Positions 1 through 64,000 of a DNA stretch of 64,000 nt are shown here, in pieces. Within the stretch, counting starts at the first letter, position 1. Each line of letters opens with the position of its first letter. The notes below the pieces were generated by a model, which worked only from the letters and a program-made list of their open reading frames with translations, searched no databases and had not been told where the DNA came from. Both the position numbers and the translations under genes were made by a program. This stretch comes from Anaerobacillus alkalilacustris (lineage in GTDB: Bacteria > Bacillota > Bacilli > Bacillales > Anaerobacillaceae), in contig NZ_MLQR01000031.1 in NCBI RefSeq assembly GCF_001866005.1, positions 1 through 64,000 on the forward strand, written 5' to 3'.

Positions 1-648
1 GGTATGGTGAAAGCAAATAATAACAGCTTCCGTCACAATGACAAGCGCTATCTTCTAAAGGATCTTTATAAGCTAGCAACGCCTGCTTCATCAAAGAAAA
101 ATAAGGACATCTTGCGAGTGATTCAAACGGAGATGAACCATAAGACGATGGGAACCGTCATTCCAGTTAAGATCGTCTTTATTAGGCATCGCCATTATAA
201 GCAAGAGTGGTTAGCGATTTTGAGTACAGACCTAACTTTAAGTGCGGAAGATATCATTCGAATTTACCGCCGTCGCTGGCAAATCGAAACCTTTTTTAAA
301 GCTGCAAAGTCACTATTAAAGCTTGAAAGCGAGTTCCAAGGAAGATCCTATGACTTGCTTATTAGCCATACAACGATTGTATTTACTAGGTATATTCTAA
401 TCGCTTGGCAGCAACGTTGTAGTAACGATCAACGTACATTTGGTGGTCTCTTTTATGATTTAACAGACGAATTACAAGATATAGACTGGGCGACAGCACT
501 TTGTGAACTTCTTCTCATTCTTGAAGAAGTATCAAAGGAGTCAAATAAAGCAGTACAAAACTTAATAAAAAATCAAATAGTACAGTGGGTGAGTCACTTG
601 CCCAACTATATCAAGGCTTTAGTGCCAATTTCTTGGTGCGAAACTTGA
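1..648 (+). CDS. IS4-family transposase, C-terminal part (cut by window edge)
   Basis: The reading frame is open to the left edge, so this is the C-terminal part of a longer protein; the first ATG in the window is at 4. The segment YRRRWQIETFFKAAK fits the IS4 signature Y-(2)-R-(3)-E-(6)-K, which carries the catalytic glutamate of the DDE transposases. The upstream catalytic aspartates are outside the window. A hairpin with a T tract follows at 726-756. I could not define the terminal inverted repeat of the element. Whether the element is intact cannot be judged from here. Confidence 0.85.
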   Translation, partial: GMVKANNNSFRHNDKRYLLKDLYKLATPASSKKNKDILRVIQTEMNHKTMGTVIPVKIVFIRHRHYKQEWLAILSTDLTLSAEDIIRIYRRRWQIETFFKAAKSLLKLESEFQGRSYDLLISHTTIVFTRYILIAWQQRCSNDQRTFGGLFYDLTDELQDIDWATALCELLLILEEVSKESNKAVQNLIKNQIVQWVSHLPNYIKALVPISWCET

Positions 649-725
649 GGTAGAAGTTGAAAAAGTAGTATTATACATGTTAGACATTGATTTCCGAGGT
701 AACATCTACAAATAAATACAAGGAT

Positions 726-756
726 AAAAGGTTAGGGAGTATTCTTAACCTTTTTT
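726..756 (+). terminator. Rho-independent terminator after transposase
   Basis: Arms AAAAGGTTA and TAACCTTTT enclose a short loop and are followed by Ts. It lies about 80 bases past the transposase stop codon. Confidence 0.65.
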
Positions 757-901
757 AATTTACAGTTATTACCGAGTGGGTAGATTAGCTTATTGAAGTA
801 ACGGAGGCTTTATCGAAAGTACTGCACATCTCGTTGTTGATCCAAGATATAATGCCTTCTATTTGTTGAAGTTACTTAACTCCCTTTAGTTGAATAACGA
901 G

Positions 902-936
902 ACAGCCACTTCCTTTTTGGAGGTGGCTGTTTTTTA
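902..936 (+). terminator. Terminator-like hairpin with T run
   Basis: Arms ACAGCCACTTCC and GGAGGTGGCTGT (one G-U pair) are followed by six Ts. No intact plus-strand gene ends just before it. The 757-900 stretch upstream holds no gene I can support, so this hairpin may be the surviving tail of a lost gene. Confidence 0.6.
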
Positions 937-972
937 TACCTGGCGCATATAATAGACCGTAATCAATTTGGA

Positions 973-1092
973 TCACTTACATGCGCTTAAAAGCACACAG
1001 TTTACTCGTTCTTTTTTTTGTCCTTGTTTGTCAGGATCAACACGCTTATCGGCATCCTTCATGATTAGATGACCACCACATATAGAGACAAA
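973..1092 (-). pseudogene. Short orphan coding fragment, unidentified
   Basis: Minus-strand frame of about 40 codons ending at a TGA, with protein-like composition (ICGGHLIMKDADKRVDP, then a lysine/glutamine-rich stretch). There is no clear start or ribosome site, and it begins just downstream of the Ig-repeat gene. It may be the end of a gene removed by mobile-element activity next door. I do not recognise the family, and it may not be coding at all. Confidence 0.25.
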
Positions 1093-1122
1093 CTTATTCT
1101 GTTAGCAACAGTGCCACAAATG

Positions 1123-3195
1123 TTAAGGTTGTTGGTTGCAATCCCCAACAAAAGTTAATGGGTTCAAAGTTGCCGTAAAGGTAGTGGTAAATGTGTTACC
1201 AAATAAATCACTAGCATTGATTTGCCATGTCCCAGTATCCCCTGGCAAGAGTGTCAATATAATCTCTACATCAAATATCCCGCTGAATAAATTTCCACTG
1301 GCCATTGCGGTTCCATGTACTCTAGCTGTATTGGCCGTACAATCAATGTGAATTCTTCTTCCTTGAATAAAATTAATTGTTGTACCCCCAGATCCAAATG
1401 TAATATTAAAGTTATCAACGGCAGGATTACACATAGGTGCTGTGATAAAACATTGGACTGCAGTCACATTAATCGTTCCTGCTAAAGTTGAAGGAACACC
1501 TTGTTGGGTAATATTAACAGTCGTTGGGGCACTATTGCCTTGAATACCTATTCGGAACTTACAAGGACATTCATCTGGACCAGGACATTCTACATTCGTG
1601 CCTACATGGGTCGAGACGGTTTGACCATTAACTGTGGTAGTAGCCGTAATAAGAACCGATGTAAAAGGAGTATTCTCTGGTACTGTCACTGTAGTTGAGA
1701 AAGTTCCATTCGCAAGGGATACTACAGGATTAGGACTGAATGTTACTATATTTGGAAAGCTGCTAAACGAGATATCAGCTCCACTAACAGGATCACCACC
1801 GCAGAAAATGGAACCAGTGATTGTAGCTTCACAACTAATGTTGGCTGGAACTTCGAGTGTTAAGACACAAGCATCTTCAGAACAAACCACTTGGGCATCA
1901 ATGGAGGTGAAAATGTTCTGTCCTTCAACTATTGTTGAAGCAGTAATTGTAATGGTTTGTAAAGGAGTTCCAGGTTCAACAGTAACACCTACGAAGAAGT
2001 TTCCATCAGTACCAGTTGTAATTTGATCATGAGCAAAAGTGACATCTTCAGAATCTGAAGTTACCTCAATTACAGCACCTTCAATTGGTCTTCCACCGCA
2101 CATAACTCTTCCCTCAACAAATCCGTCACAGTCAATTACATCTGTAGTGAATAATTCAATTACACAAGGACCATGGCACTCCACAATCGTATCAAGTGAG
2201 GTAGTAATAGGTAGACCACTAACAAAAGTATTAGCTGTAATTGTAACTGGTGTTGGAGGGGTCCCAGGAGGAACAGTGACGATTGTATCAAAATTTCCAT
2301 TAGCATCCGTTACTGTAGGATCAGGAGAGAATGTAACAATGTTTGGTTCTGCACTAAACGACACTTGGGCGCCCTGAACAGGTATATTTCCGCAAAGAAC
2401 TTTACCTTGAAGATCTCCTTCACATATATAGGCTGCATGTACAAAAAGATGCGCATCGCAAGGTGGGATATCACAATCAAGCACTAAATCATTTATATTG
2501 AAATTTAACTGAAATGTGCTTGGGCGGACAATCCAGTCATATACCTTTTTTACAGATACACAGGCTAATTCCTTTTGAAAAGTATGATTTGTAGAAACGA
2601 ACGTATCACTTGTTAATTTAATAGAGTTAACTTTGCCTTGGGTTCCTGCAGAGGTATTAGAAGAAGGAAATACCGCTGGACATTGATTCGGTAGAGGCAT
2701 TGGACAACTGTTGATTTTAATCTCTTGACGCGGAGTACACAATTTCGCTGGAATACTAATTACGGTGTCTGCAACTATTTCTACATCTTGGCAAATAGTG
2801 AAGAATAGGTCCACTGAAGTAACAAGTCCATTTTGACAGTTTAGCAGTGCAATACAATCAAATTCAGTTATATTACATTCAAGTTCTGTACCTTCTGGCG
2901 CACATAGTATAAAAGATTCAATAAAACTAAATGGAAGAGGTTGGCTGCGGCAGGTGGTTCCAGGTCCAGTGATTTCAATGATAATAAATCCACTTTTTTG
3001 AACGAATACTTTTTGTAAAGTTATGAGCTTACCGTTTGGTAACGTCGTATTGATATTTTTCCTGCCGTTTTTTTGAGGTATTTCTTTACAGCTGATAGAA
3101 CCTGGTGATAATGGGTCTATAGGAATTCCTTCTTGATTTGTAAGAATGCAATTTACTTTTAAAATATCACATAGATTAATAGGCAGATTTAACAT
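1123..3195 (-). CDS. Cysteine-rich protein with three Ig-like repeats, possible spore-surface protein
   Basis: 690 residues with no signal peptide and an unusually high cysteine content. A cysteine-rich N-terminal part (1-245) includes CVSVKKVYDWIVRP; I recall similar Cys plus KVYDW segments in Bacillus exosporium or coat-associated proteins, but this is recollection. Three repeats follow at about 246-340, 344-438 and 443-537. Each has four regularly placed cysteines, a G-x-P-(V/I)-x-G-A turn and a TxTVxxGTP beta strand, resembling bacterial Ig-like (Big_1/carboxypeptidase-regulatory) folds. A different beta-rich C-terminal domain (540-690) ends the protein. The ribosome site GGAGGCGTT lies directly before the ATG. 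Lack of an export signal fits assembly from the mother cell, but the function is inferred. Confidence 0.7.
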   Translation of the reverse strand: MLNLPINLCDILKVNCILTNQEGIPIDPLSPGSISCKEIPQKNGRKNINTTLPNGKLITLQKVFVQKSGFIIIEITGPGTTCRSQPLPFSFIESFILCAPEGTELECNITEFDCIALLNCQNGLVTSVDLFFTICQDVEIVADTVISIPAKLCTPRQEIKINSCPMPLPNQCPAVFPSSNTSAGTQGKVNSIKLTSDTFVSTNHTFQKELACVSVKKVYDWIVRPSTFQLNFNINDLVLDCDIPPCDAHLFVHAAYICEGDLQGKVLCGNIPVQGAQVSFSAEPNIVTFSPDPTVTDANGNFDTIVTVPPGTPPTPVTITANTFVSGLPITTSLDTIVECHGPCVIELFTTDVIDCDGFVEGRVMCGGRPIEGAVIEVTSDSEDVTFAHDQITTGTDGNFFVGVTVEPGTPLQTITITASTIVEGQNIFTSIDAQVVCSEDACVLTLEVPANISCEATITGSIFCGGDPVSGADISFSSFPNIVTFSPNPVVSLANGTFSTTVTVPENTPFTSVLITATTTVNGQTVSTHVGTNVECPGPDECPCKFRIGIQGNSAPTTVNITQQGVPSTLAGTINVTAVQCFITAPMCNPAVDNFNITFGSGGTTINFIQGRRIHIDCTANTARVHGTAMASGNLFSGIFDVEIILTLLPGDTGTWQINASDLFGNTFTTTFTATLNPLTFVGDCNQQP

Positions 3196-3288
3196 AACGC
3201 CTCCTTTATAAACTGATTAATATAGTAAAGCGTAAAATATTTTATTCTAAACCAAAATACTATGATTGGACAAAAATCTAACTTCTGA

Positions 3289-3548
3289 TGGTTTGGAAGT
3301 ATTATTAAAGAAATGTTTAATAACGAATATAAGGGATTTGAATTAATCGAAGAATCCAACAATATGCCTATCATTTCACTTCAAAATGATGAAGAAATTT
3401 GGGACATTGTTACTTATAAAAATTTAATGATCTTCTAGTTGTTATTAGTATGAAAGGTAACCAAGATTTTTTAGAAGGTGATCAAATTGGTGAAACAGAG
3501 TATTTTTCAATATATAAGAAAATAATTGAAATGACGTCTGCTAAGTAA
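3289..3548 (+). pseudogene. Frameshifted small hypothetical gene
   Basis: A frame with an ATG at 3313 encodes a peptide starting MFNNEYKGFELIEESNN and stops at 3436-3438. Just before that stop a second frame continues in protein-like fashion (NDLLVVISMKGNQDFLEG...) to a TAA at 3546-3548. A single indel near 3420-3430 would rejoin the two into about 80 residues. The family is unknown. The following small gene starts four bases later, so the two probably formed an operon. Confidence 0.5.
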
Positions 3549-3551
3549 AAG

Positions 3552-3803
3552 GTGATTAAAACAGATAATGAACATCTGCTCAAAATCATCTTAGAACGTT
3601 TTGATAAAGTAGATCTTCAGTTTGATGAAGTATTATCAAGGCTTGGTCAAACAGAAAAAAGTCAGCAGAAAGATGTTAAAGACACCCTTTATTTAATCTC
3701 TAAAAAGGTTGACGGTATTAAGTATGACGTTGATTATTCAAGTGAAAAAACAGGGAAACACGATACGAAAATTAATAGCCTCGAAAAGAGAATTCAGTCC
3801 TAA
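3552..3803 (+). CDS. Small coiled-coil-like hypothetical protein
   Basis: 83 residues, GTG start directly after the broken gene at 3289-3548. The sequence is charged and heptad-like (HLLKIILERFDKVDLQFDEV, then SRLGQTEKSQQKDVKD), suggesting a helical or coiled-coil protein without signal peptide or membrane segment. No family recognised. The ribosome site is poor, since AAAGG overlaps the start, so translation may once have depended on coupling to the upstream gene. It may be a remnant of the same accessory islet as the transposase. Confidence 0.5.
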   Translation: MIKTDNEHLLKIILERFDKVDLQFDEVLSRLGQTEKSQQKDVKDTLYLISKKVDGIKYDVDYSSEKTGKHDTKINSLEKRIQS

Positions 3804-3905
3804 TATAAGTACTGATTTTTTTAGCCAAGAAATTATCTTTTAACTTGTGAAAAGTTTCACTTAAAGTAAGGAGGCTTTAGGCTAACAAGAAAAGAAAATA
3901 TGAGT

Positions 3906-3938
3906 AAAAACGCACAGATACAGTATCTGTGCGTTTTT
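3906..3938. terminator. Bidirectional terminator
   Basis: Perfect 15-base arms (AAAAACGCACAGATA and its complement) around a CAG loop, with A and T runs on either side. It separates the plus-strand small gene from the minus-strand ysdC. Confidence 0.85.
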
Positions 3939-4063
3939 GTATGCTAATTGTATTGTTAATTCGTTTGGAATTGGAATGTTAAATGTAATGTATTTAACCT
4001 ATAAATTAACGTTTTCCCTCCCAAAACTGAACCCGTTAGAATTAAATCAGCCTCCTTTAATTT

Positions 4064-5140
4064 TTATTCAAATGTTATTTTTGCAACTGTATCTTTATCA
4101 AGTTTTTTAATAACTTCAACAATTAATTTCACAGCATTTTCAAAATCATCTCGATGAAGAATCGCTGCATGTGTATGAATGTATCGTGTAGCAATAGTAA
4201 TAGATAGAGCCGGAACCCCAGTCGCTGTCAAGTGAATAGCGCCAGAATCTGTTCCACCACCAGCAACAGAATCAAATTGATATGGAATTCCAGCTTCATC
4301 AGCTGTATCAGTTACAAAATCACGAAGTCCTTTATGAGAAATCATTGAAGCATCATAAATGATAATTTGAGGGCCTTTCCCCATTTTTGCCAATGCTTCT
4401 TTTTCTGTTACACCAGGAGTATCTCCTGCAATTCCTACATCAACACCAAAACCTATGTCTGGTTGGATAAAGTGAGCCGATGTTCGAGCCCCTCTAAGTC
4501 CTACTTCTTCTTGTACTGTCCCTACACCGTAAACTGTATTAGGATGATCAACATCCTTTAATTGGCGAAGTACTTCAATCGCAATTGCGCAACCAATTCG
4601 ATTGTCCCACGCTTTTGCCATAAGCATTTTTTCATTTTTTAAGACCGTAAATTCACAAACAGGTACTATTGAGTCACCGGGAAGAACACCAAATTCCATT
4701 GCCTCTTCTTTACTTGACGCACCTATATCAATAAACATATCCTTAATCTCAACAGGTTTTTTTCTTGCCTCGGGTGGAAGAATATGCGGTGGTTTAGAGC
4801 CGATAACACCTGGCACATTACCTTTGCGTGTCATAACAGTAACACGTTGTGCTAACATAACTTGCCCCCACCAGCCACCTACTGTTTGAAAGCGTAAAAA
4901 TCCTTTATCATCGATGCTTTTAACCATAAAGCCAATTTCATCTAAATGCCCTGCCACCATTATTTTTGGACCTTCAACAGCACCTGTTTTTTTTGCTATT
5001 AGACTTCCTAGGTGATCTTGAGTCACTTCATCAGCATAAGGTTCAATAAATTTTCTCATAACCTCTCGTGGCTCGCGTTCATCCCCTGGAATTCCGTTTG
5101 CATCTGTCAGTGCCTTTAACATCTTTAACGTATCATCCAT
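4064..5140 (-). CDS. ysdC: M42-family metallo-aminopeptidase YsdC
   Basis: 358 residues, full length for the M42 glutamyl aminopeptidase/endoglucanase family of cytosolic co-catalytic zinc peptidases that form tetrahedral dodecamers. Visible metal and catalytic motifs in order: [10 protein letters not shown] (histidine ligand), WDNRIGC (bridging aspartate), VQEEVGLRG (catalytic glutamate pair) and [16 protein letters not shown] followed by RYIHTHAA. Its place next to ysdB, ysdA and rplT matches B. subtilis ysdC, which is why I use that name rather than ytoP. It probably trims peptides from protein turnover; substrate preference cannot be read from the sequence. Confidence 0.9.
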
Positions 5141-5207
5141 ATGTAAATGCCTCCTTAAAATATAATATCTCCCATTTAATTATACCGATACTCGAAATAA
5201 TACTCAA

Positions 5208-5708
5208 TTAATAGCCATCGTTCTGTCGTTGATGATTCACTTCATTTTTCCCTCTATATGCTGTTTCTATATCACTATCTGTAAAACCTAATAATTTTCC
5301 TAAAACTAAATATCGCTGAAATAATACAATAAAATCACTTTCATCTTTCGTTTTTTCAAACTGACTACTAAGAGAATATAGAGTTGCAAACTGGTTTGTT
5401 AAAGTTGAATTAATTTTGGGCGTATCAACATTAAGTTTTTTTATTGATATTGAGATATCTATTCCTATCGATAATAAAAAATGAAATCCATCTACATACT
5501 CCTCTAAAATAACTTCTTGTGAACTTGGTTGTTTTAAACTCCAATACTTGAAACAACGTGTTTCATTTGCTAATTCACCAAGTTCTACTTGAAAAGCTAA
5601 TACTTTTTCAGCAATTAAGTTCTTACCAAGAACATTGTGTTCTTCTCTAATTCGGTTGTCTAATTCTTTCTGCAACTGGAACATTTTTATTAAATCCAAT
5701 ATATTCAC
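5208..5708 (-). CDS. Dimeric all-alpha dUTP diphosphatase
   Basis: 166 residues resembling the dimeric (MazG-like, all-alpha) dUTPase family, which hydrolyses dUTP to dUMP and pyrophosphate, keeping uracil out of DNA and feeding thymidylate synthesis. The metal-binding helices are visible: QVELGELANE and, about 35 residues later, ILEEYVDGFHF (ExxE...ExxD pattern). The GTG start at 5708 has its AGGA site very close; a TTG three codons in would give better spacing, so the start is uncertain by three residues. It is divergent from ysdB and sits between ysdC and ysdB, where B. subtilis has no such gene. Confidence 0.85.
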   Translation of the reverse strand: MNILDLIKMFQLQKELDNRIREEHNVLGKNLIAEKVLAFQVELGELANETRCFKYWSLKQPSSQEVILEEYVDGFHFLLSIGIDISISIKKLNVDTPKINSTLTNQFATLYSLSSQFEKTKDESDFIVLFQRYLVLGKLLGFTDSDIETAYRGKNEVNHQRQNDGY

Positions 5709-5725
5709 GTCCTTTTGTTATTTTT

Positions 5726-5751
5726 TGAAACCTTTTCTTTTTTTAAACGTA
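5726..5751 (+). promoter_or_regulatory. Sigma-W-type promoter of ysdB
   Basis: TGAAAC at 5726-5731, exactly 16 bases, then CGTA at 5748-5751, with a T-rich spacer. This matches the sigma-W consensus TGAAAC-N16-CGTA. It lies about 65 bases before the ysdB start. ysdB belongs to the sigma-W envelope-stress regulon in B. subtilis, which supports the call independently. Confidence 0.85.
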
Positions 5752-5817
5752 TGTAAATGAGATGATATCTGATTATGCGCATATACTATTAAATGATTTT
5801 AACTAGGAGTGATGTCG

Positions 5818-6201
5818 ATGGCTGTTTTTTTATTTCGATTTTTGGTATTAATAGCCGTTTTTATTTTAGCATATTGTGCTATCAAATATTTTATAAATCC
5901 TAAACGAAAGTTAGAGTTAGCCCATAATAAAAAATTGTTTTATTTACTAGACGAAAAATCAAATGTCAGAAAAAATTTTCTTTTGACTTACCGTGGTGTT
6001 TTATTTGAGGGAGAAAAATATTTAGGGACAACTGAAAATGCCTTTGAGGTTGTCACTATACAAGTTTGGGCAAAGAATAACAATAACCTACAAGGTTTAA
6101 ATAAGGAAGATTTTCATTTTATCGAGAAAGAAATTAGCATCATATATCCCAACTCGAAAGTAATTTGGAAGAGCCCAATAAAAGAATTACTTTTACGCTA
6201 A
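5818..6201 (+). CDS. ysdB: Sigma-W-controlled membrane-anchored protein YsdB
   Basis: About 127 residues. One N-terminal transmembrane helix (FLFRFLVLIAVFILAYCAIKYF) is followed by NPKRKLELA and a soluble domain containing RKNFLLTYRGVLFEGEKY, the layout I recall for B. subtilis YsdB. I choose the ATG at 5818 because AGGAG lies eight bases upstream; in-frame GTG 5809 and ATG 5812 overlap that site. It is the only plus-strand gene in the ysd-rplT block and has its own sigma-W promoter, so it is probably an envelope-stress gene of unknown biochemical role. Confidence 0.8.
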   Translation: MAVFLFRFLVLIAVFILAYCAIKYFINPKRKLELAHNKKLFYLLDEKSNVRKNFLLTYRGVLFEGEKYLGTTENAFEVVTIQVWAKNNNNLQGLNKEDFHFIEKEISIIYPNSKVIWKSPIKELLLR

Positions 6202-6240
6202 CAAAAAGCGCATGCAACCGCAAAGACAAAAGTTTAAGTA

Positions 6241-6300
6241 AACAAGCTGAAAAAACAACCATCCAATTATATTATTGGACGGTTGTTTTTTCAGCTTGTT
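6241..6300. terminator. Long bidirectional hairpin between convergent genes
   Basis: 27-base arms with one mismatch (6241-6267 and 6274-6300) include an A6/T6 tract, so the hairpin can terminate ysdB on the plus strand and the VTT gene on the minus strand. The stop codon of the minus-strand gene (6291-6293) lies inside the right arm. Confidence 0.85.
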
Positions 6301-6872
6301 TTAAAAAATTTCTTCCATTCAACGTTTGTCTGTTTGTCTAAATTCTTTTTACGAAAACCAAAAAAGATAGCTGTTAAAAAGACTAAAAGAGCGATTGAAT
6401 AAAAAAGCGGAAGATCCACAATCATTTGCCCAAAACTAGTAAAAATAATTGATGGTAGAACGATACCTAGAAACGAATATTTCGTATATTCTTTAAAACT
6501 ATTTGTTTGCTCCATAACATAGAGCGATAATAGGTGAAAATGTACAAAAGGAACCATCCTTAACACCATGATTTGATTCATCGTCATTGGACCATTTTTC
6601 ATCATTTTTTTATTTAACTTCGCAAATTTGGATAACAGATTCGGAAACTTCATTGTGATAAAATAAAAAATGATACACATAAGTGTTAATCCTATCATTG
6701 AAAAGATCGACCCGTAAATGACACCAAATAAATACCCACCAACCATACAAACAAAGATAACAGGTAATAACAAAAGTGGACGGATAAGATGAAATAAAAC
6801 AAATAATAATGGCGCTAAAAATCCACTCTGCTCAATATAGATGGGGATAGCTTCTGATAGATGTTCAATCAT
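6291..6872 (-). CDS. TVP38/TMEM64 (VTT/DedA-like) membrane protein
   Basis: 193 residues with about five hydrophobic segments. The IRPLLLLPVIFVCMVGGYLFG stretch followed by YGSIFSMIGLTLMC is typical of the VTT domain shared by DedA, TMEM64 and YdjX proteins, which have reentrant loops and are linked to lipid scrambling or proton-coupled transport. The second half has VLRMVPFVHFHLLS in place of the usual R-x-x-P motif. GAGGAGG precedes the ATG. It lies between ysdB and ysdA on the minus strand and may be cotranscribed with ysdA. The substrate is unknown. Confidence 0.75.
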   Translation of the reverse strand: MIEHLSEAIPIYIEQSGFLAPLLFVLFHLIRPLLLLPVIFVCMVGGYLFGVIYGSIFSMIGLTLMCIIFYFITMKFPNLLSKFAKLNKKMMKNGPMTMNQIMVLRMVPFVHFHLLSLYVMEQTNSFKEYTKYSFLGIVLPSIIFTSFGQMIVDLPLFYSIALLVFLTAIFFGFRKKNLDKQTNVEWKKFFKTS

Positions 6873-6908
6873 CGTCTTCCTCCTCTCTATTAAAAATATG
6901 AATTCCGA

Positions 6909-7175
6909 TTACAAATAATGATAACTCATTAGGACAATTTGTATAATCATTATAACCGGCATCCCTATTCTAAAAGAATTGTGCTTTGTTTTATGACGAA
7001 AAGTTCTCATACCTAGCATGATACCGACACTACCTCCGATTATCGCTAGTAAGAAAAATTTTCTCTCAGAAATTCTCCACTGACCTTTTATTGCTTTTTG
7101 TTTATCTACAAACATATAGATAAATGATACAATATTGATAAAAAAAGCATATGCGACGATGGTTGTACTTGTCAC
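6909..7175 (-). CDS. ysdA: DUF1294 membrane protein YsdA
   Basis: 88 residues, GTG start. Hydrophobic helices at about 6-22, 38-55 and 70-87 are joined by basic loops (DKQKAIKGQWRISERKFFLLA, then GMRTFRHKTKHNSF), the characteristic DUF1294 pattern. It follows rplT as in B. subtilis, where ysdA is the first gene downstream. A terminator separates it from rplT. The function is not known. Confidence 0.85.
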   Translation of the reverse strand: MTSTTIVAYAFFINIVSFIYMFVDKQKAIKGQWRISERKFFLLAIIGGSVGIMLGMRTFRHKTKHNSFRIGMPVIMIIQIVLMSYHYL

Positions 7176-7228
7176 AACTTTTCCCTACTTTCTTAACATT
7201 AGGCCTAAACTCAACTACATAATGTGTT

Positions 7229-7263
7229 AAAAAGCCACCCTCGTTCATGAGAGTGGCTTTTTA
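7229..7263 (-). terminator. Terminator of infC-rpmI-rplT
   Basis: AAAAAGCCAC...GTGGCTTTTT hairpin with A and T flanks, just past the rplT stop codon. Confidence 0.8.
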
Positions 7264-7272
7264 ATTTTAATA

Positions 7273-7629
7273 TTAGTTTAAGCTAGATTTTGCTTTTGCT
7301 GCTAATTCAGCAAATGCATTCTCATCGTTAACCGCTAAATCAGCAAGCATTTTACGGTTTACTTCAATACCTGCTACTTTTAAACCATGCATTAAACGGC
7401 TATATGAAAGACCATTCATACGTGCAGCAGCGTTAATACGAGTAATCCAAAGCTTACGGAAGTCACGCTTCTTTTGGCGACGATCACGGTAAGCATAAAG
7501 TAATGATTTCATTACTTGGACTTGCGCAGTTTTAAACAATCTATGTTTTGAACCATGATAACCTTTAGCTAACTTTAATACTTTCTTACGACGACGACGA
7601 GCGACATAACCGCCTTTTACTCTTGGCAT
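7273..7629 (-). CDS. rplT: 50S ribosomal protein L20
   Basis: 118 residues, the usual L20 length. The basic N-terminal extension ([19 protein letters not shown]) that threads into 23S rRNA and the globular C-terminal domain ([18 protein letters not shown]) are both present. L20 assembles early in the large subunit and, in B. subtilis, represses its own operon by binding the infC leader RNA; a matching leader is present here at 8455-8832. GGAGG lies before the ATG. Third gene of infC-rpmI-rplT. Confidence 0.97.
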
Positions 7630-7672
7630 CGTGTTTCCCTCCTCAAATCTTCAACAATGTTGAAAATAATAA

Positions 7673-7873
7673 TTATTTTTTGTACGTTAACATTTCACGG
7701 ATACGTTTGAAATCTCCACTATGAACCATTGCAGCTTTACGAAGCTTACGTTTTGCTTTTGTTGACTTGTTAGCGAATAAGTGACTTGTGTATGCATGCG
7801 CACGCTTAAGCTTGCCAGAACCTGTTTTCTTAAAACGCTTTGCTGCACCCTTATGAGTTTTCATTTTAGGCAT
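7673..7873 (-). CDS. rpmI: 50S ribosomal protein L35
   Basis: 66 residues, starting [20 protein letters not shown], the L35 signature, and strongly basic throughout. It lies between infC and rplT in the conserved order, 43 bases before rplT. GGAGG precedes the ATG. A structural protein of the large subunit. Confidence 0.97.
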
Positions 7874-7938
7874 AAGTAAATCCTCCCTTATTGATTACTA
7901 CTATTAAAAGATTCTTATGTTCTTGATAGTTTTATCAA

Positions 7939-8454
7939 CTATTTTTCAGCTTTTGGAGCTAAAATTAAGAACATGCTTCGGCCTTCCATTTTTGGCGCCG
8001 ACTCCACCGTTGAAATGTCTTCACATTCTTTGGCAAGACGCATTAACACATCTCTTCCGATTTGAGAATGAGTAATCGCACGTCCGCGAAAACGGATCGC
8101 AGCTTTTACTTTATCTCCTTTCTCAAGGAACTTGCGGGCATTACGAAGCTTCGTATTAAAATCATTTAACTCAATCGTCGGGCTCAGGCGAACCTCTTTC
8201 GTTGTGATAATTTTTTGATTTTTACGAGCTTCCTTGTCTTTCTTTTGTTGCTCATACCTAAACTTACCGTAGTCCATAATTCGGCATACCGGCGGTTTAG
8301 CATTTGGTGCAACCATAACTAAGTCAAGGTTTGCATTTTGAGCCATTTCAAGAGCTTCTTGTCTTGATTTCACACCAATTTGATCTCCGTTAGCCCCAAT
8401 GAGACGAACTTCTCGGGCACGGATGCCCTCATTGACCATCATGTCTTTACTAAT
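7939..8454 (-). CDS. infC: Translation initiation factor IF-3, probable AUU start
   Basis: IF-3 binds the 30S subunit, prevents premature 50S joining and checks the start codon and initiator tRNA. The N domain ([14 protein letters not shown]), lysine-rich linker ([13 protein letters not shown]) and C domain ([13 protein letters not shown]) are complete. The first ATG is at 8442, but the Shine-Dalgarno GGAGGTGG is 18 bases further up, too far for it. Six bases after GGAGGTGG is an ATT at 8454-8452, giving (M)SKDMMVNEG, which matches the ISKDM-VNEG start of other Bacillus IF-3 proteins. AUU starts are the known self-regulatory device of infC. I therefore extend the gene to 8454 (171 residues). 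Confidence 0.93.
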
Positions 8455-8832
8455 AACTAGCCACCTCCATGGTTTTTAGAAAAACATTGCTTATTAAAGC
8501 AACTGTAACCTTAGTTTACTATGTATATCGTTTTACTTTTTTCAAAACGATATACCAAGGATCCATGCATAAATTGAATGCCCTACTTACTTGATTATTC
8601 AATGTACTAGAACAACTTAATCATTCGCAAACTCTAAGTATGCGTCTTATACTTCCTATACTCTAATCTTTTAACAAAGTTAAAAGTTGGAGCATAAAAA
8701 AGGTGTGAGCACATATTGCGCCCACACCTATACTGTTCATTACTTAAACATTTTAGTAACCTACAAACTTCATTAGTCAGTCAGGTGAGAAGCGGGCGCT
8801 TCTTCTTGCATTGGTTCCAATATTTAATTTAC
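8455..8832 (-). promoter_or_regulatory. infC leader RNA, L20-type autoregulatory leader
   Basis: About 380 untranslated bases separate the promoter (8839-8867) from infC and contain a complete intrinsic terminator (8696-8729) and a further hairpin AGAAGCGCCCGCTTCT at about 8785-8800. This layout of long leader, internal terminator and infC-rpmI-rplT matches the B. subtilis operon, where L20 binds the leader and promotes premature termination. I infer the same control here; I did not map the L20-binding helices. Confidence 0.7.
8696..8729 (-). terminator. Internal attenuator terminator in the infC leader
   Basis: On the minus strand AGGTGTG...CACACCT followed by six Ts, about 100 bases after the inferred transcription start and 240 bases before infC. 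Confidence 0.8.
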
Positions 8833-8838
8833 TAAGTT

Positions 8839-8867
8839 ACTATACCAAGAAGCAAGTTATTTGTCAA
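8839..8867 (-). promoter_or_regulatory. SigA promoter of infC operon
   Basis: Minus strand TTGACA (8867-8862), 17-base spacer, TATAGT (8844-8839). Confidence 0.8.
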
Positions 8868-8869
8868 CA

Positions 8870-9167
8870 TTCTACGTATACTAATTATTTTCACTTCACA
8901 ACAATTAAGAAATTCGAAAATCGACTTATTTATCTTAACAAGAATCTATGAAACATTTCAAGTGTTTTTTTCCTAAAAATGAATATTAATTGTTCTATTA
9001 ATATTCTCCGTATTTAAATATCCTTATTGAATGAGTGTTCTAATTAAGCAAACAGACCCAAAATAATATCTTAACGGCGAGAAAAATGAATGAATAAATT
9101 CATTTTTCTCTATTAAATAAATTCAATTCGTAGAGTTTATATGGGTGATCCTGACTGTTATGATAAA
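8870..9167. other. Gene-free interval
   Basis: AT-rich stretch between the infC promoter and the c-di-GMP gene. It holds an inverted repeat at about 9080-9113 (GAGAAAAATGAAT and complement) just after the end of the GGDEF-EAL gene, probably its 3' hairpin although a T run is lacking. Nothing else was recognised. Confidence 0.4.
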
Positions 9168-11327
9168 TCATTCATTTTTTAAAAGGGAAATTATTTCTTC
9201 AGAAGAAACTGGTCGACTAAAGTAGTAGCCTTGCATTTCATTACATTGTTCTTCTTGTAAATAACACAGTGCTTCTTTATTTTCTACCCCTTCAGCGATC
9301 ACTCGTAAACCTAAATTATGTGCCAAATTTATTATTGAAGATACAATTGCTCGATCACCCTTATTGTCAGGTAAATGATAAACAAAAGTTTGATCAATCT
9401 TTAAAGTAGTTATCGGAAATGTTTGCAAATAACTTAACGAAGAATATCCTGTACCAAAATCGTCGATAGCAATTTGAATTCCTAATTCTTTTAATTGGGT
9501 TAATGTCTCAACCGTTGCTTTAGTATTTTCTAATAAACTATTCTCTGTTATTTCTAGCTCTAATAAACTCGGGTTGACCCTAGTTTTTTCCAACAATTTT
9601 GATAAATCGTTTATAAAACTAGGATGTTGGAATTGTTTATTCGAAATATTAACACCCACTCTTATATTATCAAAACCAAGCTGTTGCCACTTTTTAATTT
9701 CAGTAACCGCTTCTTTTAACACCCATTCTCCTAAGGGGATAATTAAACCAGTTTCTTCAGCAACTTGTATAAATTCTAAAGGTGGGATATAGCCTTTTTC
9801 TGGATGAAGCCAGCGAATAAGTGCCTCTACACCAACAATTTTATTCGTTTTTAAGTCAACCTGTGGTTGATAGTGCAGCATTAACTGCTTGTTTGTTGTT
9901 AATGCTTTCCTTAATTCATTTTCTATTTGTAATTTTTTGACTAACTTCTTATTCATCTCATCGGTGTAGAACATATACGTATTTTTACCCTTTTCTTTAG
10001 CATTGTACAATGCAATATCTGCGTTTTTCACTAGGTCTTCAGAGGTATCCCCAGATGATGGGTAAGCGCTGATACCTATACTTATTGTTAGGTGTATATC
10101 AGCTTGTTTATATAAAAATGGACTTTCAAATTTTTTTAATAAGTATTGGCATGCTTTAACTACATCATCTTCTTTAAAGTCATAAATGACTAATAAAAAC
10201 TCATCGCCACCGAGATGATAAAGCATATAATCACCAATATAATTGGTTAACTCTACTTTTTTTAAACGATGTGCTGCCAAAATTAATACATAATCCCCTA
10301 CCTGGTAACCTAACGAATCATTTATATGTTTGAAATGATCTAAATCAATATACATTACTCCAACATTTTTATTAGTTTCCCTAGCCGTTTGTATATGTTG
10401 AGTTAAATTAAGATCCAACATTCTTCTGTTCGGTAAATTAGTGAGTGTGTCATGATAAGCCATATGTTGAACCGTTAATTCAGAATTTTTTAATTCTGTA
10501 ATATCATTTACCGATCCAACTATTTCTTGTATTTCATTCTCTCGATAAAATGGCGAAAGTGTTATATACAAATGCTTATTATTATTTTTTAATTCAAACT
10601 TACTTTTCTTCCCTGTAAAAGTTTTTTCTACATAGTATAAAAATTTATCTAAAATTACTTGCGGTAAAACTTTCGAAATAGAAGAATGAATAACATTATT
10701 TTTGTATAGTCCTAGTTCTTCTGCTAGTTTTCCAGCAATTAAAGTAAAAACGTAATCTTTATTTATTTTTTTTAACCTAAATACAAAGTTATCTAAATTT
10801 CCCACCACTTGAAAGAAATCATTTTTTAGTAATCTTCGTACTTGTTCTTCATAAAGCTTTCCTTCTGTTATATCAGTTCTAATTGATACGAATTTATATG
10901 GAACTCCATTCTCACGAAAATAAGGAAAAATGGAAGTTTTCACCCAATAGAAGGTTCCATCCTTTGCCCGATTTTTCACTTCACCATGCCAAACATTCCC
11001 ACTAGTAATTGTTTTCCACATATCCGCATAAAAATCATCTGCGTGATGGTTAGATTTTAATATCCTGTGATTTTTCCCAATTAATTCTTCTCTCGAATAT
11101 TTAGAAATTTTGCAAAATGTATCATTAACACTTAAAATTGTACCGTTTTTATCTGTTGTTGCAACAATGGTTGATTGATCGTGGGCATAGCTAAGATCAG
11201 ATAACTCACCTAATATTTCTTCTACCATTGGACTATTTATATTTAATTTTGTTAGCTCGCGCTTAAGTTCATAGACAAGATTTGTCGATGTACTACGTTT
11301 AAATGTATCAATCAAATCCTTACTCAA
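9168..11327 (-). CDS. PAS-GGDEF-EAL c-di-GMP turnover protein
   Basis: About 719 residues. Order from the chosen start: PAS domain with PAC tail (about 40-155, containing GKNHRILKSNHH), a second PAS-like segment (about 170-275), GGDEF domain (about 285-445) and EAL domain (about 470-719). The active-site GGDEF is intact, so cyclase activity is possible; the usual I-site arginine is replaced (YIGD). The EAL domain retains EALIRW, ELEITEN, DDFGTGYSSL and VIAEGVE, so phosphodiesterase activity is likely. There are no membrane helices, so it is a cytosolic sensor. I choose the TTG at 11327 because AAGGGGG sits at good spacing; an ATG at 11411 would add 28 residues but has no ribosome site. PAS domains suggest redox, oxygen or ligand sensing. 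Confidence 0.88.
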   Translation of the reverse strand: MSKDLIDTFKRSTSTNLVYELKRELTKLNINSPMVEEILGELSDLSYAHDQSTIVATTDKNGTILSVNDTFCKISKYSREELIGKNHRILKSNHHADDFYADMWKTITSGNVWHGEVKNRAKDGTFYWVKTSIFPYFRENGVPYKFVSIRTDITEGKLYEEQVRRLLKNDFFQVVGNLDNFVFRLKKINKDYVFTLIAGKLAEELGLYKNNVIHSSISKVLPQVILDKFLYYVEKTFTGKKSKFELKNNNKHLYITLSPFYRENEIQEIVGSVNDITELKNSELTVQHMAYHDTLTNLPNRRMLDLNLTQHIQTARETNKNVGVMYIDLDHFKHINDSLGYQVGDYVLILAAHRLKKVELTNYIGDYMLYHLGGDEFLLVIYDFKEDDVVKACQYLLKKFESPFLYKQADIHLTISIGISAYPSSGDTSEDLVKNADIALYNAKEKGKNTYMFYTDEMNKKLVKKLQIENELRKALTTNKQLMLHYQPQVDLKTNKIVGVEALIRWLHPEKGYIPPLEFIQVAEETGLIIPLGEWVLKEAVTEIKKWQQLGFDNIRVGVNISNKQFQHPSFINDLSKLLEKTRVNPSLLELEITENSLLENTKATVETLTQLKELGIQIAIDDFGTGYSSLSYLQTFPITTLKIDQTFVYHLPDNKGDRAIVSSIINLAHNLGLRVIAEGVENKEALCYLQEEQCNEMQGYYFSRPVSSEEIISLLKNE

Positions 11328-11489
11328 AAAAATTCCCCCTTGAGAAGAAAACCTCTCAACATAAAATATAGAGTATTTCGCTTTTATCGGCATAGTAAGT
11401 CTACCACTCATTTATCAATGTCGAAAAGTGTAATTATTTATCATATTAATTAGTGTACCTAATAATTTCATTAATCCAGCGATAACATG

Positions 11490-11529
11490 CTATATCTAGT
11501 TAAAAACGCACCAATTCAACTAGATATAG
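11490..11529. promoter_or_regulatory. Perfect 12-base inverted repeat upstream of the secreted-protein gene
   Basis: CTATATCTAGTT (11490-11501) and its exact complement (11518-11529) around a 16-base loop. There is no T run, so it is either an operator or an RNA hairpin. A TATAAT at about 11550 follows. Confidence 0.45.
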
Positions 11530-11649
11530 TAACATAGTCACGTAAATCTGTATAATAAAATTCATAAAATATTAAAGCAATTTTTGGATAAAACTATGAG
11601 TTGAGCTTTTACTTGCACAAAAATTTTTACTAATTATGAAGGTGATAAA

Positions 11650-12075
11650 GTGAAAAAATACTTATTATTAACTATTCTTTTTACTACACTATTTAGTCAT
11701 TCAGCATCTGCTATCTCGCCAGAATTTCTAGAAGAAAAGTATCTACCTAAATTTGAGGATATTGAAAGAAGAGCGATATTACAATTGAATTCATTAATTG
11801 ATGAAGCCTATGTAGAGTATCATAATAAGAAAGAAAAAGGAGAAATAACGCTACCACTATTGTTCAACTATATAGAGCGAGGCAAAAAGTTAGAGGATGA
11901 TGTGGAAATTGAATTTCAATCACTGCTTACACAAGTGAAAGCAGAAATAAAAGCCAATGATTTACCAGAAGAATTAACTTACCCTTATGAGAAATACTAT
12001 ATCAAATCCAAACGAAATAACAAACTAAAAATTTTGAAAAATATTACATTAGAAGGTCATAAAATTACTTTTTAG
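11650..12075 (+). CDS. Small secreted hypothetical protein
   Basis: 141 residues, GTG start with GAAGGTGAT upstream. A clear Sec signal peptide KKYLLLTILFTTLFSHSASA ends in an A-S-A cleavage site at about residue 21. The mature part is helical and acidic with alternating charges (EEKYLPKFEDIERRAI, then YIERGKKLEDDVEIEFQSL). No family recognised. It is divergent from the GGDEF-EAL gene and convergent with the NrfD operon, with a bidirectional terminator between. A link to the respiratory cluster is possible only by position. Confidence 0.65.
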   Translation: MKKYLLLTILFTTLFSHSASAISPEFLEEKYLPKFEDIERRAILQLNSLIDEAYVEYHNKKEKGEITLPLLFNYIERGKKLEDDVEIEFQSLLTQVKAEIKANDLPEELTYPYEKYYIKSKRNNKLKILKNITLEGHKITF

Positions 12076-12152
12076 AAAAAGCTACTTAAAATACCCATAT
12101 CAACTAGCATCAGCCAAGCTTCAAAATATCATATATCTTCACCTACTAAAAA

Positions 12153-12191
12153 GTGAATTCAAAGCCTTGGTTTTACGAGCTTTGAATTCAC
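12153..12191. terminator. Bidirectional terminator
   Basis: Perfect 13-base arms GTGAATTCAAAGC and complement, with A- and T-rich flanks. It closes both the secreted-protein gene (+) and the NrfD operon (-). Confidence 0.8.
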
Positions 12192-12224
12192 CTTTTATCG
12201 TATAAATATATTTTTAATATTAAA

Positions 12225-13403
12225 TCAATGAGCTTTGTGATATTTATTTACTAACTTTATTCCTAAGAAATACCCTATAAATATCATACTAAGAGCACCG
12301 ATCACCATACTATACTCAACGAATGTTGGTGTGTAGCTTAACAACGTAACGGGAGCGTTTACTTCTGGTTTTAGCGATACGATTTGCCCTGCCGTTATGA
12401 GATTATGACGTGCAAATGCCATTCCAACTAATACCATTACACCGGCAGCCATTAAACTCCGAGGATCTTTTACTGTTAGTACAATCAACAATGGTAGTAG
12501 AAGACCAAATCCAAGTTCAAACACCCAAAAACTTATACTTAAACTACCTGTTAGCAAATACATTGTAGCTTCGTATCTTTCAGGAGATTGCCCAATCAAA
12601 CCACTGAGTATATTCCAAATAGTTAAAATAAGAACAACGATTATAAACAATACTAATAATTTACTTAAATACGGAACGAGCTGTTCTCTAGTTCTCTCAC
12701 TTGTGAAATAAAACAATATGAGTAATGCGGCTGCCCCAGTTAATAATGCCGTAAATATAAACAATATAGGTAAATAAGGTGAAGTCCAGAAAGCTCTCCC
12801 TGGCATCGTACCGAAAACTGCGCCTAAATTACTAGTTGCAGCTAATCCAGTAGTAATTGCTAGTACTGCGAATACTTTTACTATCTTTTCTTTATTTCTC
12901 ATATGAAAAAAAACTTCAGCGATTAAAAACACTAAGTAAATTCCATATAAGTAACCCATCCAAATAAACGCTGATTGGAAATTCGGTGATAATACGGCAT
13001 AAATTGCCAAGTTAAGAGGATACTTAAGCTCTAGTGCAAGAACAAGAAAGGCTGTAGACAAAAATGTAATAGCCAAAATGATCGGCTTTATTCCCATATC
13101 TTCAAATTCTTTTGTGTTTGTAAACTTTGTGTCTCCAAAAACAAGACGGAGGATCCATACTCGGTGTCCTAATGTTGATAAGAGACATAACCCTGTACAT
13201 CCAACAGCAAAGTATACATACGCAGAGATTAATAATCCCCATAATACTTCCTCGGTTGTACCCCATGCATGATGACCTTTAGCGAGCGTTACTATCGCAC
13301 CATAAATAAATAAAGCAAGTAAAACACCCGTAATCACTAGTAAAGGAGTACTACTTTTAGGACTTTTAGGTAGTTCTGACTTTTGTTGAACAATTTCAGT
13401 CAT
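12225..13403 (-). CDS. NrfD/PsrC-family quinone-reactive membrane subunit
   Basis: 392 residues with about ten transmembrane helices spread from residue 20 to the C-terminus. The pattern fits the NrfD/PsrC/ActC superfamily, integral subunits that exchange electrons with menaquinol and carry no metal centre of their own in well-studied cases. It follows the four-cluster ferredoxin gene by 14 bases, the usual pairing in Nrf, Psr, Mcc and Hme modules, and so should form the membrane foot of the complex. Last gene of the operon, closed by a terminator. The family is clear, while the direction of electron flow (quinol oxidation to an external acceptor) is inferred. Confidence 0.88.
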   Translation of the reverse strand: MTEIVQQKSELPKSPKSSTPLLVITGVLLALFIYGAIVTLAKGHHAWGTTEEVLWGLLISAYVYFAVGCTGLCLLSTLGHRVWILRLVFGDTKFTNTKEFEDMGIKPIILAITFLSTAFLVLALELKYPLNLAIYAVLSPNFQSAFIWMGYLYGIYLVFLIAEVFFHMRNKEKIVKVFAVLAITTGLAATSNLGAVFGTMPGRAFWTSPYLPILFIFTALLTGAAALLILFYFTSERTREQLVPYLSKLLVLFIIVVLILTIWNILSGLIGQSPERYEATMYLLTGSLSISFWVFELGFGLLLPLLIVLTVKDPRSLMAAGVMVLVGMAFARHNLITAGQIVSLKPEVNAPVTLLSYTPTFVEYSMVIGALSMIFIGYFLGIKLVNKYHKAH

Positions 13404-13417
13404 CTTTCGTTCCTCCT

Positions 13418-14095
13418 TTACTTATGTCTCACATAATAAATTTTCGGTTTCGTTCCAAGTTCAGGCTTTAATGGCTCAAGTCGACGTTCAATAATATTTT
13501 TACTAATCTGACTATTTACGTCATTTAAATCTCCAAAAATACGTGCCTCTCGAGGACATGCTGTTACGCACGCCGGATCCTTACCAGCCTGTACGAACCC
13601 ATCACAGAAATTACATTTTTCAGGAGTTCCGAACTTTTCACTCCAAATTCTTGCGTTATAAGGACAAGCAGTGATACACCCTTTACAGCCAATGCACTTC
13701 TTAGCATTCATAACCATGATACCCTGATCATTTAAATATGTTGCTCCAGTCGGACAGATTCTAGCACATGGGGCATTCTCACAATGATTGCATTGTGTAG
13801 TAATATTCTCTACAATGATATTAGGATACGTTCCTCGTTCGTATTCCTTATAGAGTTTAATAAAATACTCACCTTCTGGCAGCTCATGTCTAGTAGCACA
13901 AGCTTCCTGACATAGACCACAGCCAATACATTTCGTATTGTCAATGATCATACCAAATTTAACTTTTACGGTATTTCCATTAGATGCTGTTACTAAACTA
14001 GTAAGTGATAATAACCCACTTGAAAGTATTGCTGCCCCAGAACATAAGGTTGCAGTCTTCTTTAAAAAAGCGCGACGTGAAACCTTTGTTTTCAT
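13418..14095 (-). CDS. Tat-exported ferredoxin with four [4Fe-4S] sites (NrfC/PsrB-like)
   Basis: 225 residues. The N-terminus VSRRAFLKK plus a hydrophobic stretch is a twin-arginine signal, so the folded protein is exported. Sixteen cysteines form four cluster motifs: CIGCGLCQEAC (56-66), CNHCENAPCARIC (102-114), CIGCKGCITAC (134-144) and CNFC...CVTAC (161-180). This is the standard layout of NrfC, PsrB and DmsB electron-transfer subunits. It should pass electrons between the NrfD-type subunit and the hexaheme cytochrome. It lies between those two genes in one operon. The gene does not itself identify the substrate. Confidence 0.9.
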   Translation of the reverse strand: MKTKVSRRAFLKKTATLCSGAAILSSGLLSLTSLVTASNGNTVKVKFGMIIDNTKCIGCGLCQEACATRHELPEGEYFIKLYKEYERGTYPNIIVENITTQCNHCENAPCARICPTGATYLNDQGIMVMNAKKCIGCKGCITACPYNARIWSEKFGTPEKCNFCDGFVQAGKDPACVTACPREARIFGDLNDVNSQISKNIIERRLEPLKPELGTKPKIYYVRHK

Positions 14096-14143
14096 CGTTT
14101 CCCCTCCTTTTTATTTTTCTTATAACAACAAAACTTTTATTTT

Positions 14144-14175
14144 AATAGGGTACTAAATATGATTAGTACCCTATT
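14144..14175 (-). other. Intercistronic hairpin between cytochrome and ferredoxin genes
   Basis: Perfect 12-base arms AATAGGGTACTA and complement around an 8-base loop. On the transcript it follows the cytochrome stop codon and lacks a U tract. It may therefore protect the 3' end of a cytochrome-only mRNA or act as a partial terminator, giving more cytochrome than membrane subunit. Confidence 0.6.
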
Positions 14176-14195
14176 GTGTTAATCAATATATAAAG

Positions 14196-15713
14196 CTACT
14201 GATTCCAAGGTTCAGCCCCAACAGATACTCTTTGACCTTTCTCTCTATATAGATCTTTTTCCCATGGCCAAATTGGTAGCCAATCCTCTTTTAGTGAAGC
14301 ATCACCATCAAGCTTTAGTGCCCAAATATATTGATCTGGGGACAACCCAAAACTTCTGCCTTCCTCGTCAATATTAAAGATGTGCTGTTTGTTTGGCACA
14401 CGGCCACCTTCATTTTTCCAGTTTCCGAATCCGTAACTATCCCAACCAGTTCTACCATCTAGAGCTTTCATCATTTCTTCAGACTCTAGTCCATGACATG
14501 TGAGACAATTAGCTATAGGTGTATCACCAAAAGTTCGTAAGTTATCTGGGTTATTTCCTACATTATGAGCATCATGACAATCAAAACAAGTCATAGATCC
14601 GTGGATCGTTTCTCCACCTTTAATATGATCTTGCAGGCGAATGTCCATGTCTTGTTGGTGGTCACGGCGACCTTTACCATCAATAGAAACTTGACGATTA
14701 CCCTCACCCCATGCTGGCCGCGTATATTGAATAATATTCAAATAGTCATTAAAATCATGAACACCTAACTGGAATCCACGGAAATCATTTGAACCATTTC
14801 CATACATAAGATTTGTTTGGTTTCGTGTATGACATTGTTCACAGACAAGTTTACGCGTATCAACATCACCATCCATTGTTACTGGGTTAATGATTGTACC
14901 TTCACGTAACGGATAATATACGTGCTCTAAGCCTGGGCCGTGACAGGATTCGCAACTTACACGTGTATCTACAGTAAAAGTTTCTCTTAAATCCTCGCGT
15001 TCTCCGTTAATATATTCCTCTTTTGCTTCTTCCCAAGCATCTGGATCGAATCCAGTAGTATGACAAGCGATACACTGTTCTTGCCATGAACGCCATGTTC
15101 CGTAAGTTTTAATTTCTTGTTTCGGAGTTAATTCTAGAAATAAGAAATTATATCCAGCCCGTTCTTTATTACCTTCAAAATGAACCTTTTCGGACTTATC
15201 CAAATTCCAACTAATTCCACCATCTTCAGTAGTTGCTAAGTAAGCTTCTTGCGGTGATCCATCGTAATAAACCATATATCGTTGCTTTCTAACACTACCT
15301 ACTACATAATCAACTTCAGCTAATTCATATTTCTTTGTGCTTAAATAAATGGTATTGCTGTCTTTTTGGTCAAGAATTAAATATGAATCCATTTGTTCCC
15401 ACTGATCAAAAACCCAATCCCAAACATACTCGTAAGACCCAAGATTTGGCCCTTCCGTCGTTTTAGCTGTGTGCCAAGAAGTTTCCCATTTTTCGTATTT
15501 TTCTTCATGGCAATCCATGCATCTTTCAGGTCCAACAAACTTATCATAATAAGAACCATAGGTTATAAGGTCTACTACTTCTTCGCTTGGCTCTGTAGGA
15601 AATGTCGGTTGTACCGGTTGACCACCAACAGATGTATTGGTTTGACAGCCTGTAGCAATTGCTACCAAAAATAATAAAACAATTGATATAACCAATAACC
15701 GTAATTTCTTCAT
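14196..15713 (-). CDS. Hexaheme c-type cytochrome lipoprotein
   Basis: 505 residues. A signal peptide ends in the lipobox IATGC, giving a lipidated Cys23 and anchoring on the outer face of the membrane. There are six CXXCH heme sites, at cysteines 65, 214, 254, 291, 376 and 403, the first in a GPERCMDCHEEKYEKWETSWH context typical of the cytochrome c554 family. A long beta-rich insert (about 100-205) separates hemes 1 and 2. There is no CXXCK and no long CX(n)CH motif, so it is neither a canonical NrfA nitrite reductase nor a canonical MccA sulfite reductase. First gene of the operon with the ferredoxin and NrfD genes. It is either the terminal reductase itself or the electron outlet; no molybdopterin subunit is encoded nearby. 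Confidence 0.88.
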   Translation of the reverse strand: MKKLRLLVISIVLLFLVAIATGCQTNTSVGGQPVQPTFPTEPSEEVVDLITYGSYYDKFVGPERCMDCHEEKYEKWETSWHTAKTTEGPNLGSYEYVWDWVFDQWEQMDSYLILDQKDSNTIYLSTKKYELAEVDYVVGSVRKQRYMVYYDGSPQEAYLATTEDGGISWNLDKSEKVHFEGNKERAGYNFLFLELTPKQEIKTYGTWRSWQEQCIACHTTGFDPDAWEEAKEEYINGEREDLRETFTVDTRVSCESCHGPGLEHVYYPLREGTIINPVTMDGDVDTRKLVCEQCHTRNQTNLMYGNGSNDFRGFQLGVHDFNDYLNIIQYTRPAWGEGNRQVSIDGKGRRDHQQDMDIRLQDHIKGGETIHGSMTCFDCHDAHNVGNNPDNLRTFGDTPIANCLTCHGLESEEMMKALDGRTGWDSYGFGNWKNEGGRVPNKQHIFNIDEEGRSFGLSPDQYIWALKLDGDASLKEDWLPIWPWEKDLYREKGQRVSVGAEPWNQ

Positions 15714-15859
15714 TCCTTCCCCTCCCTTTAATGAATTAAATGATTGAAAATTATTGACCTACTGTTTTTCTTAGTAAGTCCTTGTTCATATTTTCACATA
15801 TTATTACATAATCTGTTATCAGTGAAAGCCACCTTTTTACTTAGTCTAATCCCTGAATG

Positions 15860-15912
15860 ATTTTAACAAAACCTCTACTTATACCCTACAACAATCGGGG
15901 TTTTCCCCTACA
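15860..15912 (-). promoter_or_regulatory. Candidate activator sites and promoter of the cytochrome operon
   Basis: Two identical direct repeats TGTAGGG on the minus strand (15912-15906 and 15890-15884) lie exactly 22 bases apart, two helical turns, flanking a GGGGAAAACCCC palindrome. Eighteen bases after the proximal repeat is TAAAAT (15865-15860), a possible -10; no good -35 is present because the repeat occupies that place. This is the geometry of an activator-dependent promoter. The NarL-type regulator encoded next door is the obvious candidate. Inference only. Confidence 0.5.
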
Positions 15913-15948
15913 GACATTTCAAAGCGATAACTCTTAATAAATAAAAAA

Positions 15949-15984
15949 GATTAAAAGTCAGGAGAAGTCCCCTGACTTTTAATC
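15949..15984 (-). terminator. Terminator of the sensor operon
   Basis: GATTAAAAGTCAGG and complement (14-base arms) followed by T6 on the minus strand. The regulator stop codon lies inside the arm. It insulates the sensor operon from the cytochrome operon. Confidence 0.85.
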
Positions 15985-16632
15985 ATGAATAGAAATTAGA
16001 CCTTGCGCTACTGCATAGCGGACCAGTTCTGATCGTTTCTTTAAATTTAATTTTTCCGATATCCTGGCTTTATGTGTTTCAACAGTTTTGACACTAACAT
16101 ATAATTGATCAGCTATTTCTTGATACGTAAATCCTAAAGCAACGTACTTTAATACTTGTTTTTCTCTCTTACTTAAAGGAGATTTCTTTGAATGATCTTC
16201 ATTCTGCTCCCCAAAAAAACCCTTTAATAGAAAGCTTGATAAAGTAGGATAAATGTAAGTTTCTCCTTGAAGTACAGTTCTTACAGCAGAAATCAATTCT
16301 GTATCAACTGCTTTTTTCAGTACATAGCCAGAAGCACCGGCCTTTAAAGCTTTCTTAAAATAATCCTCTTCAGAATACATGGTTAACATTAATATTTTCA
16401 CTTTTGGGTGTGATAATTTAATTTGTTTTGTTGCTTCTATTCCACCAATTCCAGGCATCGAAATATCCATCAGTATCAAATCTGGGTTCCAAACGAAGAC
16501 CTTTTCTACAGCTTCTTCACCACTTGAAACAGTACCTATTATCTCCCACTCGTTTATCTTTGACAGTAATAGCTCTATCCCAGATAATAAAACCCCATGA
16601 TCATCAACTAGCATTATTTTCGGCTTCGCCAC
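15979..16632 (-). CDS. NarL/LuxR-family response regulator
   Basis: About 217 residues. Receiver domain with the acidic pair VDD, phospho-acceptor aspartate in LILMDIS, threonine/serine in LTMYS and lysine in VLKKAVD. The C-terminal LuxR helix-turn-helix begins LSKREKQVLKYVALG and contains VSVKTVETHKARI. I favour the GTG at 16632 because GGAG lies nine bases upstream; in-frame ATG 16641 and TTG 16647 overlap that site. The start overlaps the end of the kinase gene, so the two are translationally coupled. Likely target: the cytochrome operon immediately downstream. Confidence 0.9.
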   Translation of the reverse strand: MAKPKIMLVDDHGVLLSGIELLLSKINEWEIIGTVSSGEEAVEKVFVWNPDLILMDISMPGIGGIEATKQIKLSHPKVKILMLTMYSEEDYFKKALKAGASGYVLKKAVDTELISAVRTVLQGETYIYPTLSSFLLKGFFGEQNEDHSKKSPLSKREKQVLKYVALGFTYQEIADQLYVSVKTVETHKARISEKLNLKKRSELVRYAVAQGLISIHD

Positions 16633-18490
16633 CCGTTTCATCTCCAATCATGATATCTTTCATGTATACTGTAGTGCCTATACCAGTGTTCGATTCAATC
16701 ACTAGTTTCCCACCTATTGACTCTATTCTTTCCTGCATTCCTTTGAGTCCTAAATGATTCTTTGTTAATTTACCATTTAAGGTTTTATTTACGTCAAATC
16801 CTTCTCCATCATCTTCAATGATAACTGAAACTACTCCATTTACATGCTTTAAAATAATACTAATATTATCAGAATTTGCATGTCGGGCTGCATTTGTTAA
16901 CGCTTCTTGAATAACACGATATATCGTAACTTCATATATAGAAGAAAGTCGCACTTGTTTAAATCCAATTACTTGAATGTCAACATCAATTGTGAATTTT
17001 TTCATATATTCAATGACGTACTTTTTAATCGCTGGCATTAATCCTAAGTCATCAAGAACACTCGGCCTTAATGACCATGAAAGATAATGAACTTCATCGA
17101 GTGTTCGTTGGGAAACCTCTTTAAGGTCAATAATCTCTTGTTGCATCGAAGATGGTATATCATACTCCTCCAAAAGAGTTAATCCAACTATAATAGAAGT
17201 TATCGATTGACTCGTTTCATCATGTAATTCACGAGCAATCCGTTTTCTTTCCTCCTCTTGAGCAGTAAGTACTCGATCCAAAAGCTTCAATCGCAGTTCT
17301 TCTTTATATTTTATTTCCTTCCAAAGTTCAGCATTTTCAGCAATGACAGTAAGCTGCCTAGCAAAAGAGGTCAAAAATTTTACTGTTGTATCATCTGGAT
17401 CATTTTCAAAACAGCCTAAAATCTGACCAATTTTTTTCCCCTTTGTTTTAAAAGGAATGAAGAAATGCTTAGAATCTAAGACTAGTTTTTCTTCAAAACT
17501 AGTACAATTTGTACACCATTTACTACCTTTATACGTAGAAAGACTTTCCCCGCCAAGTAAGATTTCAATGAAACAACTATTTAATCCAAGCTCCTCAATT
17601 AAACGTTCTGCTGTACTCTCTAGAAGTTTTTCAAAATGGGCAATATCCGTCGATCCAACAGCAAGTTGGTGTAGTAAGGAAAGTTCATTATTTCTCATTT
17701 TTAATACTTTTGTAAAACGATTATTTTCTTCATTTTTATCATTTAAACGTTCGATCATTGTATTAATTTCTTTAGCAAGCATCCCTATTTCATCTTTACA
17801 TTCTATATCTACTTTACAATCCAAATTTCCTTTTCCTACTTGTTGTGTTGTATGCATTAGTTGTGTTAAATCACGATACATATATTTCGTTAATATGAAT
17901 GCAATAACAAATCCAAGCCCTCCAATAATAATGGTAGCCATAACAAGCAAAAATGTAATTTCGTCAATGGTGTTGTAAATTTGTTTTTCATTTAATCCTA
18001 CTCTTACAAACCCAGCATCGCCAGAAAAAATAGGAGCAATCACATCGTGAATTTTTCCCGTTTCTGATTCAAATACAACTAACTGCGTATTTGTAATATC
18101 ACCATTTGTATCTATCATATTTACATTTAAGAGTTCGTCAGACACTTCAAAATTAGAACCAAAAGTATGGATGATCATCTCAAAATTTTGATCGACAATA
18201 AAGATATATTCGATGTCTGGATTATTGCTCATTGTATCTTGTAATAAAGTATGAAAACTATAAATATCTCTTAAAATTATATGATCAATACTTCTGGAAC
18301 TAACATCACTAGCTATAGAAATAGCTCGGCGATCAAGGTCTTCGCTAAGTTTCACAACCAAAATTTCCCTAAGTATGATTGTACTTGTCAATCCCATTAA
18401 TATAACTAACCCAATCGTAATACCAAGAATTTTTGTTTTTACACTTTTATTTTTTAAACTAGTAATAATAAATTGTACTGTTTTCTTCAT
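16604..18490 (-). CDS. NarX/DegS-type sensor histidine kinase with HAMP and GAF domains
   Basis: 628 residues: transmembrane helix at about 21-43, extracytoplasmic Cache-like domain (about 44-177), second helix (178-201), HAMP (201-255), GAF-like domain (about 270-390), HisKA_3 dimerisation helix with EEERKRIARELHDE (phospho-acceptor His423), and an ATPase domain with N533, DDGEGF and GLKGM. The GAF-like region holds WCTNC and other cysteines, so redox or metal sensing inside the cell is conceivable. The start overlaps the end of the binding-lipoprotein gene by four bases (ATGA) and the 3' end overlaps the regulator, making a three-gene coupled sensory unit. Confidence 0.92.
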   Translation of the reverse strand: MKKTVQFIITSLKNKSVKTKILGITIGLVILMGLTSTIILREILVVKLSEDLDRRAISIASDVSSRSIDHIILRDIYSFHTLLQDTMSNNPDIEYIFIVDQNFEMIIHTFGSNFEVSDELLNVNMIDTNGDITNTQLVVFESETGKIHDVIAPIFSGDAGFVRVGLNEKQIYNTIDEITFLLVMATIIIGGLGFVIAFILTKYMYRDLTQLMHTTQQVGKGNLDCKVDIECKDEIGMLAKEINTMIERLNDKNEENNRFTKVLKMRNNELSLLHQLAVGSTDIAHFEKLLESTAERLIEELGLNSCFIEILLGGESLSTYKGSKWCTNCTSFEEKLVLDSKHFFIPFKTKGKKIGQILGCFENDPDDTTVKFLTSFARQLTVIAENAELWKEIKYKEELRLKLLDRVLTAQEEERKRIARELHDETSQSITSIIVGLTLLEEYDIPSSMQQEIIDLKEVSQRTLDEVHYLSWSLRPSVLDDLGLMPAIKKYVIEYMKKFTIDVDIQVIGFKQVRLSSIYEVTIYRVIQEALTNAARHANSDNISIILKHVNGVVSVIIEDDGEGFDVNKTLNGKLTKNHLGLKGMQERIESIGGKLVIESNTGIGTTVYMKDIMIGDETGGEAENNAS

Positions 18491-19422
18491 TTTAAGTTCT
18501 CAATTTCTTCGAGGATTTGAGTAATCGGCTCATATAATTCTTTTTCAGGTAAATCAAAATAATCATAGCTTAATTTATTTAAAGCAACTTTCCCTTTTTC
18601 ATTTAGGTGCATGTTTAGTACAACATCTGTTAACTGTTTTATTAATTCATTATCGATATTGGGATTAACCACGATTGGTGATTGGCCAACATGTTCACCT
18701 TCGCCAATAATGATTAGATTATCAACGATTGGGTTATTTCCCCTCTTTAACTTTTCAAATATTGAACTATGTGTTGCTCCTGCATCTACCAAACCATTTG
18801 CTACTGCAATTATGGTATTATCATGACTATAAGTGAAATAAGTGTTTGAAAAGTAAGTATTAAAATCATTCGCACCTTTCATAATGTCGTATTTTGTTAC
18901 AAGGTATCCGGAATATGACAGGGGGTCGGAAAAAGCAAAGCTTTTATTGTAAAGGTCCTCTAGAGAGTTTATTTCACTATTTTTTTGAGTAATGATATAG
19001 GAAGTAAACTTTTTTTCACCATTTATTACTGGCATGGCAATCTTTTCTAAAATCTCATCCCGACTACCAATAACAGCTAAATAAGAACAGACAATACCTG
19101 CATCAATTTCATTTCTTTCAAAAAGTTCTTTCATCTCTGAGTACGTTTGCTTTTGTATGATTTCAATAGGTCGACCTAATTGTTCCTCTAAGTATTTCTT
19201 GAATTTATAATATAAGCGATGTGTTTCTCTGATAGACATAATAGATACTATACCAAACCTTATTGGCTCTTCTTCGAGACTACCTGCACTTACGGACCTA
19301 TCTGAAATTGGTGTATTTGTTAATTCAACAAACGTTTTGCTTTCATTCAGTGAGCAAGCAGTCATTAAAATGACGATAATAATTTTAGTAAGCGAGAAAA
19401 ATACTACTCTCAGAGTATTCAT
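18487..19422 (-). CDS. PhnD-like periplasmic-binding lipoprotein, probable sensor partner
   Basis: 311 residues. The lipobox LMTAC gives a lipidated Cys23. The mature domain reads IRFGIVSIMSIRETHRLYYK, then FERNEIDAGIVCSYLAVIG, FAFSDPLSYSGYL and VANGLVDAGATHSSIFE, the course of the PhnD/phosphonate-binding-protein family (type II periplasmic fold). No ABC permease or ATPase is nearby. Instead it is coupled by a four-base overlap to a histidine kinase, as AioX/ArxX arsenite sensors and the PhnD-like domain of the tetrathionate kinase TtrS accompany their kinases. It probably binds an oxyanion and presents it to the kinase. The ligand is unknown. Confidence 0.85.
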   Translation of the reverse strand: MNTLRVVFFSLTKIIIVILMTACSLNESKTFVELTNTPISDRSVSAGSLEEEPIRFGIVSIMSIRETHRLYYKFKKYLEEQLGRPIEIIQKQTYSEMKELFERNEIDAGIVCSYLAVIGSRDEILEKIAMPVINGEKKFTSYIITQKNSEINSLEDLYNKSFAFSDPLSYSGYLVTKYDIMKGANDFNTYFSNTYFTYSHDNTIIAVANGLVDAGATHSSIFEKLKRGNNPIVDNLIIIGEGEHVGQSPIVVNPNIDNELIKQLTDVVLNMHLNEKGKVALNKLSYDYFDLPEKELYEPITQILEEIENLK

Positions 19423-19559
19423 TATTTCCCTCCTCGTTTAATTGTACAGCTTTATACTTTCTGCCTTGTAAAAAACAGCAAATTAATTAACGCACTAATT
19501 TTAGTATAGTAAAAAATAGTTATTAGTGGCGGTAGTAAATTCAACAGTTTAATGAAAAG

Positions 19560-19591
19560 AAAGGTGCCCTAAAATAATATTTAGGGCACCT
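19560..19591 (-). terminator. Terminator of thrS
   Basis: Perfect 13-base arms AAGGTGCCCTAAA and complement around ATAATA, followed on the minus strand by a T-rich stretch. Confidence 0.8.
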
Positions 19592-19599
19592 TAGTTTCT

Positions 19600-21522
19600 T
19601 TAAATCAAGTTATTTTTTCTTGTAGCAATTTCTTCTTTAATATTAAACACAAACGTTTCAAGTCCGACTGCTTCTGATTTTTGTTCACCATATTTACGAA
19701 CATTAACTGCATTCTCTTCAATTTCTTTGTCACCTAATACCAGAATGTAAGGTGTTTTCTTCATTTGTGCTTCGCGCATTTTATATCCCATTTTTTCGTT
19801 CCGTGTATCAATATGAACACGAACTCCAGCATCTTGAAGCTTTGCTTTCACTTCTTTTGCATAATCAAGATGAACGTCGTTTACTGGGATAATTTCCACT
19901 TGAACTGGGGCTAGCCATGTTGGGAAAGCACCAGCAAAGTGCTCTACTAATATTCCAAAGAAACGGTCGATCGAGCCGTAAATGGCACGGTGAATAACAA
20001 CTGGATGAACCTTTTGATTATTTTCGTCAACATAAGTTAAATCGAACTTCTCAGGCATTTGGAAGTCAACTTGAATTGTAGCGCATTGGTGACTACGCTT
20101 TAGAGCATCTTTAATATGGAAGTCAATCTTTGGTCCGTAAAACGCTCCATCTCCCTCATTTAATTGGTATGGTAATTGAAGATCTTCTAATACATTACGA
20201 AGAGCATTTTCCGCTTGCTCCCATAATTTATCGTCACCCATTGAATTTTCAGGTCGAGTTGATAATTCAACAGAATATTCAAAACCAAACGTTTTGTAAA
20301 TTTTATCAACTAACTCAAATACTTCTTTAATTTCTGACTCGATTTGCTGTGGTGTAACGAAAATATGTGCATCATCTTGACAGAATGTACGAACACGAAT
20401 CATACCATTTAATGCTCCACTTAATTCATGACGGTGCACTTGTCCGAATTCTGCCATACGGATCGGTAGGTCACGATATGAATGAAGTTCATTTTTAAAA
20501 ATAAGCATATGCCCTGGACAGTTCATTGGTTTCATAGCGAACTTTGTATTATCTACTTCTGAGAAGTACATATTTTCATGGTAGTGTTCCCAGTGACCCG
20601 ATTGCTCCCAAAGGCGTTGATTCATCATAAAGGGTGTACGTACTTCATCATATCCAGCTTTTCTTTGTAATTCACGAGAAAAATCTTCTAATTCAGTTCG
20701 AACAATTTGTCCTTTAGGTAAATAAAACGGCATGCCAGGTGATTCCTCTGAAAACATGAACAACTCTAATTCTTTTCCTAATTTACGATGATCGCGTTTT
20801 TGAGCTTCTTCAATGAAATGTAAGTATTCATCAAGTTCTGCTTGTTTAGGAAACGCCGTTCCATAAATTCTTTGTAGCATTTGGTTGTCACTATTCCCAC
20901 GCCAGTATGCCCCTGCAATACTCATTAATTTAAATGCTTTAATTTTTCCAGTTGAAGGTAAATGCGGACCGCGACAAAGATCAAAAAATTCACCTTGTTC
21001 GTAAATAGAAATTTCTTCTCCTTCAGGAAGTTCACGAATTAACTCTAACTTTAAATGATCATTAATTTCTTCGTAAATACTTAAAGCTTCTTCACGCGTA
21101 ACAACTTTTCGCTCAATTTTCAAGTTTTCATTAACAATTTTTTTCATCTCTTTTTCAATAGCTGGTAAATCCTCTGGTTTTAAAACATGCTCCATATCAA
21201 TATCATAATAGAAACCATTTTCAATAACTGGCCCGATCCCCAATTTGATATTAGGATATAAACGTTTTAAAGCTTGAGCCATTAAGTGTGCTGTACTGTG
21301 ACGATATACTTCTAGACCTTCTTTAGAGTCGAGAGTAACAATTTCCACAGCTACATCATCTGTAATTGGTAGTAGTAAATCAGAAACTTTATCATTAATT
21401 TTTCCCGCTACTGCCTTTTTCTTTAAACCCGGACTAATAGAAGCTGCGATATCTTCCGTTGTAACTCCTTTATCATACTCCCGTACTGCACCATCAGGGA
21501 AAGTTACTTTTATTTGCTCCAT
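19600..21522 (-). CDS. thrS: Threonyl-tRNA synthetase
   Basis: 640 residues, standard length. Order: TGS domain (from MEQIKVTFPDG), editing domain with the HSTAHLMAQALK and LCRGPHLPSTG zinc/editing motifs, class II catalytic core with FRMxQ-like segments (MKPMNCPGHMLIF, RVRTFCQDDAHIF) and a C-terminal anticodon-binding domain. It charges tRNA-Thr with threonine. I start at ATG 21522, eight bases after AAGGAG; a longer frame to 21579 would run into the leader. It is preceded by a T-box leader, so expression should rise when uncharged tRNA-Thr accumulates. Confidence 0.97.
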   Translation of the reverse strand: MEQIKVTFPDGAVREYDKGVTTEDIAASISPGLKKKAVAGKINDKVSDLLLPITDDVAVEIVTLDSKEGLEVYRHSTAHLMAQALKRLYPNIKLGIGPVIENGFYYDIDMEHVLKPEDLPAIEKEMKKIVNENLKIERKVVTREEALSIYEEINDHLKLELIRELPEGEEISIYEQGEFFDLCRGPHLPSTGKIKAFKLMSIAGAYWRGNSDNQMLQRIYGTAFPKQAELDEYLHFIEEAQKRDHRKLGKELELFMFSEESPGMPFYLPKGQIVRTELEDFSRELQRKAGYDEVRTPFMMNQRLWEQSGHWEHYHENMYFSEVDNTKFAMKPMNCPGHMLIFKNELHSYRDLPIRMAEFGQVHRHELSGALNGMIRVRTFCQDDAHIFVTPQQIESEIKEVFELVDKIYKTFGFEYSVELSTRPENSMGDDKLWEQAENALRNVLEDLQLPYQLNEGDGAFYGPKIDFHIKDALKRSHQCATIQVDFQMPEKFDLTYVDENNQKVHPVVIHRAIYGSIDRFFGILVEHFAGAFPTWLAPVQVEIIPVNDVHLDYAKEVKAKLQDAGVRVHIDTRNEKMGYKMREAQMKKTPYILVLGDKEIEENAVNVRKYGEQKSEAVGLETFVFNIKEEIATRKNNLI

Positions 21523-21570
21523 TTCGAACACTCCTTTATAAATCTTAAAAGAAATTTTTGGCAAAACAAC

Positions 21571-21915
21571 AAAAAACACTCATCCCAACTAAAGGGACGA
21601 GTGCTGACTCGTGGTTCCACCCTCATTCTCGCCAATCATGTTCAAAAATCTGGTAACGACGGACGTCGAATCTCTTTGTCAGCTTACTGGTCTGCTACTC
21701 ACGCATTTATTATGCGCTTCGTTGCTCATAGTTTCGCTTCCTTGACCTTCTCGTCTCTCGTTTCCCACTTTTTTCAACTTATGAAAAAGCGACTCATGAG
21801 AAAATAACGGTTGTAACCGTCAGTAGATACTATTAATTCCCTACTGAAGTTCAGAGGTGGTAAGTGTTATTTCCGTGTTAGGAAGCTCTCAGCTACTACT
21901 CCCCTCTCTTTGAAC
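21571..21915 (-). promoter_or_regulatory. T-box riboswitch upstream of thrS
   Basis: The minus strand carries the exact T-box core AGGGTGGAACCACG (21623-21610), followed at once by a terminator (CACTCGTCCC...GGGATGAGTG plus T6, 21602-21571). About 290 bases of structured RNA lie upstream, with the stem I region near 21915. Uncharged tRNA would stabilise the antiterminator and let thrS be read. Threonine codons ACC and ACU both occur in the distal stem I region; I could not decide which is the specifier. Confidence 0.92.
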
Positions 21916-22035
21916 CGTAAAATAATACTCATGTCCTCATCAAAACTGTTGTTGGATATAATTATCATATGTACGTATTATATGAATTTCTAAATAGAAA
22001 ATCAAGTCCAATTCATTATTCCAACAACTAAAACT

Positions 22036-22890
22036 TCATTTTATAGATATTTTCCCAAAAAAATCTTTGTTATAAAGTTTCACTCGTTCTTGAAAGATAT
22101 TTTGAATTGATTGTACAACCCCATTATTAACTTCATCGCAATACAGGTGAATTTCCTTAGGAGCTATACTTACAAGCGGACTAATTACCATCTCTTGAAT
22201 AGGAATCCCTTTTTCAAAAATTATTTCTCGATCTAAATACTGTTCAAGTTTTTCTTCAGATATCTGTTGAAAAACTTCATCAAAGAAAGTGTAACTTTCA
22301 TCCAACAGAAGATGTACAGAATATAATTTAGGGGTACGCTTTTTTAAATAATACCTGAAACTTTCAACTAGGTTTTGATACTCTTGTTCTAGTTGATACT
22401 CATCAATTGACATTTCAACACAGTCAATGAGCCTATCTAAATAACTCTTTAATCGAAATGTTAAAAACGATTCATAATCAAACTGACAATTCCTCGTTAA
22501 GAAGGTCCTAAATGCATCGTAAATTATGTTCTCACAAGAAAATAATTTTGTGACATCAGGAAGCTCTAACCGTTCTCCTGAAAGAATAGATTTAGCCATA
22601 GCTAATATTTGTGTTTGTTCCTCAGAGTCTTCAAAGTAAAAAACATTTTTTATTATATCTAACAGCCAAATTTCTTCTTTTGTTTCTATAACATGCTTTT
22701 TCAGTGCTTCAATTAATACTGGCTTTATTGTCTCTTGAAAATCAAACGATTCATCTACCTTAATAATCAAGCGATCACTAGCTAATGAAAGTTCGACTAC
22801 TCCATTTTTGATAAAGGCATGGAGTCCAACCTTAAAATATTTAAATAGCTTGTAACGATCGAGCTTATTTTGTAAATATATCTCTATCAA
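22036..22890 (-). CDS. ytxC: Sporulation-linked protein YtxC
   Basis: About 284 residues, soluble and mostly helical (SFLTFRLKSYLDRLIDCVEMS is typical of the family core). It matches the YtxC family in length and position: in B. subtilis ytxC lies between dnaI and thrS. I choose TTG 22890 because GGGAGG lies eight bases upstream; a start at 22911 would overlap that site. The molecular function is unknown. It differs from the B. subtilis layout in having mqnC and a repeat element between it and dnaI. Confidence 0.8.
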   Translation of the reverse strand: MIEIYLQNKLDRYKLFKYFKVGLHAFIKNGVVELSLASDRLIIKVDESFDFQETIKPVLIEALKKHVIETKEEIWLLDIIKNVFYFEDSEEQTQILAMAKSILSGERLELPDVTKLFSCENIIYDAFRTFLTRNCQFDYESFLTFRLKSYLDRLIDCVEMSIDEYQLEQEYQNLVESFRYYLKKRTPKLYSVHLLLDESYTFFDEVFQQISEEKLEQYLDREIIFEKGIPIQEMVISPLVSIAPKEIHLYCDEVNNGVVQSIQNIFQERVKLYNKDFFGKISIK

Positions 22891-23015
22891 TGAAAGCCCC
22901 TCCCACAACAATTAGACGAAAACACTCCACCTAGTGTTCTTTTTTCTTTACATGTATATGGGAGCTTATCCTAAAAAATGATTAAATATTTTCAGAAGAT
23001 CATTGTTTTCTAGTA

Positions 23016-23367
23016 AGAAAAGCGCAAGCGCCTTGGTCACGAGCAGCTGCTCCTGTGCCACTCCGTTTGCTCGTCGCAAAGCCACTTCGAAGTAATCCAA
23101 GTAGTAGCTTCACTGGGGCTGCCTTTGACAGAAGCCGCTCTTTGGCTTCCGCGTGCTTCTGCGTCTTCTCGCATAGCTTCGTAGCAAGCTTCCTCGAAGC
23201 AGTGTTTTGTGCGACGAGTAACCGCAGGAGCAAAGCTGCATGAAGCATCATCAAAGAAGCAATCCAGGAAGTCAGTGAAGTCAGAAACTTGTCTGAAGTG
23301 ATCGAGCCGATGGCGCCTGGAGCTAGACAGTTTTCAAGTTAGAAACTTATAAATTCTGATACTGTAA
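23016..23367 (+). repeat. Intergenic modular repeat, full-length copy 1
   Basis: About 350 bases, visibly richer in GC than its surroundings. It starts AGAAAAGCGCAAGCGCC, continues with the A-type module (TTGGTCACGAGCAGCTGCTCC) and ends GGAGCTAGACAGTTTTCAAG...TTCTGATACTGTAA. Internal palindromes include GAGCAGCTGCTC and GCTTCCTCGAAGC. Short open frames on both strands are by-products. The same edges recur at 35966, 36229, 39406, 52303, 59339 and 59698. Confidence 0.85.
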
Positions 23368-23412
23368 AGAAAAAGGAGAAGTAGAAAAATAATCTACTTC
23401 TCCCCTCAAAAG

Positions 23413-24522
23413 TTAGTTTTGCATGACAAAATCTTTATCTGTGTTTTCTTCTTCTTTAAATAATCGAATTATTTCATACTTTGTATTACGTTGAGCTGGC
23501 ACTTTTCCTGCTTCACGAATTAATCTTAAAATCAAATTAGTATTTACTTTATGAGTTGCACCTGCTGCAGATACTACATTCTCTTCCATCATTGTGCTAC
23601 CGAAATCGTTACACCCATAGGATAAAGATTTCTTACCAATTTCTGGACCCATTGTAACCCATGATGACTGGAAATTAGAAATGTTATCGAGGAACAATCT
23701 TGATATTGCTAAGTTTTTCAAATACTCTTCTGGTGTTATCTTATCAGCTTTAAGGTTTGTATTATCCGGCTGGAACGTCCATGGAATAAAAGCTAAAAAA
23801 CAGTTTGTCTCGTCTTGTGCATCACGTATACGTTGAAGATGTAACGCACGCTCATGGTATGATTCCCCAAAACCAATAACCATTGTAGCAGTACCATGCA
23901 TACCAACTGTTTTTACCATCTTCATGCATTCAATCCATTTTTCCCAAGAACCTTTTTTCTTACTAATTTTTCGCCTAGTACGATCATCTAGTATTTCCGC
24001 TCCACCGCCCGGAACTGAATCAAGACCTGCCTCTTTAAGTTGTAACAATACTTCTTTTAAACTTAATCCTGAAACTTCAACCATTTTCCAAATTTCTGCT
24101 GGAGAAAATGAATGCATCGTAATTGTTGGAAAACGTTCTTTTATACCTTTTAATAAGTTAGTATAGTAGCTAAATGAAAGATCTGGATGCGTTCCACCTT
24201 GCATCAAAATCTCAGTTCCATTAACGTCTAGCGTTTCTTGGATTTTATCAAAAATAACATCACCTTCTAATACATAGCCATCTTCATGTCCTGGCGGCCG
24301 ATAAAAAGCACAAAAACGACAATACGTATCACAGTAATTCGTATAGTTTATATTTCTACCAATAACAAATGTAGTTACTGGATCTGGATGAAACTTTTTC
24401 ATCACTTCATTAGCAGCCGCTCCGATTTTCTCCCCTTCATTACTTTCATATAGATAAATAGCATCTTCAATTGTTAATCGTTTACCATTAATTGCACGTT
24501 CTAGAATATGATCTATAGTCAT
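23413..24522 (-). CDS. mqnC: Cyclic dehypoxanthinyl futalosine synthase MqnC
   Basis: 369 residues. A radical SAM enzyme of the futalosine route to menaquinone, cyclising dehypoxanthine futalosine. The [4Fe-4S] motif CDTYCRFC is present, followed by GGTHPDLSFSYY and HSFSPAEIWKM, typical of the MqnC/MqnE/CofH group; length and the SVPGGGAEILDDR segment favour MqnC. ATG 24522 has GGGGG upstream. B. subtilis makes menaquinone by the Men route, so this gene is a distinguishing trait. Menaquinone would be the quinone partner for the NrfD-type protein in this window. Other mqn genes are not in the window. Confidence 0.88.
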   Translation of the reverse strand: MTIDHILERAINGKRLTIEDAIYLYESNEGEKIGAAANEVMKKFHPDPVTTFVIGRNINYTNYCDTYCRFCAFYRPPGHEDGYVLEGDVIFDKIQETLDVNGTEILMQGGTHPDLSFSYYTNLLKGIKERFPTITMHSFSPAEIWKMVEVSGLSLKEVLLQLKEAGLDSVPGGGAEILDDRTRRKISKKKGSWEKWIECMKMVKTVGMHGTATMVIGFGESYHERALHLQRIRDAQDETNCFLAFIPWTFQPDNTNLKADKITPEEYLKNLAISRLFLDNISNFQSSWVTMGPEIGKKSLSYGCNDFGSTMMEENVVSAAGATHKVNTNLILRLIREAGKVPAQRNTKYEIIRLFKEEENTDKDFVMQN

Positions 24523-24701
24523 CAAAAAACCCCCATATCTACGTAGATAAGTCCTAGAAAACTAAGGTTACATAAGTTTAAACCTTCGTAATTTTAACCT
24601 ATTAACACTATATTAATAATTATATCTTTGAATATCGTAACATATTTTTTAATAATCTAGAATCTAAAACTGAGAATTAGTTTATAAGAATAGTTTATTC
24701 A

Positions 24702-25634
24702 CTAATAGCCCCTTCTATTTGTTCCTTCTACAGAAACCGGTTCAGCAAAATGCCGGATACGTTCCATAATTCGCTTCGCTTTCAATTGTTCTATTCCACC
24801 TTTTTGAGAATACGATAGGTGTTCTTCGAGTTCTTCATAATCATAATTTGACGTGTATAGAGTCGGAAGTTTTTCTAGCATTCTATATTGTAAAATAACA
24901 CCTAAAATGTCATCTCTTACCCAACTTGACATTGTTTCAGCACCAAGATCATCTAATATCAAAACAGGTATACTTTTTACAATTTCTAATTTTTCATTAT
25001 AAGACCCGTCATGAATACCACTTTTTAGCTCTCGGAAAAAATCAGGTGTATATACTAACATTGACGAAATATTTCTTTCTGCTAATTCATTTGCAATAGC
25101 TCCCATAATGAACGTTTTCCCGACACCGAATTGTCCATGTAGATACAGTCCTTTTCCGTTTTCACCTGGATTTGTTGTTGTTGCAAATTCAACAGCTTTT
25201 GCAATTGCCACAAGTCTTGAACGATTATCTTGGTCAAGTTGATCAAAGGTAGCAGATAATATTTCTTTAGGTACATATAAACTTTTAATTAGGGTTTGCT
25301 GACGTTTTCGTTCATCTGCGCTTTTCTTCTTAGCACAGACGTTATAACGAATCAAAATTTGCCCACGTTCAGTATACAATTCTGGCTGATAGCCTCCCAT
25401 CAAATTAGGACATTCTTGCAAACTTGAACAATTTGTGCAATTTTTACGCTCGTTACGAAATTCAAAAAGGCGAGAAACATTACGATCTAATTCATGTTCT
25501 GAGAGGGTAGGATTAGATTGGATAAATTCCAAAATTAATTTATCAGATAGAACCTCTTCTTTTAAACGTTGAAATCTATCTAAAATGCTATTAGAGTTTT
25601 TCATTTTTTGGAGCGTTTGCTGAATTGATTCCAT
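24702..25634 (-). CDS. dnaI: Primosomal helicase loader DnaI
   Basis: 310 residues. The N-terminal zinc-binding region (CTNCSSLQECPNLMGG) contacts the DnaC helicase, and the AAA+ domain has Walker A GQFGVGKT and Walker B PVLILDDLGAE. DnaI loads the replicative helicase together with DnaB and DnaD. The start overlaps the last base of dnaB, with GGGAGG inside dnaB, so the two are coupled. Confidence 0.95.
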   Translation of the reverse strand: MESIQQTLQKMKNSNSILDRFQRLKEEVLSDKLILEFIQSNPTLSEHELDRNVSRLFEFRNERKNCTNCSSLQECPNLMGGYQPELYTERGQILIRYNVCAKKKSADERKRQQTLIKSLYVPKEILSATFDQLDQDNRSRLVAIAKAVEFATTTNPGENGKGLYLHGQFGVGKTFIMGAIANELAERNISSMLVYTPDFFRELKSGIHDGSYNEKLEIVKSIPVLILDDLGAETMSSWVRDDILGVILQYRMLEKLPTLYTSNYDYEELEEHLSYSQKGGIEQLKAKRIMERIRHFAEPVSVEGTNRRGY

Positions 25635-27079
25635 TAGCTATCCTCCCTATTTCTCTGTAATTTTAATTGTTTTAACTTTGTCTCAAGTTCCTCTTTCATC
25701 TTTGAGATATCACTGTCTTCAACTAAGTTTTTCTCTTTTTTCTCTTCGGTTAACCATTTAGGAAGTCGGTCTTTTTTAATATAGCGGTTATTGTTTTGGC
25801 GCTTTGTAGTTTGTTTTTCTTTCGTAACAGCTACCTCTTTTACACCTTTTTCCAACTTTCCGCTATTTTTATATTCTTCTTTTGCCAAATCCATTGCTTC
25901 TTTTACTGTTTTTATATTTTTTCTAGCCCATTGCCCAGCAATTTTTTCAACATAAGATTTTATTAATTTCATGTTGTTAATCTCAAGTATATAATCTATG
26001 AGGACATTAACAACACCAGGCAGAAGCTTGTAATCTAGTATTAATGCTTCAACAATTTTCATATCGGTTAAAGGTACTTTCGCTCCATCAGAAGACTTAC
26101 TTTCTAAAAGCGTTAATGGTGATACTGTTTCATAATGTAAAATCATTTCTTCTTCTTCTGAGGTAGGAGCTTTTCCTACCATTATCCTAAACTTTTCTGG
26201 ATGGACTCGTAAACCTAGTGCTGGTGGCTCACTTTCATGCGTAAACCGATACCAATTTTTCACCTTTACTCTTAACTCATCAAGATCAACAGTATCATTC
26301 TGTGTTAATGAATCCTGTACGATCTTACTCATTTCTAAAGGGTCAATTCTATACACAAATGCTAAACGAACAATTGTATCCTTTACATTATTATTTAATA
26401 ATTTTGTTGGATTAATTAAATTCGATAAATGTGCTAATAATAACGAAAAGTCAAAAGCTTCTTCCAAAATAGTATAAGAACTTTCTCCTTCGCCATTAGT
26501 GATAATTTCTTTTTCTTCTACCAGTGTTAGTGAAGCTGCTACCTCACCTTGGTGGGATGAGATTTCAGAATGGTGTAATGATGTAAAAACATCACTAAAT
26601 GAATGAGTAACTTCTTCAAAAGCCTCATTATTTATTTTATCTAATGTAAATCGTTCCCTCAGTTGAAGGTAGCGATACTTCCCAACTCTATTATATAAAT
26701 AAACACTAAGAACATCGTCTTTAAAAAATTCTAAAGGACTAAACGGCTTTTGTAATTGGTATAAATAAGTAATATCATCATCTTGCTTTTTCTTATAAAC
26801 ATTTAAAAGTCCAATTGCTTCTAACTTTTTTCTTTCCTCATAAATTTTATCTAAAGGAATTCCTAGCATTGTCATCAACGTCTTATGAGTTGTCTCTGTA
26901 GATGTGTATTGATCATTTTCAAGTTCACTTAATAATGCAAAGTATATACTATGAGCAACTGCTCCAATTAGCGGTTGATATAAGAGTGTAATAATTTTTT
27001 TATCTGCTTCATTAATGAAGCAGTTCATACGAACGACATATCGATCAACGGGTAATAAATGCATCCAATGTAACGTCAT
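25634..27079 (-). CDS. dnaB: Replication initiation and membrane attachment protein DnaB
   Basis: 481 residues, similar to the B. subtilis length. N-terminal winged-helix DDBH1 region (INEADKKIITLLYQPLIGAV), a second DnaB/DnaD (DDBH2) domain at about 340-400 (LDYKLLPGVVNVLIDYILEINN, then WARKNIKTVKEAMDLA) and a basic C-terminal tail. It recruits helicase with DnaI at oriC and restart sites. AGGTGATTAGAGA lies before the ATG. The nrdR terminator lies upstream. Confidence 0.93.
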   Translation of the reverse strand: MTLHWMHLLPVDRYVVRMNCFINEADKKIITLLYQPLIGAVAHSIYFALLSELENDQYTSTETTHKTLMTMLGIPLDKIYEERKKLEAIGLLNVYKKKQDDDITYLYQLQKPFSPLEFFKDDVLSVYLYNRVGKYRYLQLRERFTLDKINNEAFEEVTHSFSDVFTSLHHSEISSHQGEVAASLTLVEEKEIITNGEGESSYTILEEAFDFSLLLAHLSNLINPTKLLNNNVKDTIVRLAFVYRIDPLEMSKIVQDSLTQNDTVDLDELRVKVKNWYRFTHESEPPALGLRVHPEKFRIMVGKAPTSEEEEMILHYETVSPLTLLESKSSDGAKVPLTDMKIVEALILDYKLLPGVVNVLIDYILEINNMKLIKSYVEKIAGQWARKNIKTVKEAMDLAKEEYKNSGKLEKGVKEVAVTKEKQTTKRQNNNRYIKKDRLPKWLTEEKKEKNLVEDSDISKMKEELETKLKQLKLQRNREDS

Positions 27080-27243
27080 TCTCTAATCACCTGTATCTAT
27101 AAATTTACTTATCTATTTTAACACTTTTTCTCTTAAACTTTAGATAAAAACGATTAATTTTTAAAGCCATTTCGGGAAAAAATGTACAAATCCATCTAAA
27201 AAAACCAATGAAGCATGCAGTTACGTTATAAATGACCTTTCAT

Positions 27244-27279
27244 AAAAAAAAAGAGCTAAGATTATTATATCTTAAGCTC
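27244..27279 (-). terminator. Terminator of nrdR
   Basis: Minus strand GAGCTTAAGAT...ATCTTAGCTC followed by T9. The nrdR stop codon lies in the hairpin. This separates nrdR from dnaB. Confidence 0.8.
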
Positions 27280-27747
27280 GCATTTATTTTTTTCTGCCTT
27301 TTGTAGAAGATCTTTTAATTCATCGATAAAAACGTTGATATCTTTGAACTGGCGATAAACAGATGCGAAACGAACGTAGGCTACATCATCAATTTTGGCT
27401 AAGTATTCCATAACAATCTCGCCAACATCTTCACTTTTCACTTCAGCTGAACCAGCACTTCTTAGCGATTTCTCTACCTTACCGACAATATCTTCTAGTG
27501 TTTGTAAAGGAACAGGCCTTTTCTCACAGGCCCTAATAAGCCCACGTAGAATTTTTTCTTTACTAAACTCTTCCCTGTTACCATCTTTCTTAACAACTAT
27601 TAGCGGTGTTTCTTCAACAGTTTCAAATGTTGTAAAACGAAAATTACAGATTTCACATTCGCGCCTTCTTCTAATAGAACGCCCTTCATGACTTGGGCGT
27701 GAATCTAAAACCCGTGTTCCGTTATGATTACAGGTTGGACATCGCAT
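27265..27747 (-). CDS. nrdR: Ribonucleotide reductase repressor NrdR
   Basis: 160 residues. N-terminal zinc ribbon ([10 protein letters not shown] ... [12 protein letters not shown]) and ATP-cone domain ([16 protein letters not shown]). NrdR senses ATP/dATP and represses nrd operons. ATG 27747 gives the canonical MRCP start and has GGAG nine bases upstream; the in-frame TTG at 27762 is not used. It lies next to dnaB as in B. subtilis. Confidence 0.95.
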
Positions 27748-28002
27748 ACCTATCATCTCCAAAATTAGTTAAACGCAAAAAACTCTTATGCGCCGTTTAT
27801 TTTGTTGTATTAATTGAAACAAGCTCATTGTCCAATTCAATTAAATAAAATCATTGTATTTCGTAGGAGCAATTAAATTTATAGGAACTTGAACAATAAA
27901 CTTAGCTTTCGTAATAATAAATCTTGTCCTTTTAATCTTATATAAAAATGACAAGAAGTACAAGAAGAAGTTTAGTGTGTAGAAGAACACCTAACCTTGC
28001 AG

Positions 28003-28410
28003 CTATTTCATAAGTTGATCACCTAAACCAGAACCAACATATTCTAATTGTTGATCAACTTTTTGATAAAGTGATTTAATTACTGTTGCACTATATCCAA
28101 AGTCCATAGGAAGAACGGTCTCAGTAGTGACTGCAAAATCAATTGCCGTTCTGTTCGGTGCTACCATAACAACTGTAGCAATGACGAATATTCTTTTCTT
28201 TCCAATTCCATCAACAATAATCTCTCCACGGTCAACAGAACTTGACTTTACTTTAAAATTAGAATTTTGATCAAATATATTAAGTAATTCGTTAAAAGCC
28301 TTATCTTTCATTGTCTTGTAGTATCTTGTTTGTAGATCTTTATCTACATGTTTTTCCTTTGTCTCCGTGTGAGCAGAGATAAACTTATTAATTTTATCTT
28401 TAATTCCCAT
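28003..28410 (-). CDS. Conserved hypothetical cytosolic protein
   Basis: 135 residues, no signal or membrane segment. A charged helical start (HTETKEKHVDKDLQTRYYKT) is followed by an alpha/beta part (SSSVDRGEIIVDG, then FVIATVVMVAPNRTAIDFAV). I recall similar Bacillaceae proteins annotated only as cytosolic protein. It sits between nrdR and coaE, where B. subtilis carries speD and gapB; a speD remnant lies just upstream of it. No function can be given. Confidence 0.65.
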   Translation of the reverse strand: MGIKDKINKFISAHTETKEKHVDKDLQTRYYKTMKDKAFNELLNIFDQNSNFKVKSSSVDRGEIIVDGIGKKRIFVIATVVMVAPNRTAIDFAVTTETVLPMDFGYSATVIKSLYQKVDQQLEYVGSGLGDQLMK

Positions 28411-28485
28411 ATCCTCACCTCAATTAATTATGTATAGTTAAATTATAATAGAAAATATAGTAAATTGCTATTTAAGATGCAAAAT

Positions 28486-28506
28486 AGAGGTGTAAAATAC
28501 ACCTCT
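28486..28506 (-). terminator. Hairpin terminator downstream of coaE
   Basis: AGAGGTGTA and complement around AAA; T-rich flank on the minus strand. Confidence 0.65.
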
Positions 28507-28519
28507 TAGCTTTTTCAAA

Positions 28520-28597
28520 TTATAATGCAGTTACAAATTTGCCAACATTGATCGGTCCCATTCCTCGAGGAACTTGAACATGTTCTGCGGATAAGAC
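28520..28597 (-). pseudogene. speD: 3' remnant of speD (S-adenosylmethionine decarboxylase)
   Basis: About 25 codons ending in TAA read ...LSAEHVQVPRGMGPINVGKF..., closely resembling the C-terminus of Bacillus SpeD (IELPRGMGPVEIK, from memory). Two consecutive stop codons lie immediately upstream in frame, and no catalytic part of the enzyme is present. In B. subtilis speD lies between nrdR and coaE, as here. The rest of the gene and gapB have been lost from this spot. Confidence 0.7.
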
Positions 28598-28621
28598 TCA
28601 TCAAGCTCTAAAATTCCCATT

Positions 28622-29254
28622 TCACTTAGGTATTATGGTGTGAGCAGAGTGCTTATGTGCGGGTAAGCAATTCCACTTAATCAAAATAGTTAATAATTGT
28701 TCTTTTGTATCGCTTAGTAATCCATGATTGTGAATTACTTCGTCAGCCCACTTGATCTTTTCTTTTAATGGAAATTGTGCTTTCAGTCTGACTTCTACTT
28801 CCTCATCAGAAAACTGATCTCTATTTTGCAACCTCTTCCTTTGTAGGTCCTCATCAACATAAACAAGAATAATTTTATCTACCAAATTAGTTAATTTACT
28901 TTCAAATAATAACGGAATATCAAGTACAATTGTTTTATATCCTTTTTCTATTAGTTCCCCTACCTTGTTTTCCATTCGATTTCTTATTAATGGATGGACA
29001 ATCTCATTTAAAGCTAACCGTTTTTCCTCATCATTAAAAACAATAGCCCCAAGTTTTTTTCTATCTAAAGTACCATCACTGTTTGTAACCTCTATTCCGA
29101 AATAGCTCACGATTTTTTCATAAGCCTCTTCTCCAATTTGGACTACTTCTCTTGCTACAATATCAGCATCAATAACTGGTATTCCCTCATCTTTTACCAT
29201 GTTAGACACTGTACTTTTACCACTGGCAATTCCACCAGTTAAACCAATAATCAT
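28622..29254 (-). CDS. coaE: Dephospho-CoA kinase
   Basis: 210 residues. P-loop GLTGGIASGKST at the N-terminus, then DADIVAREV and a lid region with RLQNRDQFSDEE. It phosphorylates dephospho-CoA, the last step of coenzyme A synthesis. It lies 22 bases after ytaF, in the polA-mutM-ytaF-coaE order of B. subtilis. Confidence 0.95.
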   Translation of the reverse strand: MIIGLTGGIASGKSTVSNMVKDEGIPVIDADIVAREVVQIGEEAYEKIVSYFGIEVTNSDGTLDRKKLGAIVFNDEEKRLALNEIVHPLIRNRMENKVGELIEKGYKTIVLDIPLLFESKLTNLVDKIILVYVDEDLQRKRLQNRDQFSDEEVEVRLKAQFPLKEKIKWADEVIHNHGLLSDTKEQLLTILIKWNCLPAHKHSAHTIIPK

Positions 29255-29276
29255 AACAACTACTCCTTGTTACAAT

Positions 29277-29912
29277 TCACAATTTCCATATTCCTAGTAT
29301 AATTAATAATAAACCTGGAACAAATGAAAATTTTTGAATAGTTTTTGAATCTGAAAAAATATAGCCACTTTTCATTCCAAAAGTTACACATAAAGCACTC
29401 ATAAAAGCTACACTAAGTGCCATAATTATCGGAGAGAAGCCTATTAAGGCAGCTCCTATACCAGCACCAAAGGCGTCTAAGGACAGTGCAATCCCTAACA
29501 TAAATGCTTCTCTTCCTGTAATTGTTCCTGAATTATCAAAATCGGCAACCATTGGTTTTCTCAAGATTTTGATGACTACTCCTAATAATTTAATTTCAAA
29601 ATTTAAGATTACGTGATCATCTTTATTTTTTTCATCTCTTTTAGCTGGGCGATAAATTTGATAAAGTGCCCATGCACCTATTATGATTAAAATTAACCCA
29701 CCAATACTTTCTGCCACGCTAGCAGATAGATATTTTTGAATCCAATTTCCTATTGTCATTGCAATAAGAATTGAAATGGCTGAACATGAAGCAATAAAAA
29801 GTAAAGATTTAAAAGGAAGCTTCATTTTTCTTAAACCATATGTTAATCCTACACCAAAGCTATCAAGACTTACGGCCAATGCTAATAAAAGTAAGGAAAG
29901 AATTTCTACCAT
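29277..29912 (-). CDS. ytaF: Sporulation membrane protein YtaF (MntP-like)
   Basis: 211 residues with six transmembrane helices in two similar halves, each opening with a conserved aspartate motif: AVSLDSFGVGLTYGLR near the start and ALSLDAFGAGIGAAL in the second half. This inverted-repeat layout is shared with the manganese exporter MntP. YtaF is the sporulation-associated paralogue found next to mutM and coaE. Metal transport is plausible but unproven. Confidence 0.85.
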   Translation of the reverse strand: MVEILSLLLLALAVSLDSFGVGLTYGLRKMKLPFKSLLFIASCSAISILIAMTIGNWIQKYLSASVAESIGGLILIIIGAWALYQIYRPAKRDEKNKDDHVILNFEIKLLGVVIKILRKPMVADFDNSGTITGREAFMLGIALSLDAFGAGIGAALIGFSPIIMALSVAFMSALCVTFGMKSGYIFSDSKTIQKFSFVPGLLLIILGIWKL

Positions 29913-30091
29913 ATTTAAAAGCTCCTTCCAACCACTGATACGATAGTATATGGTTAGAGCCCATCCAACGTACTTACTTTTTTAATTTTCAATAATGATG
30001 ATTCCATGAAACTTAATAAACTATCAAAAAAAAAACAGTTGGGCTTTCTCATTCGGAAAATCTAAATTACTATTCGTTTCTTTGTTTAATA

Positions 30092-30919
30092 TTATTTTTT
30101 CTGACATTTAGGACAAAAATGTGTACCTCTACCACCAACGACTGTTTTTTCAATCTCAGTACCACACCTTTTGCAAGGTTCGCCTTTTCTCCCGTAAACA
30201 AAAAGAGTTTGTTGAAACATTCCCATTTCACCTTGACCGTTTACATAAGACTTTACTGAACTCCCCCCCATATTGATCGCTTCTTGTAATGTAGCTTTAA
30301 TTTCTTGGTAGAGCTTTTTCAATTCTTTTTGGGTTAATTCCTTACCAATTCGTTCAGGGTATATTCCTGAACGAAATAAAGCCTCATCCACATAAATATT
30401 CCCTAAACCAACTAGTTTTGTTTGATCTAAGAGGGTCACCTTGACCTTTCTATTTGTCCCTTCGAATAGTTCTTTTAACTTCTTTGGGGTAAAAAGGTTA
30501 TCAAAAGGTTCAATCCCTAATTGGACAAGTGGTAATTGACATTCTTCCTCACCTTTTATAAACAAATGCATCGTTCCAAATTTTCTAACGTCTTGGTAGC
30601 GTAGTTCAGTCCCATCAGTAAATGAAAAAATAACATGGGTATGTTTAGTTATTGGTTCTCCCACTTTGTACAGGCCATATCGCCCTTCCATACGTAGATG
30701 GGAAACAACAACATAATCATTAAAGATAAGTTTTAAAAACTTTGCTCTTCTTTCTACATTAATAATAGTTTGACCTATTAAAAGATGACGAAACTGAGCT
30801 ACATCATCTGGACGTTTAATAATTTTTCCCCAATGTACTGTAATATCTTTAATTGTTTTACCGATAACCAATTTTTGTAATGTCCTCTTTACCGTTTCCA
30901 CTTCAGGTAATTCTGGCAT
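30092..30919 (-). CDS. mutM: Formamidopyrimidine-DNA glycosylase
   Basis: 275 residues. The catalytic N-terminal proline and glutamate are in MPELPEVETV (Pro and Glu directly after Met), with the helix-two-turn-helix region (LVGLGNIYVDEALF) and a C-terminal zinc finger with four cysteines (CKRCG...CPKC). It removes 8-oxoguanine and formamidopyrimidines. The true start is ATG 30919 because the terminal proline must be exposed and GGAGGTGATC lies upstream. Confidence 0.97.
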   Translation of the reverse strand: MPELPEVETVKRTLQKLVIGKTIKDITVHWGKIIKRPDDVAQFRHLLIGQTIINVERRAKFLKLIFNDYVVVSHLRMEGRYGLYKVGEPITKHTHVIFSFTDGTELRYQDVRKFGTMHLFIKGEEECQLPLVQLGIEPFDNLFTPKKLKELFEGTNRKVKVTLLDQTKLVGLGNIYVDEALFRSGIYPERIGKELTQKELKKLYQEIKATLQEAINMGGSSVKSYVNGQGEMGMFQQTLFVYGRKGEPCKRCGTEIEKTVVGGRGTHFCPKCQKK

Positions 30920-31156
30920 ACGATCACCTCCTAAAGATACTCTATACAATATTATTTTTTCCAACCTTAATGAACAGTAAAAAACACTATTTGACGTTAA
31001 GTATTATCCTATAGCTTTTAGGAACTATTTACTACGCGGGTGTCCACTTACATTAGATGATCGTCGTAAAAATAACAATTATAACATGCTGTTTCTACTG
31101 TTCATGACTGTATAAGGCAACATAACCAGTCAATTTATGAAAAAACATTAATTAGC

Positions 31157-33790
31157 TTATTTCGCATCATACCACGAATCACCAAATGCATAATCCACCT
31201 TTAGTGGTACTTTAAGCTCAATTGTCCCTTCCATCACTTCAGGAACTATTTCTTTTAGTTTTTCCAATTCTTCTTTAGGAGCCTCAAAAATTAATTCATC
31301 GTGAACTTGTAATAATAACTTAGATTCCATACCTTCGTTCTCAATTCTTTCAGTTATATCAACCATTGCTTTTTTAATAATGTCAGCAGCAGTTCCTTGA
31401 ATTGGAGTATTCATTGCTGTTCTTTCAGCAAAACTACGCAAATTAAAATTTCGACTAGTAATTTCAGGTAAAAAACGACGTCGGTGAAGTAACGTTGTCA
31501 CATAACCGTTTTCCCTTGCTTCTTGTACGATGTTTTCCATATACTCTTTTACTCCTGGGAAGCTATCTAAATAGCGCTCGATGAAATTACCAGCTTCTTT
31601 ACGAGTAATACCTAAACTCTGAGATAAACCGTAATCACTAATACCATAAACAATACCAAAGTTAACTGCCTTCGCACTTCGTCTCATCAGATCAGTTACT
31701 TCTGTTTGATTAACAACATGGAAAACATCCATTGCTGTTTTGGTATGAATATCTAGACCTTTATTAAAGGCTTCGATTAAATTACTATCATTGGCAATGT
31801 GGGCTAACACACGTAACTCAATTTGAGAATAATCAGCAGCAAACATAATCCAATTCGGTTTCGATGGCACAAATGCTTTTCGGATTTTCCGACCTTCTTC
31901 CAATCTAATTGGTATATTTTGCAAATTAGGCTCTGTAGAACTTAAACGACCTGTTTGTGTTAATGCCTGATTAAACATCGTATGAATTTTATGAGTATCT
32001 TTGTGTACAACTTTTAGTAAACCTTCTATATAAGTAGAATTAAGTTTTCCCAATTGTCGGTAGTGAAGAATACTTGGAATGATTTCATGTTTATCTGCCA
32101 ACTTTTCTAACACATCTGCAGAAGTCGACGCTCCAGTTTTTGTTTTTTTGATCACGGGTAAATTTAGCTTTTCAAACAATACCTCACCTAATTGTTTAGG
32201 TGAATTAATATTAAACTGTACGCCTGCTAACCCGTGAATTTCCAGTTCAAGTTTCTTTAACTGTGTATTTAAATCTTTTCCCATATTTTTTAATTGTTCT
32301 ACGTCAACTTTTACCCCATCCATCTCCATTTTCCCTAAGATAATTGAGAGCGGCATTTCTAATTCATAATAAAGCTCTTTCTGTTGGTTTTTGACTAATT
32401 CTTCTACTATTTCTTGTCTTAATGTGTATACTGTATTGGCTTTATTAACGAGGTGTTCAGCTAAAACTTCGATACTTGGAACCGATCGCTTTGCCCCTTT
32501 TCCATAAATCGTTTCATCATTAGCCACAATACGTTTTCCTTTTCTATTAGCAATATCAGCGACTTCATGAGATGAGGCAGATGGATCAATGATATAAGAT
32601 GCTAGGAAAAGATCAAAGTTAATTCCTTCTAGGATTACCCCTTTCCACCCTAATGCTACAACTGCTTTTTTTGCATCAAATATTGCCTTCTTAGCATTTT
32701 TATCTTTTGCCCATGTTTTAAAGACATCACTTGATAACGCCAATTCTGTCGGAATAAAATAACGTCCATGTTCATTTACAATTGCAATACCGTGTATGTC
32801 CGCTTGATGATAATTTTCATCAAACACTTCAATAACGATAGCAGAATCAGTTCCAAGTATTTCAGCATTTATTTCTTCTACAATTGTAAATTCTAGTTTT
32901 TCTATAGTTTCTTCACTTTCAACTTCATCAGTACTAAAACGCTGTAATAAAGATTGAAATTCCAGATCTTTAAATAATGAAACGACTTTCTTTTCTTCAT
33001 ACTCCCTAAAAGTGAGATCCTCAAGAGAAAGATCAACAGGTGCCTCACAAAAAATAGTTGCTAACTCTTTACTCATTAAAGCTTGTTGTTTATTTTCTAC
33101 CAACTTTTCTTTTAATTTTTTTCCTGAAATTGACTCAATAGACTCAAGAACTTTCTCTACCGAACCAAATTCTTTTAATAACTTAATGGCAGTTTTTTCA
33201 CCAACTCCCGGTACACCAGGAATATTATCTGAAGGATCTCCCATTAATCCTTTCATATCTATAATTTGTTTAGGTGTAAGACCATATTTTTCTTTCACAA
33301 CAGCTTCGTCATATGTATCAACATTAGATATTCCTTTTCTCGTCAAAGCAACAGTTACTTTTGGCGAAACAAGTTGTAGTAAATCTTTATCGCCTGAAAA
33401 AACCTTTACTTCCCATTCCTTTTCAGAAGCTTTTTTAGCAAGTGTTCCAATAATATCATCAGCTTCATAATTTTCTTTTTCGTAACGCTTAATTTGGAAT
33501 GCGTCTAATAATTCACGAATTAATGGAAACTGTTCCGAAAGTTCAGAGGGAGTCTTTTGTCTACCACCCTTATATTCCTGAAACGTTTCATGTCTGAATG
33601 TTGTTTTTCCAGCATCAAAAGCAACCACTAAATGAGTAGGTTTTTCCTCTTCAATAATTTTTAATAACATGGTTGTGAAGCCATATACAGCATTTGTGTA
33701 TACACCTTTATCATTATTCAAAAGGGGTAGAGCAAAAAACGCTCGATAAGCAATACTATTTCCATCAATCATCACTAATTTGTTTTTCAA
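31157..33790 (-). CDS. polA: DNA polymerase I
   Basis: About 877 residues: 5'-3' exonuclease domain (FDAGKTTFRH, GDPSDNIPGVPGVGEKTA), a degenerate 3'-5' exonuclease-like domain and the family A polymerase core (FAADYSQIELRVLAHIA, RRSAKAVNFGIVYGIS, LLLQVHDELIFE). As in other Bacillus PolA proteins, the middle domain seems to lack the full proofreading residues. I choose TTG 33790 because GAGGTG lies six bases upstream; a GTG at 33799 would overlap it. It fills gaps in repair and Okazaki fragment maturation. Confidence 0.96.
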   Translation of the reverse strand: MKNKLVMIDGNSIAYRAFFALPLLNNDKGVYTNAVYGFTTMLLKIIEEEKPTHLVVAFDAGKTTFRHETFQEYKGGRQKTPSELSEQFPLIRELLDAFQIKRYEKENYEADDIIGTLAKKASEKEWEVKVFSGDKDLLQLVSPKVTVALTRKGISNVDTYDEAVVKEKYGLTPKQIIDMKGLMGDPSDNIPGVPGVGEKTAIKLLKEFGSVEKVLESIESISGKKLKEKLVENKQQALMSKELATIFCEAPVDLSLEDLTFREYEEKKVVSLFKDLEFQSLLQRFSTDEVESEETIEKLEFTIVEEINAEILGTDSAIVIEVFDENYHQADIHGIAIVNEHGRYFIPTELALSSDVFKTWAKDKNAKKAIFDAKKAVVALGWKGVILEGINFDLFLASYIIDPSASSHEVADIANRKGKRIVANDETIYGKGAKRSVPSIEVLAEHLVNKANTVYTLRQEIVEELVKNQQKELYYELEMPLSIILGKMEMDGVKVDVEQLKNMGKDLNTQLKKLELEIHGLAGVQFNINSPKQLGEVLFEKLNLPVIKKTKTGASTSADVLEKLADKHEIIPSILHYRQLGKLNSTYIEGLLKVVHKDTHKIHTMFNQALTQTGRLSSTEPNLQNIPIRLEEGRKIRKAFVPSKPNWIMFAADYSQIELRVLAHIANDSNLIEAFNKGLDIHTKTAMDVFHVVNQTEVTDLMRRSAKAVNFGIVYGISDYGLSQSLGITRKEAGNFIERYLDSFPGVKEYMENIVQEARENGYVTTLLHRRRFLPEITSRNFNLRSFAERTAMNTPIQGTAADIIKKAMVDITERIENEGMESKLLLQVHDELIFEAPKEELEKLKEIVPEVMEGTIELKVPLKVDYAFGDSWYDAK

Positions 33791-33860
33791 GAAACACACC
33801 TCAATATAATCTTTTTATACTTAGTAGTATTTTACCATGATTAACGATCATTCAAAAATA

Positions 33861-33886
33861 ATAGCCAAGCATTTGCTTGGCTAAGT
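33861..33886 (-). terminator. Terminator downstream of hflC
   Basis: AGCCAAGC and complement around a 4-base loop, then a T-rich tract on the minus strand; it lies between hflC and polA. Confidence 0.7.
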
Positions 33887-33942
33887 TTAACGCTAATATA
33901 CTCTATTTATCATTTTAAAGCTAGCCGGAGAAAGGACTTGAG

Positions 33943-34872
33943 TTATTGAGTATAACCCATTAATATACGTGCGTATGGTGCATCGGCAGGAAGTACAATA
34001 ACAGTTTGATCATCAATTGTATGTTCATAACTTTGTAGTGTTCGATATAAGTTATAGAACTCAATATCCTTACTAAACGCGTCATTATAAAGTTGGGCAG
34101 CCCCAGCTTCCCCTTCACCGATAATTTCATTTGCATCAGCATTAGCTTTAGCTACGATTTCTTTTACCTCACGATCTGTGTTCGCACGAATACGGTTTGC
34201 CTCAGCATCCCCTTGTGATAAATAATCTTGTGCAATTGAGTTTCGTTCAGATATCATACGACGATAAACAGCTTGTTCGTTTTCCTCAGGTAAATCTGTA
34301 CGTTTCATTCTTACATCAGTTACTGAAATACCGTAATTATCTCGTAATAACAATTCATTAACACGATTTAGTACCCTGTCATTAAAGCTTCCACGAGATG
34401 ACTTCTCATCATTAATAATTTCGTCATAATTTAGCTGACCAAGTTCAGCTCGAATTACAGAGTAAATAAAGTTCATCATAATCGCTTCAGCACGGTCAAT
34501 TGTTTGAGCGTTTGCGATCATTAGCTGTGGGTTGTCAATTCTCCAAATAGCGTAATTATCTACTAAGATACGCTTTTTATCACGTGTATTAATTTCCGTT
34601 GGGTCAACATCCAAAACCATTTGCTTTTTTGTTAATGTTGAAACAGATTGTATAAAAGGAATTTTTACATTTAAACCCGGTTCATCAATAACTTTTACTA
34701 CTTCACCAAATTGTCTAACAACCTTAAACTCACCTTGTTCAACAATAAACAAATTATTGGAAATAAATGTAATTAATCCTATCAAAACAACCAAAACAAT
34801 ACCAAACTTTGAATATTTCTTCCATTCGTCTGATGGTTTACGCTCACTTAAATCAATTATTTTTTCACTCAT
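33943..34872 (-). CDS. hflC: SPFH-domain membrane protease modulator HflC
   Basis: 309 residues. One N-terminal transmembrane helix (FGIVLVVLIGLITFISNNLFI) followed by an SPFH/band-7 domain (VEQGEFKVVRQFGEVVKVIDEPGL) and a long helical region rich in alanine, glutamate and arginine. HflC pairs with HflK around the FtsH protease and modulates membrane-protein degradation. The start overlaps the hflK stop by one base. B. subtilis has no hflKC between polA and phoR, so this pair is an insertion relative to it. Confidence 0.9.
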   Translation of the reverse strand: MSEKIIDLSERKPSDEWKKYSKFGIVLVVLIGLITFISNNLFIVEQGEFKVVRQFGEVVKVIDEPGLNVKIPFIQSVSTLTKKQMVLDVDPTEINTRDKKRILVDNYAIWRIDNPQLMIANAQTIDRAEAIMMNFIYSVIRAELGQLNYDEIINDEKSSRGSFNDRVLNRVNELLLRDNYGISVTDVRMKRTDLPEENEQAVYRRMISERNSIAQDYLSQGDAEANRIRANTDREVKEIVAKANADANEIIGEGEAGAAQLYNDAFSKDIEFYNLYRTLQSYEHTIDDQTVIVLPADAPYARILMGYTQ

Positions 34873-35837
34873 TAGTTTCCACTCCCTTCACTTGCTGTTG
34901 TAGCAGTGGATGGATTACGCTCTAGTGATCTAATAGGTAAATATTTTACCGTATCACTACTTTCATCCATAATGTAAATTTCTGTGCTTGGTAAAACTCT
35001 CTCTAAGGTCTCAATGACAAGACGACTTCTCGTGACCTCTGGGCTAATTAAATACTCATTATAAAGTGCTTCAAACCTTGCTACATCACCACGAGCACGT
35101 TCAAGCCTTTCTGTTCTAGTACCTTCTGCCCTAGAGATGATTGCGTCTTGTTCACCTTTTGCTTCATTTATTTTTTGGTTTCTGTATTTATTCGCTTCAT
35201 TGATTTTAGTCAAGCGTTCTTCACGAGCATCTGTAACTTCCATAAATGCACTACGAACCTCATCGTTTGGAAGTTCAACATCTTGTAATTTTACGTCCAT
35301 AACAGAAATACCAATATCGTAATTATCAATTAAAGCCACTAAATAATCCCAAACCTGTGCTTCAATTTCTGGACGTTGATCTGTTAGAGCATCATCAATT
35401 CTCGAACTCCCAATTATTCCACGAAGCGCCGCGGATGTAGCACTAAATAAAATTTGCTCAGGATCATTTGAATTAAATAAAAACTTTTCTGGATTTGTAA
35501 TTCGCCATTGAACAACTAAATCAGCTAGGAGAATATTTTCGTCACCAGTAATCATTTTTGCTTCATCTCGATACTCAATTACTTCTCCATCTCTTTCATC
35601 ATAACCTACAGTAGTTGTGAATGTTCCTCTAGATAAAATTTCAACGCGTTGAATTGGCCATGGAAATTTAAATTTTAGACCTGGCTCTGTAATATGGTCA
35701 TCTACTTTACCGAATGTAATAAGTGCTGCCTGTTCTGATTCGTCGACTATGTACCAACCTGTTACTAAAAACAAGGCTAGTATAGATATTCCAACTAAGG
35801 AAAAGAAGCCAACTATTATTTGCTTCATAGTTACCAT
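34872..35837 (-). CDS. hflK: SPFH-domain membrane protease modulator HflK
   Basis: 321 residues. An N-terminal transmembrane helix (FFSLVGISILALFLVTGWYIV) is followed by an SPFH domain (DESEQAALITFGKVDDHITEPGL, PWPIQRVEILSRGTF) and a helical C-terminal region (NEAKGEQDAIISRAEG). Partner of HflC; the two form a membrane cage around FtsH. GAGGGGG lies seven bases before the ATG. First gene of hflK-hflC, with a candidate ECF-sigma promoter upstream. Confidence 0.9.
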   Translation of the reverse strand: MVTMKQIIVGFFSLVGISILALFLVTGWYIVDESEQAALITFGKVDDHITEPGLKFKFPWPIQRVEILSRGTFTTTVGYDERDGEVIEYRDEAKMITGDENILLADLVVQWRITNPEKFLFNSNDPEQILFSATSAALRGIIGSSRIDDALTDQRPEIEAQVWDYLVALIDNYDIGISVMDVKLQDVELPNDEVRSAFMEVTDAREERLTKINEANKYRNQKINEAKGEQDAIISRAEGTRTERLERARGDVARFEALYNEYLISPEVTRSRLVIETLERVLPSTEIYIMDESSDTVKYLPIRSLERNPSTATTASEGSGN

Positions 35838-35889
35838 TAATTTGCCCCCTCTTTAACTTTTTTGTTTCTATTATCTTATTAATTATACT

Positions 35890-35915
35890 TACGATTATAC
35901 TATAATAAAAGTTTC
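35890..35915 (-). promoter_or_regulatory. Candidate ECF (sigma-W-like) promoter of hflKC
   Basis: Minus strand CGAAAC (ending 35911), 17-base T-rich spacer, CGTA (35893-35890). It matches the sigma-W/M/X pattern except for the first base and one extra spacer base. A vegetative alternative (TTGGTA-17-TATAGT) overlaps it, so the call is tentative. Confidence 0.4.
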
Positions 35916-35965
35916 GTAACTTACCAATTTGTTATCTAAATTTTTTCTACAATAATTGACAAATA

Positions 35966-36228
35966 AGAAAAGCGCAAGCGCCCGCCTATCGGCGACAAAC
36001 ACTGGAAGACCTGCTCGTAGCGGTCAGGTTTTTGACCGAAATCTATGTGCTTCTGCGTCTTCTAGCATAGCTTCGTAGCAAGCTTCCTCGAAGCAAAACT
36101 GCATGAGGCTAATCGACGAAGTATCTCAAGCAGTAATTGAAGTCCGTTGCTTGTCTGAAGTGATCGAGCCGATGGCGCCTGGAGCTAGACAGTTTCCAAG
36201 TTAGAAGTTTATAAATTCTGATACTGTA
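35966..36228 (+). repeat. Intergenic modular repeat, copy 2 (B-type left module)
   Basis: Same left edge AGAAAAGCGCAAGCGCC and right edge as the copy at 23016, but the left module is CGCCTATCGGCGACAAACAC instead of the TTGGTCACGAGC type. Directly followed by the next copy. Confidence 0.8.
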
Positions 36229-36494
36229 TGAAAAGCGCAAGCGCCTTGGTCACGAGCAGCTGCTCCTGTGCTACTCCGTTTGCTCAAGAGCAATTGTTTT
36301 CCGTGCGGCGAGCAATCGCAGGAGCAATTGTTTTCCGTGCGACGAGTAATCGCAGGAGCAAAGTAGTATGGAGCATATTCAAGAAGTAATCCAAGAAGAC
36401 ATTGAAGTCAGTAACTTGACTGAAGTGACCGAGCTCACAGGCTGCTTGCGCTAGATAGTTTTCAAGTTAGAAATTTATAAATTCTGATTATGTA
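36229..36494 (+). repeat. Intergenic modular repeat, copy 3 (A-type, head-to-tail)
   Basis: Begins with AAAAGCGCAAGCGCCTTGG directly at the end of copy 2 and ends with a degenerate right edge. It contains a short internal duplication of GCAATTGTTTTCCGTGCG. Confidence 0.8.
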
Positions 36495-36528
36495 AAAAAA
36501 GGTGGAAAGCTAAGGGGGCTTTCACACC
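36494..36528 (-). terminator. Terminator of phoPR
   Basis: Minus strand GGTGTGAAAGC...GCTTTCCACC followed by T7, 140 bases past the phoR stop codon. Confidence 0.7.
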
Positions 36529-36539
36529 TAACAAAGGGG

Positions 36540-36593
36540 CTGTTAAACAATTTTGTCGCTATGTAACAATAGCTAAAATTGTTTACGAAACAG
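36540..36593. other. Imperfect long hairpin downstream of phoR
   Basis: CTGTT-AAACAATTTT pairs with AAAATTGTTT-ACGAAACAG, with inner arms (CGCTAT/ATAGC). It precedes the phoPR terminator on the transcript. Confidence 0.5.
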
Positions 36594-36671
36594 TTCACAA
36601 TTGAAATTATACTTATTTAACGTAAATTAACATTGAATTTAATGTTATTTTTTTGTAAAGAAAGTATATTT

Positions 36672-38444
36672 TTACCTCTGTTTCTTATTAAAAACAATCG
36701 TGAACTGCGACCCTTTTCCTAGTTCACTTTCTAACGTAATTTCACCATGATGAGCTTCAACTAAATGCTTTACAATGGCAAGACCAAGACCTGTTCCACC
36801 AGAGTTTCTACTTCTAGCCCTGTCAACTCGATAAAATCGTTCAAATACACGAAGAGTTTCGCTTTTACTGATACCAATTCCAGTATCTTTAACAGAAAAA
36901 AGTACCTTTTCTTTGATACCTTCCTTAATACTTATTACAATACTCCCACCTTTTGGTGTATACATGATAGCATTATTAACGAGGTTGATCATTATCTGTT
37001 TAATTCTTAGTGGATCTCCTTCAATAGAAGTTAAACCTTCTATTACCTTTGAGATCTGTATTTCCTTTTCCTTTGCTTTACTACTAAGCATTACTATAAC
37101 ATCGTCAGTGAGTAAACTTAAATCAACTTGTTGCCAATTTAGCTGAAATTGACTTTGCTCTATTTTAGAAAGATCAAGTAAATCTTGAATTAAACTTTGA
37201 AGTCGTTCACTTTCATCCCATATTATTTTTAAAAAGCGATTTCTTAAAACTTCATCATTAGCAGCTCCATCCAATAATGTTTCTGTAAACCCTTTAACTG
37301 AAGTTACTGGTGTTTTTAATTCATGTGATACATTTGCCACAAAATCCTTCCGCATTTGTTCTAGTTTCTTCAATTCAGTAATGTCATGAAAGACTAAAAC
37401 AACCCCTTTTAAACGTGCTTTGCCACCACTACTAATGATTGGAGCTCCATGAACTTCGAAATGGCGCATTTCTAATTGAATTGGCAAGACAACTTGCTTT
37501 CTCTGCCCTTTCTCCGTTAAAAATATTTCTTGTACAATTTTAATAATTTGTTTATGAATAATTACACTATAGTAAACCTTGTTTAACCAAGAGTCTACAT
37601 CTTCTTGAAAAATTCTTTTACAGGATTTGTTTATAAGACTAATTTCACCCTTATTATTTATCAAGATTAGTCCACTATCCATATTTTCAATTAATGTCTC
37701 TAAACGTTCTTGTTGAACCTGGTATGTACGAGTCACTTCATCCAAATTTTGAGCTAGGACGTTAAGGGACTGACTTAATTGACCAGTTTCATCATTTTTT
37801 CCGTGAGAAACCCTCACTTTAAAGTTACCATGAGCAAGTTGTTTAGCTACCAAAGTAGCTTCTTCTATCGGTTTAACCATTTCATTTGTAATTCTCGAAC
37901 TAAGTAAAACAATAACTAAAAAAGCAATAGTAAAACTAACTAGTAATAAACCCCATATTTTCTTATGGACTTCATCTAGGACATGTATTGAGATCCCTAA
38001 GCGAACGTAACCAATTATTTGTTCACCTTCAATAAGAGGAACAGCATAATAAAGTAAATCGGCACCAACCGTACTACTATAGCGAATTGCTTGTCCTTCC
38101 CCTAATTCCCTAACATCCTTGATTTCCGGTCTATAATAATGATTTTCCATCATACCTGGGTCAGTATCAGTTTCCGCAATAACCTCTCCATCATCAGAAA
38201 TGATGGTTACTCTAGCAGCTAACTGTTCTCCCATATCCTTCACAATTGTATGAAGGTCACGATGACCTAATCCCGTTTCTAATATACTTATTGCTACTAT
38301 TTTCGCTTCTTTTGAAACCCTCTCACTCAATTGATTAAAATAAAATTCTTTAATTAATTGACCTAGAAAAAAACCTAAACCAACTAATACTATAAATATT
38401 GCTATAAGTAATGATAGAGTTAACCTCAATCTATATTTATGCAT
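36672..38444 (-). CDS. phoR: Phosphate-sensing histidine kinase PhoR
   Basis: About 590 residues: transmembrane helix, extracytoplasmic Cache-like domain, second helix, HAMP, PAS (LIENMDSGLILINNKGEI), HisKA (FVANVSHELKTPVTSVKG) and ATPase (NNAIMYTPKGG, DTGIGI, GTGLGLAIVK). It phosphorylates PhoP on phosphate limitation. ATG 38444 has GAGGAG ten bases upstream; an in-frame TTG at 38462 overlaps that site. The start overlaps the phoP stop by eight bases, so they are coupled. Order mdh-phoP-phoR as in B. subtilis. Confidence 0.93.
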   Translation of the reverse strand: MHKYRLRLTLSLLIAIFIVLVGLGFFLGQLIKEFYFNQLSERVSKEAKIVAISILETGLGHRDLHTIVKDMGEQLAARVTIISDDGEVIAETDTDPGMMENHYYRPEIKDVRELGEGQAIRYSSTVGADLLYYAVPLIEGEQIIGYVRLGISIHVLDEVHKKIWGLLLVSFTIAFLVIVLLSSRITNEMVKPIEEATLVAKQLAHGNFKVRVSHGKNDETGQLSQSLNVLAQNLDEVTRTYQVQQERLETLIENMDSGLILINNKGEISLINKSCKRIFQEDVDSWLNKVYYSVIIHKQIIKIVQEIFLTEKGQRKQVVLPIQLEMRHFEVHGAPIISSGGKARLKGVVLVFHDITELKKLEQMRKDFVANVSHELKTPVTSVKGFTETLLDGAANDEVLRNRFLKIIWDESERLQSLIQDLLDLSKIEQSQFQLNWQQVDLSLLTDDVIVMLSSKAKEKEIQISKVIEGLTSIEGDPLRIKQIMINLVNNAIMYTPKGGSIVISIKEGIKEKVLFSVKDTGIGISKSETLRVFERFYRVDRARSRNSGGTGLGLAIVKHLVEAHHGEITLESELGKGSQFTIVFNKKQR

Positions 38445-39159
38445 TAAATTGCGGCTCCTCAAGCTTATAGCCTAGACCTCTAATCGTTTTAATATAGATA
38501 GGTTTTTTTGTATTTGGCTCAATTTTTTCCCTTAAGTGACTAATGTGAACATCAACAATCCGTGTATCTCCAACAAATTCATAATTCCAAACAGCATTAA
38601 GCAGTTGATCTCTTGTTAAGACTCGCCCCTTGTTGTTAGAAAGGTACAATAATAACTCAAATTCCTTTGGTGTTAATTCAAGCTGATTCCCTCGATAATA
38701 TACTTCGTAATTCTCAGGAAAGATTTCTACTTCTCCAATTTTTAATAAATCCTTTTTTATAGTGTCTTCTTTTGGTTTTTCATCCTGATTTTGGCTTACA
38801 CGTCGAAGGATAGCTCGTACACGTGCAACAACCTCTCTTGGACTAAAAGGCTTTGTCATATAATCATCTGCACCAAGCTCTAAGCCTAACACCTTATCAA
38901 ATTCATCATCCTTCGCGGTTAGCATTAAAATTGGTGTACTAACTTTATTTTGCCTTAACTGCTTACAAACTTCCAACCCATCCATTTCTGGAATCATCAG
39001 ATCTAATATGATTAAGTCAAAATTAAATTCACTCGCTTTTTTAAAAGCTGTACTTCCATCCATTGCTGTTTCAATTTCATACCCAGCTTGTTCTAAATTA
39101 AATTGCAGCAAAGTAACGATTGAATCTTCATCATCAACAACTAATAGTCTTTGACCCAT
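38437..39159 (-). CDS. phoP: Phosphate response regulator PhoP
   Basis: 240 residues, OmpR/PhoB type. Receiver (VVDDEDSIVTLLQ, phospho-acceptor in LIILDLMIP, LTAKDDEFDK) and winged-helix effector domain (LELTPKEFELLLYLSNNKGR, DVHISHLREKIE, RGLGYKL). It activates the Pho regulon with PhoR. It lies directly upstream of phoR. I did not find a clear set of TTAACA-type Pho boxes in the 39160-39320 region. Confidence 0.95.
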   Translation of the reverse strand: MGQRLLVVDDEDSIVTLLQFNLEQAGYEIETAMDGSTAFKKASEFNFDLIILDLMIPEMDGLEVCKQLRQNKVSTPILMLTAKDDEFDKVLGLELGADDYMTKPFSPREVVARVRAILRRVSQNQDEKPKEDTIKKDLLKIGEVEIFPENYEVYYRGNQLELTPKEFELLLYLSNNKGRVLTRDQLLNAVWNYEFVGDTRIVDVHISHLREKIEPNTKKPIYIKTIRGLGYKLEEPQFNA

Positions 39160-39330
39160 TTTATATACTTCCTCCTGATAATCGCTATGGCCCCCACCAT
39201 AATCGTTGTTTTGTAACTGTTTCGAAAGTTAATACTTAACCCCAAAGTCATAATTGAAACTTGTTTTTTCTATTATACATAATATAGTGATCAAATTGTA
39301 CGAAATAAATTTACGGATTATTTAAAATAG

Positions 39331-39361
39331 AAAAATCCGGATGGTGGAATAACCGGATTTT
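39331..39361 (-). terminator. Terminator after mdh
   Basis: AAAATCCGG and complement with T-rich flank on the minus strand; a repeat copy lies between it and the mdh stop codon. Confidence 0.75.
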
Positions 39362-39405
39362 CTAATATTTATTCTGTAAAAAGCTATATTACACAACGTA
39401 TTTTC

Positions 39406-39572
39406 AAGAAAAGCGCAAGCGCCTTGGTCACGAGCAGCTGCTCCTGTGCCACTCCGATTGCGACGAGTAACCGCAGGAGCAATTGTTTTTCGTGCGACGA
39501 GTAACCGCAGGAGCAAAGCTGCATAATCATGTAGTTATTGAAGTCAGTAGCTTGACTGAAGTGACCAACTGT
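39406..39572 (+). repeat. Intergenic modular repeat, copy 4 (right end truncated)
   Basis: Begins AAGAAAAGCGCAAGCGCCTTGG, contains the GTGCGACGAGTAACCGCAGG module twice, and stops about 8 bases from the mdh stop codon without the usual right edge. Confidence 0.75.
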
Positions 39573-39579
39573 TTTTCGA

Positions 39580-40518
39580 TTATTCCAATGCGTTCATAAC
39601 GTTTTTTACGGATTGAACTGATTTTTTTAAGGCATTTTTTTCTTCATTAGTTAATTCTAATTCAAACACTTTTTCAATACCGTCTCCACCTATTTTTGTA
39701 GGTACTCCTAAATAGAGACCTTGATATCCGTATTCACCTTCCAAATAAGCAATTGCTGGAATAATTCTTTTCTTATCTTTTATTATAGCTTCTACCATTT
39801 GAACAACAGATGCAGCTGGTGCATAATAAGCACTACCATTACCTAATAGATTTACTATCTCTCCACCACCTTTTCGAGTGCGTTCTACAATCTGATTCAA
39901 GCGTTCACTATTAATTAGTTTCTCCAAAGGAATACCACCTGCATACGAATAGCGGACTAGAGGGACCATGTCATCACCATGTCCTCCTAAAACAAAACCA
40001 CTGATGTCTTCTACTGATACTTTTAGTTCTTGGGCAACAAATGTGCGAAATCGTGCTGTATCTAAAACTCCCGACTGCCCCATTACACGATTTTTCGGAA
40101 ATCCAGATTCTTTAAAAACAGTGTATGTCATAGCATCAACTGGGTTAGTAAGAACAATTATATAACAATTAGGTGAATATTTTACAACTTCCTTAGTAAC
40201 CGCCTTCATTATTTTTGCATTTGTATTAACTAAATCATCTCGACTCATACCAGGCTTTCTAGCAATTCCAGCAGTAATTACTACAATATCAGAATGAGCA
40301 GTATCTTTATAATTTGAAGTACCAACAATATTCGCATCAAAGCCTTGTACAGGACTTGCTTCTAACATATCTAACGCTTTTCCTTTAGTTGGATTTTCAA
40401 TTTGTGGGATATCCAATAATACAACATCACCCAATTCCTTTTGAGCTACCATTAAAGCAGTTGTCGCCCCTGTGAATCCGCCACCAATAATAGAGATCTT
40501 CCGTCTTTTAATTGCCAT
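39580..40518 (-). CDS. mdh: Malate dehydrogenase
   Basis: 312 residues, LDH-like malate dehydrogenase oxidising malate to oxaloacetate with NAD. Nucleotide-binding [16 protein letters not shown]-selecting aspartate in VVLLDIPQ, substrate arginines in [12 protein letters not shown] and catalytic histidine in [14 protein letters not shown]. Follows icd and citZ as in the B. subtilis TCA cluster, but 350 bases of structured spacer separate it from icd. Confidence 0.96.
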
Positions 40519-40755
40519 CCACTTCTCACTCCTATCCTTTTAGTTTAAGCATCCACATTAATAAATATGGCCCGAATGTTGCTGTGAGAACTAATGTTAC
40601 TTATTATTGAAAGAAATAATCTACTTTTGATAGTAATAATTTTAAAATCAGGAAATGCATACTCGATGAGTAAATTTCATAAATGCCTTTACTAGTGACA
40701 TCAGTTACTGAAGCATCTATTACACATACTTGAGGCAATTTTTTTTATGTAAAAA

Positions 40756-40852
40756 AAGTTGACTCAAAACGAGCGTGTATCTACATTTGTAAAGAGACAT
40801 TTATATATGTCTCTTTACCTTCGGAGTACACTTACTCTATATGAGTCAACTT
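40756..40852 (-). other. Three-tier nested hairpin between icd and mdh, terminator-like
   Basis: Outer arms AAGTTGACTCA/TGAGTCAACTT, middle GTGTA/TACAC and inner perfect GTAAAGAGACAT/ATGTCTCTTTAC. On the minus strand the outer arm is followed by T7, so it can end the icd transcript. The 40519-40755 remainder of this interval has no gene. Confidence 0.65.
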
Positions 40853-40870
40853 AACTAAACGATAGTTGTA

Positions 40871-42142
40871 TTACTTCATGTTACTAATTAATGCATTAGC
40901 AAATTCTGAGCATTTTACTTCTGTCGCTCCGTCCATCAATCGAGCAAAATCATAAGTAACTACTTTTTCACCGATTGTCTTATCCATTGAAGCCATAATT
41001 AAGTCTGCTGCCTCATTCCAACCTAAGTGACGAAGCATTAACTCCCCTGAAAGTAAAACAGAAGAAGGATTTACTTTATCTAATCCTGCATATTTAGGAG
41101 CTGTCCCGTGAGTAGCTTCAAAGATTGCATGTCCTGTTTCATAGTTAATGTTAGCACCAGGAGCAATACCAATTCCACCAACTTGAGCTGCTAACGCATC
41201 AGAAATATAATCACCATTTAGATTCATCGTTGCAACTACATCAAAATCTTTAGGACGAGTTAAGATTTGTTGTAGGAAAATATCTGCAATTGTATCTTTA
41301 ATAATTATTTTTCCAGCTGCCTCAGCTTCGGCTTGTGCTTTGTTCGCTGCTTCTTGTCCTTCTTTTTCAACTAGTTTATCATATTGAGCCCAAGTAAACA
41401 CCTTATCAGCATATTCTTTCTCGGCTAACTCATAACCCCAATTTTTGAAGGCTCCTTCTGTAAATTTCATAATATTTCCTTTATGAACAAGCGTTACACT
41501 CTTACGACCTTCTTTAATTGCATACTCAATTGCTGCACGGACTAAGCGAGCAGTCCCTTCTTCAGAAACTGGCTTAATCCCAATACCTGAAGTTTCCGGA
41601 AAGCGGATTTTAGAAACACCCATTTCTTCACGTAAGAATTTAATAACTTTTTGCACTTCCTCAGAACCAGCTTGCCACTCAATACCAGCGTAAATATCTT
41701 CTGAGTTTTCGCGGAAAATCGCCATATTCGTATCTTCCGGTCTTTTAACCGGGGAAGGAACTCCGTTAAAATATCTTACTGGTCTAAGGCAAGTGTATAA
41801 ATCCAGCTCTTGTCGAAGCGCTACATTTAATGAACGAATACCACCACCAATTGGAGTTGTTAATGGTCCTTTAATAGCAATTATATATTCTCTAACCGCT
41901 TCTAACGTTTCTTCCGGAAGCCAATTTCCAGTTTGTTCATATGCTTTTTCACCAGCTAAGATTTCTTTCCAAACAATATTTTTTTCACCATTATATGCTT
42001 TTTCAACAGCAGCATCTAATACACGAGAAGCTGCAGCCCAAATATCTGGGCCAATGCCGTCACCTTCAATGTATGGAATTACCGGATTGTTAGGTACGTT
42101 CAAAACGCCACCTTGAACAGTAATTTTTTCACCTTTACTCAT
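40871..42142 (-). CDS. icd: Isocitrate dehydrogenase (NADP)
   Basis: 423 residues, homodimeric NADP enzyme of the TCA cycle making 2-oxoglutarate. Visible: [12 protein letters not shown], the substrate loop with [15 protein letters not shown], active-site [14 protein letters not shown], metal aspartates in [18 protein letters not shown] and [15 protein letters not shown] lies before the ATG. Second in citZ-icd-mdh. Confidence 0.97.
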
Positions 42143-42306
42143 TATGAATTCCTCCTAAAAGTCTATTTTACTGGGATATGTAATGGGAGTATGAAAAGCA
42201 ACTTAATCAGCAATCAAGAGTTTCTCAATTAATAATCCTACTGAATTATTTTGCTTTTCATTACTAATCACAAATTTTCTATTATCGTACTCCCTAACAC
42301 AACAAA

Positions 42307-43422
42307 TTAACGTTGAGAAATTGGAATATATTCTTGTTTTTCTGGACCAACGTATTCAGCGCGCGGTCTAATTAAGCGATTGTTACTATATTGCTCTAAT
42401 ATATGTGCAATCCATCCTGACATCCTACTTATAGCAAAGATCGGAGTAAACAGATCATGTTTAATTCCTAAGCTATGATAAACACTTGCAGAATAGAAAT
42501 CAACATTTGGTAATAAGCCTTTTTCACTTGTTACAATTTCGTTAATTTTCACTGACATTTCATACCACTTTGGTTCTCCAGTGATCGTTGTTAATTGTTT
42601 TGACATTTCTTTCAAGTGTTTTGCTCTCGGGTCCCCATCTTTGTATACTCTATGACCAAACCCCATAATTTTAACCTTATTGCTCAAAGCATTCATAATA
42701 TAAGGTTCAACGTTATTTACCTCACCTATCTCCATAAGCATAGCCATTACTCTTTCATTTGCCCCACCATGAAGTGGTCCTTTCAGTGCGCCGATGGCTG
42801 CTGTTACTCCTGAGTATATATCAGATAAAGTCGCTACGCATACACGTGCAGTAAAAGTCGATGCATTTAATTCGTGGTCAGCATGTAAAACTAACGCCTT
42901 ATTGAATGCATTTACAGAGATTTCATCAGGTTCTTCACCTTTTAGCATATATAAAAAGTTTGCAGCAAAGCTTAAGTCTTTACGCGGCGCTACAGGTTCT
43001 TTACCTTCACGAATGCGGGAAAACGCTGTCACGACCGTTTGTACTTGAGCTTGAAGCTTTAGAGCTTTTCGTCTATTCGCTGCTTCTGACAAGTCATCAG
43101 CTTCGGTGTCATATAACCCCAAAATTGATATTGCAGTACGTAAAGCAGCCATTGGATGAATTTTATCAAGTGGGTACATCTTCATTTGTTCAATCACACC
43201 TTGCGGCACTTCAGCATAGCTAGCTAATTCTTCAGTAAGCTGCTTTAATTCTTGTTCCTTAGGAAGACGTCCATTCCATAATAAGAATACTACTTCCTCA
43301 AAACTGGCATAGTGTGCTAAATCGTCGATATTGAATCCATGATAGGTTAAAACTCCGTCAATAATCGAACTTACACTTGACGTTGTTGCAACAACACCTT
43401 CTAGACCACGAGTTGCGCTCAT
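42307..43422 (-). CDS. citZ: Citrate synthase
   Basis: 371 residues, the short Gram-positive type. Catalytic histidines in LHGGANERVM and GFGHRVYKDGDPRAK, aspartate in LLPNVDFYSASVYHSLG. It condenses oxaloacetate and acetyl-CoA. GGAGAGG precedes the ATG. First of the citZ-icd-mdh set; the upstream 150 bases hold a nested inverted repeat that may affect its promoter. Confidence 0.96.
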   Translation of the reverse strand: MSATRGLEGVVATTSSVSSIIDGVLTYHGFNIDDLAHYASFEEVVFLLWNGRLPKEQELKQLTEELASYAEVPQGVIEQMKMYPLDKIHPMAALRTAISILGLYDTEADDLSEAANRRKALKLQAQVQTVVTAFSRIREGKEPVAPRKDLSFAANFLYMLKGEEPDEISVNAFNKALVLHADHELNASTFTARVCVATLSDIYSGVTAAIGALKGPLHGGANERVMAMLMEIGEVNNVEPYIMNALSNKVKIMGFGHRVYKDGDPRAKHLKEMSKQLTTITGEPKWYEMSVKINEIVTSEKGLLPNVDFYSASVYHSLGIKHDLFTPIFAISRMSGWIAHILEQYSNNRLIRPRAEYVGPEKQEYIPISQR

Positions 43423-43491
43423 TCTTCAACCTCTCCTTTACAATAGATTGTTTCTTCATACTTTTTCATGCATAGAAATGAAGGAGGCCTT

Positions 43492-43643
43492 TCAAAAAGT
43501 CGTTTGCCAGTTTTATTTTGACGTTTTTATCTACTAAGCTATTATTGATTAGGAAAATGATTAAAAATAAGACACTTTTTTTAAAATGACATTGTTAATA
43601 AAAACGTCAGAAAATTAAGACGATTCCTGTTGACTTTTTGAAA
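43492..43643. repeat. Nested inverted repeat upstream of citZ (MITE-like)
   Basis: Outer arms TTTCAAAAAGTC (43492-43503) and exact complement (43632-43643). Inner arms GACGTTTTTAT (43530-43540) and exact complement (43598-43608). AT-rich, non-coding. The symmetry suggests a small non-autonomous mobile element or a large RNA hairpin. Target duplications not identified. Confidence 0.5.
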
Positions 43644-43867
43644 TTAGTCTTTTTTATACTTTAAGGAAGGATTATCTTGCTACTACAAAGATTAAAGTAT
43701 AAGAAAAACTAAGGCATATACTTGTGAACTTGCCCAGAAGCCCTGTTTCTAGAAGAAAAATGTTTTTAAAAAAAATCCCAACCAAATTTAATTATAAACA
43801 TTTTCCACAGATTTGTGAACGTTTATTTAAAAATAAATTCCGACTATTTAAATTGTTACAAAAATTA

Positions 43868-44060
43868 GAAACGCACAAGGACCTTGTTCACCGACCATAA
43901 AAAGCTTGTAATGAAGTCTAATGAAATGGTCGAGATCAGCTTTTGGTCTCAACTTTTCTTATATAATCAGAATTTATAAATTTATAACTTGGAAACTGTC
44001 TAGCTTCAGCGCCTACGAGGGGTGAAAAGCTTTTTAGTCGATGAGACGCTAGAGTTAGAA
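43868..44060 (-). repeat. Degenerate intergenic repeat, copy 5
   Basis: CAGAATTTATAAATTTATAACTT and GGAAACTGTCTAGCTTCAGCGCC match the reversed right edge of the repeat family; flanking parts are decayed. It lies between citZ and ytwI. The rest of 43644-44110 has no gene. Confidence 0.55.
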
Positions 44061-44110
44061 AATTTTCCAACCTCAGAAGTCTATACGTTTATATTTTATC
44101 AAAAGTTATT

Positions 44111-44584
44111 TTATGACCCTAATCTACTAATTAATTCAACAATTTTCATCGCCATATAAGCAATTCCAGCTCCAATCAATGGACCTACAGCTACACCATT
44201 AAAAAGTGCGACTGCTAGTATTGTTCCAAATACAAGTGCTGCAGTTATATGGGGATCAGTTTTTAATAACTCTACACCATTAGCTGCAATCACAGCAACA
44301 AAAATCCCAGCACCAAGTGCTATCCAAGCATAAGTTGATTTCATTGCTTCATTCAATTCCTTAAATCCTATTTGTCCGGTGACAATAGGAACAAGTACAG
44401 CTATTGTTATTATCGTAACGCCTATATGTATTCCTTTTTCCTGTAATATTGGAAAGGCTTTTTCACCTAATCCTATCCACTTGATAGCTAATAAAGCTAT
44501 TACTGCAATTATTAATGACTGATTTTTAGCAATTAGTCCTACGAAAAGCAAAATAAACATAAAAACAGTTGCCTGTGATATCAA
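44111..44584 (-). CDS. ytwI: DUF441 membrane protein YtwI
   Basis: 157 residues, TTG start with GGAAGG upstream. Four to five hydrophobic helices, glycine-rich segments (GVAVGPLIGAGIAYMAMKIVE) typical of DUF441. It lies between citZ and ytvI as in B. subtilis. Function unknown. Confidence 0.85.
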   Translation of the reverse strand: MISQATVFMFILLFVGLIAKNQSLIIAVIALLAIKWIGLGEKAFPILQEKGIHIGVTIITIAVLVPIVTGQIGFKELNEAMKSTYAWIALGAGIFVAVIAANGVELLKTDPHITAALVFGTILAVALFNGVAVGPLIGAGIAYMAMKIVELISRLGS

Positions 44585-44769
44585 TAACGTTGCATCCTTC
44601 CTTGGTGAGCATATCCATAGATAATCTTATCATACAAAATAAATTTGAGCCAACTCTCAAGATTTTAATATTAATTAGTCTCATAAAACATTGTCCATTT
44701 ACTTCTAAAAAATGAAGCAAGCCATATGTATGTTAGTAATATGAAGTCCGTCAGAAAGGAAGAGGATAG

Positions 44770-45879
44770 ATGAACTCCAACTATATTCAAATCCTATTAA
44801 GGTTTCTTGTAGTTATTTCCGTTATAATTATCGGAGTACTATCAAGCTATTTTGCTTTTAGAACCGCCTATCCTTTCATTATAGGACTCACCATTGCTTT
44901 TTTGATAAATCCTTTTGTAAACTTTTTCCAAGAAAAGTTTAGAGTTGCTAGATGGCTATCGGTTTCTCTTGTATTATTTATCATTATTGGTATCTTTATT
45001 GGTGCCATAACGATATTAATTTCCGAAATTATCATGGGGACTAATTATTTATCACAATCAGTTCCTTTCCATTTTCAAAAATTAATTTTTGAATTAAAAG
45101 AGCTGTTCACAGAAAAAGTAATCCCGATCTACGACCAGGTAACAACAATATTTTATTCTTTAGATCATGAAAATCAAGCAACAGTCTTAACATATATTGA
45201 AACAGTAGCAACTCAAATTACCAATGCAACTTCAACATCTATTCACTCAATTTTAAGTGGTATTTCTGAATTTTTACTAGGTTTACCTAATTTAGCTACT
45301 GTTATTATTTTTTCTTTATTAGCAACATTCTTCATTAGCAAAGACTGGTATAGATTGGTTTTTCTCTATCGGAAGTGGACACCTAACATCATTGTATCTA
45401 GAACTAAAGATGTTATGAATAGCCTTAAAAAGGCATTTATTGGATACCTTTTTGCTCAGCTAACACTCATTTCTATTACTTGTTTTATTGTTTTAGTTGG
45501 CCTAATACTTCTAAAAGTAGACTACCCCATTACCATTGCATTTATCATTGCTATTATAGATTTACTGCCCTATATAGGTACCGGTTTAATATTTATACCA
45601 TGGATATTCTATACGCTCTTTTCTGATCAACTTTCTCTTACAATTGGGCTTTCCATTTTATATAGTATCGTTGTAATTCAAAGACAATTAACGGAGCCTA
45701 AAGTTTTGTCTTCGAATATTGGTGTTGATCCATTAGCAACGTTACTGTCTTTGTTTGTTGGTTATAAACTGTTTGGTTTTTTAGGATTAATTATTGGTCC
45801 TGTCCTCTTAGTCTTTATTCAAGCATTACAAAAAGCTAATGTTTTTCGAGATTTAAAGCGGTATATATTTAAAGTTTAG
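44770..45879 (+). CDS. ytvI: AI-2E family transporter-like sporulation protein YtvI
   Basis: 369 residues. Seven to eight transmembrane helices with the conserved late motif IIDLLPYIGTGLIFIPW and LTEPKVLSSNIGVDPLATLLSLFVGY, hallmarks of the AI-2E/TqsA exporter family. AGGAAGAGG lies before the ATG. Divergent from ytwI. B. subtilis YtvI is annotated as a sporulation membrane protein. The transported substrate is unknown. Confidence 0.88.
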   Translation: MNSNYIQILLRFLVVISVIIIGVLSSYFAFRTAYPFIIGLTIAFLINPFVNFFQEKFRVARWLSVSLVLFIIIGIFIGAITILISEIIMGTNYLSQSVPFHFQKLIFELKELFTEKVIPIYDQVTTIFYSLDHENQATVLTYIETVATQITNATSTSIHSILSGISEFLLGLPNLATVIIFSLLATFFISKDWYRLVFLYRKWTPNIIVSRTKDVMNSLKKAFIGYLFAQLTLISITCFIVLVGLILLKVDYPITIAFIIAIIDLLPYIGTGLIFIPWIFYTLFSDQLSLTIGLSILYSIVVIQRQLTEPKVLSSNIGVDPLATLLSLFVGYKLFGFLGLIIGPVLLVFIQALQKANVFRDLKRYIFKV

Positions 45880-46017
45880 TTTAAAAGAGGCTGTTCTAAT
45901 AGGTCTCTTCACAATAACTACGTAAGAAATTGCATAGGTACACTTTCTACATGGTAAATGAGTTGAAACTTTTATAAACAACCTTTTTGGCTTAAAAAGA
46001 TTTAAAACCTATCATTC

Positions 46018-46413
46018 TTATCGCCTATTAATAAAAACAATTGAGCCATTTTTAATCATGCTATTGAATATTTTCTGAAAAAACGCTCTAGCTATTGCTC
46101 TAGTTTGGGGTATTAATAGAAAAAAACCTAAAGCATCCGTTATGAAACCAGGTGTTAATAAAACTACACCTCCAACTAAAATGCATAATCCATCTAATAA
46201 AACGCCACTAGGTATTTGCCCTTGTTGTAATTGAAGTTGGGCTAAGCGAATGGTTTGTAGCCCTTCTTTTTTTGCTAACCACGCACCTAATACTCCTGTA
46301 AATATAACTAGTAATAGTGTCCAAGGAATGCCAATTGTATTACCCGAAAGAACAAGTACGGCAATTTCCAATGTTGGAATAATAATTAAAAGTAAGATAA
46401 GGATTTTCAACAT
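46018..46413 (-). CDS. fxsA: FxsA-family membrane protein
   Basis: 131 residues. Helices at about 3-20, 25-45 and 75-95 with the family pattern PTLEIAVLVLSGNTIGIPWTL and LLTPGFITDALGFFLLIPQTR. FxsA in E. coli eases F-plasmid exclusion of phage T7; its normal role is unknown. It lies upstream of pyk on the same strand as in B. subtilis. Confidence 0.88.
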   Translation of the reverse strand: MLKILILLLIIIPTLEIAVLVLSGNTIGIPWTLLLVIFTGVLGAWLAKKEGLQTIRLAQLQLQQGQIPSGVLLDGLCILVGGVVLLTPGFITDALGFFLLIPQTRAIARAFFQKIFNSMIKNGSIVFINRR

Positions 46414-46552
46414 TTCTTAAGTACTCCTTTATTAACAATAATATTGAGTTAACTATGTTCCCCTATTATATTCTATATTACTACGCGAGTGAAGTATTGA
46501 ACAAAGTTAACTCGAATTAAGTTGTTCACCTTAAGAGCTTCTTTAAATTAAA

Positions 46553-46590
46553 TAAAAAAGGCACCCCAAGAGTTAAACTATCGGGATACC
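46553..46590 (-). terminator. Terminator of pfkA-pyk
   Basis: Minus strand GGTATCCC...GGGGTGCC (with G-U pairs) followed by T6, just after the pyk stop codon. Confidence 0.7.
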
Positions 46591-46609
46591 CTCTTTTATT
46601 TCATCTTAA

Positions 46610-48364
46610 TTATAAAATACTTGTATGACCTTTATAAATATGGCCACGAGTTGCATCTACAGTAATTTCATCACCATCTTCAAATTGATCCGTAGCTTGA
46701 GGTACTCCAACAATAACTGGGATTCCAAGATTTAATCCAACTACTGCAGCATGACTTGTTAAGCCACCTTCTTCAGTAATTACAGCAGCTGCCTTTTCAA
46801 ATGCTTCCATTAAATCTTTATCTGTACCTACAGTTACAAGGATAGCTCCCTCTTGCATCTTAGCATTAGCATCTGCAGCTGTTTTTGCCACTACTACTTT
46901 CCCCGTTGCTGTTTTACGTCCAATCCCTTGTCCTTTAGCTACTACTTCACCTATAACATGAACTTTCATTAAATTTGTAGTTCCAGCTTCACCAACAGGA
47001 ACGCCTGCAGTAATTACAATTAAGTCACCATGGTCAATAAACTCTGTTTTTACCGCTTCTGAAACAGCTATTTCTAGCATTTCATCTGTAGTACTAGCTT
47101 TTGTTCCAAGTTGAGGAAGAACTCCCCAAACAAGCGCTAATTTACGACACACATCTTCTGAATGGGTTACTGCAAGAAGCGGTGATTTAGGACGGTATCT
47201 AGAAATCATTCTTGCTGTATGTCCACTTTCAGTAGCTGTTACAACTGCAGCAGCTTCTAAGTTTAAAGCTGTATGTGCAACAGATTGACTAATTGCATCA
47301 GTAACAGTTCTTTGACTTTCTTTACCTTTGGACTTTAATAATTCTTCATAATTCAATGCTGATTCAGTACGTAAAGCAATATTATTCATTGTTTGTACAG
47401 ACTCTACAGGATAATCACCAGCTGCAGTCTCACCAGAAAGCATGATAGCATCTGTTCCGTCAAAGATTGCGTTCGCAACGTCACTAGCTTCTGCGCGTGT
47501 CGGACGAGGATTACGTTGCATAGAGTCAAGCATTTGTGTAGCTGTTATAACAGGTTTACCTAAGAAGTTACACTTTTTAATTAATTCCTTTTGTACAAGA
47601 GGTACTTCTTCCGCTGGAATTTCTACACCTAAATCTCCACGTGCAACCATCAATCCATCCGAAATTTCAAGAATTTCATCAATGTTATCCACACCTTCTT
47701 GATTCTCGATTTTTGGAATGATATGAATGTGTCCTGCGTCATGTTTTTCAAGTAATTCACGAATTTCTAACACATCTGAAGCACGACGTACAAATGATGC
47801 TGCAATGAAATCTACACCTTGTTCAATACCAAAAATAATGTCATTAGCATCTTTATCAGTAATCCCTGGAAGTTTCACGCTTACATTCGGTACGTTAACA
47901 CCCTTTTTATTTTTAATAACTCCACTATTTAGAATTTTCGTTTTAAGCTCTTTCTTCCCAATTTCGATAACTTCTAATTCAATTAGACCATCATCCAATA
48001 AAATTTTAGATCCTATTTGAACATCATCAACTAGACCTGGGTATGTAATGGAAAACTTCTCAGCAGTACCCATTACTTCTTCCATTGATACAATTACTTC
48101 TTCACCGACTTTTAATTCTGCCACTCCATTTTCGAAGTTATTTGTACGAATTTCAGGACCTTTTGTATCTAATAAGATAGCAACATATTTCCCAGCTTTA
48201 GCAGCTGCTTCCCTAATGTTTTTAATTCTTTGCCCGTGCTCTTCAAAATCACCATGTGAGAAATTTAACCTTGCAACGTTCATACCTGCTTCAATTAATT
48301 GAGTTAATTTCTCTAAACTTTCACTTGCCGGACCAATAGTACATACTATTTTCGTTTTTCTCAT
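46610..48364 (-). CDS. pyk: Pyruvate kinase with C-terminal PEP-utiliser-like domain
   Basis: 584 residues. The standard kinase core ([45 protein letters not shown]) is followed by the extra Bacillus-type C-terminal domain resembling PEP-utilising mobile domains ([19 protein letters not shown], where PEP synthases carry the phosphohistidine). It makes pyruvate and ATP. Directly after pfkA as in the B. subtilis pfkA-pyk operon. Confidence 0.97.
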
Positions 48365-48482
48365 GATTAATACTCCTCCTAATAATAAATGTCAATTAAT
48401 TATGTCTCTTTTTTTCTATTTTGCCATACTATTCCTATTGATTAGAGGGATAAAGTATGGCATAATTACTGCATGTTACAAA

Positions 48483-49448
<966 letters not shown>

Positions 49449-49611
49449 TCACCTCATAATTAAATAATAAGTAGTTTTAAATTTAGTTAATATACTAAAT
49501 GTATTAAAATGTTGATTTGATTCAAACAACTTTAATACTAGTATTTTCATTACGTGTCTAAAATAACACTTCTTTTTCATAATGACAATAGACATCCATC
49601 GACAAATAAAA

Positions 49612-49636
49612 ATGCCTTCTCTAAAAAGAGAAAGCA
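49612..49636 (-). terminator. Terminator of accDA
   Basis: Minus strand GCTTTCTC, T-rich loop, GAGAAGGC then a T-rich tract, right after the accA stop codon. Confidence 0.6.
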
Positions 49637-49642
49637 AATTCC

Positions 49643-50620
49643 TTATTTAATCGCAATGGCATCGTTTACAACGTCAATCTCACCGATTTTATTAAATTTT
49701 TCGTAACGTTGTTCAACGAGATCTACCTCGGAATATTTTACCAATTCAGAGAGGGATTTTTTGATTACTTCTTCAATTTTACTCGCCTGTTCTTTCACGT
49801 CCCTATGAGCTCCCCCTCTAACTTCAGGAATGATTTCATCAATTATGTTCAATTCCTTTAAATCAGGTGCTGTAATTCGCATTGTTTCAGCAGCTCTTTG
49901 AGCAAGAGATGCATCTTTCCATAAAAGTGCAGCAGCTCCCTCTGGTGAAATAACAGAATATGTCGAATTTTCTAGCATATGAAGATGGTTACCTACACCT
50001 AAGGCTAACGCCCCTCCACTTCCACCTTCTCCAATAACAATACAAATAATCGGAACAGTTATACCCGCCATTTCAAGAAGGTTTCTAGCGATGGCTTCAC
50101 TTTGCCCTCTTTCTTCTGCAGCTTTACCTGGATAGGCTCCCTTTGTATCAATAAAACAAATAATTGGTCTTTTAAACTTCTCTGCTTGTTTCATAAGTCT
50201 TAAGGCTTTTCGATAGCCTTCAGGGTGCGGCATCCCAAAATTACGGCGTAGATTTTCTTTTGTATCTTTCCCGCGCTGATGACCGATGACCGTTATCGGA
50301 ATTCCGTTAAATTTAGCGATTCCAGCAACAATAGCCTCATCATCACCATACAAACGATCACCATGCAATTCAATAAAATCTGTAAACATATAAGATATAT
50401 AGTCCATTGTGGTTGGGCGATCACTGTGACGAGCAATTTGAACACGATCCCATGGTTTCATGTTGCCATATATTTCATTTTCAAGCTGAAGTAGTCTTTC
50501 TTCTAATTTAACAATTTCTCCTGTTAAATCTATACCTTTATCTTCAGTAAATTTTTTTAACTCTTCGATTTTTGTTTTTAATTCAATAATCGGTTTTTCA
50601 AAATGTAGTTCATTGGCCAT
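49643..50620 (-). CDS. accA: Acetyl-CoA carboxylase carboxyltransferase alpha subunit
   Basis: 325 residues. Coiled N-terminal region, then the crotonase-like core with [38 protein letters not shown] and [14 protein letters not shown]. With AccD it transfers carboxyl from biotin to acetyl-CoA, giving malonyl-CoA for fatty acids. It starts 17 bases after accD. Confidence 0.97.
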
Positions 50621-50637
50621 ATTATCTACACCTCCCT

Positions 50638-51492
50638 TTACGAGTAAATATCGCGATGTATATCTAAAACAGATGTTAATGTTTGTTTCATTTCCAAACG
50701 TGAAATTACTTTATCTAATTGCCCATGTTTTAACAAAAACTCAGCGGTTTGAAAATCTTCTGGGAGTTCTTGACGTATCGTTTGTTCAATTATTCTTCTC
50801 CCAGCAAAACCAATTAGAGCACCTGGCTCAGCAAAGTTATAATCCCCAAGCGATGCAAAACTCGCTGATACACCACCAGTTGTCGGGTGTGTCATAACAG
50901 AAATATATAATCCACCTTCATTACTTAGTTTCTTTAGGGCGGCACTCGTCTTTGCCATTTGCATTAGGCTTAATACACCCTCCTGCATTCTAGCTCCGCC
51001 TGAAGCAGAAAAAAGGATAAATGGCGCATGTATCTCAATGGCTTTTTCAATAGCTCTTGTAATTTTTTCTCCAACAACAGATCCCATACTCCCCATTCTA
51101 AAGCGAGAATCCATAACAGCAATAACAATTGTCATATTTGCCATTTGACCTTGTCCAGTAACAACAGCTTCATTTAGCCCCGTTTTTTCACGATCAGCCT
51201 TCGTTTTCTCTAGATAAGACGGAAATGATAACGGATCTTTGGAAACCATGTCACTATCATATTCAATAAATGTACCTTCTTCAACTAAGCTATTAATTCT
51301 ATCATAAGCTGTGATGCGATGGTGAAACCCACAGGAATCACAAACATATAAATTTTTCTTCAATTCTTTCGTATACATAATCGTTTTACACTTTGGACAT
51401 TTTGTCATAAGTCCTTCTGGAATATCCATTTTTGCCTGTTCAGACGGAATCGTCGCATATTTTTTTTTCTTAGAAAATAAATCTCTTAACAC
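50638..51492 (-). CDS. accD: Acetyl-CoA carboxylase carboxyltransferase beta subunit
   Basis: 284 residues. N-terminal zinc ribbon ([16 protein letters not shown] ... CDSCGFHHR) and crotonase-like core ([35 protein letters not shown]). Partner of AccA. First gene of accDA, with its own SigA promoter at 51543-51572. Confidence 0.97.
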
Positions 51493-51542
51493 AGTTACAC
51501 CTCTCTACTGGACAAGATCACATTCAATCAAAATTTTCATAA

Positions 51543-51572
51543 ATCATACCATAATAAATTCAATAGTTTCAA
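51543..51572 (-). promoter_or_regulatory. SigA promoter of accDA
   Basis: Minus strand TTGAAA (51572-51567), 18-base spacer, TATGAT (51548-51543). I did not see a convincing FapR palindrome. Confidence 0.6.
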
Positions 51573-51606
51573 GGTAAACAATTACCGCTTTTTATACATT
51601 TTTTTA

Positions 51607-52272
51607 TTAAAAACGACTTTTTTCGAGATGGTTTTTCATTGCAGAAATCGCTTTTTTTTCATTTCTATTTTTTAGTCCATCTAAAATCTGTTCATGTTCG
51701 TTTACTGAGATTTCAGCTCTCCCTTTTCTAGACAAGGATTCCCGTATAGTTACTTTGCTATACTCTACAAGTGAAATCCATATATTAAGCATTAAACGAT
51801 TTTGACAAGCTTCTACAATGGTTTTATGAAATAAATAATCTTCTTCAACAGGTAAATCGCCTTTCCCTAAACAACTTTTTGACTGTTCAACCAATCTTCC
51901 CAGATTTGATATTTGCTCTTCATTAATTCTCTCACAAGCTAAACGAAGAGCCTCAACTTCAACGATTTTCCTCGTCTCTGCTAGGTCACTTCTAGCTTTT
52001 TTCTCCCTTAAAAAGAAACTTGCTAGCACCTCTACCAAGCGATGCCCACCAATCGTTTTTATAAACGTTCCTTCCCCTCGTCTCGTTTCAATTAGGTCCA
52101 ATAATTCAAGTGATCTAAGGGCTTCTCGTACAGAAGAACGACCCACTTGTAATCGATCTGAAAGTTCTCTTTCCGATGGTAGTTTATCCCCAGCCTTCAA
52201 GTCATCTTCTTGTATAATTCGGTTAATTTCACGTATAATCTCGATATAAACCTTGTCTTGGTGTGATGACAT
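51607..52272 (-). CDS. GntR-family regulator, FadR/FCD type
   Basis: 221 residues. N-terminal winged helix (KLPSERELSDRLQVGRSSVREAL, then IETRRGEGTFI) and an all-helical FCD ligand domain with metal-site-like residues (DYLFHKTIVEACQN, NEHEQILDGLKNRNEKKAI). FCD regulators answer carboxylic acids or acyl compounds. It lies between malic enzyme and accDA, all minus strand, so malate/pyruvate or fatty-acid precursor control is a reasonable guess. B. subtilis has no regulator at this place. Confidence 0.88.
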   Translation of the reverse strand: MSSHQDKVYIEIIREINRIIQEDDLKAGDKLPSERELSDRLQVGRSSVREALRSLELLDLIETRRGEGTFIKTIGGHRLVEVLASFFLREKKARSDLAETRKIVEVEALRLACERINEEQISNLGRLVEQSKSCLGKGDLPVEEDYLFHKTIVEACQNRLMLNIWISLVEYSKVTIRESLSRKGRAEISVNEHEQILDGLKNRNEKKAISAMKNHLEKSRF

Positions 52273-52302
52273 ACTATCACCACCTTTATTCTATATTGTA
52301 AT

Positions 52303-52461
52303 AAGAAAAGCGCAAGGCGCCCGCCTATCGGCGACAAACACCGGAAGGTCGGCAAGTAGCGGTCTGCTCTTTGACCGCTATTGACGAACTGAAGTGATCG
52401 AGCCGATGGTGCCTGGAGCTAGACAGTTTTCAAGTTAGAAGTTTTAAATTCTGATACTGTA
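52303..52461 (+). repeat. Intergenic modular repeat, copy 6 (short B-type)
   Basis: Left edge AAGAAAAGCGCAAGGCGC, B-type CGCCTATCGGCGACAAACAC module, then the shared right edge (GGAGCTAGACAGTTTTCAAG ... CTGATACTGTAAG). It lacks the long middle section. Located upstream of the FCD regulator. Confidence 0.8.
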
Positions 52462-52585
52462 AGAAAAGCGCAAGCTCCCTTAATTACCGCAACAAGCACC
52501 AATGACCGACTCCTTGAAGATTTCACTATAATGAGGCAAGTGCCCCTGAGCATATAAGCTCTATAACTAGATAGTTTCTATAATT
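52461..52585 (+). repeat. Degenerate intergenic repeat, copy 7 (tandem to copy 6)
   Basis: Begins AAGAAAAGCGCAAGCTCCC exactly where copy 6 ends and finishes near CTAGATAGTTTCTATAATTATTAA, a decayed right edge. The remaining bases to 52715 hold no gene. Confidence 0.55.
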
Positions 52586-52715
52586 ATTAAACTTAATTTT
52601 CATATAATTAGATTGAGTTTAGAGCTTGAAAAAATCCACCAAACCTTTAGAGGAAGAAATCAAACTCTGAACTCTTATCACAAAGGAAAACTAATAAAAA
52701 TATTTTTGAACGTAA

Positions 52716-53948
52716 TTAGTCTATAATTGCAAGTTTCTTTGTTTTTGCTTCAACATCATCAGGATTAACTTTTCTTCTTGCTACACCTGTTTCCATTGCT
52801 GCTTTCGCTACTGCCTTAGCAACAGCTGGAGCGACTCGTGGATCAAATGGGGCTGGGATTACATAGTCAGCATTAAGCTCTTCTTCTGAAACAAGACTAG
52901 CGATTGCTTCTACTGCTGCGATTTTCATTTCTTCATTAATATTTGTCGCATGGACATCTAAAGCACCACGAAAAATACCTGGAAAGGCTAAAACGTTGTT
53001 AATTTGATTCGGGAAATCAGAACGGCCAGTACCAATCACGCTAGCGCCTGCCGCTTTTGCATCTTCCGGCATTATTTCAGGTACAGGATTAGCCATTGCA
53101 AAAATAACCGGATCTACATTCATACTCAAAAGCATCTCTTTCGTTACAGCCCCTTCTACAGAAACCCCTATAAATACATCTGTACCTTTAATAACATCTT
53201 CCAATTTACCTTGAACCTTATCTCGGTTGGTTACTTTAGCTATTTGATCTTTTACTGGATTCATACCAACTGGACGACCCTCATAAATAGCACCTTTGGT
53301 ATCGCAAAGTATAACATCCTTAACCCCCATGCGTTGCATAAGTTTAACACAAGCGATCCCTGCAGCGCCTGCACCATTGGCAACAACTTTCACTTCTGAA
53401 ATTGATTTTCCGGTTAATTTTAAGGCATTTAATAAGCCTGCCGCAGTTACAATTGCTGTACCATGTTGGTCGTCATGAAAGATAGGAATATTACACTCTT
53501 TCTTTAGACGTTCTTCTATTACAAAACAATTTGGTGCCGCAATGTCTTCAAGGTTTACGCCGCCAAATGTAGGTTCAAGAAGTTTAACAGTTTCTATAAT
53601 TTTTTCAACATCATTAGTGGCTAAACAAATAGGAAATGCATCAACACCTGCAAATGATTTAAATAATACAGCTTTACCTTCCATAACTGGTAAAGCCGCT
53701 TCAGGACCAATATTACCTAGACCTAATACAGCAGTGCCATCGGAAACTACAGCAACCATGTTTCCTTTCATTGTGTACTCATACACATTACTTACATCAT
53801 CAAATATTTCTTTACAAGGCTCTGCTACTCCAGGTGAGTATGCCAAACTTAAGTCTTTGGCATTTCTTACAGGTATTTTAGATTTTGACTCTAACTTCCC
53901 TTTATTAATTCGATGCATATGAAGTGCTTCTTCTCTTAATGTTGCCAT
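52716..53948 (-). CDS. ytsJ: Malic enzyme (NAD(P)-dependent)
   Basis: 410 residues, the small bacterial malic enzyme form. LAYSPGVAEPCKEI, VSDGTAVLGLGNIGPEAALPVMEGKA, NLEDIAAPNCF, HDDQHGTAIVTAAGLLNAL and NGAGAAGIACVKLM are visible. It decarboxylates malate to pyruvate, giving NADPH. Same length and locus (next to dnaE and accDA) as B. subtilis YtsJ, which prefers NADP. Confidence 0.93.
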   Translation of the reverse strand: MATLREEALHMHRINKGKLESKSKIPVRNAKDLSLAYSPGVAEPCKEIFDDVSNVYEYTMKGNMVAVVSDGTAVLGLGNIGPEAALPVMEGKAVLFKSFAGVDAFPICLATNDVEKIIETVKLLEPTFGGVNLEDIAAPNCFVIEERLKKECNIPIFHDDQHGTAIVTAAGLLNALKLTGKSISEVKVVANGAGAAGIACVKLMQRMGVKDVILCDTKGAIYEGRPVGMNPVKDQIAKVTNRDKVQGKLEDVIKGTDVFIGVSVEGAVTKEMLLSMNVDPVIFAMANPVPEIMPEDAKAAGASVIGTGRSDFPNQINNVLAFPGIFRGALDVHATNINEEMKIAAVEAIASLVSEEELNADYVIPAPFDPRVAPAVAKAVAKAAMETGVARRKVNPDDVEAKTKKLAIID

Positions 53949-54090
53949 GAACTTCCACTCTCCATAATCGTAATTTGAAACCTAATTAAATAATTAGCAA
54001 CGAATACGTTATTATGTCTCGACAAACTTTTTTTCCTTATTAACACAAGTGTGTGAATTTCATAATTACATAAATGGAGCTACATAAGTC

Positions 54091-54129
54091 TAAATGTTGT
54101 TGGGAACGGTCTTCATCCAACAACATTTA
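54091..54129. other. Perfect 13-base inverted repeat between dnaE and malic enzyme
   Basis: TAAATGTTGTTGG and exact complement around a 13-base loop. No T run; it is an RNA hairpin or operator upstream of malic enzyme. The 53949-54257 interval otherwise has no gene. Confidence 0.5.
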
Positions 54130-54193
54130 GTATCAGAGTAGCTAAAATAAACAATTATGAAATTCATTAAAGTATAAAAGTTAAAAGAATACG

Positions 54194-54212
54194 AAAAAAG
54201 TGGTCTGACCAC
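54194..54212 (-). terminator. Terminator of dnaE
   Basis: Minus strand GTGGT-CAG-ACCAC followed by T6, 46 bases past the dnaE stop codon. Confidence 0.75.
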
Positions 54213-54257
54213 GTCCCACCATATTATAACAGATCAATTTCTTCTGTCTACCCTTTA

Positions 54258-57200
54258 TCATTTAACAACCACATTTTCCCTTCCTAAAATTGTATACAAT
54301 TCTTCTAAGCATAGTTTTGTTGCTGATATCTTATATTCATCGGACAATTGAACTGATTGTTTTTTTTCTTCATAATATAGTATAACTTTCACGTTACCTT
54401 GGTACCTTTTTATAACTTGTTTTAATTGTATTAATTTCTTTTGGCTTGCATATTCATTACTAATTTTTATATATAATACACTCTCTAACTTCTGCTTCTT
54501 TTGTAGAGTTGTAACATCTACTACTTTTTTTAGAATTAACTGTGCCCTCTCTTTTGTTATTTCTAAATTCCCTTCTAGAAAAACAAGCTGTCCCATCTTA
54601 AGATCAGAATAGAACTCTCGATAGGTTTTCGGAAAAACAGTTACCTCAATCTCTCCACTTTCATCACTTAGCTTTAGAAAAGCCATTTGTTCACCTTTTT
54701 TTGTTTTTATCAACCTCACACTTTCAAGGAGTCCAGCAAGGCGCGAGTGACTTCCACCTTTTTTCACTGCTTCCATAATTAAATTTCTATCATGTGAGAT
54801 AAGTACATCATGATATTGTTCAATCGGATGACTTGATAGATAAAACCCTAAAACTTCTTTTTCAAAATATAACTTTTCCGTTTCTTTAAATGGTGGCACC
54901 TGAACTAGTTCAGGTTTTTTTAGTTCATCAACAAAAAGAGCAGTTTGATTATCAGTATTTTGTTGTCGGATTTGCTCACCAAACTCTAGTGCATAATCTA
55001 ATGTTGCTAATAAACCAGCCCGATGGTGCCCAAACTCATCAAAACAGCCTGCAGCGATCAATGCTTCTAGTGTTCTTCTATTTATATTCTTAGAATTATT
55101 ACGAGCACAAAAATCAAATATATCTTTATACTCCCCACCTTTACTTCTTTCAAATACGATATCTTCAATAGCCCTAACTCCAACATTTTTTATTGCTGCA
55201 AGTCCAAACTGAACACTATTATTTTTACTTATCGTAAAACCTACATTACTCTTATTAATCGATGGTCTCTCTACTTTAATTCCTTTGTTTTTGGCATCAA
55301 GGATATATTGGCTCATTTTTGTTTGCTGTCCAATAGCATTTGTTAAAAGTGCTGCAAAAAAAGCTGTTGGGTAATTTGCTTTTAAATAAGCTAAATAGTA
55401 TGAAATAACACTATAGGCTACAGAGTGACTTCGATTGAAACCGTAATTAGCAAAACGGACAATTAAATTGTAAACATCAGTTGCAATCTTTTCATTATAG
55501 CCATTTGCTAAGCAACCACGAACAAACTGCCCTCGCTGCTCTTCTAATGTTTCAAGGTTTTTTTTACTTACGGCACGCCTTAAAATATCAGCTTCTCCAA
55601 GGGAAAACCCTGCCATTTTTGAAGCAATTTGCATAATTTGCTCCTGGTAAATAATAACTCCATACGTTTTTTCTAAAATAGGCTTTAAGTCTTTGTGTAA
55701 ATATGTAACTTGTCTTTTTTTATGCTTACCCTCTATATAGAGTGGAATGTTTTCCATCGGGCCAGGTCGATACAGAGCATTTACCGCAACAATATCTTCA
55801 AATTCTGTAGGTTTTAAATTCGCCAACACTCGTCTCATTCCTGGTGATTCTAATTGAAAGACTCCAGTTGTATCTCCTTTTCCTAACAGTTGAAATGTCT
55901 TATTATCATTTAGTGGGATCGTGTTGATATCAATCCTCTTATCTTCCATTTTATTTATATGGTTTATTATCTCCTCAATAAATGACAAATTCCTTAGTCC
56001 TAAAAAATCCATTTTTAAAAGTCCTACTTCTTCTAAAATGGTCATAGGATATTGCGTCAGTAGCACGTCTGAATGACCTTTTTGTAAGGGTACTTTGTCA
56101 GTTAATCGGTCTTTACTTATGATAATACCGGCCGCATGTGTAGAAGCATGGCGTGGCAACCCTTCCACTCTTCTAGCTAAACGAAACCATTCTCTAATTT
56201 CCTCATTTTGTTGAATTTGCTTTTGTAGGACAGGAGTTTCTTTTACTGCTTCATCAATAGTTAAATTCGGCCTAGAAGGAATAAGCTTGGCAATATTATC
56301 AATTTGTTTTAATGGTAAACCTATCACCTTTCCTACATCTCTAAGTGCAGCTTTTGCTGCTAGCGTACCAAATGTAATAATTTGGGCCACATGATTTTTC
56401 CCATACTTTTGATAAACGTAATCAATAACTTCCTCTCTTCGGGTATCAGGAAAATCTATGTCTATATCAGGCATTGTAATCCGCTCAGGATTTAAGAAAC
56501 GTTCGAAAAGAAGGTCATACTTAATGGGGTCAACATTTGTAATATTAAGAACATACGCTACTAACGATCCAGCCGCTGACCCTCTTCCTGGTCCCGTGAT
56601 CATACCTTGATCTTGAGCAAATTTCATAAAGTCCCAAACAATTAGAAAGTATTCATTAAATTGCATCTGGTCAATAATTTCTAGTTCATATTGTAGTCGA
56701 CTTTCAACATCTTTAGTAATATCGGTATAACGTTTTTGTAACCCTTGAAAACAAAGTTCACGCAAGTAATCTTTTGGATTCTTCCCTTCTTCAAGTGGGT
56801 ATTTAGGTAGTGCTTGTCCGCCTAATACCAATTCTACATTGCAACTATCTGCTATTTTTTGAGAGTTTATAATTGCATCTGGAATATACGAAAAGAGTTC
56901 AATCATTTCATCTTTTGGCTTTAAATAATATTCTTCTGTTTGAAAAGCTCCTTGAAGTTCGTGTAATGTCGTTCCCTGATCAATCGCTAATAAGCATTTA
57001 TGTGCGAGCGCATCCTCTTTACTAACATACATAACTTGATTAGTAGCCACAAATTTTATTTTTTCTCGTTTTGAAAGATTTACTAACTGTAAATTTAATT
57101 GTTTTTCCATAGCTAAAAAATGGTCTTGAATGCCTATATAAAAATCCTCACCGAAATAATGCTTATATTCCTTTATTTTCTTTAAGGCCATTTCTTCAGA

Positions 57201-57617
57201 TTCTTGTAATGACAGTTGAATTTCCCCTTTATAAGCCGAACTAATAGCGATTAAATCTTTGGAATAAGCAAATAGTTGTTTTTTTTCAATTTGCTTTAAA
57301 TTGGTCGTTGAAAATACTTGAACAATACTTGATAATTTTATTAAATTTTGGTAACCAGTAAATGTTTTGGCTAAAAGTAACAATCTAGTCTCATCAGTTT
57401 GTTCTCCTTTAACACTTAATTCAAGTCCAATAATTGGCTTTAGACCGGCTTTTTTACAAGCTTTATAAAAGGGAACAACTCCGTACATTACATTTTGATC
57501 AGTTATAGCTAATGATAAAAAACCTAGTTCTACCGCCTTCTTTACTAGTGTATTTATTTTTGCTGCAGATTTTAAAAGGCTATATTCAGTATTTATATGT
57601 AAATGAGCGAACTCCAC
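54258..57617 (-). CDS. dnaE: DNA polymerase III alpha subunit, DnaE type
   Basis: 1119 residues, GTG start with AAGGGGGGAAAG upstream. PHP domain (FAHLHINTEYSLLKSA), polymerase core with the catalytic aspartates in PDIDIDFPDTRR, QEQIMQIASKMAGFSLGEAD and helix-hairpin-helix plus OB domains at the C-terminus. In Firmicutes DnaE extends primers before handing over to PolC, mainly on the lagging strand. Length matches B. subtilis DnaE. Confidence 0.97.
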   Translation of the reverse strand: MEFAHLHINTEYSLLKSAAKINTLVKKAVELGFLSLAITDQNVMYGVVPFYKACKKAGLKPIIGLELSVKGEQTDETRLLLLAKTFTGYQNLIKLSSIVQVFSTTNLKQIEKKQLFAYSKDLIAISSAYKGEIQLSLQESEEMALKKIKEYKHYFGEDFYIGIQDHFLAMEKQLNLQLVNLSKREKIKFVATNQVMYVSKEDALAHKCLLAIDQGTTLHELQGAFQTEEYYLKPKDEMIELFSYIPDAIINSQKIADSCNVELVLGGQALPKYPLEEGKNPKDYLRELCFQGLQKRYTDITKDVESRLQYELEIIDQMQFNEYFLIVWDFMKFAQDQGMITGPGRGSAAGSLVAYVLNITNVDPIKYDLLFERFLNPERITMPDIDIDFPDTRREEVIDYVYQKYGKNHVAQIITFGTLAAKAALRDVGKVIGLPLKQIDNIAKLIPSRPNLTIDEAVKETPVLQKQIQQNEEIREWFRLARRVEGLPRHASTHAAGIIISKDRLTDKVPLQKGHSDVLLTQYPMTILEEVGLLKMDFLGLRNLSFIEEIINHINKMEDKRIDINTIPLNDNKTFQLLGKGDTTGVFQLESPGMRRVLANLKPTEFEDIVAVNALYRPGPMENIPLYIEGKHKKRQVTYLHKDLKPILEKTYGVIIYQEQIMQIASKMAGFSLGEADILRRAVSKKNLETLEEQRGQFVRGCLANGYNEKIATDVYNLIVRFANYGFNRSHSVAYSVISYYLAYLKANYPTAFFAALLTNAIGQQTKMSQYILDAKNKGIKVERPSINKSNVGFTISKNNSVQFGLAAIKNVGVRAIEDIVFERSKGGEYKDIFDFCARNNSKNINRRTLEALIAAGCFDEFGHHRAGLLATLDYALEFGEQIRQQNTDNQTALFVDELKKPELVQVPPFKETEKLYFEKEVLGFYLSSHPIEQYHDVLISHDRNLIMEAVKKGGSHSRLAGLLESVRLIKTKKGEQMAFLKLSDESGEIEVTVFPKTYREFYSDLKMGQLVFLEGNLEITKERAQLILKKVVDVTTLQKKQKLESVLYIKISNEYASQKKLIQLKQVIKRYQGNVKVILYYEEKKQSVQLSDEYKISATKLCLEELYTILGRENVVVK

Positions 57618-58076
57618 AACTTTCCCCCCTTATATTAATAATTTACCGCAATGATTTTCAAATACAGTTTTACACGATTAGGACACTACATCTAATCACG
57701 TTGTTCTGTAATTAGAGATATATTTATGCAGCTCGTTTTTGGTGATTATGACCTTCACTATACAAATAACTTTTTTTATCTAACAGTAACAGAACATACG
57801 ATCCTTATTTTCTTATTAACATTTTACATGAAATAAGAAACAATTTAAATCCTTAGCATAATTAATAGCTTTGTCCCATATTTATTAATACGATTATTTT
57901 ATATTTGTCGGCTTTATTTTTCGTTCCTCATAATTAAAATGTTACGTCTACTTCCAGCTCCAAATGAGATAAAAGAGAAAAGAATTATTCATTGGTGTAC
58001 ATTAGTATTTTCTACCAACTAAAATATGTAATCAAAAAACCTTTAAAATCCAGAATAAAAAGGGAGAGGCTTTCGT
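57618..58076. other. Divergent intergenic region between dnaE and ytrH
   Basis: AT-rich, no gene or strong hairpin. It must hold the dnaE promoter (minus) and the ytrHI promoter (plus). ytrH and ytrI are sigma-E controlled in B. subtilis, but I could not find a convincing sigma-E -35/-10 pair by eye. Confidence 0.35.
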
Positions 58077-58403
58077 ATGGACAAAGAATTTGTTGCGACA
58101 CTAGTTATGAATTTTTTTGTAGCCTTTGGAGTTGTGATAGGTGGTGCAATTGTGGGTGGAATCGGCGCCTTCCTTATTGGTAAACCCCCTTTATCCACAA
58201 TTAATGATTTAGCAGCGGGACTAAAAATTTGGGCACTAGTTGCAGCAATTGGCGGAACATTTGACGCGATTTATAGTATTGAAAGAGGCATCTATGACGG
58301 TTCCCATATTGATATTGCTAAAACATTGTTTATGATCTTTTGTGCACTATCTGGAGCACACTCGGGTGGAGTTATTATTCAGTGGATCACTCAGGAGGCT
58401 TAA
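58077..58403 (+). CDS. ytrH: Sporulation membrane protein YtrH
   Basis: 108 residues, ATG with GGGAGAGG upstream. Three hydrophobic helices, glycine-rich (VVIGGAIVGGIGAFLIGKPP) and a conserved end (SGAHSGGVIIQWI). Matches the YtrH family by size, sequence character and position next to ytrI, dnaE and nrnA. It acts in the mother cell during spore formation; the detailed role is unknown. Confidence 0.88.
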   Translation: MDKEFVATLVMNFFVAFGVVIGGAIVGGIGAFLIGKPPLSTINDLAAGLKIWALVAAIGGTFDAIYSIERGIYDGSHIDIAKTLFMIFCALSGAHSGGVIIQWITQEA

Positions 58404-58409
58404 TTACCT

Positions 58410-58916
58410 ATGATGCGAATCCCACCTTATTATAAGAAAACAGGTTGGCAACGCTTTTTTTCCGGTATAATTATCGGAATTTTGATAGGTTGGTTTTTTT
58501 TTATTTATGAATTCGGAGCTGTTCAAGAGAAACTTGTAACCGAAATAAAAAAACAAGAATCAACGATTAATGCACAAAAAGAAACGATTGAAATTTTAAG
58601 AAGTGATCAAGATGAACTAAATAAAGAAAATTTAAAAAAGCTTACAATTCAAGAAGTAAAGGTATATTTTATAAATGATAAAGATTTAAAGCTAAGTGAA
58701 TTATCTGTTCATGAATTTCGTCTACAAATTGAAAATGAATTAAAGGCAGTAAAAAACAAAAATATTGAATTAGTTGCCAATACTAAAGAACTGTTAATTC
58801 AAGCAATTGAAAACCGGGATTTTATCATTAATGAAAAGAGATACCGAGTCACAATAAAAGGATGGTCTATTTATACAACGCTAGAATTATTTGTAGAGAT
58901 TCGTTTAGCAGAATAA
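58410..58916 (+). CDS. ytrI: Sporulation membrane protein YtrI
   Basis: 168 residues. Starts MMRIPPYYKKTGWQRFFSG, then one transmembrane helix (IIIGILIGWFFFIYEFG), a coiled coil (QEKLVTEIKKQESTINAQKE) and a soluble C-terminal domain. This bitopic layout and its position six bases after ytrH match YtrI. Cotranscribed with ytrH and ended by a strong terminator. Confidence 0.88.
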   Translation: MMRIPPYYKKTGWQRFFSGIIIGILIGWFFFIYEFGAVQEKLVTEIKKQESTINAQKETIEILRSDQDELNKENLKKLTIQEVKVYFINDKDLKLSELSVHEFRLQIENELKAVKNKNIELVANTKELLIQAIENRDFIINEKRYRVTIKGWSIYTTLELFVEIRLAE

Positions 58917-58952
58917 AAACTTGTAGAATGTTTAAGACTTCTACAAGTTTTT
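58915..58952 (+). terminator. Terminator of ytrHI
   Basis: AAAAACTTGTAGAA and complement (14-base arms) with T6 at the end. Confidence 0.85.
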
Positions 58953-59110
58953 TGTACAAATTATGATTTCTATATTAATTAGACATAGACAAGCTGCATT
59001 TTTGCATAATAATTATAATATATAATGGAGTTTATTTTAAAATAACTGAGTGCCGAAAATAGTGAAATATAAAATTATGAAATGGACAATATGTAAAAGG
59101 AGTGGTTCCT

Positions 59111-59299
59111 TTGATTATTAGCAGAAGAAAGCTTGCACGTTTAAAAGTAGAACAGATAAAGTCTGGATACTCAGCTTATACAGAATCAAAAGAGATTGCC
59201 TTCTATATAAAAAAGGAACTTGAGAAATTAGGTATTTCTGTTTTTGAAGACGTTACTAACATAGGTTTCTGGTTTATACCCCAAAAGGAAGTCATGTAG
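59111..59299 (+). CDS. Small hypothetical protein (62 residues)
   Basis: TTG start eight bases after AAAAGGAG; an in-frame GTG at 59102 overlaps that site. Basic start (IISRRKLARLKVEQIKSGYS) and a mixed alpha/beta end (ELEKLGISVFEDVTNIGFWF). No signal or membrane segment. No family recognised. The good ribosome site and terminator directly after it support a real gene. Confidence 0.6.
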   Translation: MIISRRKLARLKVEQIKSGYSAYTESKEIAFYIKKELEKLGISVFEDVTNIGFWFIPQKEVM

Positions 59300-59335
59300 T
59301 CCTTTAATAAAAGAAGGACTGCATGACTCTTTTTT
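59292..59335 (+). terminator. Terminator of the 62-residue gene
   Basis: GTCATG-TAGTCCTT pairs with AAGGACT-GCATGAC, then T7. The stop codon lies in the left arm. Confidence 0.75.
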
Positions 59336-59338
59336 TAT

Positions 59339-59699
59339 AGTATCAGAATTTATAAATTTCTAACTTGAAAACTGTCTAGCGCAAGCAGCCTACGAACTCG
59401 GTCACTTCAGTCAAGCTACTGACTTCAATAACTACATGAATATCGTCTCTGAATAGCTTCTTCATGCAGCTTTGCCTCGAGGAAGCTTACTACGAAGCAA
59501 TACTAGAAGACGCTAAAAGCACGTAGGAAGCCAAAGAGCGGCTTCTGTCAAGGGCCGCCCCAGTGAAGCTACTACTTGGATTACTTCGAAGCGGCTTTGC
59601 TCCTGCGGTTACTTGTCGCACGGAAAACAATTGCTCTTGAGCAAACGGAGTGGCACAGGAGCAGCTGCTCGTGACCAAGGCGCTTGCGCATTTCTTGCA
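59339..59699 (-). repeat. Intergenic modular repeat, copy 8 (full length, reversed)
   Basis: Reads in reverse from AGTATCAGAATTTATAAATT to GACCAAGGCGCTTGCGC. It has the same internal modules as the copy at 23016, including TGGCTTCC and GAGCAGCTGCTC. Confidence 0.85.
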
Positions 59700-59855
59700 G
59701 TATGAGAATTTATAAGTTTCTAACTTGGAAACTGTCTAGCTTCAGCGCCTACGAGCTCGGTCACTTCAGTCCTTTTCGGAAGCCAAAGAGCGGCTTCTGT
59801 CAAAGGCCTTCCAGTGCCTTTCGCTCGTGACCAAGGCGCTTGCGCTTTTCTTGTA
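59698..59855 (-). repeat. Intergenic modular repeat, copy 9 (short, tandem to copy 8)
   Basis: Begins CAGTATGAGAATTTATAAG at the end of copy 8 and ends GACCAAGGCGCTTGCGCTTTTCTTG. The middle modules are mostly deleted. It abuts the nrnA 3' end. Confidence 0.8.
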
Positions 59856-59863
59856 TCATATTG

Positions 59864-60808
59864 TTAATAACAACGACACACTTCCATTAATTTAGCTAAT
59901 ACCTCTTTCGTTTCTTCCCAATTATCAACTGAAGCACCCGCAGCTAGAGGATGACCACCACCATTAAACATTTGGGCCACTTTATTTATAATTGGTCCTT
60001 TAGAACGAAGTCTAACTCGAATTAAGTTGTCTGGCTCCTCAACAAAAAACACCCACGCCTTTAATCCTTCAACATTTGCAAACGTATTAACTAACTTTGA
60101 AGCATCGTTAGCGGTTACTCCATATTGTTCGAGTAATTTGTTTGGTAAATTAATGACACCTACACCATATTTTAAAATTTGAAAATTGGTTAATATATAC
60201 CCTTCAAGTCGAGCATCTTGTAAGTATTTCACATCCATTTTTTCATACAATTCAATCGGTGAAAACTGAAATTTAATTAGCTCACTTACGTAGCGAAAAG
60301 TCTTTTCTGTTGTATTTGGGTAACGAAATCGTCCCGTATCTCCAACAATACCAGCGTATAAGCACCTTGCAGCTTCATCTGTCAATTGCATCCCTTTTAA
60401 ATCTTTCCAAGTTTCATAAAGTTCATAAATCATTTCACAAACAGAACTTGCTCTAGAGTCTACCCAAATGATATCACCATAAGGGTCTTCATTTGGATGA
60501 TGGTCAATTTTAATGATTTTATCACCATTTGCATATCTTTCATCGCTAATTCGTTCTACATTAGCAGTATCACATATAATAATTAACGCATCTTGAAATA
60601 TTTCGTCAGAAATCTCGTCCATTTGAGAGATAAATCGAAGTGATTCCTCTTCTTCACCGACCATATATACTTGTTTTTTGGGATAGTGATTTTTTAACAT
60701 GAGAGCTAAACCCGCTTGTGATCCTAATGCATCCGGGTCTGGACGAACGTGACGATGTAAAATAATTTTGTCATAACTTTCAACAGCTTCAATAATTCTT
60801 TCTTTCAT
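59864..60808 (-). CDS. nrnA: Oligoribonuclease / pAp phosphatase NrnA
   Basis: 314 residues, DHH-DHHA1 family. Motifs: HRHVRPDPDALGSQ, ICDTANVERI, KIDHHPNEDPYG, VGDTGRFRYPNT and GGGHPLAAGAS near the C-terminus. It degrades nanoRNAs and removes the 3' phosphate of pAp from sulfur assimilation. Upstream of it on the same strand are ytoI and ytpI, as in B. subtilis. Confidence 0.94.
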   Translation of the reverse strand: MKERIIEAVESYDKIILHRHVRPDPDALGSQAGLALMLKNHYPKKQVYMVGEEEESLRFISQMDEISDEIFQDALIIICDTANVERISDERYANGDKIIKIDHHPNEDPYGDIIWVDSRASSVCEMIYELYETWKDLKGMQLTDEAARCLYAGIVGDTGRFRYPNTTEKTFRYVSELIKFQFSPIELYEKMDVKYLQDARLEGYILTNFQILKYGVGVINLPNKLLEQYGVTANDASKLVNTFANVEGLKAWVFFVEEPDNLIRVRLRSKGPIINKVAQMFNGGGHPLAAGASVDNWEETKEVLAKLMEVCRCY

Positions 60809-60889
60809 TTAACTTCTCCTTTTTAAATCAATCATACGGTTGTGTGTTACTATCTTTAAGGATCTCTCATAACGAAACCAACATACTCT

Positions 60890-62197
60890 TTATCGATCGA
60901 TAATTTGTGCCATAAGTAAAGCTTTACCTACAATAGTTCCCTCGTGAAAAATTTCTACATCAACTTTCCCAAACTTACGGCCAATTTCTAATATTCTTGG
61001 AACGATATCGATCATACTTTCAATTTGAACCGGCTTAATAAAATATAAAGTTATATTTTCTACTACCAGATCGCCCTTTTTTTGAGTACGTAATGCTCGA
61101 CTTCCTGCTTCTGTTACAATTGTTGTAAATACCCCGTAAGAAATTGTCCCGAGTTGATTCGTCATCTGCGGCGTTACCTCACAGCGATAACAAATTTTAT
61201 TATTAGTTGAAGCATCTTGAAAACCACTTGTAACCAAATCCTCTATTGTCTCACCTACATGAGGTTGTCGCTGATTCATTTGTAGAGCCTTTAATACATC
61301 CTGTCTACTGATAACTCCAATTAACTTTTTATAATTATCGACAACAGGAAGTTGTTCAATCCCTTCCCATACCATGAGATGAGCCGCTGATGCCACTGAT
61401 GTTTGCCCTATTACAGAAATCGGACTTTTCGTCATGACTTTTTCTATTTCTAAAGTTTTATCTACACCCATGATATCCTTAGAAGTAATCATGCCTTGTA
61501 TTCTCATGTTTTCGTCAACAACAGGATAACGACTATGACTAGTTTCATGATTTAAATCAAACCATTTTTCAACCCGGTCTGTTGTCTTCAAGAAATAAGT
61601 GTCTTCTAATTTAATGTAAATATCATCGACTAAAATAATTTCTTTTTTTATTAATTGGTCGTATATTGCTCTATTAATCATTGTTGCAACTGTAAAAGTA
61701 TCGTAGGTTGTTGAAATGATTGGTAATGCTAATTCGTCAGCTAACTTTTTTACTTCATCAGAAGTATCAAAGCCCCCCGTAATAAGTACTGCAGCTCCTT
61801 CTTGAAGGGCAAGTTTGTGTACTTCATTTCTATTACCTACTATTAGCAAGTTCCCTGCCTCTACATAACGCATCATTGCTTCCGCTTTCATAGCACCAAT
61901 AACAAACTTACTTAACGTTTTATATAAACCGTCTCTTCCTCCTAGTACTTGTCCATCAACAATATTAACAACTTCAGCAAAGGTTAGTTTTTCAAAATTA
62001 TCTTTTTGTTTTTTTTCTATTCGGATTGTACCAACACGTTCAATTGTACTTACTAATCCTTGGTTTTCAGCATCTTTAATTGCTCGATAAGCTGTCCCTT
62101 CACTTACTGACAACGCTTTTGCAATTTGTCTTACAGATATTTTACTACCAATGTCTAGTGATTGGATGTATTGCAAAATTTGTTCATGCTTTGTCAT
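60890..62197 (-). CDS. ytoI: YtoI: HTH-DRTGG-CBS-hotdog protein
   Basis: 435 residues. Domains in order: winged-helix DNA-binding region (IGSKISVRQIAKALSVSEGTAYR), DRTGG domain (about 75-185), CBS pair (VVDENMRIQGMITSKDIM and QLPVVDNYKKLIGVISRQD) and a hotdog thioesterase-like fold (about 315-430). The CBS and DRTGG domains suggest nucleotide or acyl-CoA sensing, perhaps a ligand-controlled regulator. ATG 62197 follows GAGGAGGAG; the longer frame to 62281 lacks a ribosome site. Partner genes ytpI and nrnA. Confidence 0.9.
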   Translation of the reverse strand: MTKHEQILQYIQSLDIGSKISVRQIAKALSVSEGTAYRAIKDAENQGLVSTIERVGTIRIEKKQKDNFEKLTFAEVVNIVDGQVLGGRDGLYKTLSKFVIGAMKAEAMMRYVEAGNLLIVGNRNEVHKLALQEGAAVLITGGFDTSDEVKKLADELALPIISTTYDTFTVATMINRAIYDQLIKKEIILVDDIYIKLEDTYFLKTTDRVEKWFDLNHETSHSRYPVVDENMRIQGMITSKDIMGVDKTLEIEKVMTKSPISVIGQTSVASAAHLMVWEGIEQLPVVDNYKKLIGVISRQDVLKALQMNQRQPHVGETIEDLVTSGFQDASTNNKICYRCEVTPQMTNQLGTISYGVFTTIVTEAGSRALRTQKKGDLVVENITLYFIKPVQIESMIDIVPRILEIGRKFGKVDVEIFHEGTIVGKALLMAQIIDR

Positions 62198-62286
62198 CAA
62201 GCTCCTCCTCTTCTTGCCTGTATTCATGCAATAATGGGTCTGTACTGATACAAGTATAGCGATCAGAGAGCTTGACTTCAAGGCAA

Positions 62287-62535
62287 TTATCCATATTGTC
62301 GTACTTTTTGTTTCTTTTGTATACTTATATTTTTTCTTGTTGTTTTAATTTGTTTCATCCTATCACCATATAACAGAGCAATAAGATTTCCACTAATCGC
62401 CATAAGTGCAAACAGTAACCAAGTAGCTGAAAAAATAGTAGTCTTCAAATCAGCTTGAAAATTCAAGTATGGTACACCGTAAAATACAATAGCGATGCCT
62501 AGTATAAAACATAAAAACAAACGACTTCTTCTCAT
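62287..62535 (-). CDS. ytpI: Small membrane protein YtpI
   Basis: 82 residues, two or three hydrophobic helices (FLCFILGIAIVFYGVPYL, then SATWLLFALMAISGNLIALLYG) and a basic tail. Position and size match YtpI. GGGGAGT lies before the ATG. Function unknown. Confidence 0.8.
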   Translation of the reverse strand: MRRSRLFLCFILGIAIVFYGVPYLNFQADLKTTIFSATWLLFALMAISGNLIALLYGDRMKQIKTTRKNISIQKKQKVRQYG

Positions 62536-62618
62536 AAACTCACTCCCCTTATAGGTTGTCTTACTTGCATTATATGCAGAAAAATAATAACAATGATTAG
62601 TTTCATCTTAATTTCCCA

Positions 62619-62652
62619 TAAAAATAGACTAAACCAGAATGGTCTAGCCTAC
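62619..62652 (-). terminator. Terminator of ytkL
   Basis: Minus strand AGGCTAGACCA, TTC loop, TGGTTTAGTCT (G-U pairs), then ATTTTT. The hairpin lies just past the ytkL stop codon. Confidence 0.65.
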
Positions 62653-62668
62653 TTCATACTATTTACTT

Positions 62669-63355
62669 CTACAAATCCATCGTTTCTCCAGAGGTTAAAA
62701 GCTTACCCTCCACCCCAGATTCTAACATTGCAATAAACGCCTTTGGATCTTGTTCGATTACCGGGAATGTATTGTAATGAATTGGAATTACAATTTTTGC
62801 TCTTAGCCATGTAGCCGCAATAGTTGCATCCTCTGGTCCCATTGTGAAATTATCACCAATTGGTAAAAAAGCTACATCAATATTGTTACGTTCACCAATA
62901 AGCTTCATGTCTGAAAACAGAGCCGTATCGCCTGCATGAAAGATGGTTTTCCCTTCTGCGGAAAGTAATATTCCTGCAGGCATCCCTGTATAAACAATCT
63001 TTTTATTTTCTTCTTCTACGTAAGCAGAACCGTGAAAAGCTTGAGTAAACTTCACTTTGCCAAAATCAAATTGGTGTGAACCACCTATGTGCATTGGATG
63101 AACCGTTACTCCTTGCCACCCTAAATACGTAGCCAGTTCAAATGGTGCAACAACAGTAGCTTGATTTTTCTTTGCTAGTTCAACTGTATCGCCTACATGG
63201 TCGTTATGACCATGAGTAAGTAAAATAACATCTACTTGTAGGACGTTAAGGTCGAGGTTAGTTTGGCTATTACCTTTAATAAATGGGTCAATGATAATCT
63301 TCTTACCATTCGTTTCAATATAAACGACCGAATGTCCATGATATGTTAATTTCAT
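62669..63355 (-). CDS. ytkL: UPF0173 metal-dependent hydrolase YtkL
   Basis: 228 residues, metallo-beta-lactamase fold. [12 protein letters not shown], metal motif [24 protein letters not shown] and PIHYNTFP. The length is typical for the UPF0173 family. It follows the ytpI-ytoI block as in B. subtilis. Substrate unknown. Confidence 0.93.
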
Positions 63356-63577
63356 ATTTTATCACTCCTAAACTTTATATTTACTTTATTTACAAACCTA
63401 CTACGCTTTTAAACGTCATTAATCCTTCTATATTTTTATTTTTTATAACAAAGATTAAACTTTAATTAACTATTAGTGAACAATATAAAAATTGAAGCAT
63501 AAATTAACAAACGCTTTAGAAAATGGTACAGTTTTAGATATGGTTACCTTATCAAATTAACAAGGAAGTGATAGTAA

Positions 63578-64000
63578 ATGAACATGCGTATAAACAAATT
63601 AATGAGTTGGCTTGCGGAAAACGATTATGACTTTGCTTTTGTCCAAACAAAGGCAAATGTATTTTATTTATCAGGCTTTTATTCTGAACCTCACGAACGT
63701 TTAATCGGTTTATTTATATTCCCTAATGATCAACCTGTTCTAATCTGTCCAAATATGGAAAGAAATCAAGCAAAATCTGCTGGGTGGGAATATGAGATTA
63801 TTAGCTACAGTGATACTGATAATCCTTGGGACTTAATTCACCAACTATTAAAAATGCAAAACAAATCAGGACATGCAATCGCTATTGAAAAAGAACAAAT
63901 TTCCTTCACTCGAGCAAACATTTTTTTACATATGTTTCCTCACACTACATTTCATTCTATAGAAGATAAGTTAAATTCATTACGTCTAATAAAAGATGAA
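63578..64000 (+). CDS. M24-family Xaa-Pro peptidase, N-terminal part (cut by window edge)
   Basis: ATG 63578 with AAGGAAGTGAT upstream; the frame is open to the window end (141 codons). The sequence covers the creatinase-type N-terminal domain (DFAFVQTKANVFYLSGFYSEPHE, then LICPNMERNQAKSAG), which precedes the pita-bread metallopeptidase domain in PepQ/Xaa-Pro aminopeptidases. The metal-binding half is outside the window. Divergent from ytkL. Confidence 0.85.
   Translation, partial: MNMRINKLMSWLAENDYDFAFVQTKANVFYLSGFYSEPHERLIGLFIFPNDQPVLICPNMERNQAKSAGWEYEIISYSDTDNPWDLIHQLLKMQNKSGHAIAIEKEQISFTRANIFLHMFPHTTFHSIEDKLNSLRLIKDE

Follow-up and report, generated by a model that had tools for sequence, protein, structure and literature searches.

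A likely surface-anchored six-heme respiratory module with its own oxyanion-type sensor in Anaerobacillus alkalilacustris

What does a multiheme cytochrome reduce when it answers to none of the named enzymes, but is encoded beside a sensor of its own? The question is posed by six minus-strand genes of Anaerobacillus alkalilacustris in the window analysed here, the first 64,000 nucleotides of contig NZ_MLQR01000031.1, which a first-pass annotation had placed at 12225-19422 and divided into two operons, one for a hexaheme lipoprotein (HexA), a Tat-exported ferredoxin and an NrfD protein, the other for a PhnD-like lipoprotein, a kinase and a regulator with overlapping reading frames. All six genes are complete and open at these positions, and their domains agree with the annotation (PF12974; sCache/HAMP/HisKA_3/HATPase; Response_reg/GerE; multiheme c; Fer4; PF03916). 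The sensor frames do overlap, by 4 bp between binding protein and kinase and by 44 bp between kinase and regulator, a terminator downstream of the regulator and upstream of the cytochrome separates the two operons, and a hairpin in the gap next to thrS forms the 5' boundary of the cassette (Table 1). A literature search found no paper on this cluster. The same cluster occupies the same site in four other Anaerobacillus species, so that the locus is more than a product of chance. What this soda-lake relative of Bacillus encodes there is likely a six-heme respiratory enzyme of a kind without a name, anchored at the cell surface and equipped with a membrane electron feed and a dedicated sensor of a dissolved oxyanion.

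Table 1. Features of the cassette and its boundaries, with positions in the window.
Feature	Position	Strand	Basis
ArrX/AioX-subfamily (PhnD-like) lipoprotein sensor	18487..19422	-	PF12974, solved relatives, pocket mapping
Membrane sensor histidine kinase	16604..18490	-	sCache + HAMP + HisKA_3 + HATPase
NarL/LuxR-type response regulator	15979..16647	-	Response_reg + GerE, motif positions
Intrinsic terminator, sensor operon/effector operon boundary	15949..15984	-	16 pairs, T-rich tail
Operator-like palindrome TGTAGGGGAAAACCCCGA	15895..15912	-	~195 bp upstream of cytochrome start
Hexaheme lipoprotein hexA	14196..15713	-	six CXXCH
Tat-exported 4x[4Fe-4S] protein, NrfC/PsrB type	13418..14095	-	four 4-Cys motifs, domain matches
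NrfD/PsrC-type membrane quinol-binding subunit	12225..13403	-	PF03916 3.8e-22
Terminator-like hairpin, thrS/sensor operon gap	19561..19592	both strands	13 pairs

The annotated six-heme lipoprotein is borne out by exactly six CXXCH motifs in HexA (C65, C214, C254, C291, C376 and C403) and a single cysteine outside the hemes, Cys23 of the lipobox; its sequence holds no CXXCK. Profile similarity over the heme core to OcwA (6i5b, E = 6.5e-10) and NrfA (6.8e-7), with a match to MccA (4rkm, 1.8e-4), makes it recognisably a putative member of the c554/OcwA/NrfA/MccA superfamily. The statement that the module matches no standard enzyme needs dividing: it stands for names, as none of the NCBIfam reductase cut-offs is reached by the cassette proteins, but not for kinship, given this superfamily and the Psr/Phs-like NrfC and NrfD. 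Heme 2 (C214-H218) aligns with heme 2 of OcwA and the catalytic heme of NrfA, and Asp351-His352 aligns with the distal His-His pair of OcwA; heme 2 is predicted to be open, five-coordinate and catalytic beside this conserved pair and many invariant Arg and Lys residues. A basic, pocket-like block, TRPAWGxGNRQVSxDGKGRRDHQQDMD, is likewise invariant. As the AlphaFold2 model built from eight sequences is of low confidence (pLDDT 45.7, pTM 0.36), the heme ligation rests on alignment, and the mapping onto NrfA rests on the profile match to the Desulfovibrio vulgaris protein, since hhalign against Escherichia coli NrfA aligned the last two hemes and no others. HexA could also be an electron conduit instead of a catalyst.

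Among known systems, MccACD/SirACD of Wolinella and Shewanella likewise encodes an NrfC-type FeS protein and NrfD alongside a multiheme cytochrome, and MccA resembles HexA in its N-terminal heme motif and in β-strands, which the low-confidence model places between hemes 1 and 2. MccA, however, carries eight hemes and a heme-copper site (PMC6703420), whereas HexA has six hemes and, because it has no conserved non-heme cysteine, no such copper site; MccD is catalogued in Gamma- and Epsilonproteobacteria only (PMC8076601), whereas the cassette belongs to a Gram-positive host. OcwA, the surface terminal reductase of Thermincola, is Gram-positive and extracellular like HexA, and heme 2 and the distal pair align, but it is implicated in the use of solid acceptors, its nine hemes include two open ones (PMC6703420), and its His-His is Asp-His in HexA; what the two share is the superfamily. 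Nevertheless, OcwA is the closest solved relative of HexA, and extracellular electron transfer, in which HexA would be an OcwA-like surface reductase acting on Fe(III), humics or flavins while the sensor reports no more than a proxy, is unlikely rather than negligible. It would suit a Desulfuromonadales relative (L005) after which a ten-heme cytochrome and an MtrB porin are encoded, related sensors in two congeners that adjoin a NapC-type cytochrome and ApbE with an FMN-binding lipoprotein nearby (L080, L081), and an exact copy of the operator-like palindrome in a G005 locus that encodes NusG_II and ApbE proteins (L096). Against it stand the mere six hemes and the invariant basic block of HexA, and a dedicated sensor of a soluble oxyanion would be unusual for mineral respiration.

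NrfABCD, too, joins a cytochrome to NrfC and NrfD, and five of the six HexA hemes align with D. vulgaris NrfA, the N-terminal one being extra. The cassette differs, though, in having neither CXXCK nor NrfB; its proteins score under the TIGR03149 and TIGR03148 cut-offs, and HexA departs from the NrfA pattern of a pentaheme protein with CXXCK, rarely CXXCH, at the catalytic heme and second-sphere Arg, Tyr and His. An NrfA-related reductase of nitrite, hydroxylamine or NO, respiratory or detoxifying, is quite improbable. While the alignment with the catalytic heme, the use of CXXCH by some NrfA proteins (PMC12285233) and the slow nitrite reduction by OcwA (PMC6703420) speak for it, the Tyr after the third heme of NrfA is not conserved in the HexA alignment, A. 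alkalilacustris is reported to be nitrate-negative, and ArrX/AioX, the sensor's own relatives, bound arsenic oxyanions only (ArrX also phosphate) in a test panel without nitrite.

The lipoprotein itself, announced as a PhnD-like oxyanion sensor, keeps this assignment (PF12974, E = 5.8e-53) in a sharpened form. Its nearest solved binding protein is ArrX (6x6b, 8.9e-46), with 6esv next (1.7e-30) and PtxB (2.9e-16) and PhnD (1.1e-13) more distant. The ArrX/AioX pocket consists of Tyr88, Cys106, Tyr131, Ser161, Ser163, His192 and Asp210, of which Cys106 is missing in PhnD (PMC5908839); the equivalents in the cassette sensor are Tyr94, Cys112, Phe139, Ser169, Ser171, His200 and His218, so five of seven residues including the cysteine are kept, and Tyr131 and Asp210 of AioX are replaced by Phe and His. 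All five sensors at the cassette site have the pocket YCFSSHH, whereas all five adjoining Arr-like operons have YCYS[ST]HD, and A. alkalilacustris also possesses an Arr-like operon whose own ArrX-type sensor has the unchanged pocket. Judged by these residues, the cassette protein, though of the ArrX/AioX subfamily, appears to be no arsenic sensor but a paralog of the arsenate-sensing ArrX, with the same pocket changes at every cassette site; the two replacements suggest that the ligand is a more fully deprotonated oxyanion rather than arsenate or arsenite. The reduction of arsenate is normally the task of a molybdenum enzyme. This and the two deviating positions make an accessory arsenate or arsenite module under a second ArrXSR quite improbable too, even with a sensor of the ArrX family, Cys106 retained and the Arr-like operon in the same genome; the congener G004 has an Arr-like operon and an empty cassette site, which together with the altered pocket led to the simple reading as an arsenate regulator being dropped. 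In architecture, the cassette follows ArrXSR/AioXSR with a binding protein, a kinase, a LuxR-type regulator and an ArrR-like operator, but is linked to a cytochrome module instead of a molybdenum enzyme. In TtrSR and ThsSR, a PhnD-like sensing domain also governs a nearby reductase (PMC5408782), but is fused to the kinase, not a separate lipoprotein.

The electron feed agrees with its annotation as a four-cluster Tat ferredoxin, with four 4-Cys motifs and the signal SRRAFLKK, and a roughly ten-helix NrfD, with about 10 hydrophobic segments and 79.8 bits against a curated cut-off of 25.8. The absence of a molybdenum subunit, CXXCK and an octaheme protein was upheld on the cassette genes; none of them encodes the Mo-bisPGD catalytic subunit of a complex iron-sulfur molybdoenzyme, and in comparison with Psr/Phs-type enzymes a hexaheme protein takes its place. 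The nearest Bacillota homologs (up to 49% identity for the FeS protein, 34-40% for NrfD) are located in Mo-FeS-NrfD operons, and the pair seems most like Psr/Phs-type B/C subunits. In five of seven congeners the interval from thrS to the infC region holds the cassette, and the site is empty in the other two. The cassette combines a conserved sensor trio, with kinases 67-71% identical despite the effector differences, with hexA and NrfCD (A. alkalilacustris), hexA and a NapC/NrfH-type tetraheme cytochrome (L018, L019) or another hexaheme gene, hexB, 26% identical to hexA (L020, L021); in G002, an insertion element interrupts the kinase gene. NrfCD appears to be one among several interchangeable electron inputs. 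Reverse flow, with HexA oxidising an external donor and feeding menaquinone through NrfCD, is very improbable: some NrfD complexes, Qrc and Nhc, do reduce quinone (PMC8076601), but the NapC/NrfH-type quinol dehydrogenase that replaces NrfCD in congeners and the Fnr-type sites upstream in several loci favour quinol oxidation.

Beyond the genus, the FeS-NrfD-hexA set turns up again in a distantly related member of the Bacillota (L075), and relatives were also met in other Bacillota, in Desulfobacterota and in Betaproteobacteria, the majority of them near a two-component gene (L004, L005, L009, L074, L076, L079). A scan of viral contigs gave no relatives, and a scan of plasmids gave distant multiheme proteins alone (22-25% identity).

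The kinase has an sCache domain between two transmembrane segments, followed by HAMP, HisKA_3 (His423) and HATPase; its designation as NarX-type holds at the level of the class (HisKA_3) but not of the family, as its NarX and NarQ scores of 90.7 and 98.9 bits stay far under the NCBIfam cut-offs. The NarL-type regulator has the expected Response_reg and GerE domains, with Asp61 as phospho-acceptor when numbered from the TTG called as start; an in-frame ATG lies two codons further downstream. The palindrome TGTAGGGGAAAACCCCGA is similar to the site proposed for ArrR in Chrysiogenes (PMC5908839) and stands upstream of the effector in most loci compared. Best matches in the five hexA/hexB regions agree with the Chrysiogenes site in 12-14 of 16 bases, with shuffle fractions of 0.00-0.03, the seven regions compared not being independent. 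Across about 30 Mb genus-wide, 6 of 20 exact matches fall in cassette-type sensor clusters, and the reversed pattern gave 4 matches. As three of the five inspected matches outside clusters lie within coding genes, the motif by itself is unspecific, and the evidence resides in its recurrence in the gaps between regulator and effector, 265 bp long in A. alkalilacustris. A chance neighbourhood of sensor and effector, which the terminator separating their two transcription units might suggest, is hardly credible in view of their linkage in all five cassette-bearing Anaerobacillus genomes with two cytochrome families and of the operator-like sites within the gap.

The claim that the module is lipid-anchored, linked to quinol and provided with an oxyanion-type sensor of its own is supported, with an ArrR-like operator upstream of the effector, and the reading as a plug-in anaerobic module, a surface menaquinol:oxyanion reductase induced by its own substrate, is in our judgement somewhat better than an even call. 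NrfD would take up electrons from menaquinol and the Tat FeS protein would relay them onward, with lipid-anchored HexA outside the membrane reducing a soluble oxyanion at heme 2, a direction of flow and an open site that we infer; the extracellular ArrX-type lipoprotein would bind the same oxyanion and signal via the kinase to the regulator, which may act on the palindrome upstream of the cytochrome operon. A first guess at the substrate is an oxyanion of S or Se such as selenite or sulfite. A. alkalilacustris is reported to reduce selenate, selenite and arsenate, and for selenite reduction other candidate genes exist in the genus, mainly general redox genes (PMC11944866); the phenotype was counted in favour of an oxyanion reductase and the other candidates against it. 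A. alkalidiazotrophicus, with an ANI of 95.3% to A. alkalilacustris, is reported to be negative for Se and As.

New here are the genus-wide site and its swapping, the ArrX-paralog pocket, the ArrR-like palindrome, the placement of HexA in its superfamily and the wider relatives. A possible but rather doubtful extension is that HexA founds a new oxyanion-reducing hexaheme family and may be the selenite (or sulfite) reductase dedicated to respiration that is missing in alkaliphilic Anaerobacillus. Its electrons would come from NrfCD or from a NapC/NrfH-type cytochrome, or it would stand beside an MtrAB-type conduit in Gram-negatives, and an arsenate sensor re-tuned to another oxyanion by two pocket changes would control it. 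The sensor gives access to an orphan respiratory enzyme, as the ligand of the lipoprotein probably reveals the acceptor of the cytochrome, and the Asp210-to-His change suggests a testable rule by which arsenate sensors may gain new oxyanion specificity. Within one genus, the locus pairs one site and one sensor with two families of cytochrome and no fewer than two quinol inputs, a natural experiment in modular respiration. Should selenite be the acceptor, a step so far given in this genus mainly to general redox genes would gain a respiratory reductase of its own (PMC11944866).

The six genes of the first-pass annotation are all present and intact, and domain searches agree with the domains claimed for them; the claimed six-heme cytochrome without CXXCK is likewise borne out, as exactly six CXXCH motifs are counted in the protein, whose sole cysteine outside these motifs is that of the lipobox. 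In order of transcription on the minus strand, the PhnD-like lipoprotein, the kinase and the regulator are followed by a terminator, a 265-bp gap, the hexaheme lipoprotein (hexA), the Tat-exported 4x[4Fe-4S] protein (FeS) and NrfD. The cassette is best described as a modular respiratory enzyme that is coupled to a sensor and whose cytochrome belongs to a hexaheme family as yet without a name. Most of the genus retains a small secreted protein without Pfam family at this site, with the cassette or without it.

Positions of features in the window and in the comparison loci (L-numbers)
Feature	Location	Positions	Strand
Terminator after regulator	window	15984-15949	minus
Small secreted protein	window	11650-12075	plus
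Second PhnD-kinase-regulator trio and Arr-like operon	L023 (own genome, C31 ~239160-249135)	5160-15135	
Third trio	L080, L081 (A. arseniciselenatis and a MAG)	7560-12297, 1647-6295	
Two-gene insertion element	L086 (congener G002)	2097-4459	
Lone NrfD locus	L024 (own genome, C1)	5707-8182	
Operator-like palindrome	L096 (congener G005, C10)	3141-3158	
Fused hexA units	L008	1-3261	
Shortened hexA	L075 (distant Bacillota, G449)	9101-10276	

Among the seven genus genomes (the window's own, G000, and congeners G001 to G006), five carry the cassette between thrS and an EAL-GGDEF gene near infC; in G001 and G004 (L091, L092) the site is empty, apart from the small secreted protein in G004. While the kinases of the sensor trio are 67-71% identical across the cassette-bearing congeners, the effector is hexA, FeS and NrfD in the window genome, in G002 and G003 hexA with a NapC/NrfH-type protein of 150 residues and four hemes (PF03264, 1.4e-9; TIGR03153 is the top model but under its cut-off), and in G005 and G006 hexB, a hexaheme lipoprotein only 26% identical to hexA. 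As the trio is kept while the effectors differ, it is the sensor that stays the same, whereas the electron-transfer parts can be exchanged for one another. That electrons flow from quinol to the cytochrome is best supported by the replacement of NrfCD by a NapC/NrfH-type quinol dehydrogenase. G006 possesses a hexA away from the site, adjoining an unrelated kinase/regulator pair (L004). In G002, the kinase gene is interrupted near its start by an insertion element, which may have broken the sensor circuit.

The closest Bacillota relatives of the window FeS-NrfD pair are found in Mo-FeS-NrfD operons, with the Mo subunit confirmed in L119, so that the hexaheme protein appears to be placed where a Psr-like molybdoenzyme subunit would be. 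Elsewhere in the genome, NrfD is encoded next to a rhodanese-domain lipoprotein and two short reading frames, without Mo or FeS subunit, at a locus that is possibly a decayed polysulfide-reductase-type operon. ResB, present in all six congeners, was not found in G000 (assembly 90.9% complete), which does encode Cytochrom_C_asm (CcmF/CcmC-like) proteins.

Among solved structures, a profile of eight hexA relatives matched OcwA (6.5e-10), D. vulgaris NrfA (6.8e-7) and MccA (1.8e-4). Heme 2 (C214-H218) aligns with OcwA heme 2 and the catalytic CXXCK heme of NrfA, and Asp351-His352 with the His-His pair over the open heme 2 of OcwA, the ligand residues and open heme of which were taken from PMC6703420, assuming a chain-to-paper numbering offset of 29. 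Candidates for the five distal ligands are H81, H264, H371, H383 and H444 (KQH motif), which would leave heme 2 open; ligation is read from the alignment. H81, H264, H352, H371 and H383 are invariant in every complete hexA sequence; Asp351 is replaced by Gly in L074, and L076 ends before this block (TRPAWGxGNRQVSxDGKGRRDHQQDMD), which is rich in conserved Arg/Lys. The aligned hexA sequences contain no conserved non-heme Cys and therefore no MccA-like copper site.

Beyond the genus, a sample of 150 genomes of close relatives yielded no hexA relative in any other genus, and strong matches occur in a few other Bacillota; relatives of 44-53% identity are found in Desulfuromonadales, Desulfobulbaceae, Ramlibacter and Rubrivivax MAGs. 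A kinase and a regulator precede hexA, a ten-heme cytochrome and an MtrB porin (PF11854, 4.5e-116) in L005, and a hexB-type gene and hexA in L009 and L076; an EB_dh protein is encoded behind hexA in L006, and in L008 two complete units are fused in a single 12-heme open frame. G449 encodes FeS-NrfD-hexA in a single run with an Fnr-type TGTGA-N6-TCACA upstream; its hexA, shortened by a stop to four hemes, is likely a pseudogene or assembly error.

Palindrome TGTNRGGNNAANNCCYNA or close variants occupy the regulator-effector gap in G000, G002, G005, G006 and loci of a third sensor paralog, with a near match in G003; of 20 exact matches genus-wide, 6 lie in these sensor clusters, and a reversed control pattern yields 4. 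The best sites in the five hexA/hexB regions, which are related and hence not independent tests, match the ArrR site of Chrysiogenes, tcaggtttttccctga, at 12-14 of 16 bases, a score reached by 0-3% of shuffles. Fnr-type palindromes lie upstream of hexB (G005, G006), the NapC-type gene (G006) and hexA (G514), as anaerobic respiration would lead one to expect. In G005, a lipoprotein gene is also preceded by TCAGGGATTACCCTGACA, an operator-like palindrome that is nearly perfect; the locus, in which NusG_II and ApbE genes occur, recalls those of flavin-based extracellular electron transfer.

The solved structures closest to the sensor lipoprotein are the arsenate sensor ArrX (8.9e-46) and AioX (1.7e-30), whose subfamily shares seven pocket residues (PMC5908839). 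Five of these, Cys106 included, are kept, Tyr131 being replaced by Phe and Asp210 by His, a pattern common to all five sensors at the cassette site; the five sensors adjoining Arr-like operons in the genus all keep Tyr131 and Asp210, and the third paralog has Tyr at position 210. One such operon with its own trio is present in the window's genome near cysH-sat (Arr-like Mo enzyme, FeS, TorD-like, FeS, NrfD; ArrA model 1092.8 bits versus a cut-off of 1600, ArrB 306 versus 450), conserved in G002, G004 and G005 and altered in G003. The third-trio kinase is 58% identical, and its loci also encode a six-heme NapC-type protein and ApbE, with an FMN-binding lipoprotein nearby. Phosphate-binding proteins differ from sulfate-binding ones in a carboxylate that accepts the proton of phosphate, and by this analogy a pocket with His in place of Asp210 would be expected to prefer an oxyanion ligand that is fully deprotonated; selenite and sulfite would fit the alkaliphilic host and the retained Cys. 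A. alkalilacustris is tabulated as reducing selenate, selenite and arsenate (PMC11944866), with which a possible role of the cassette in selenium metabolism would be compatible.
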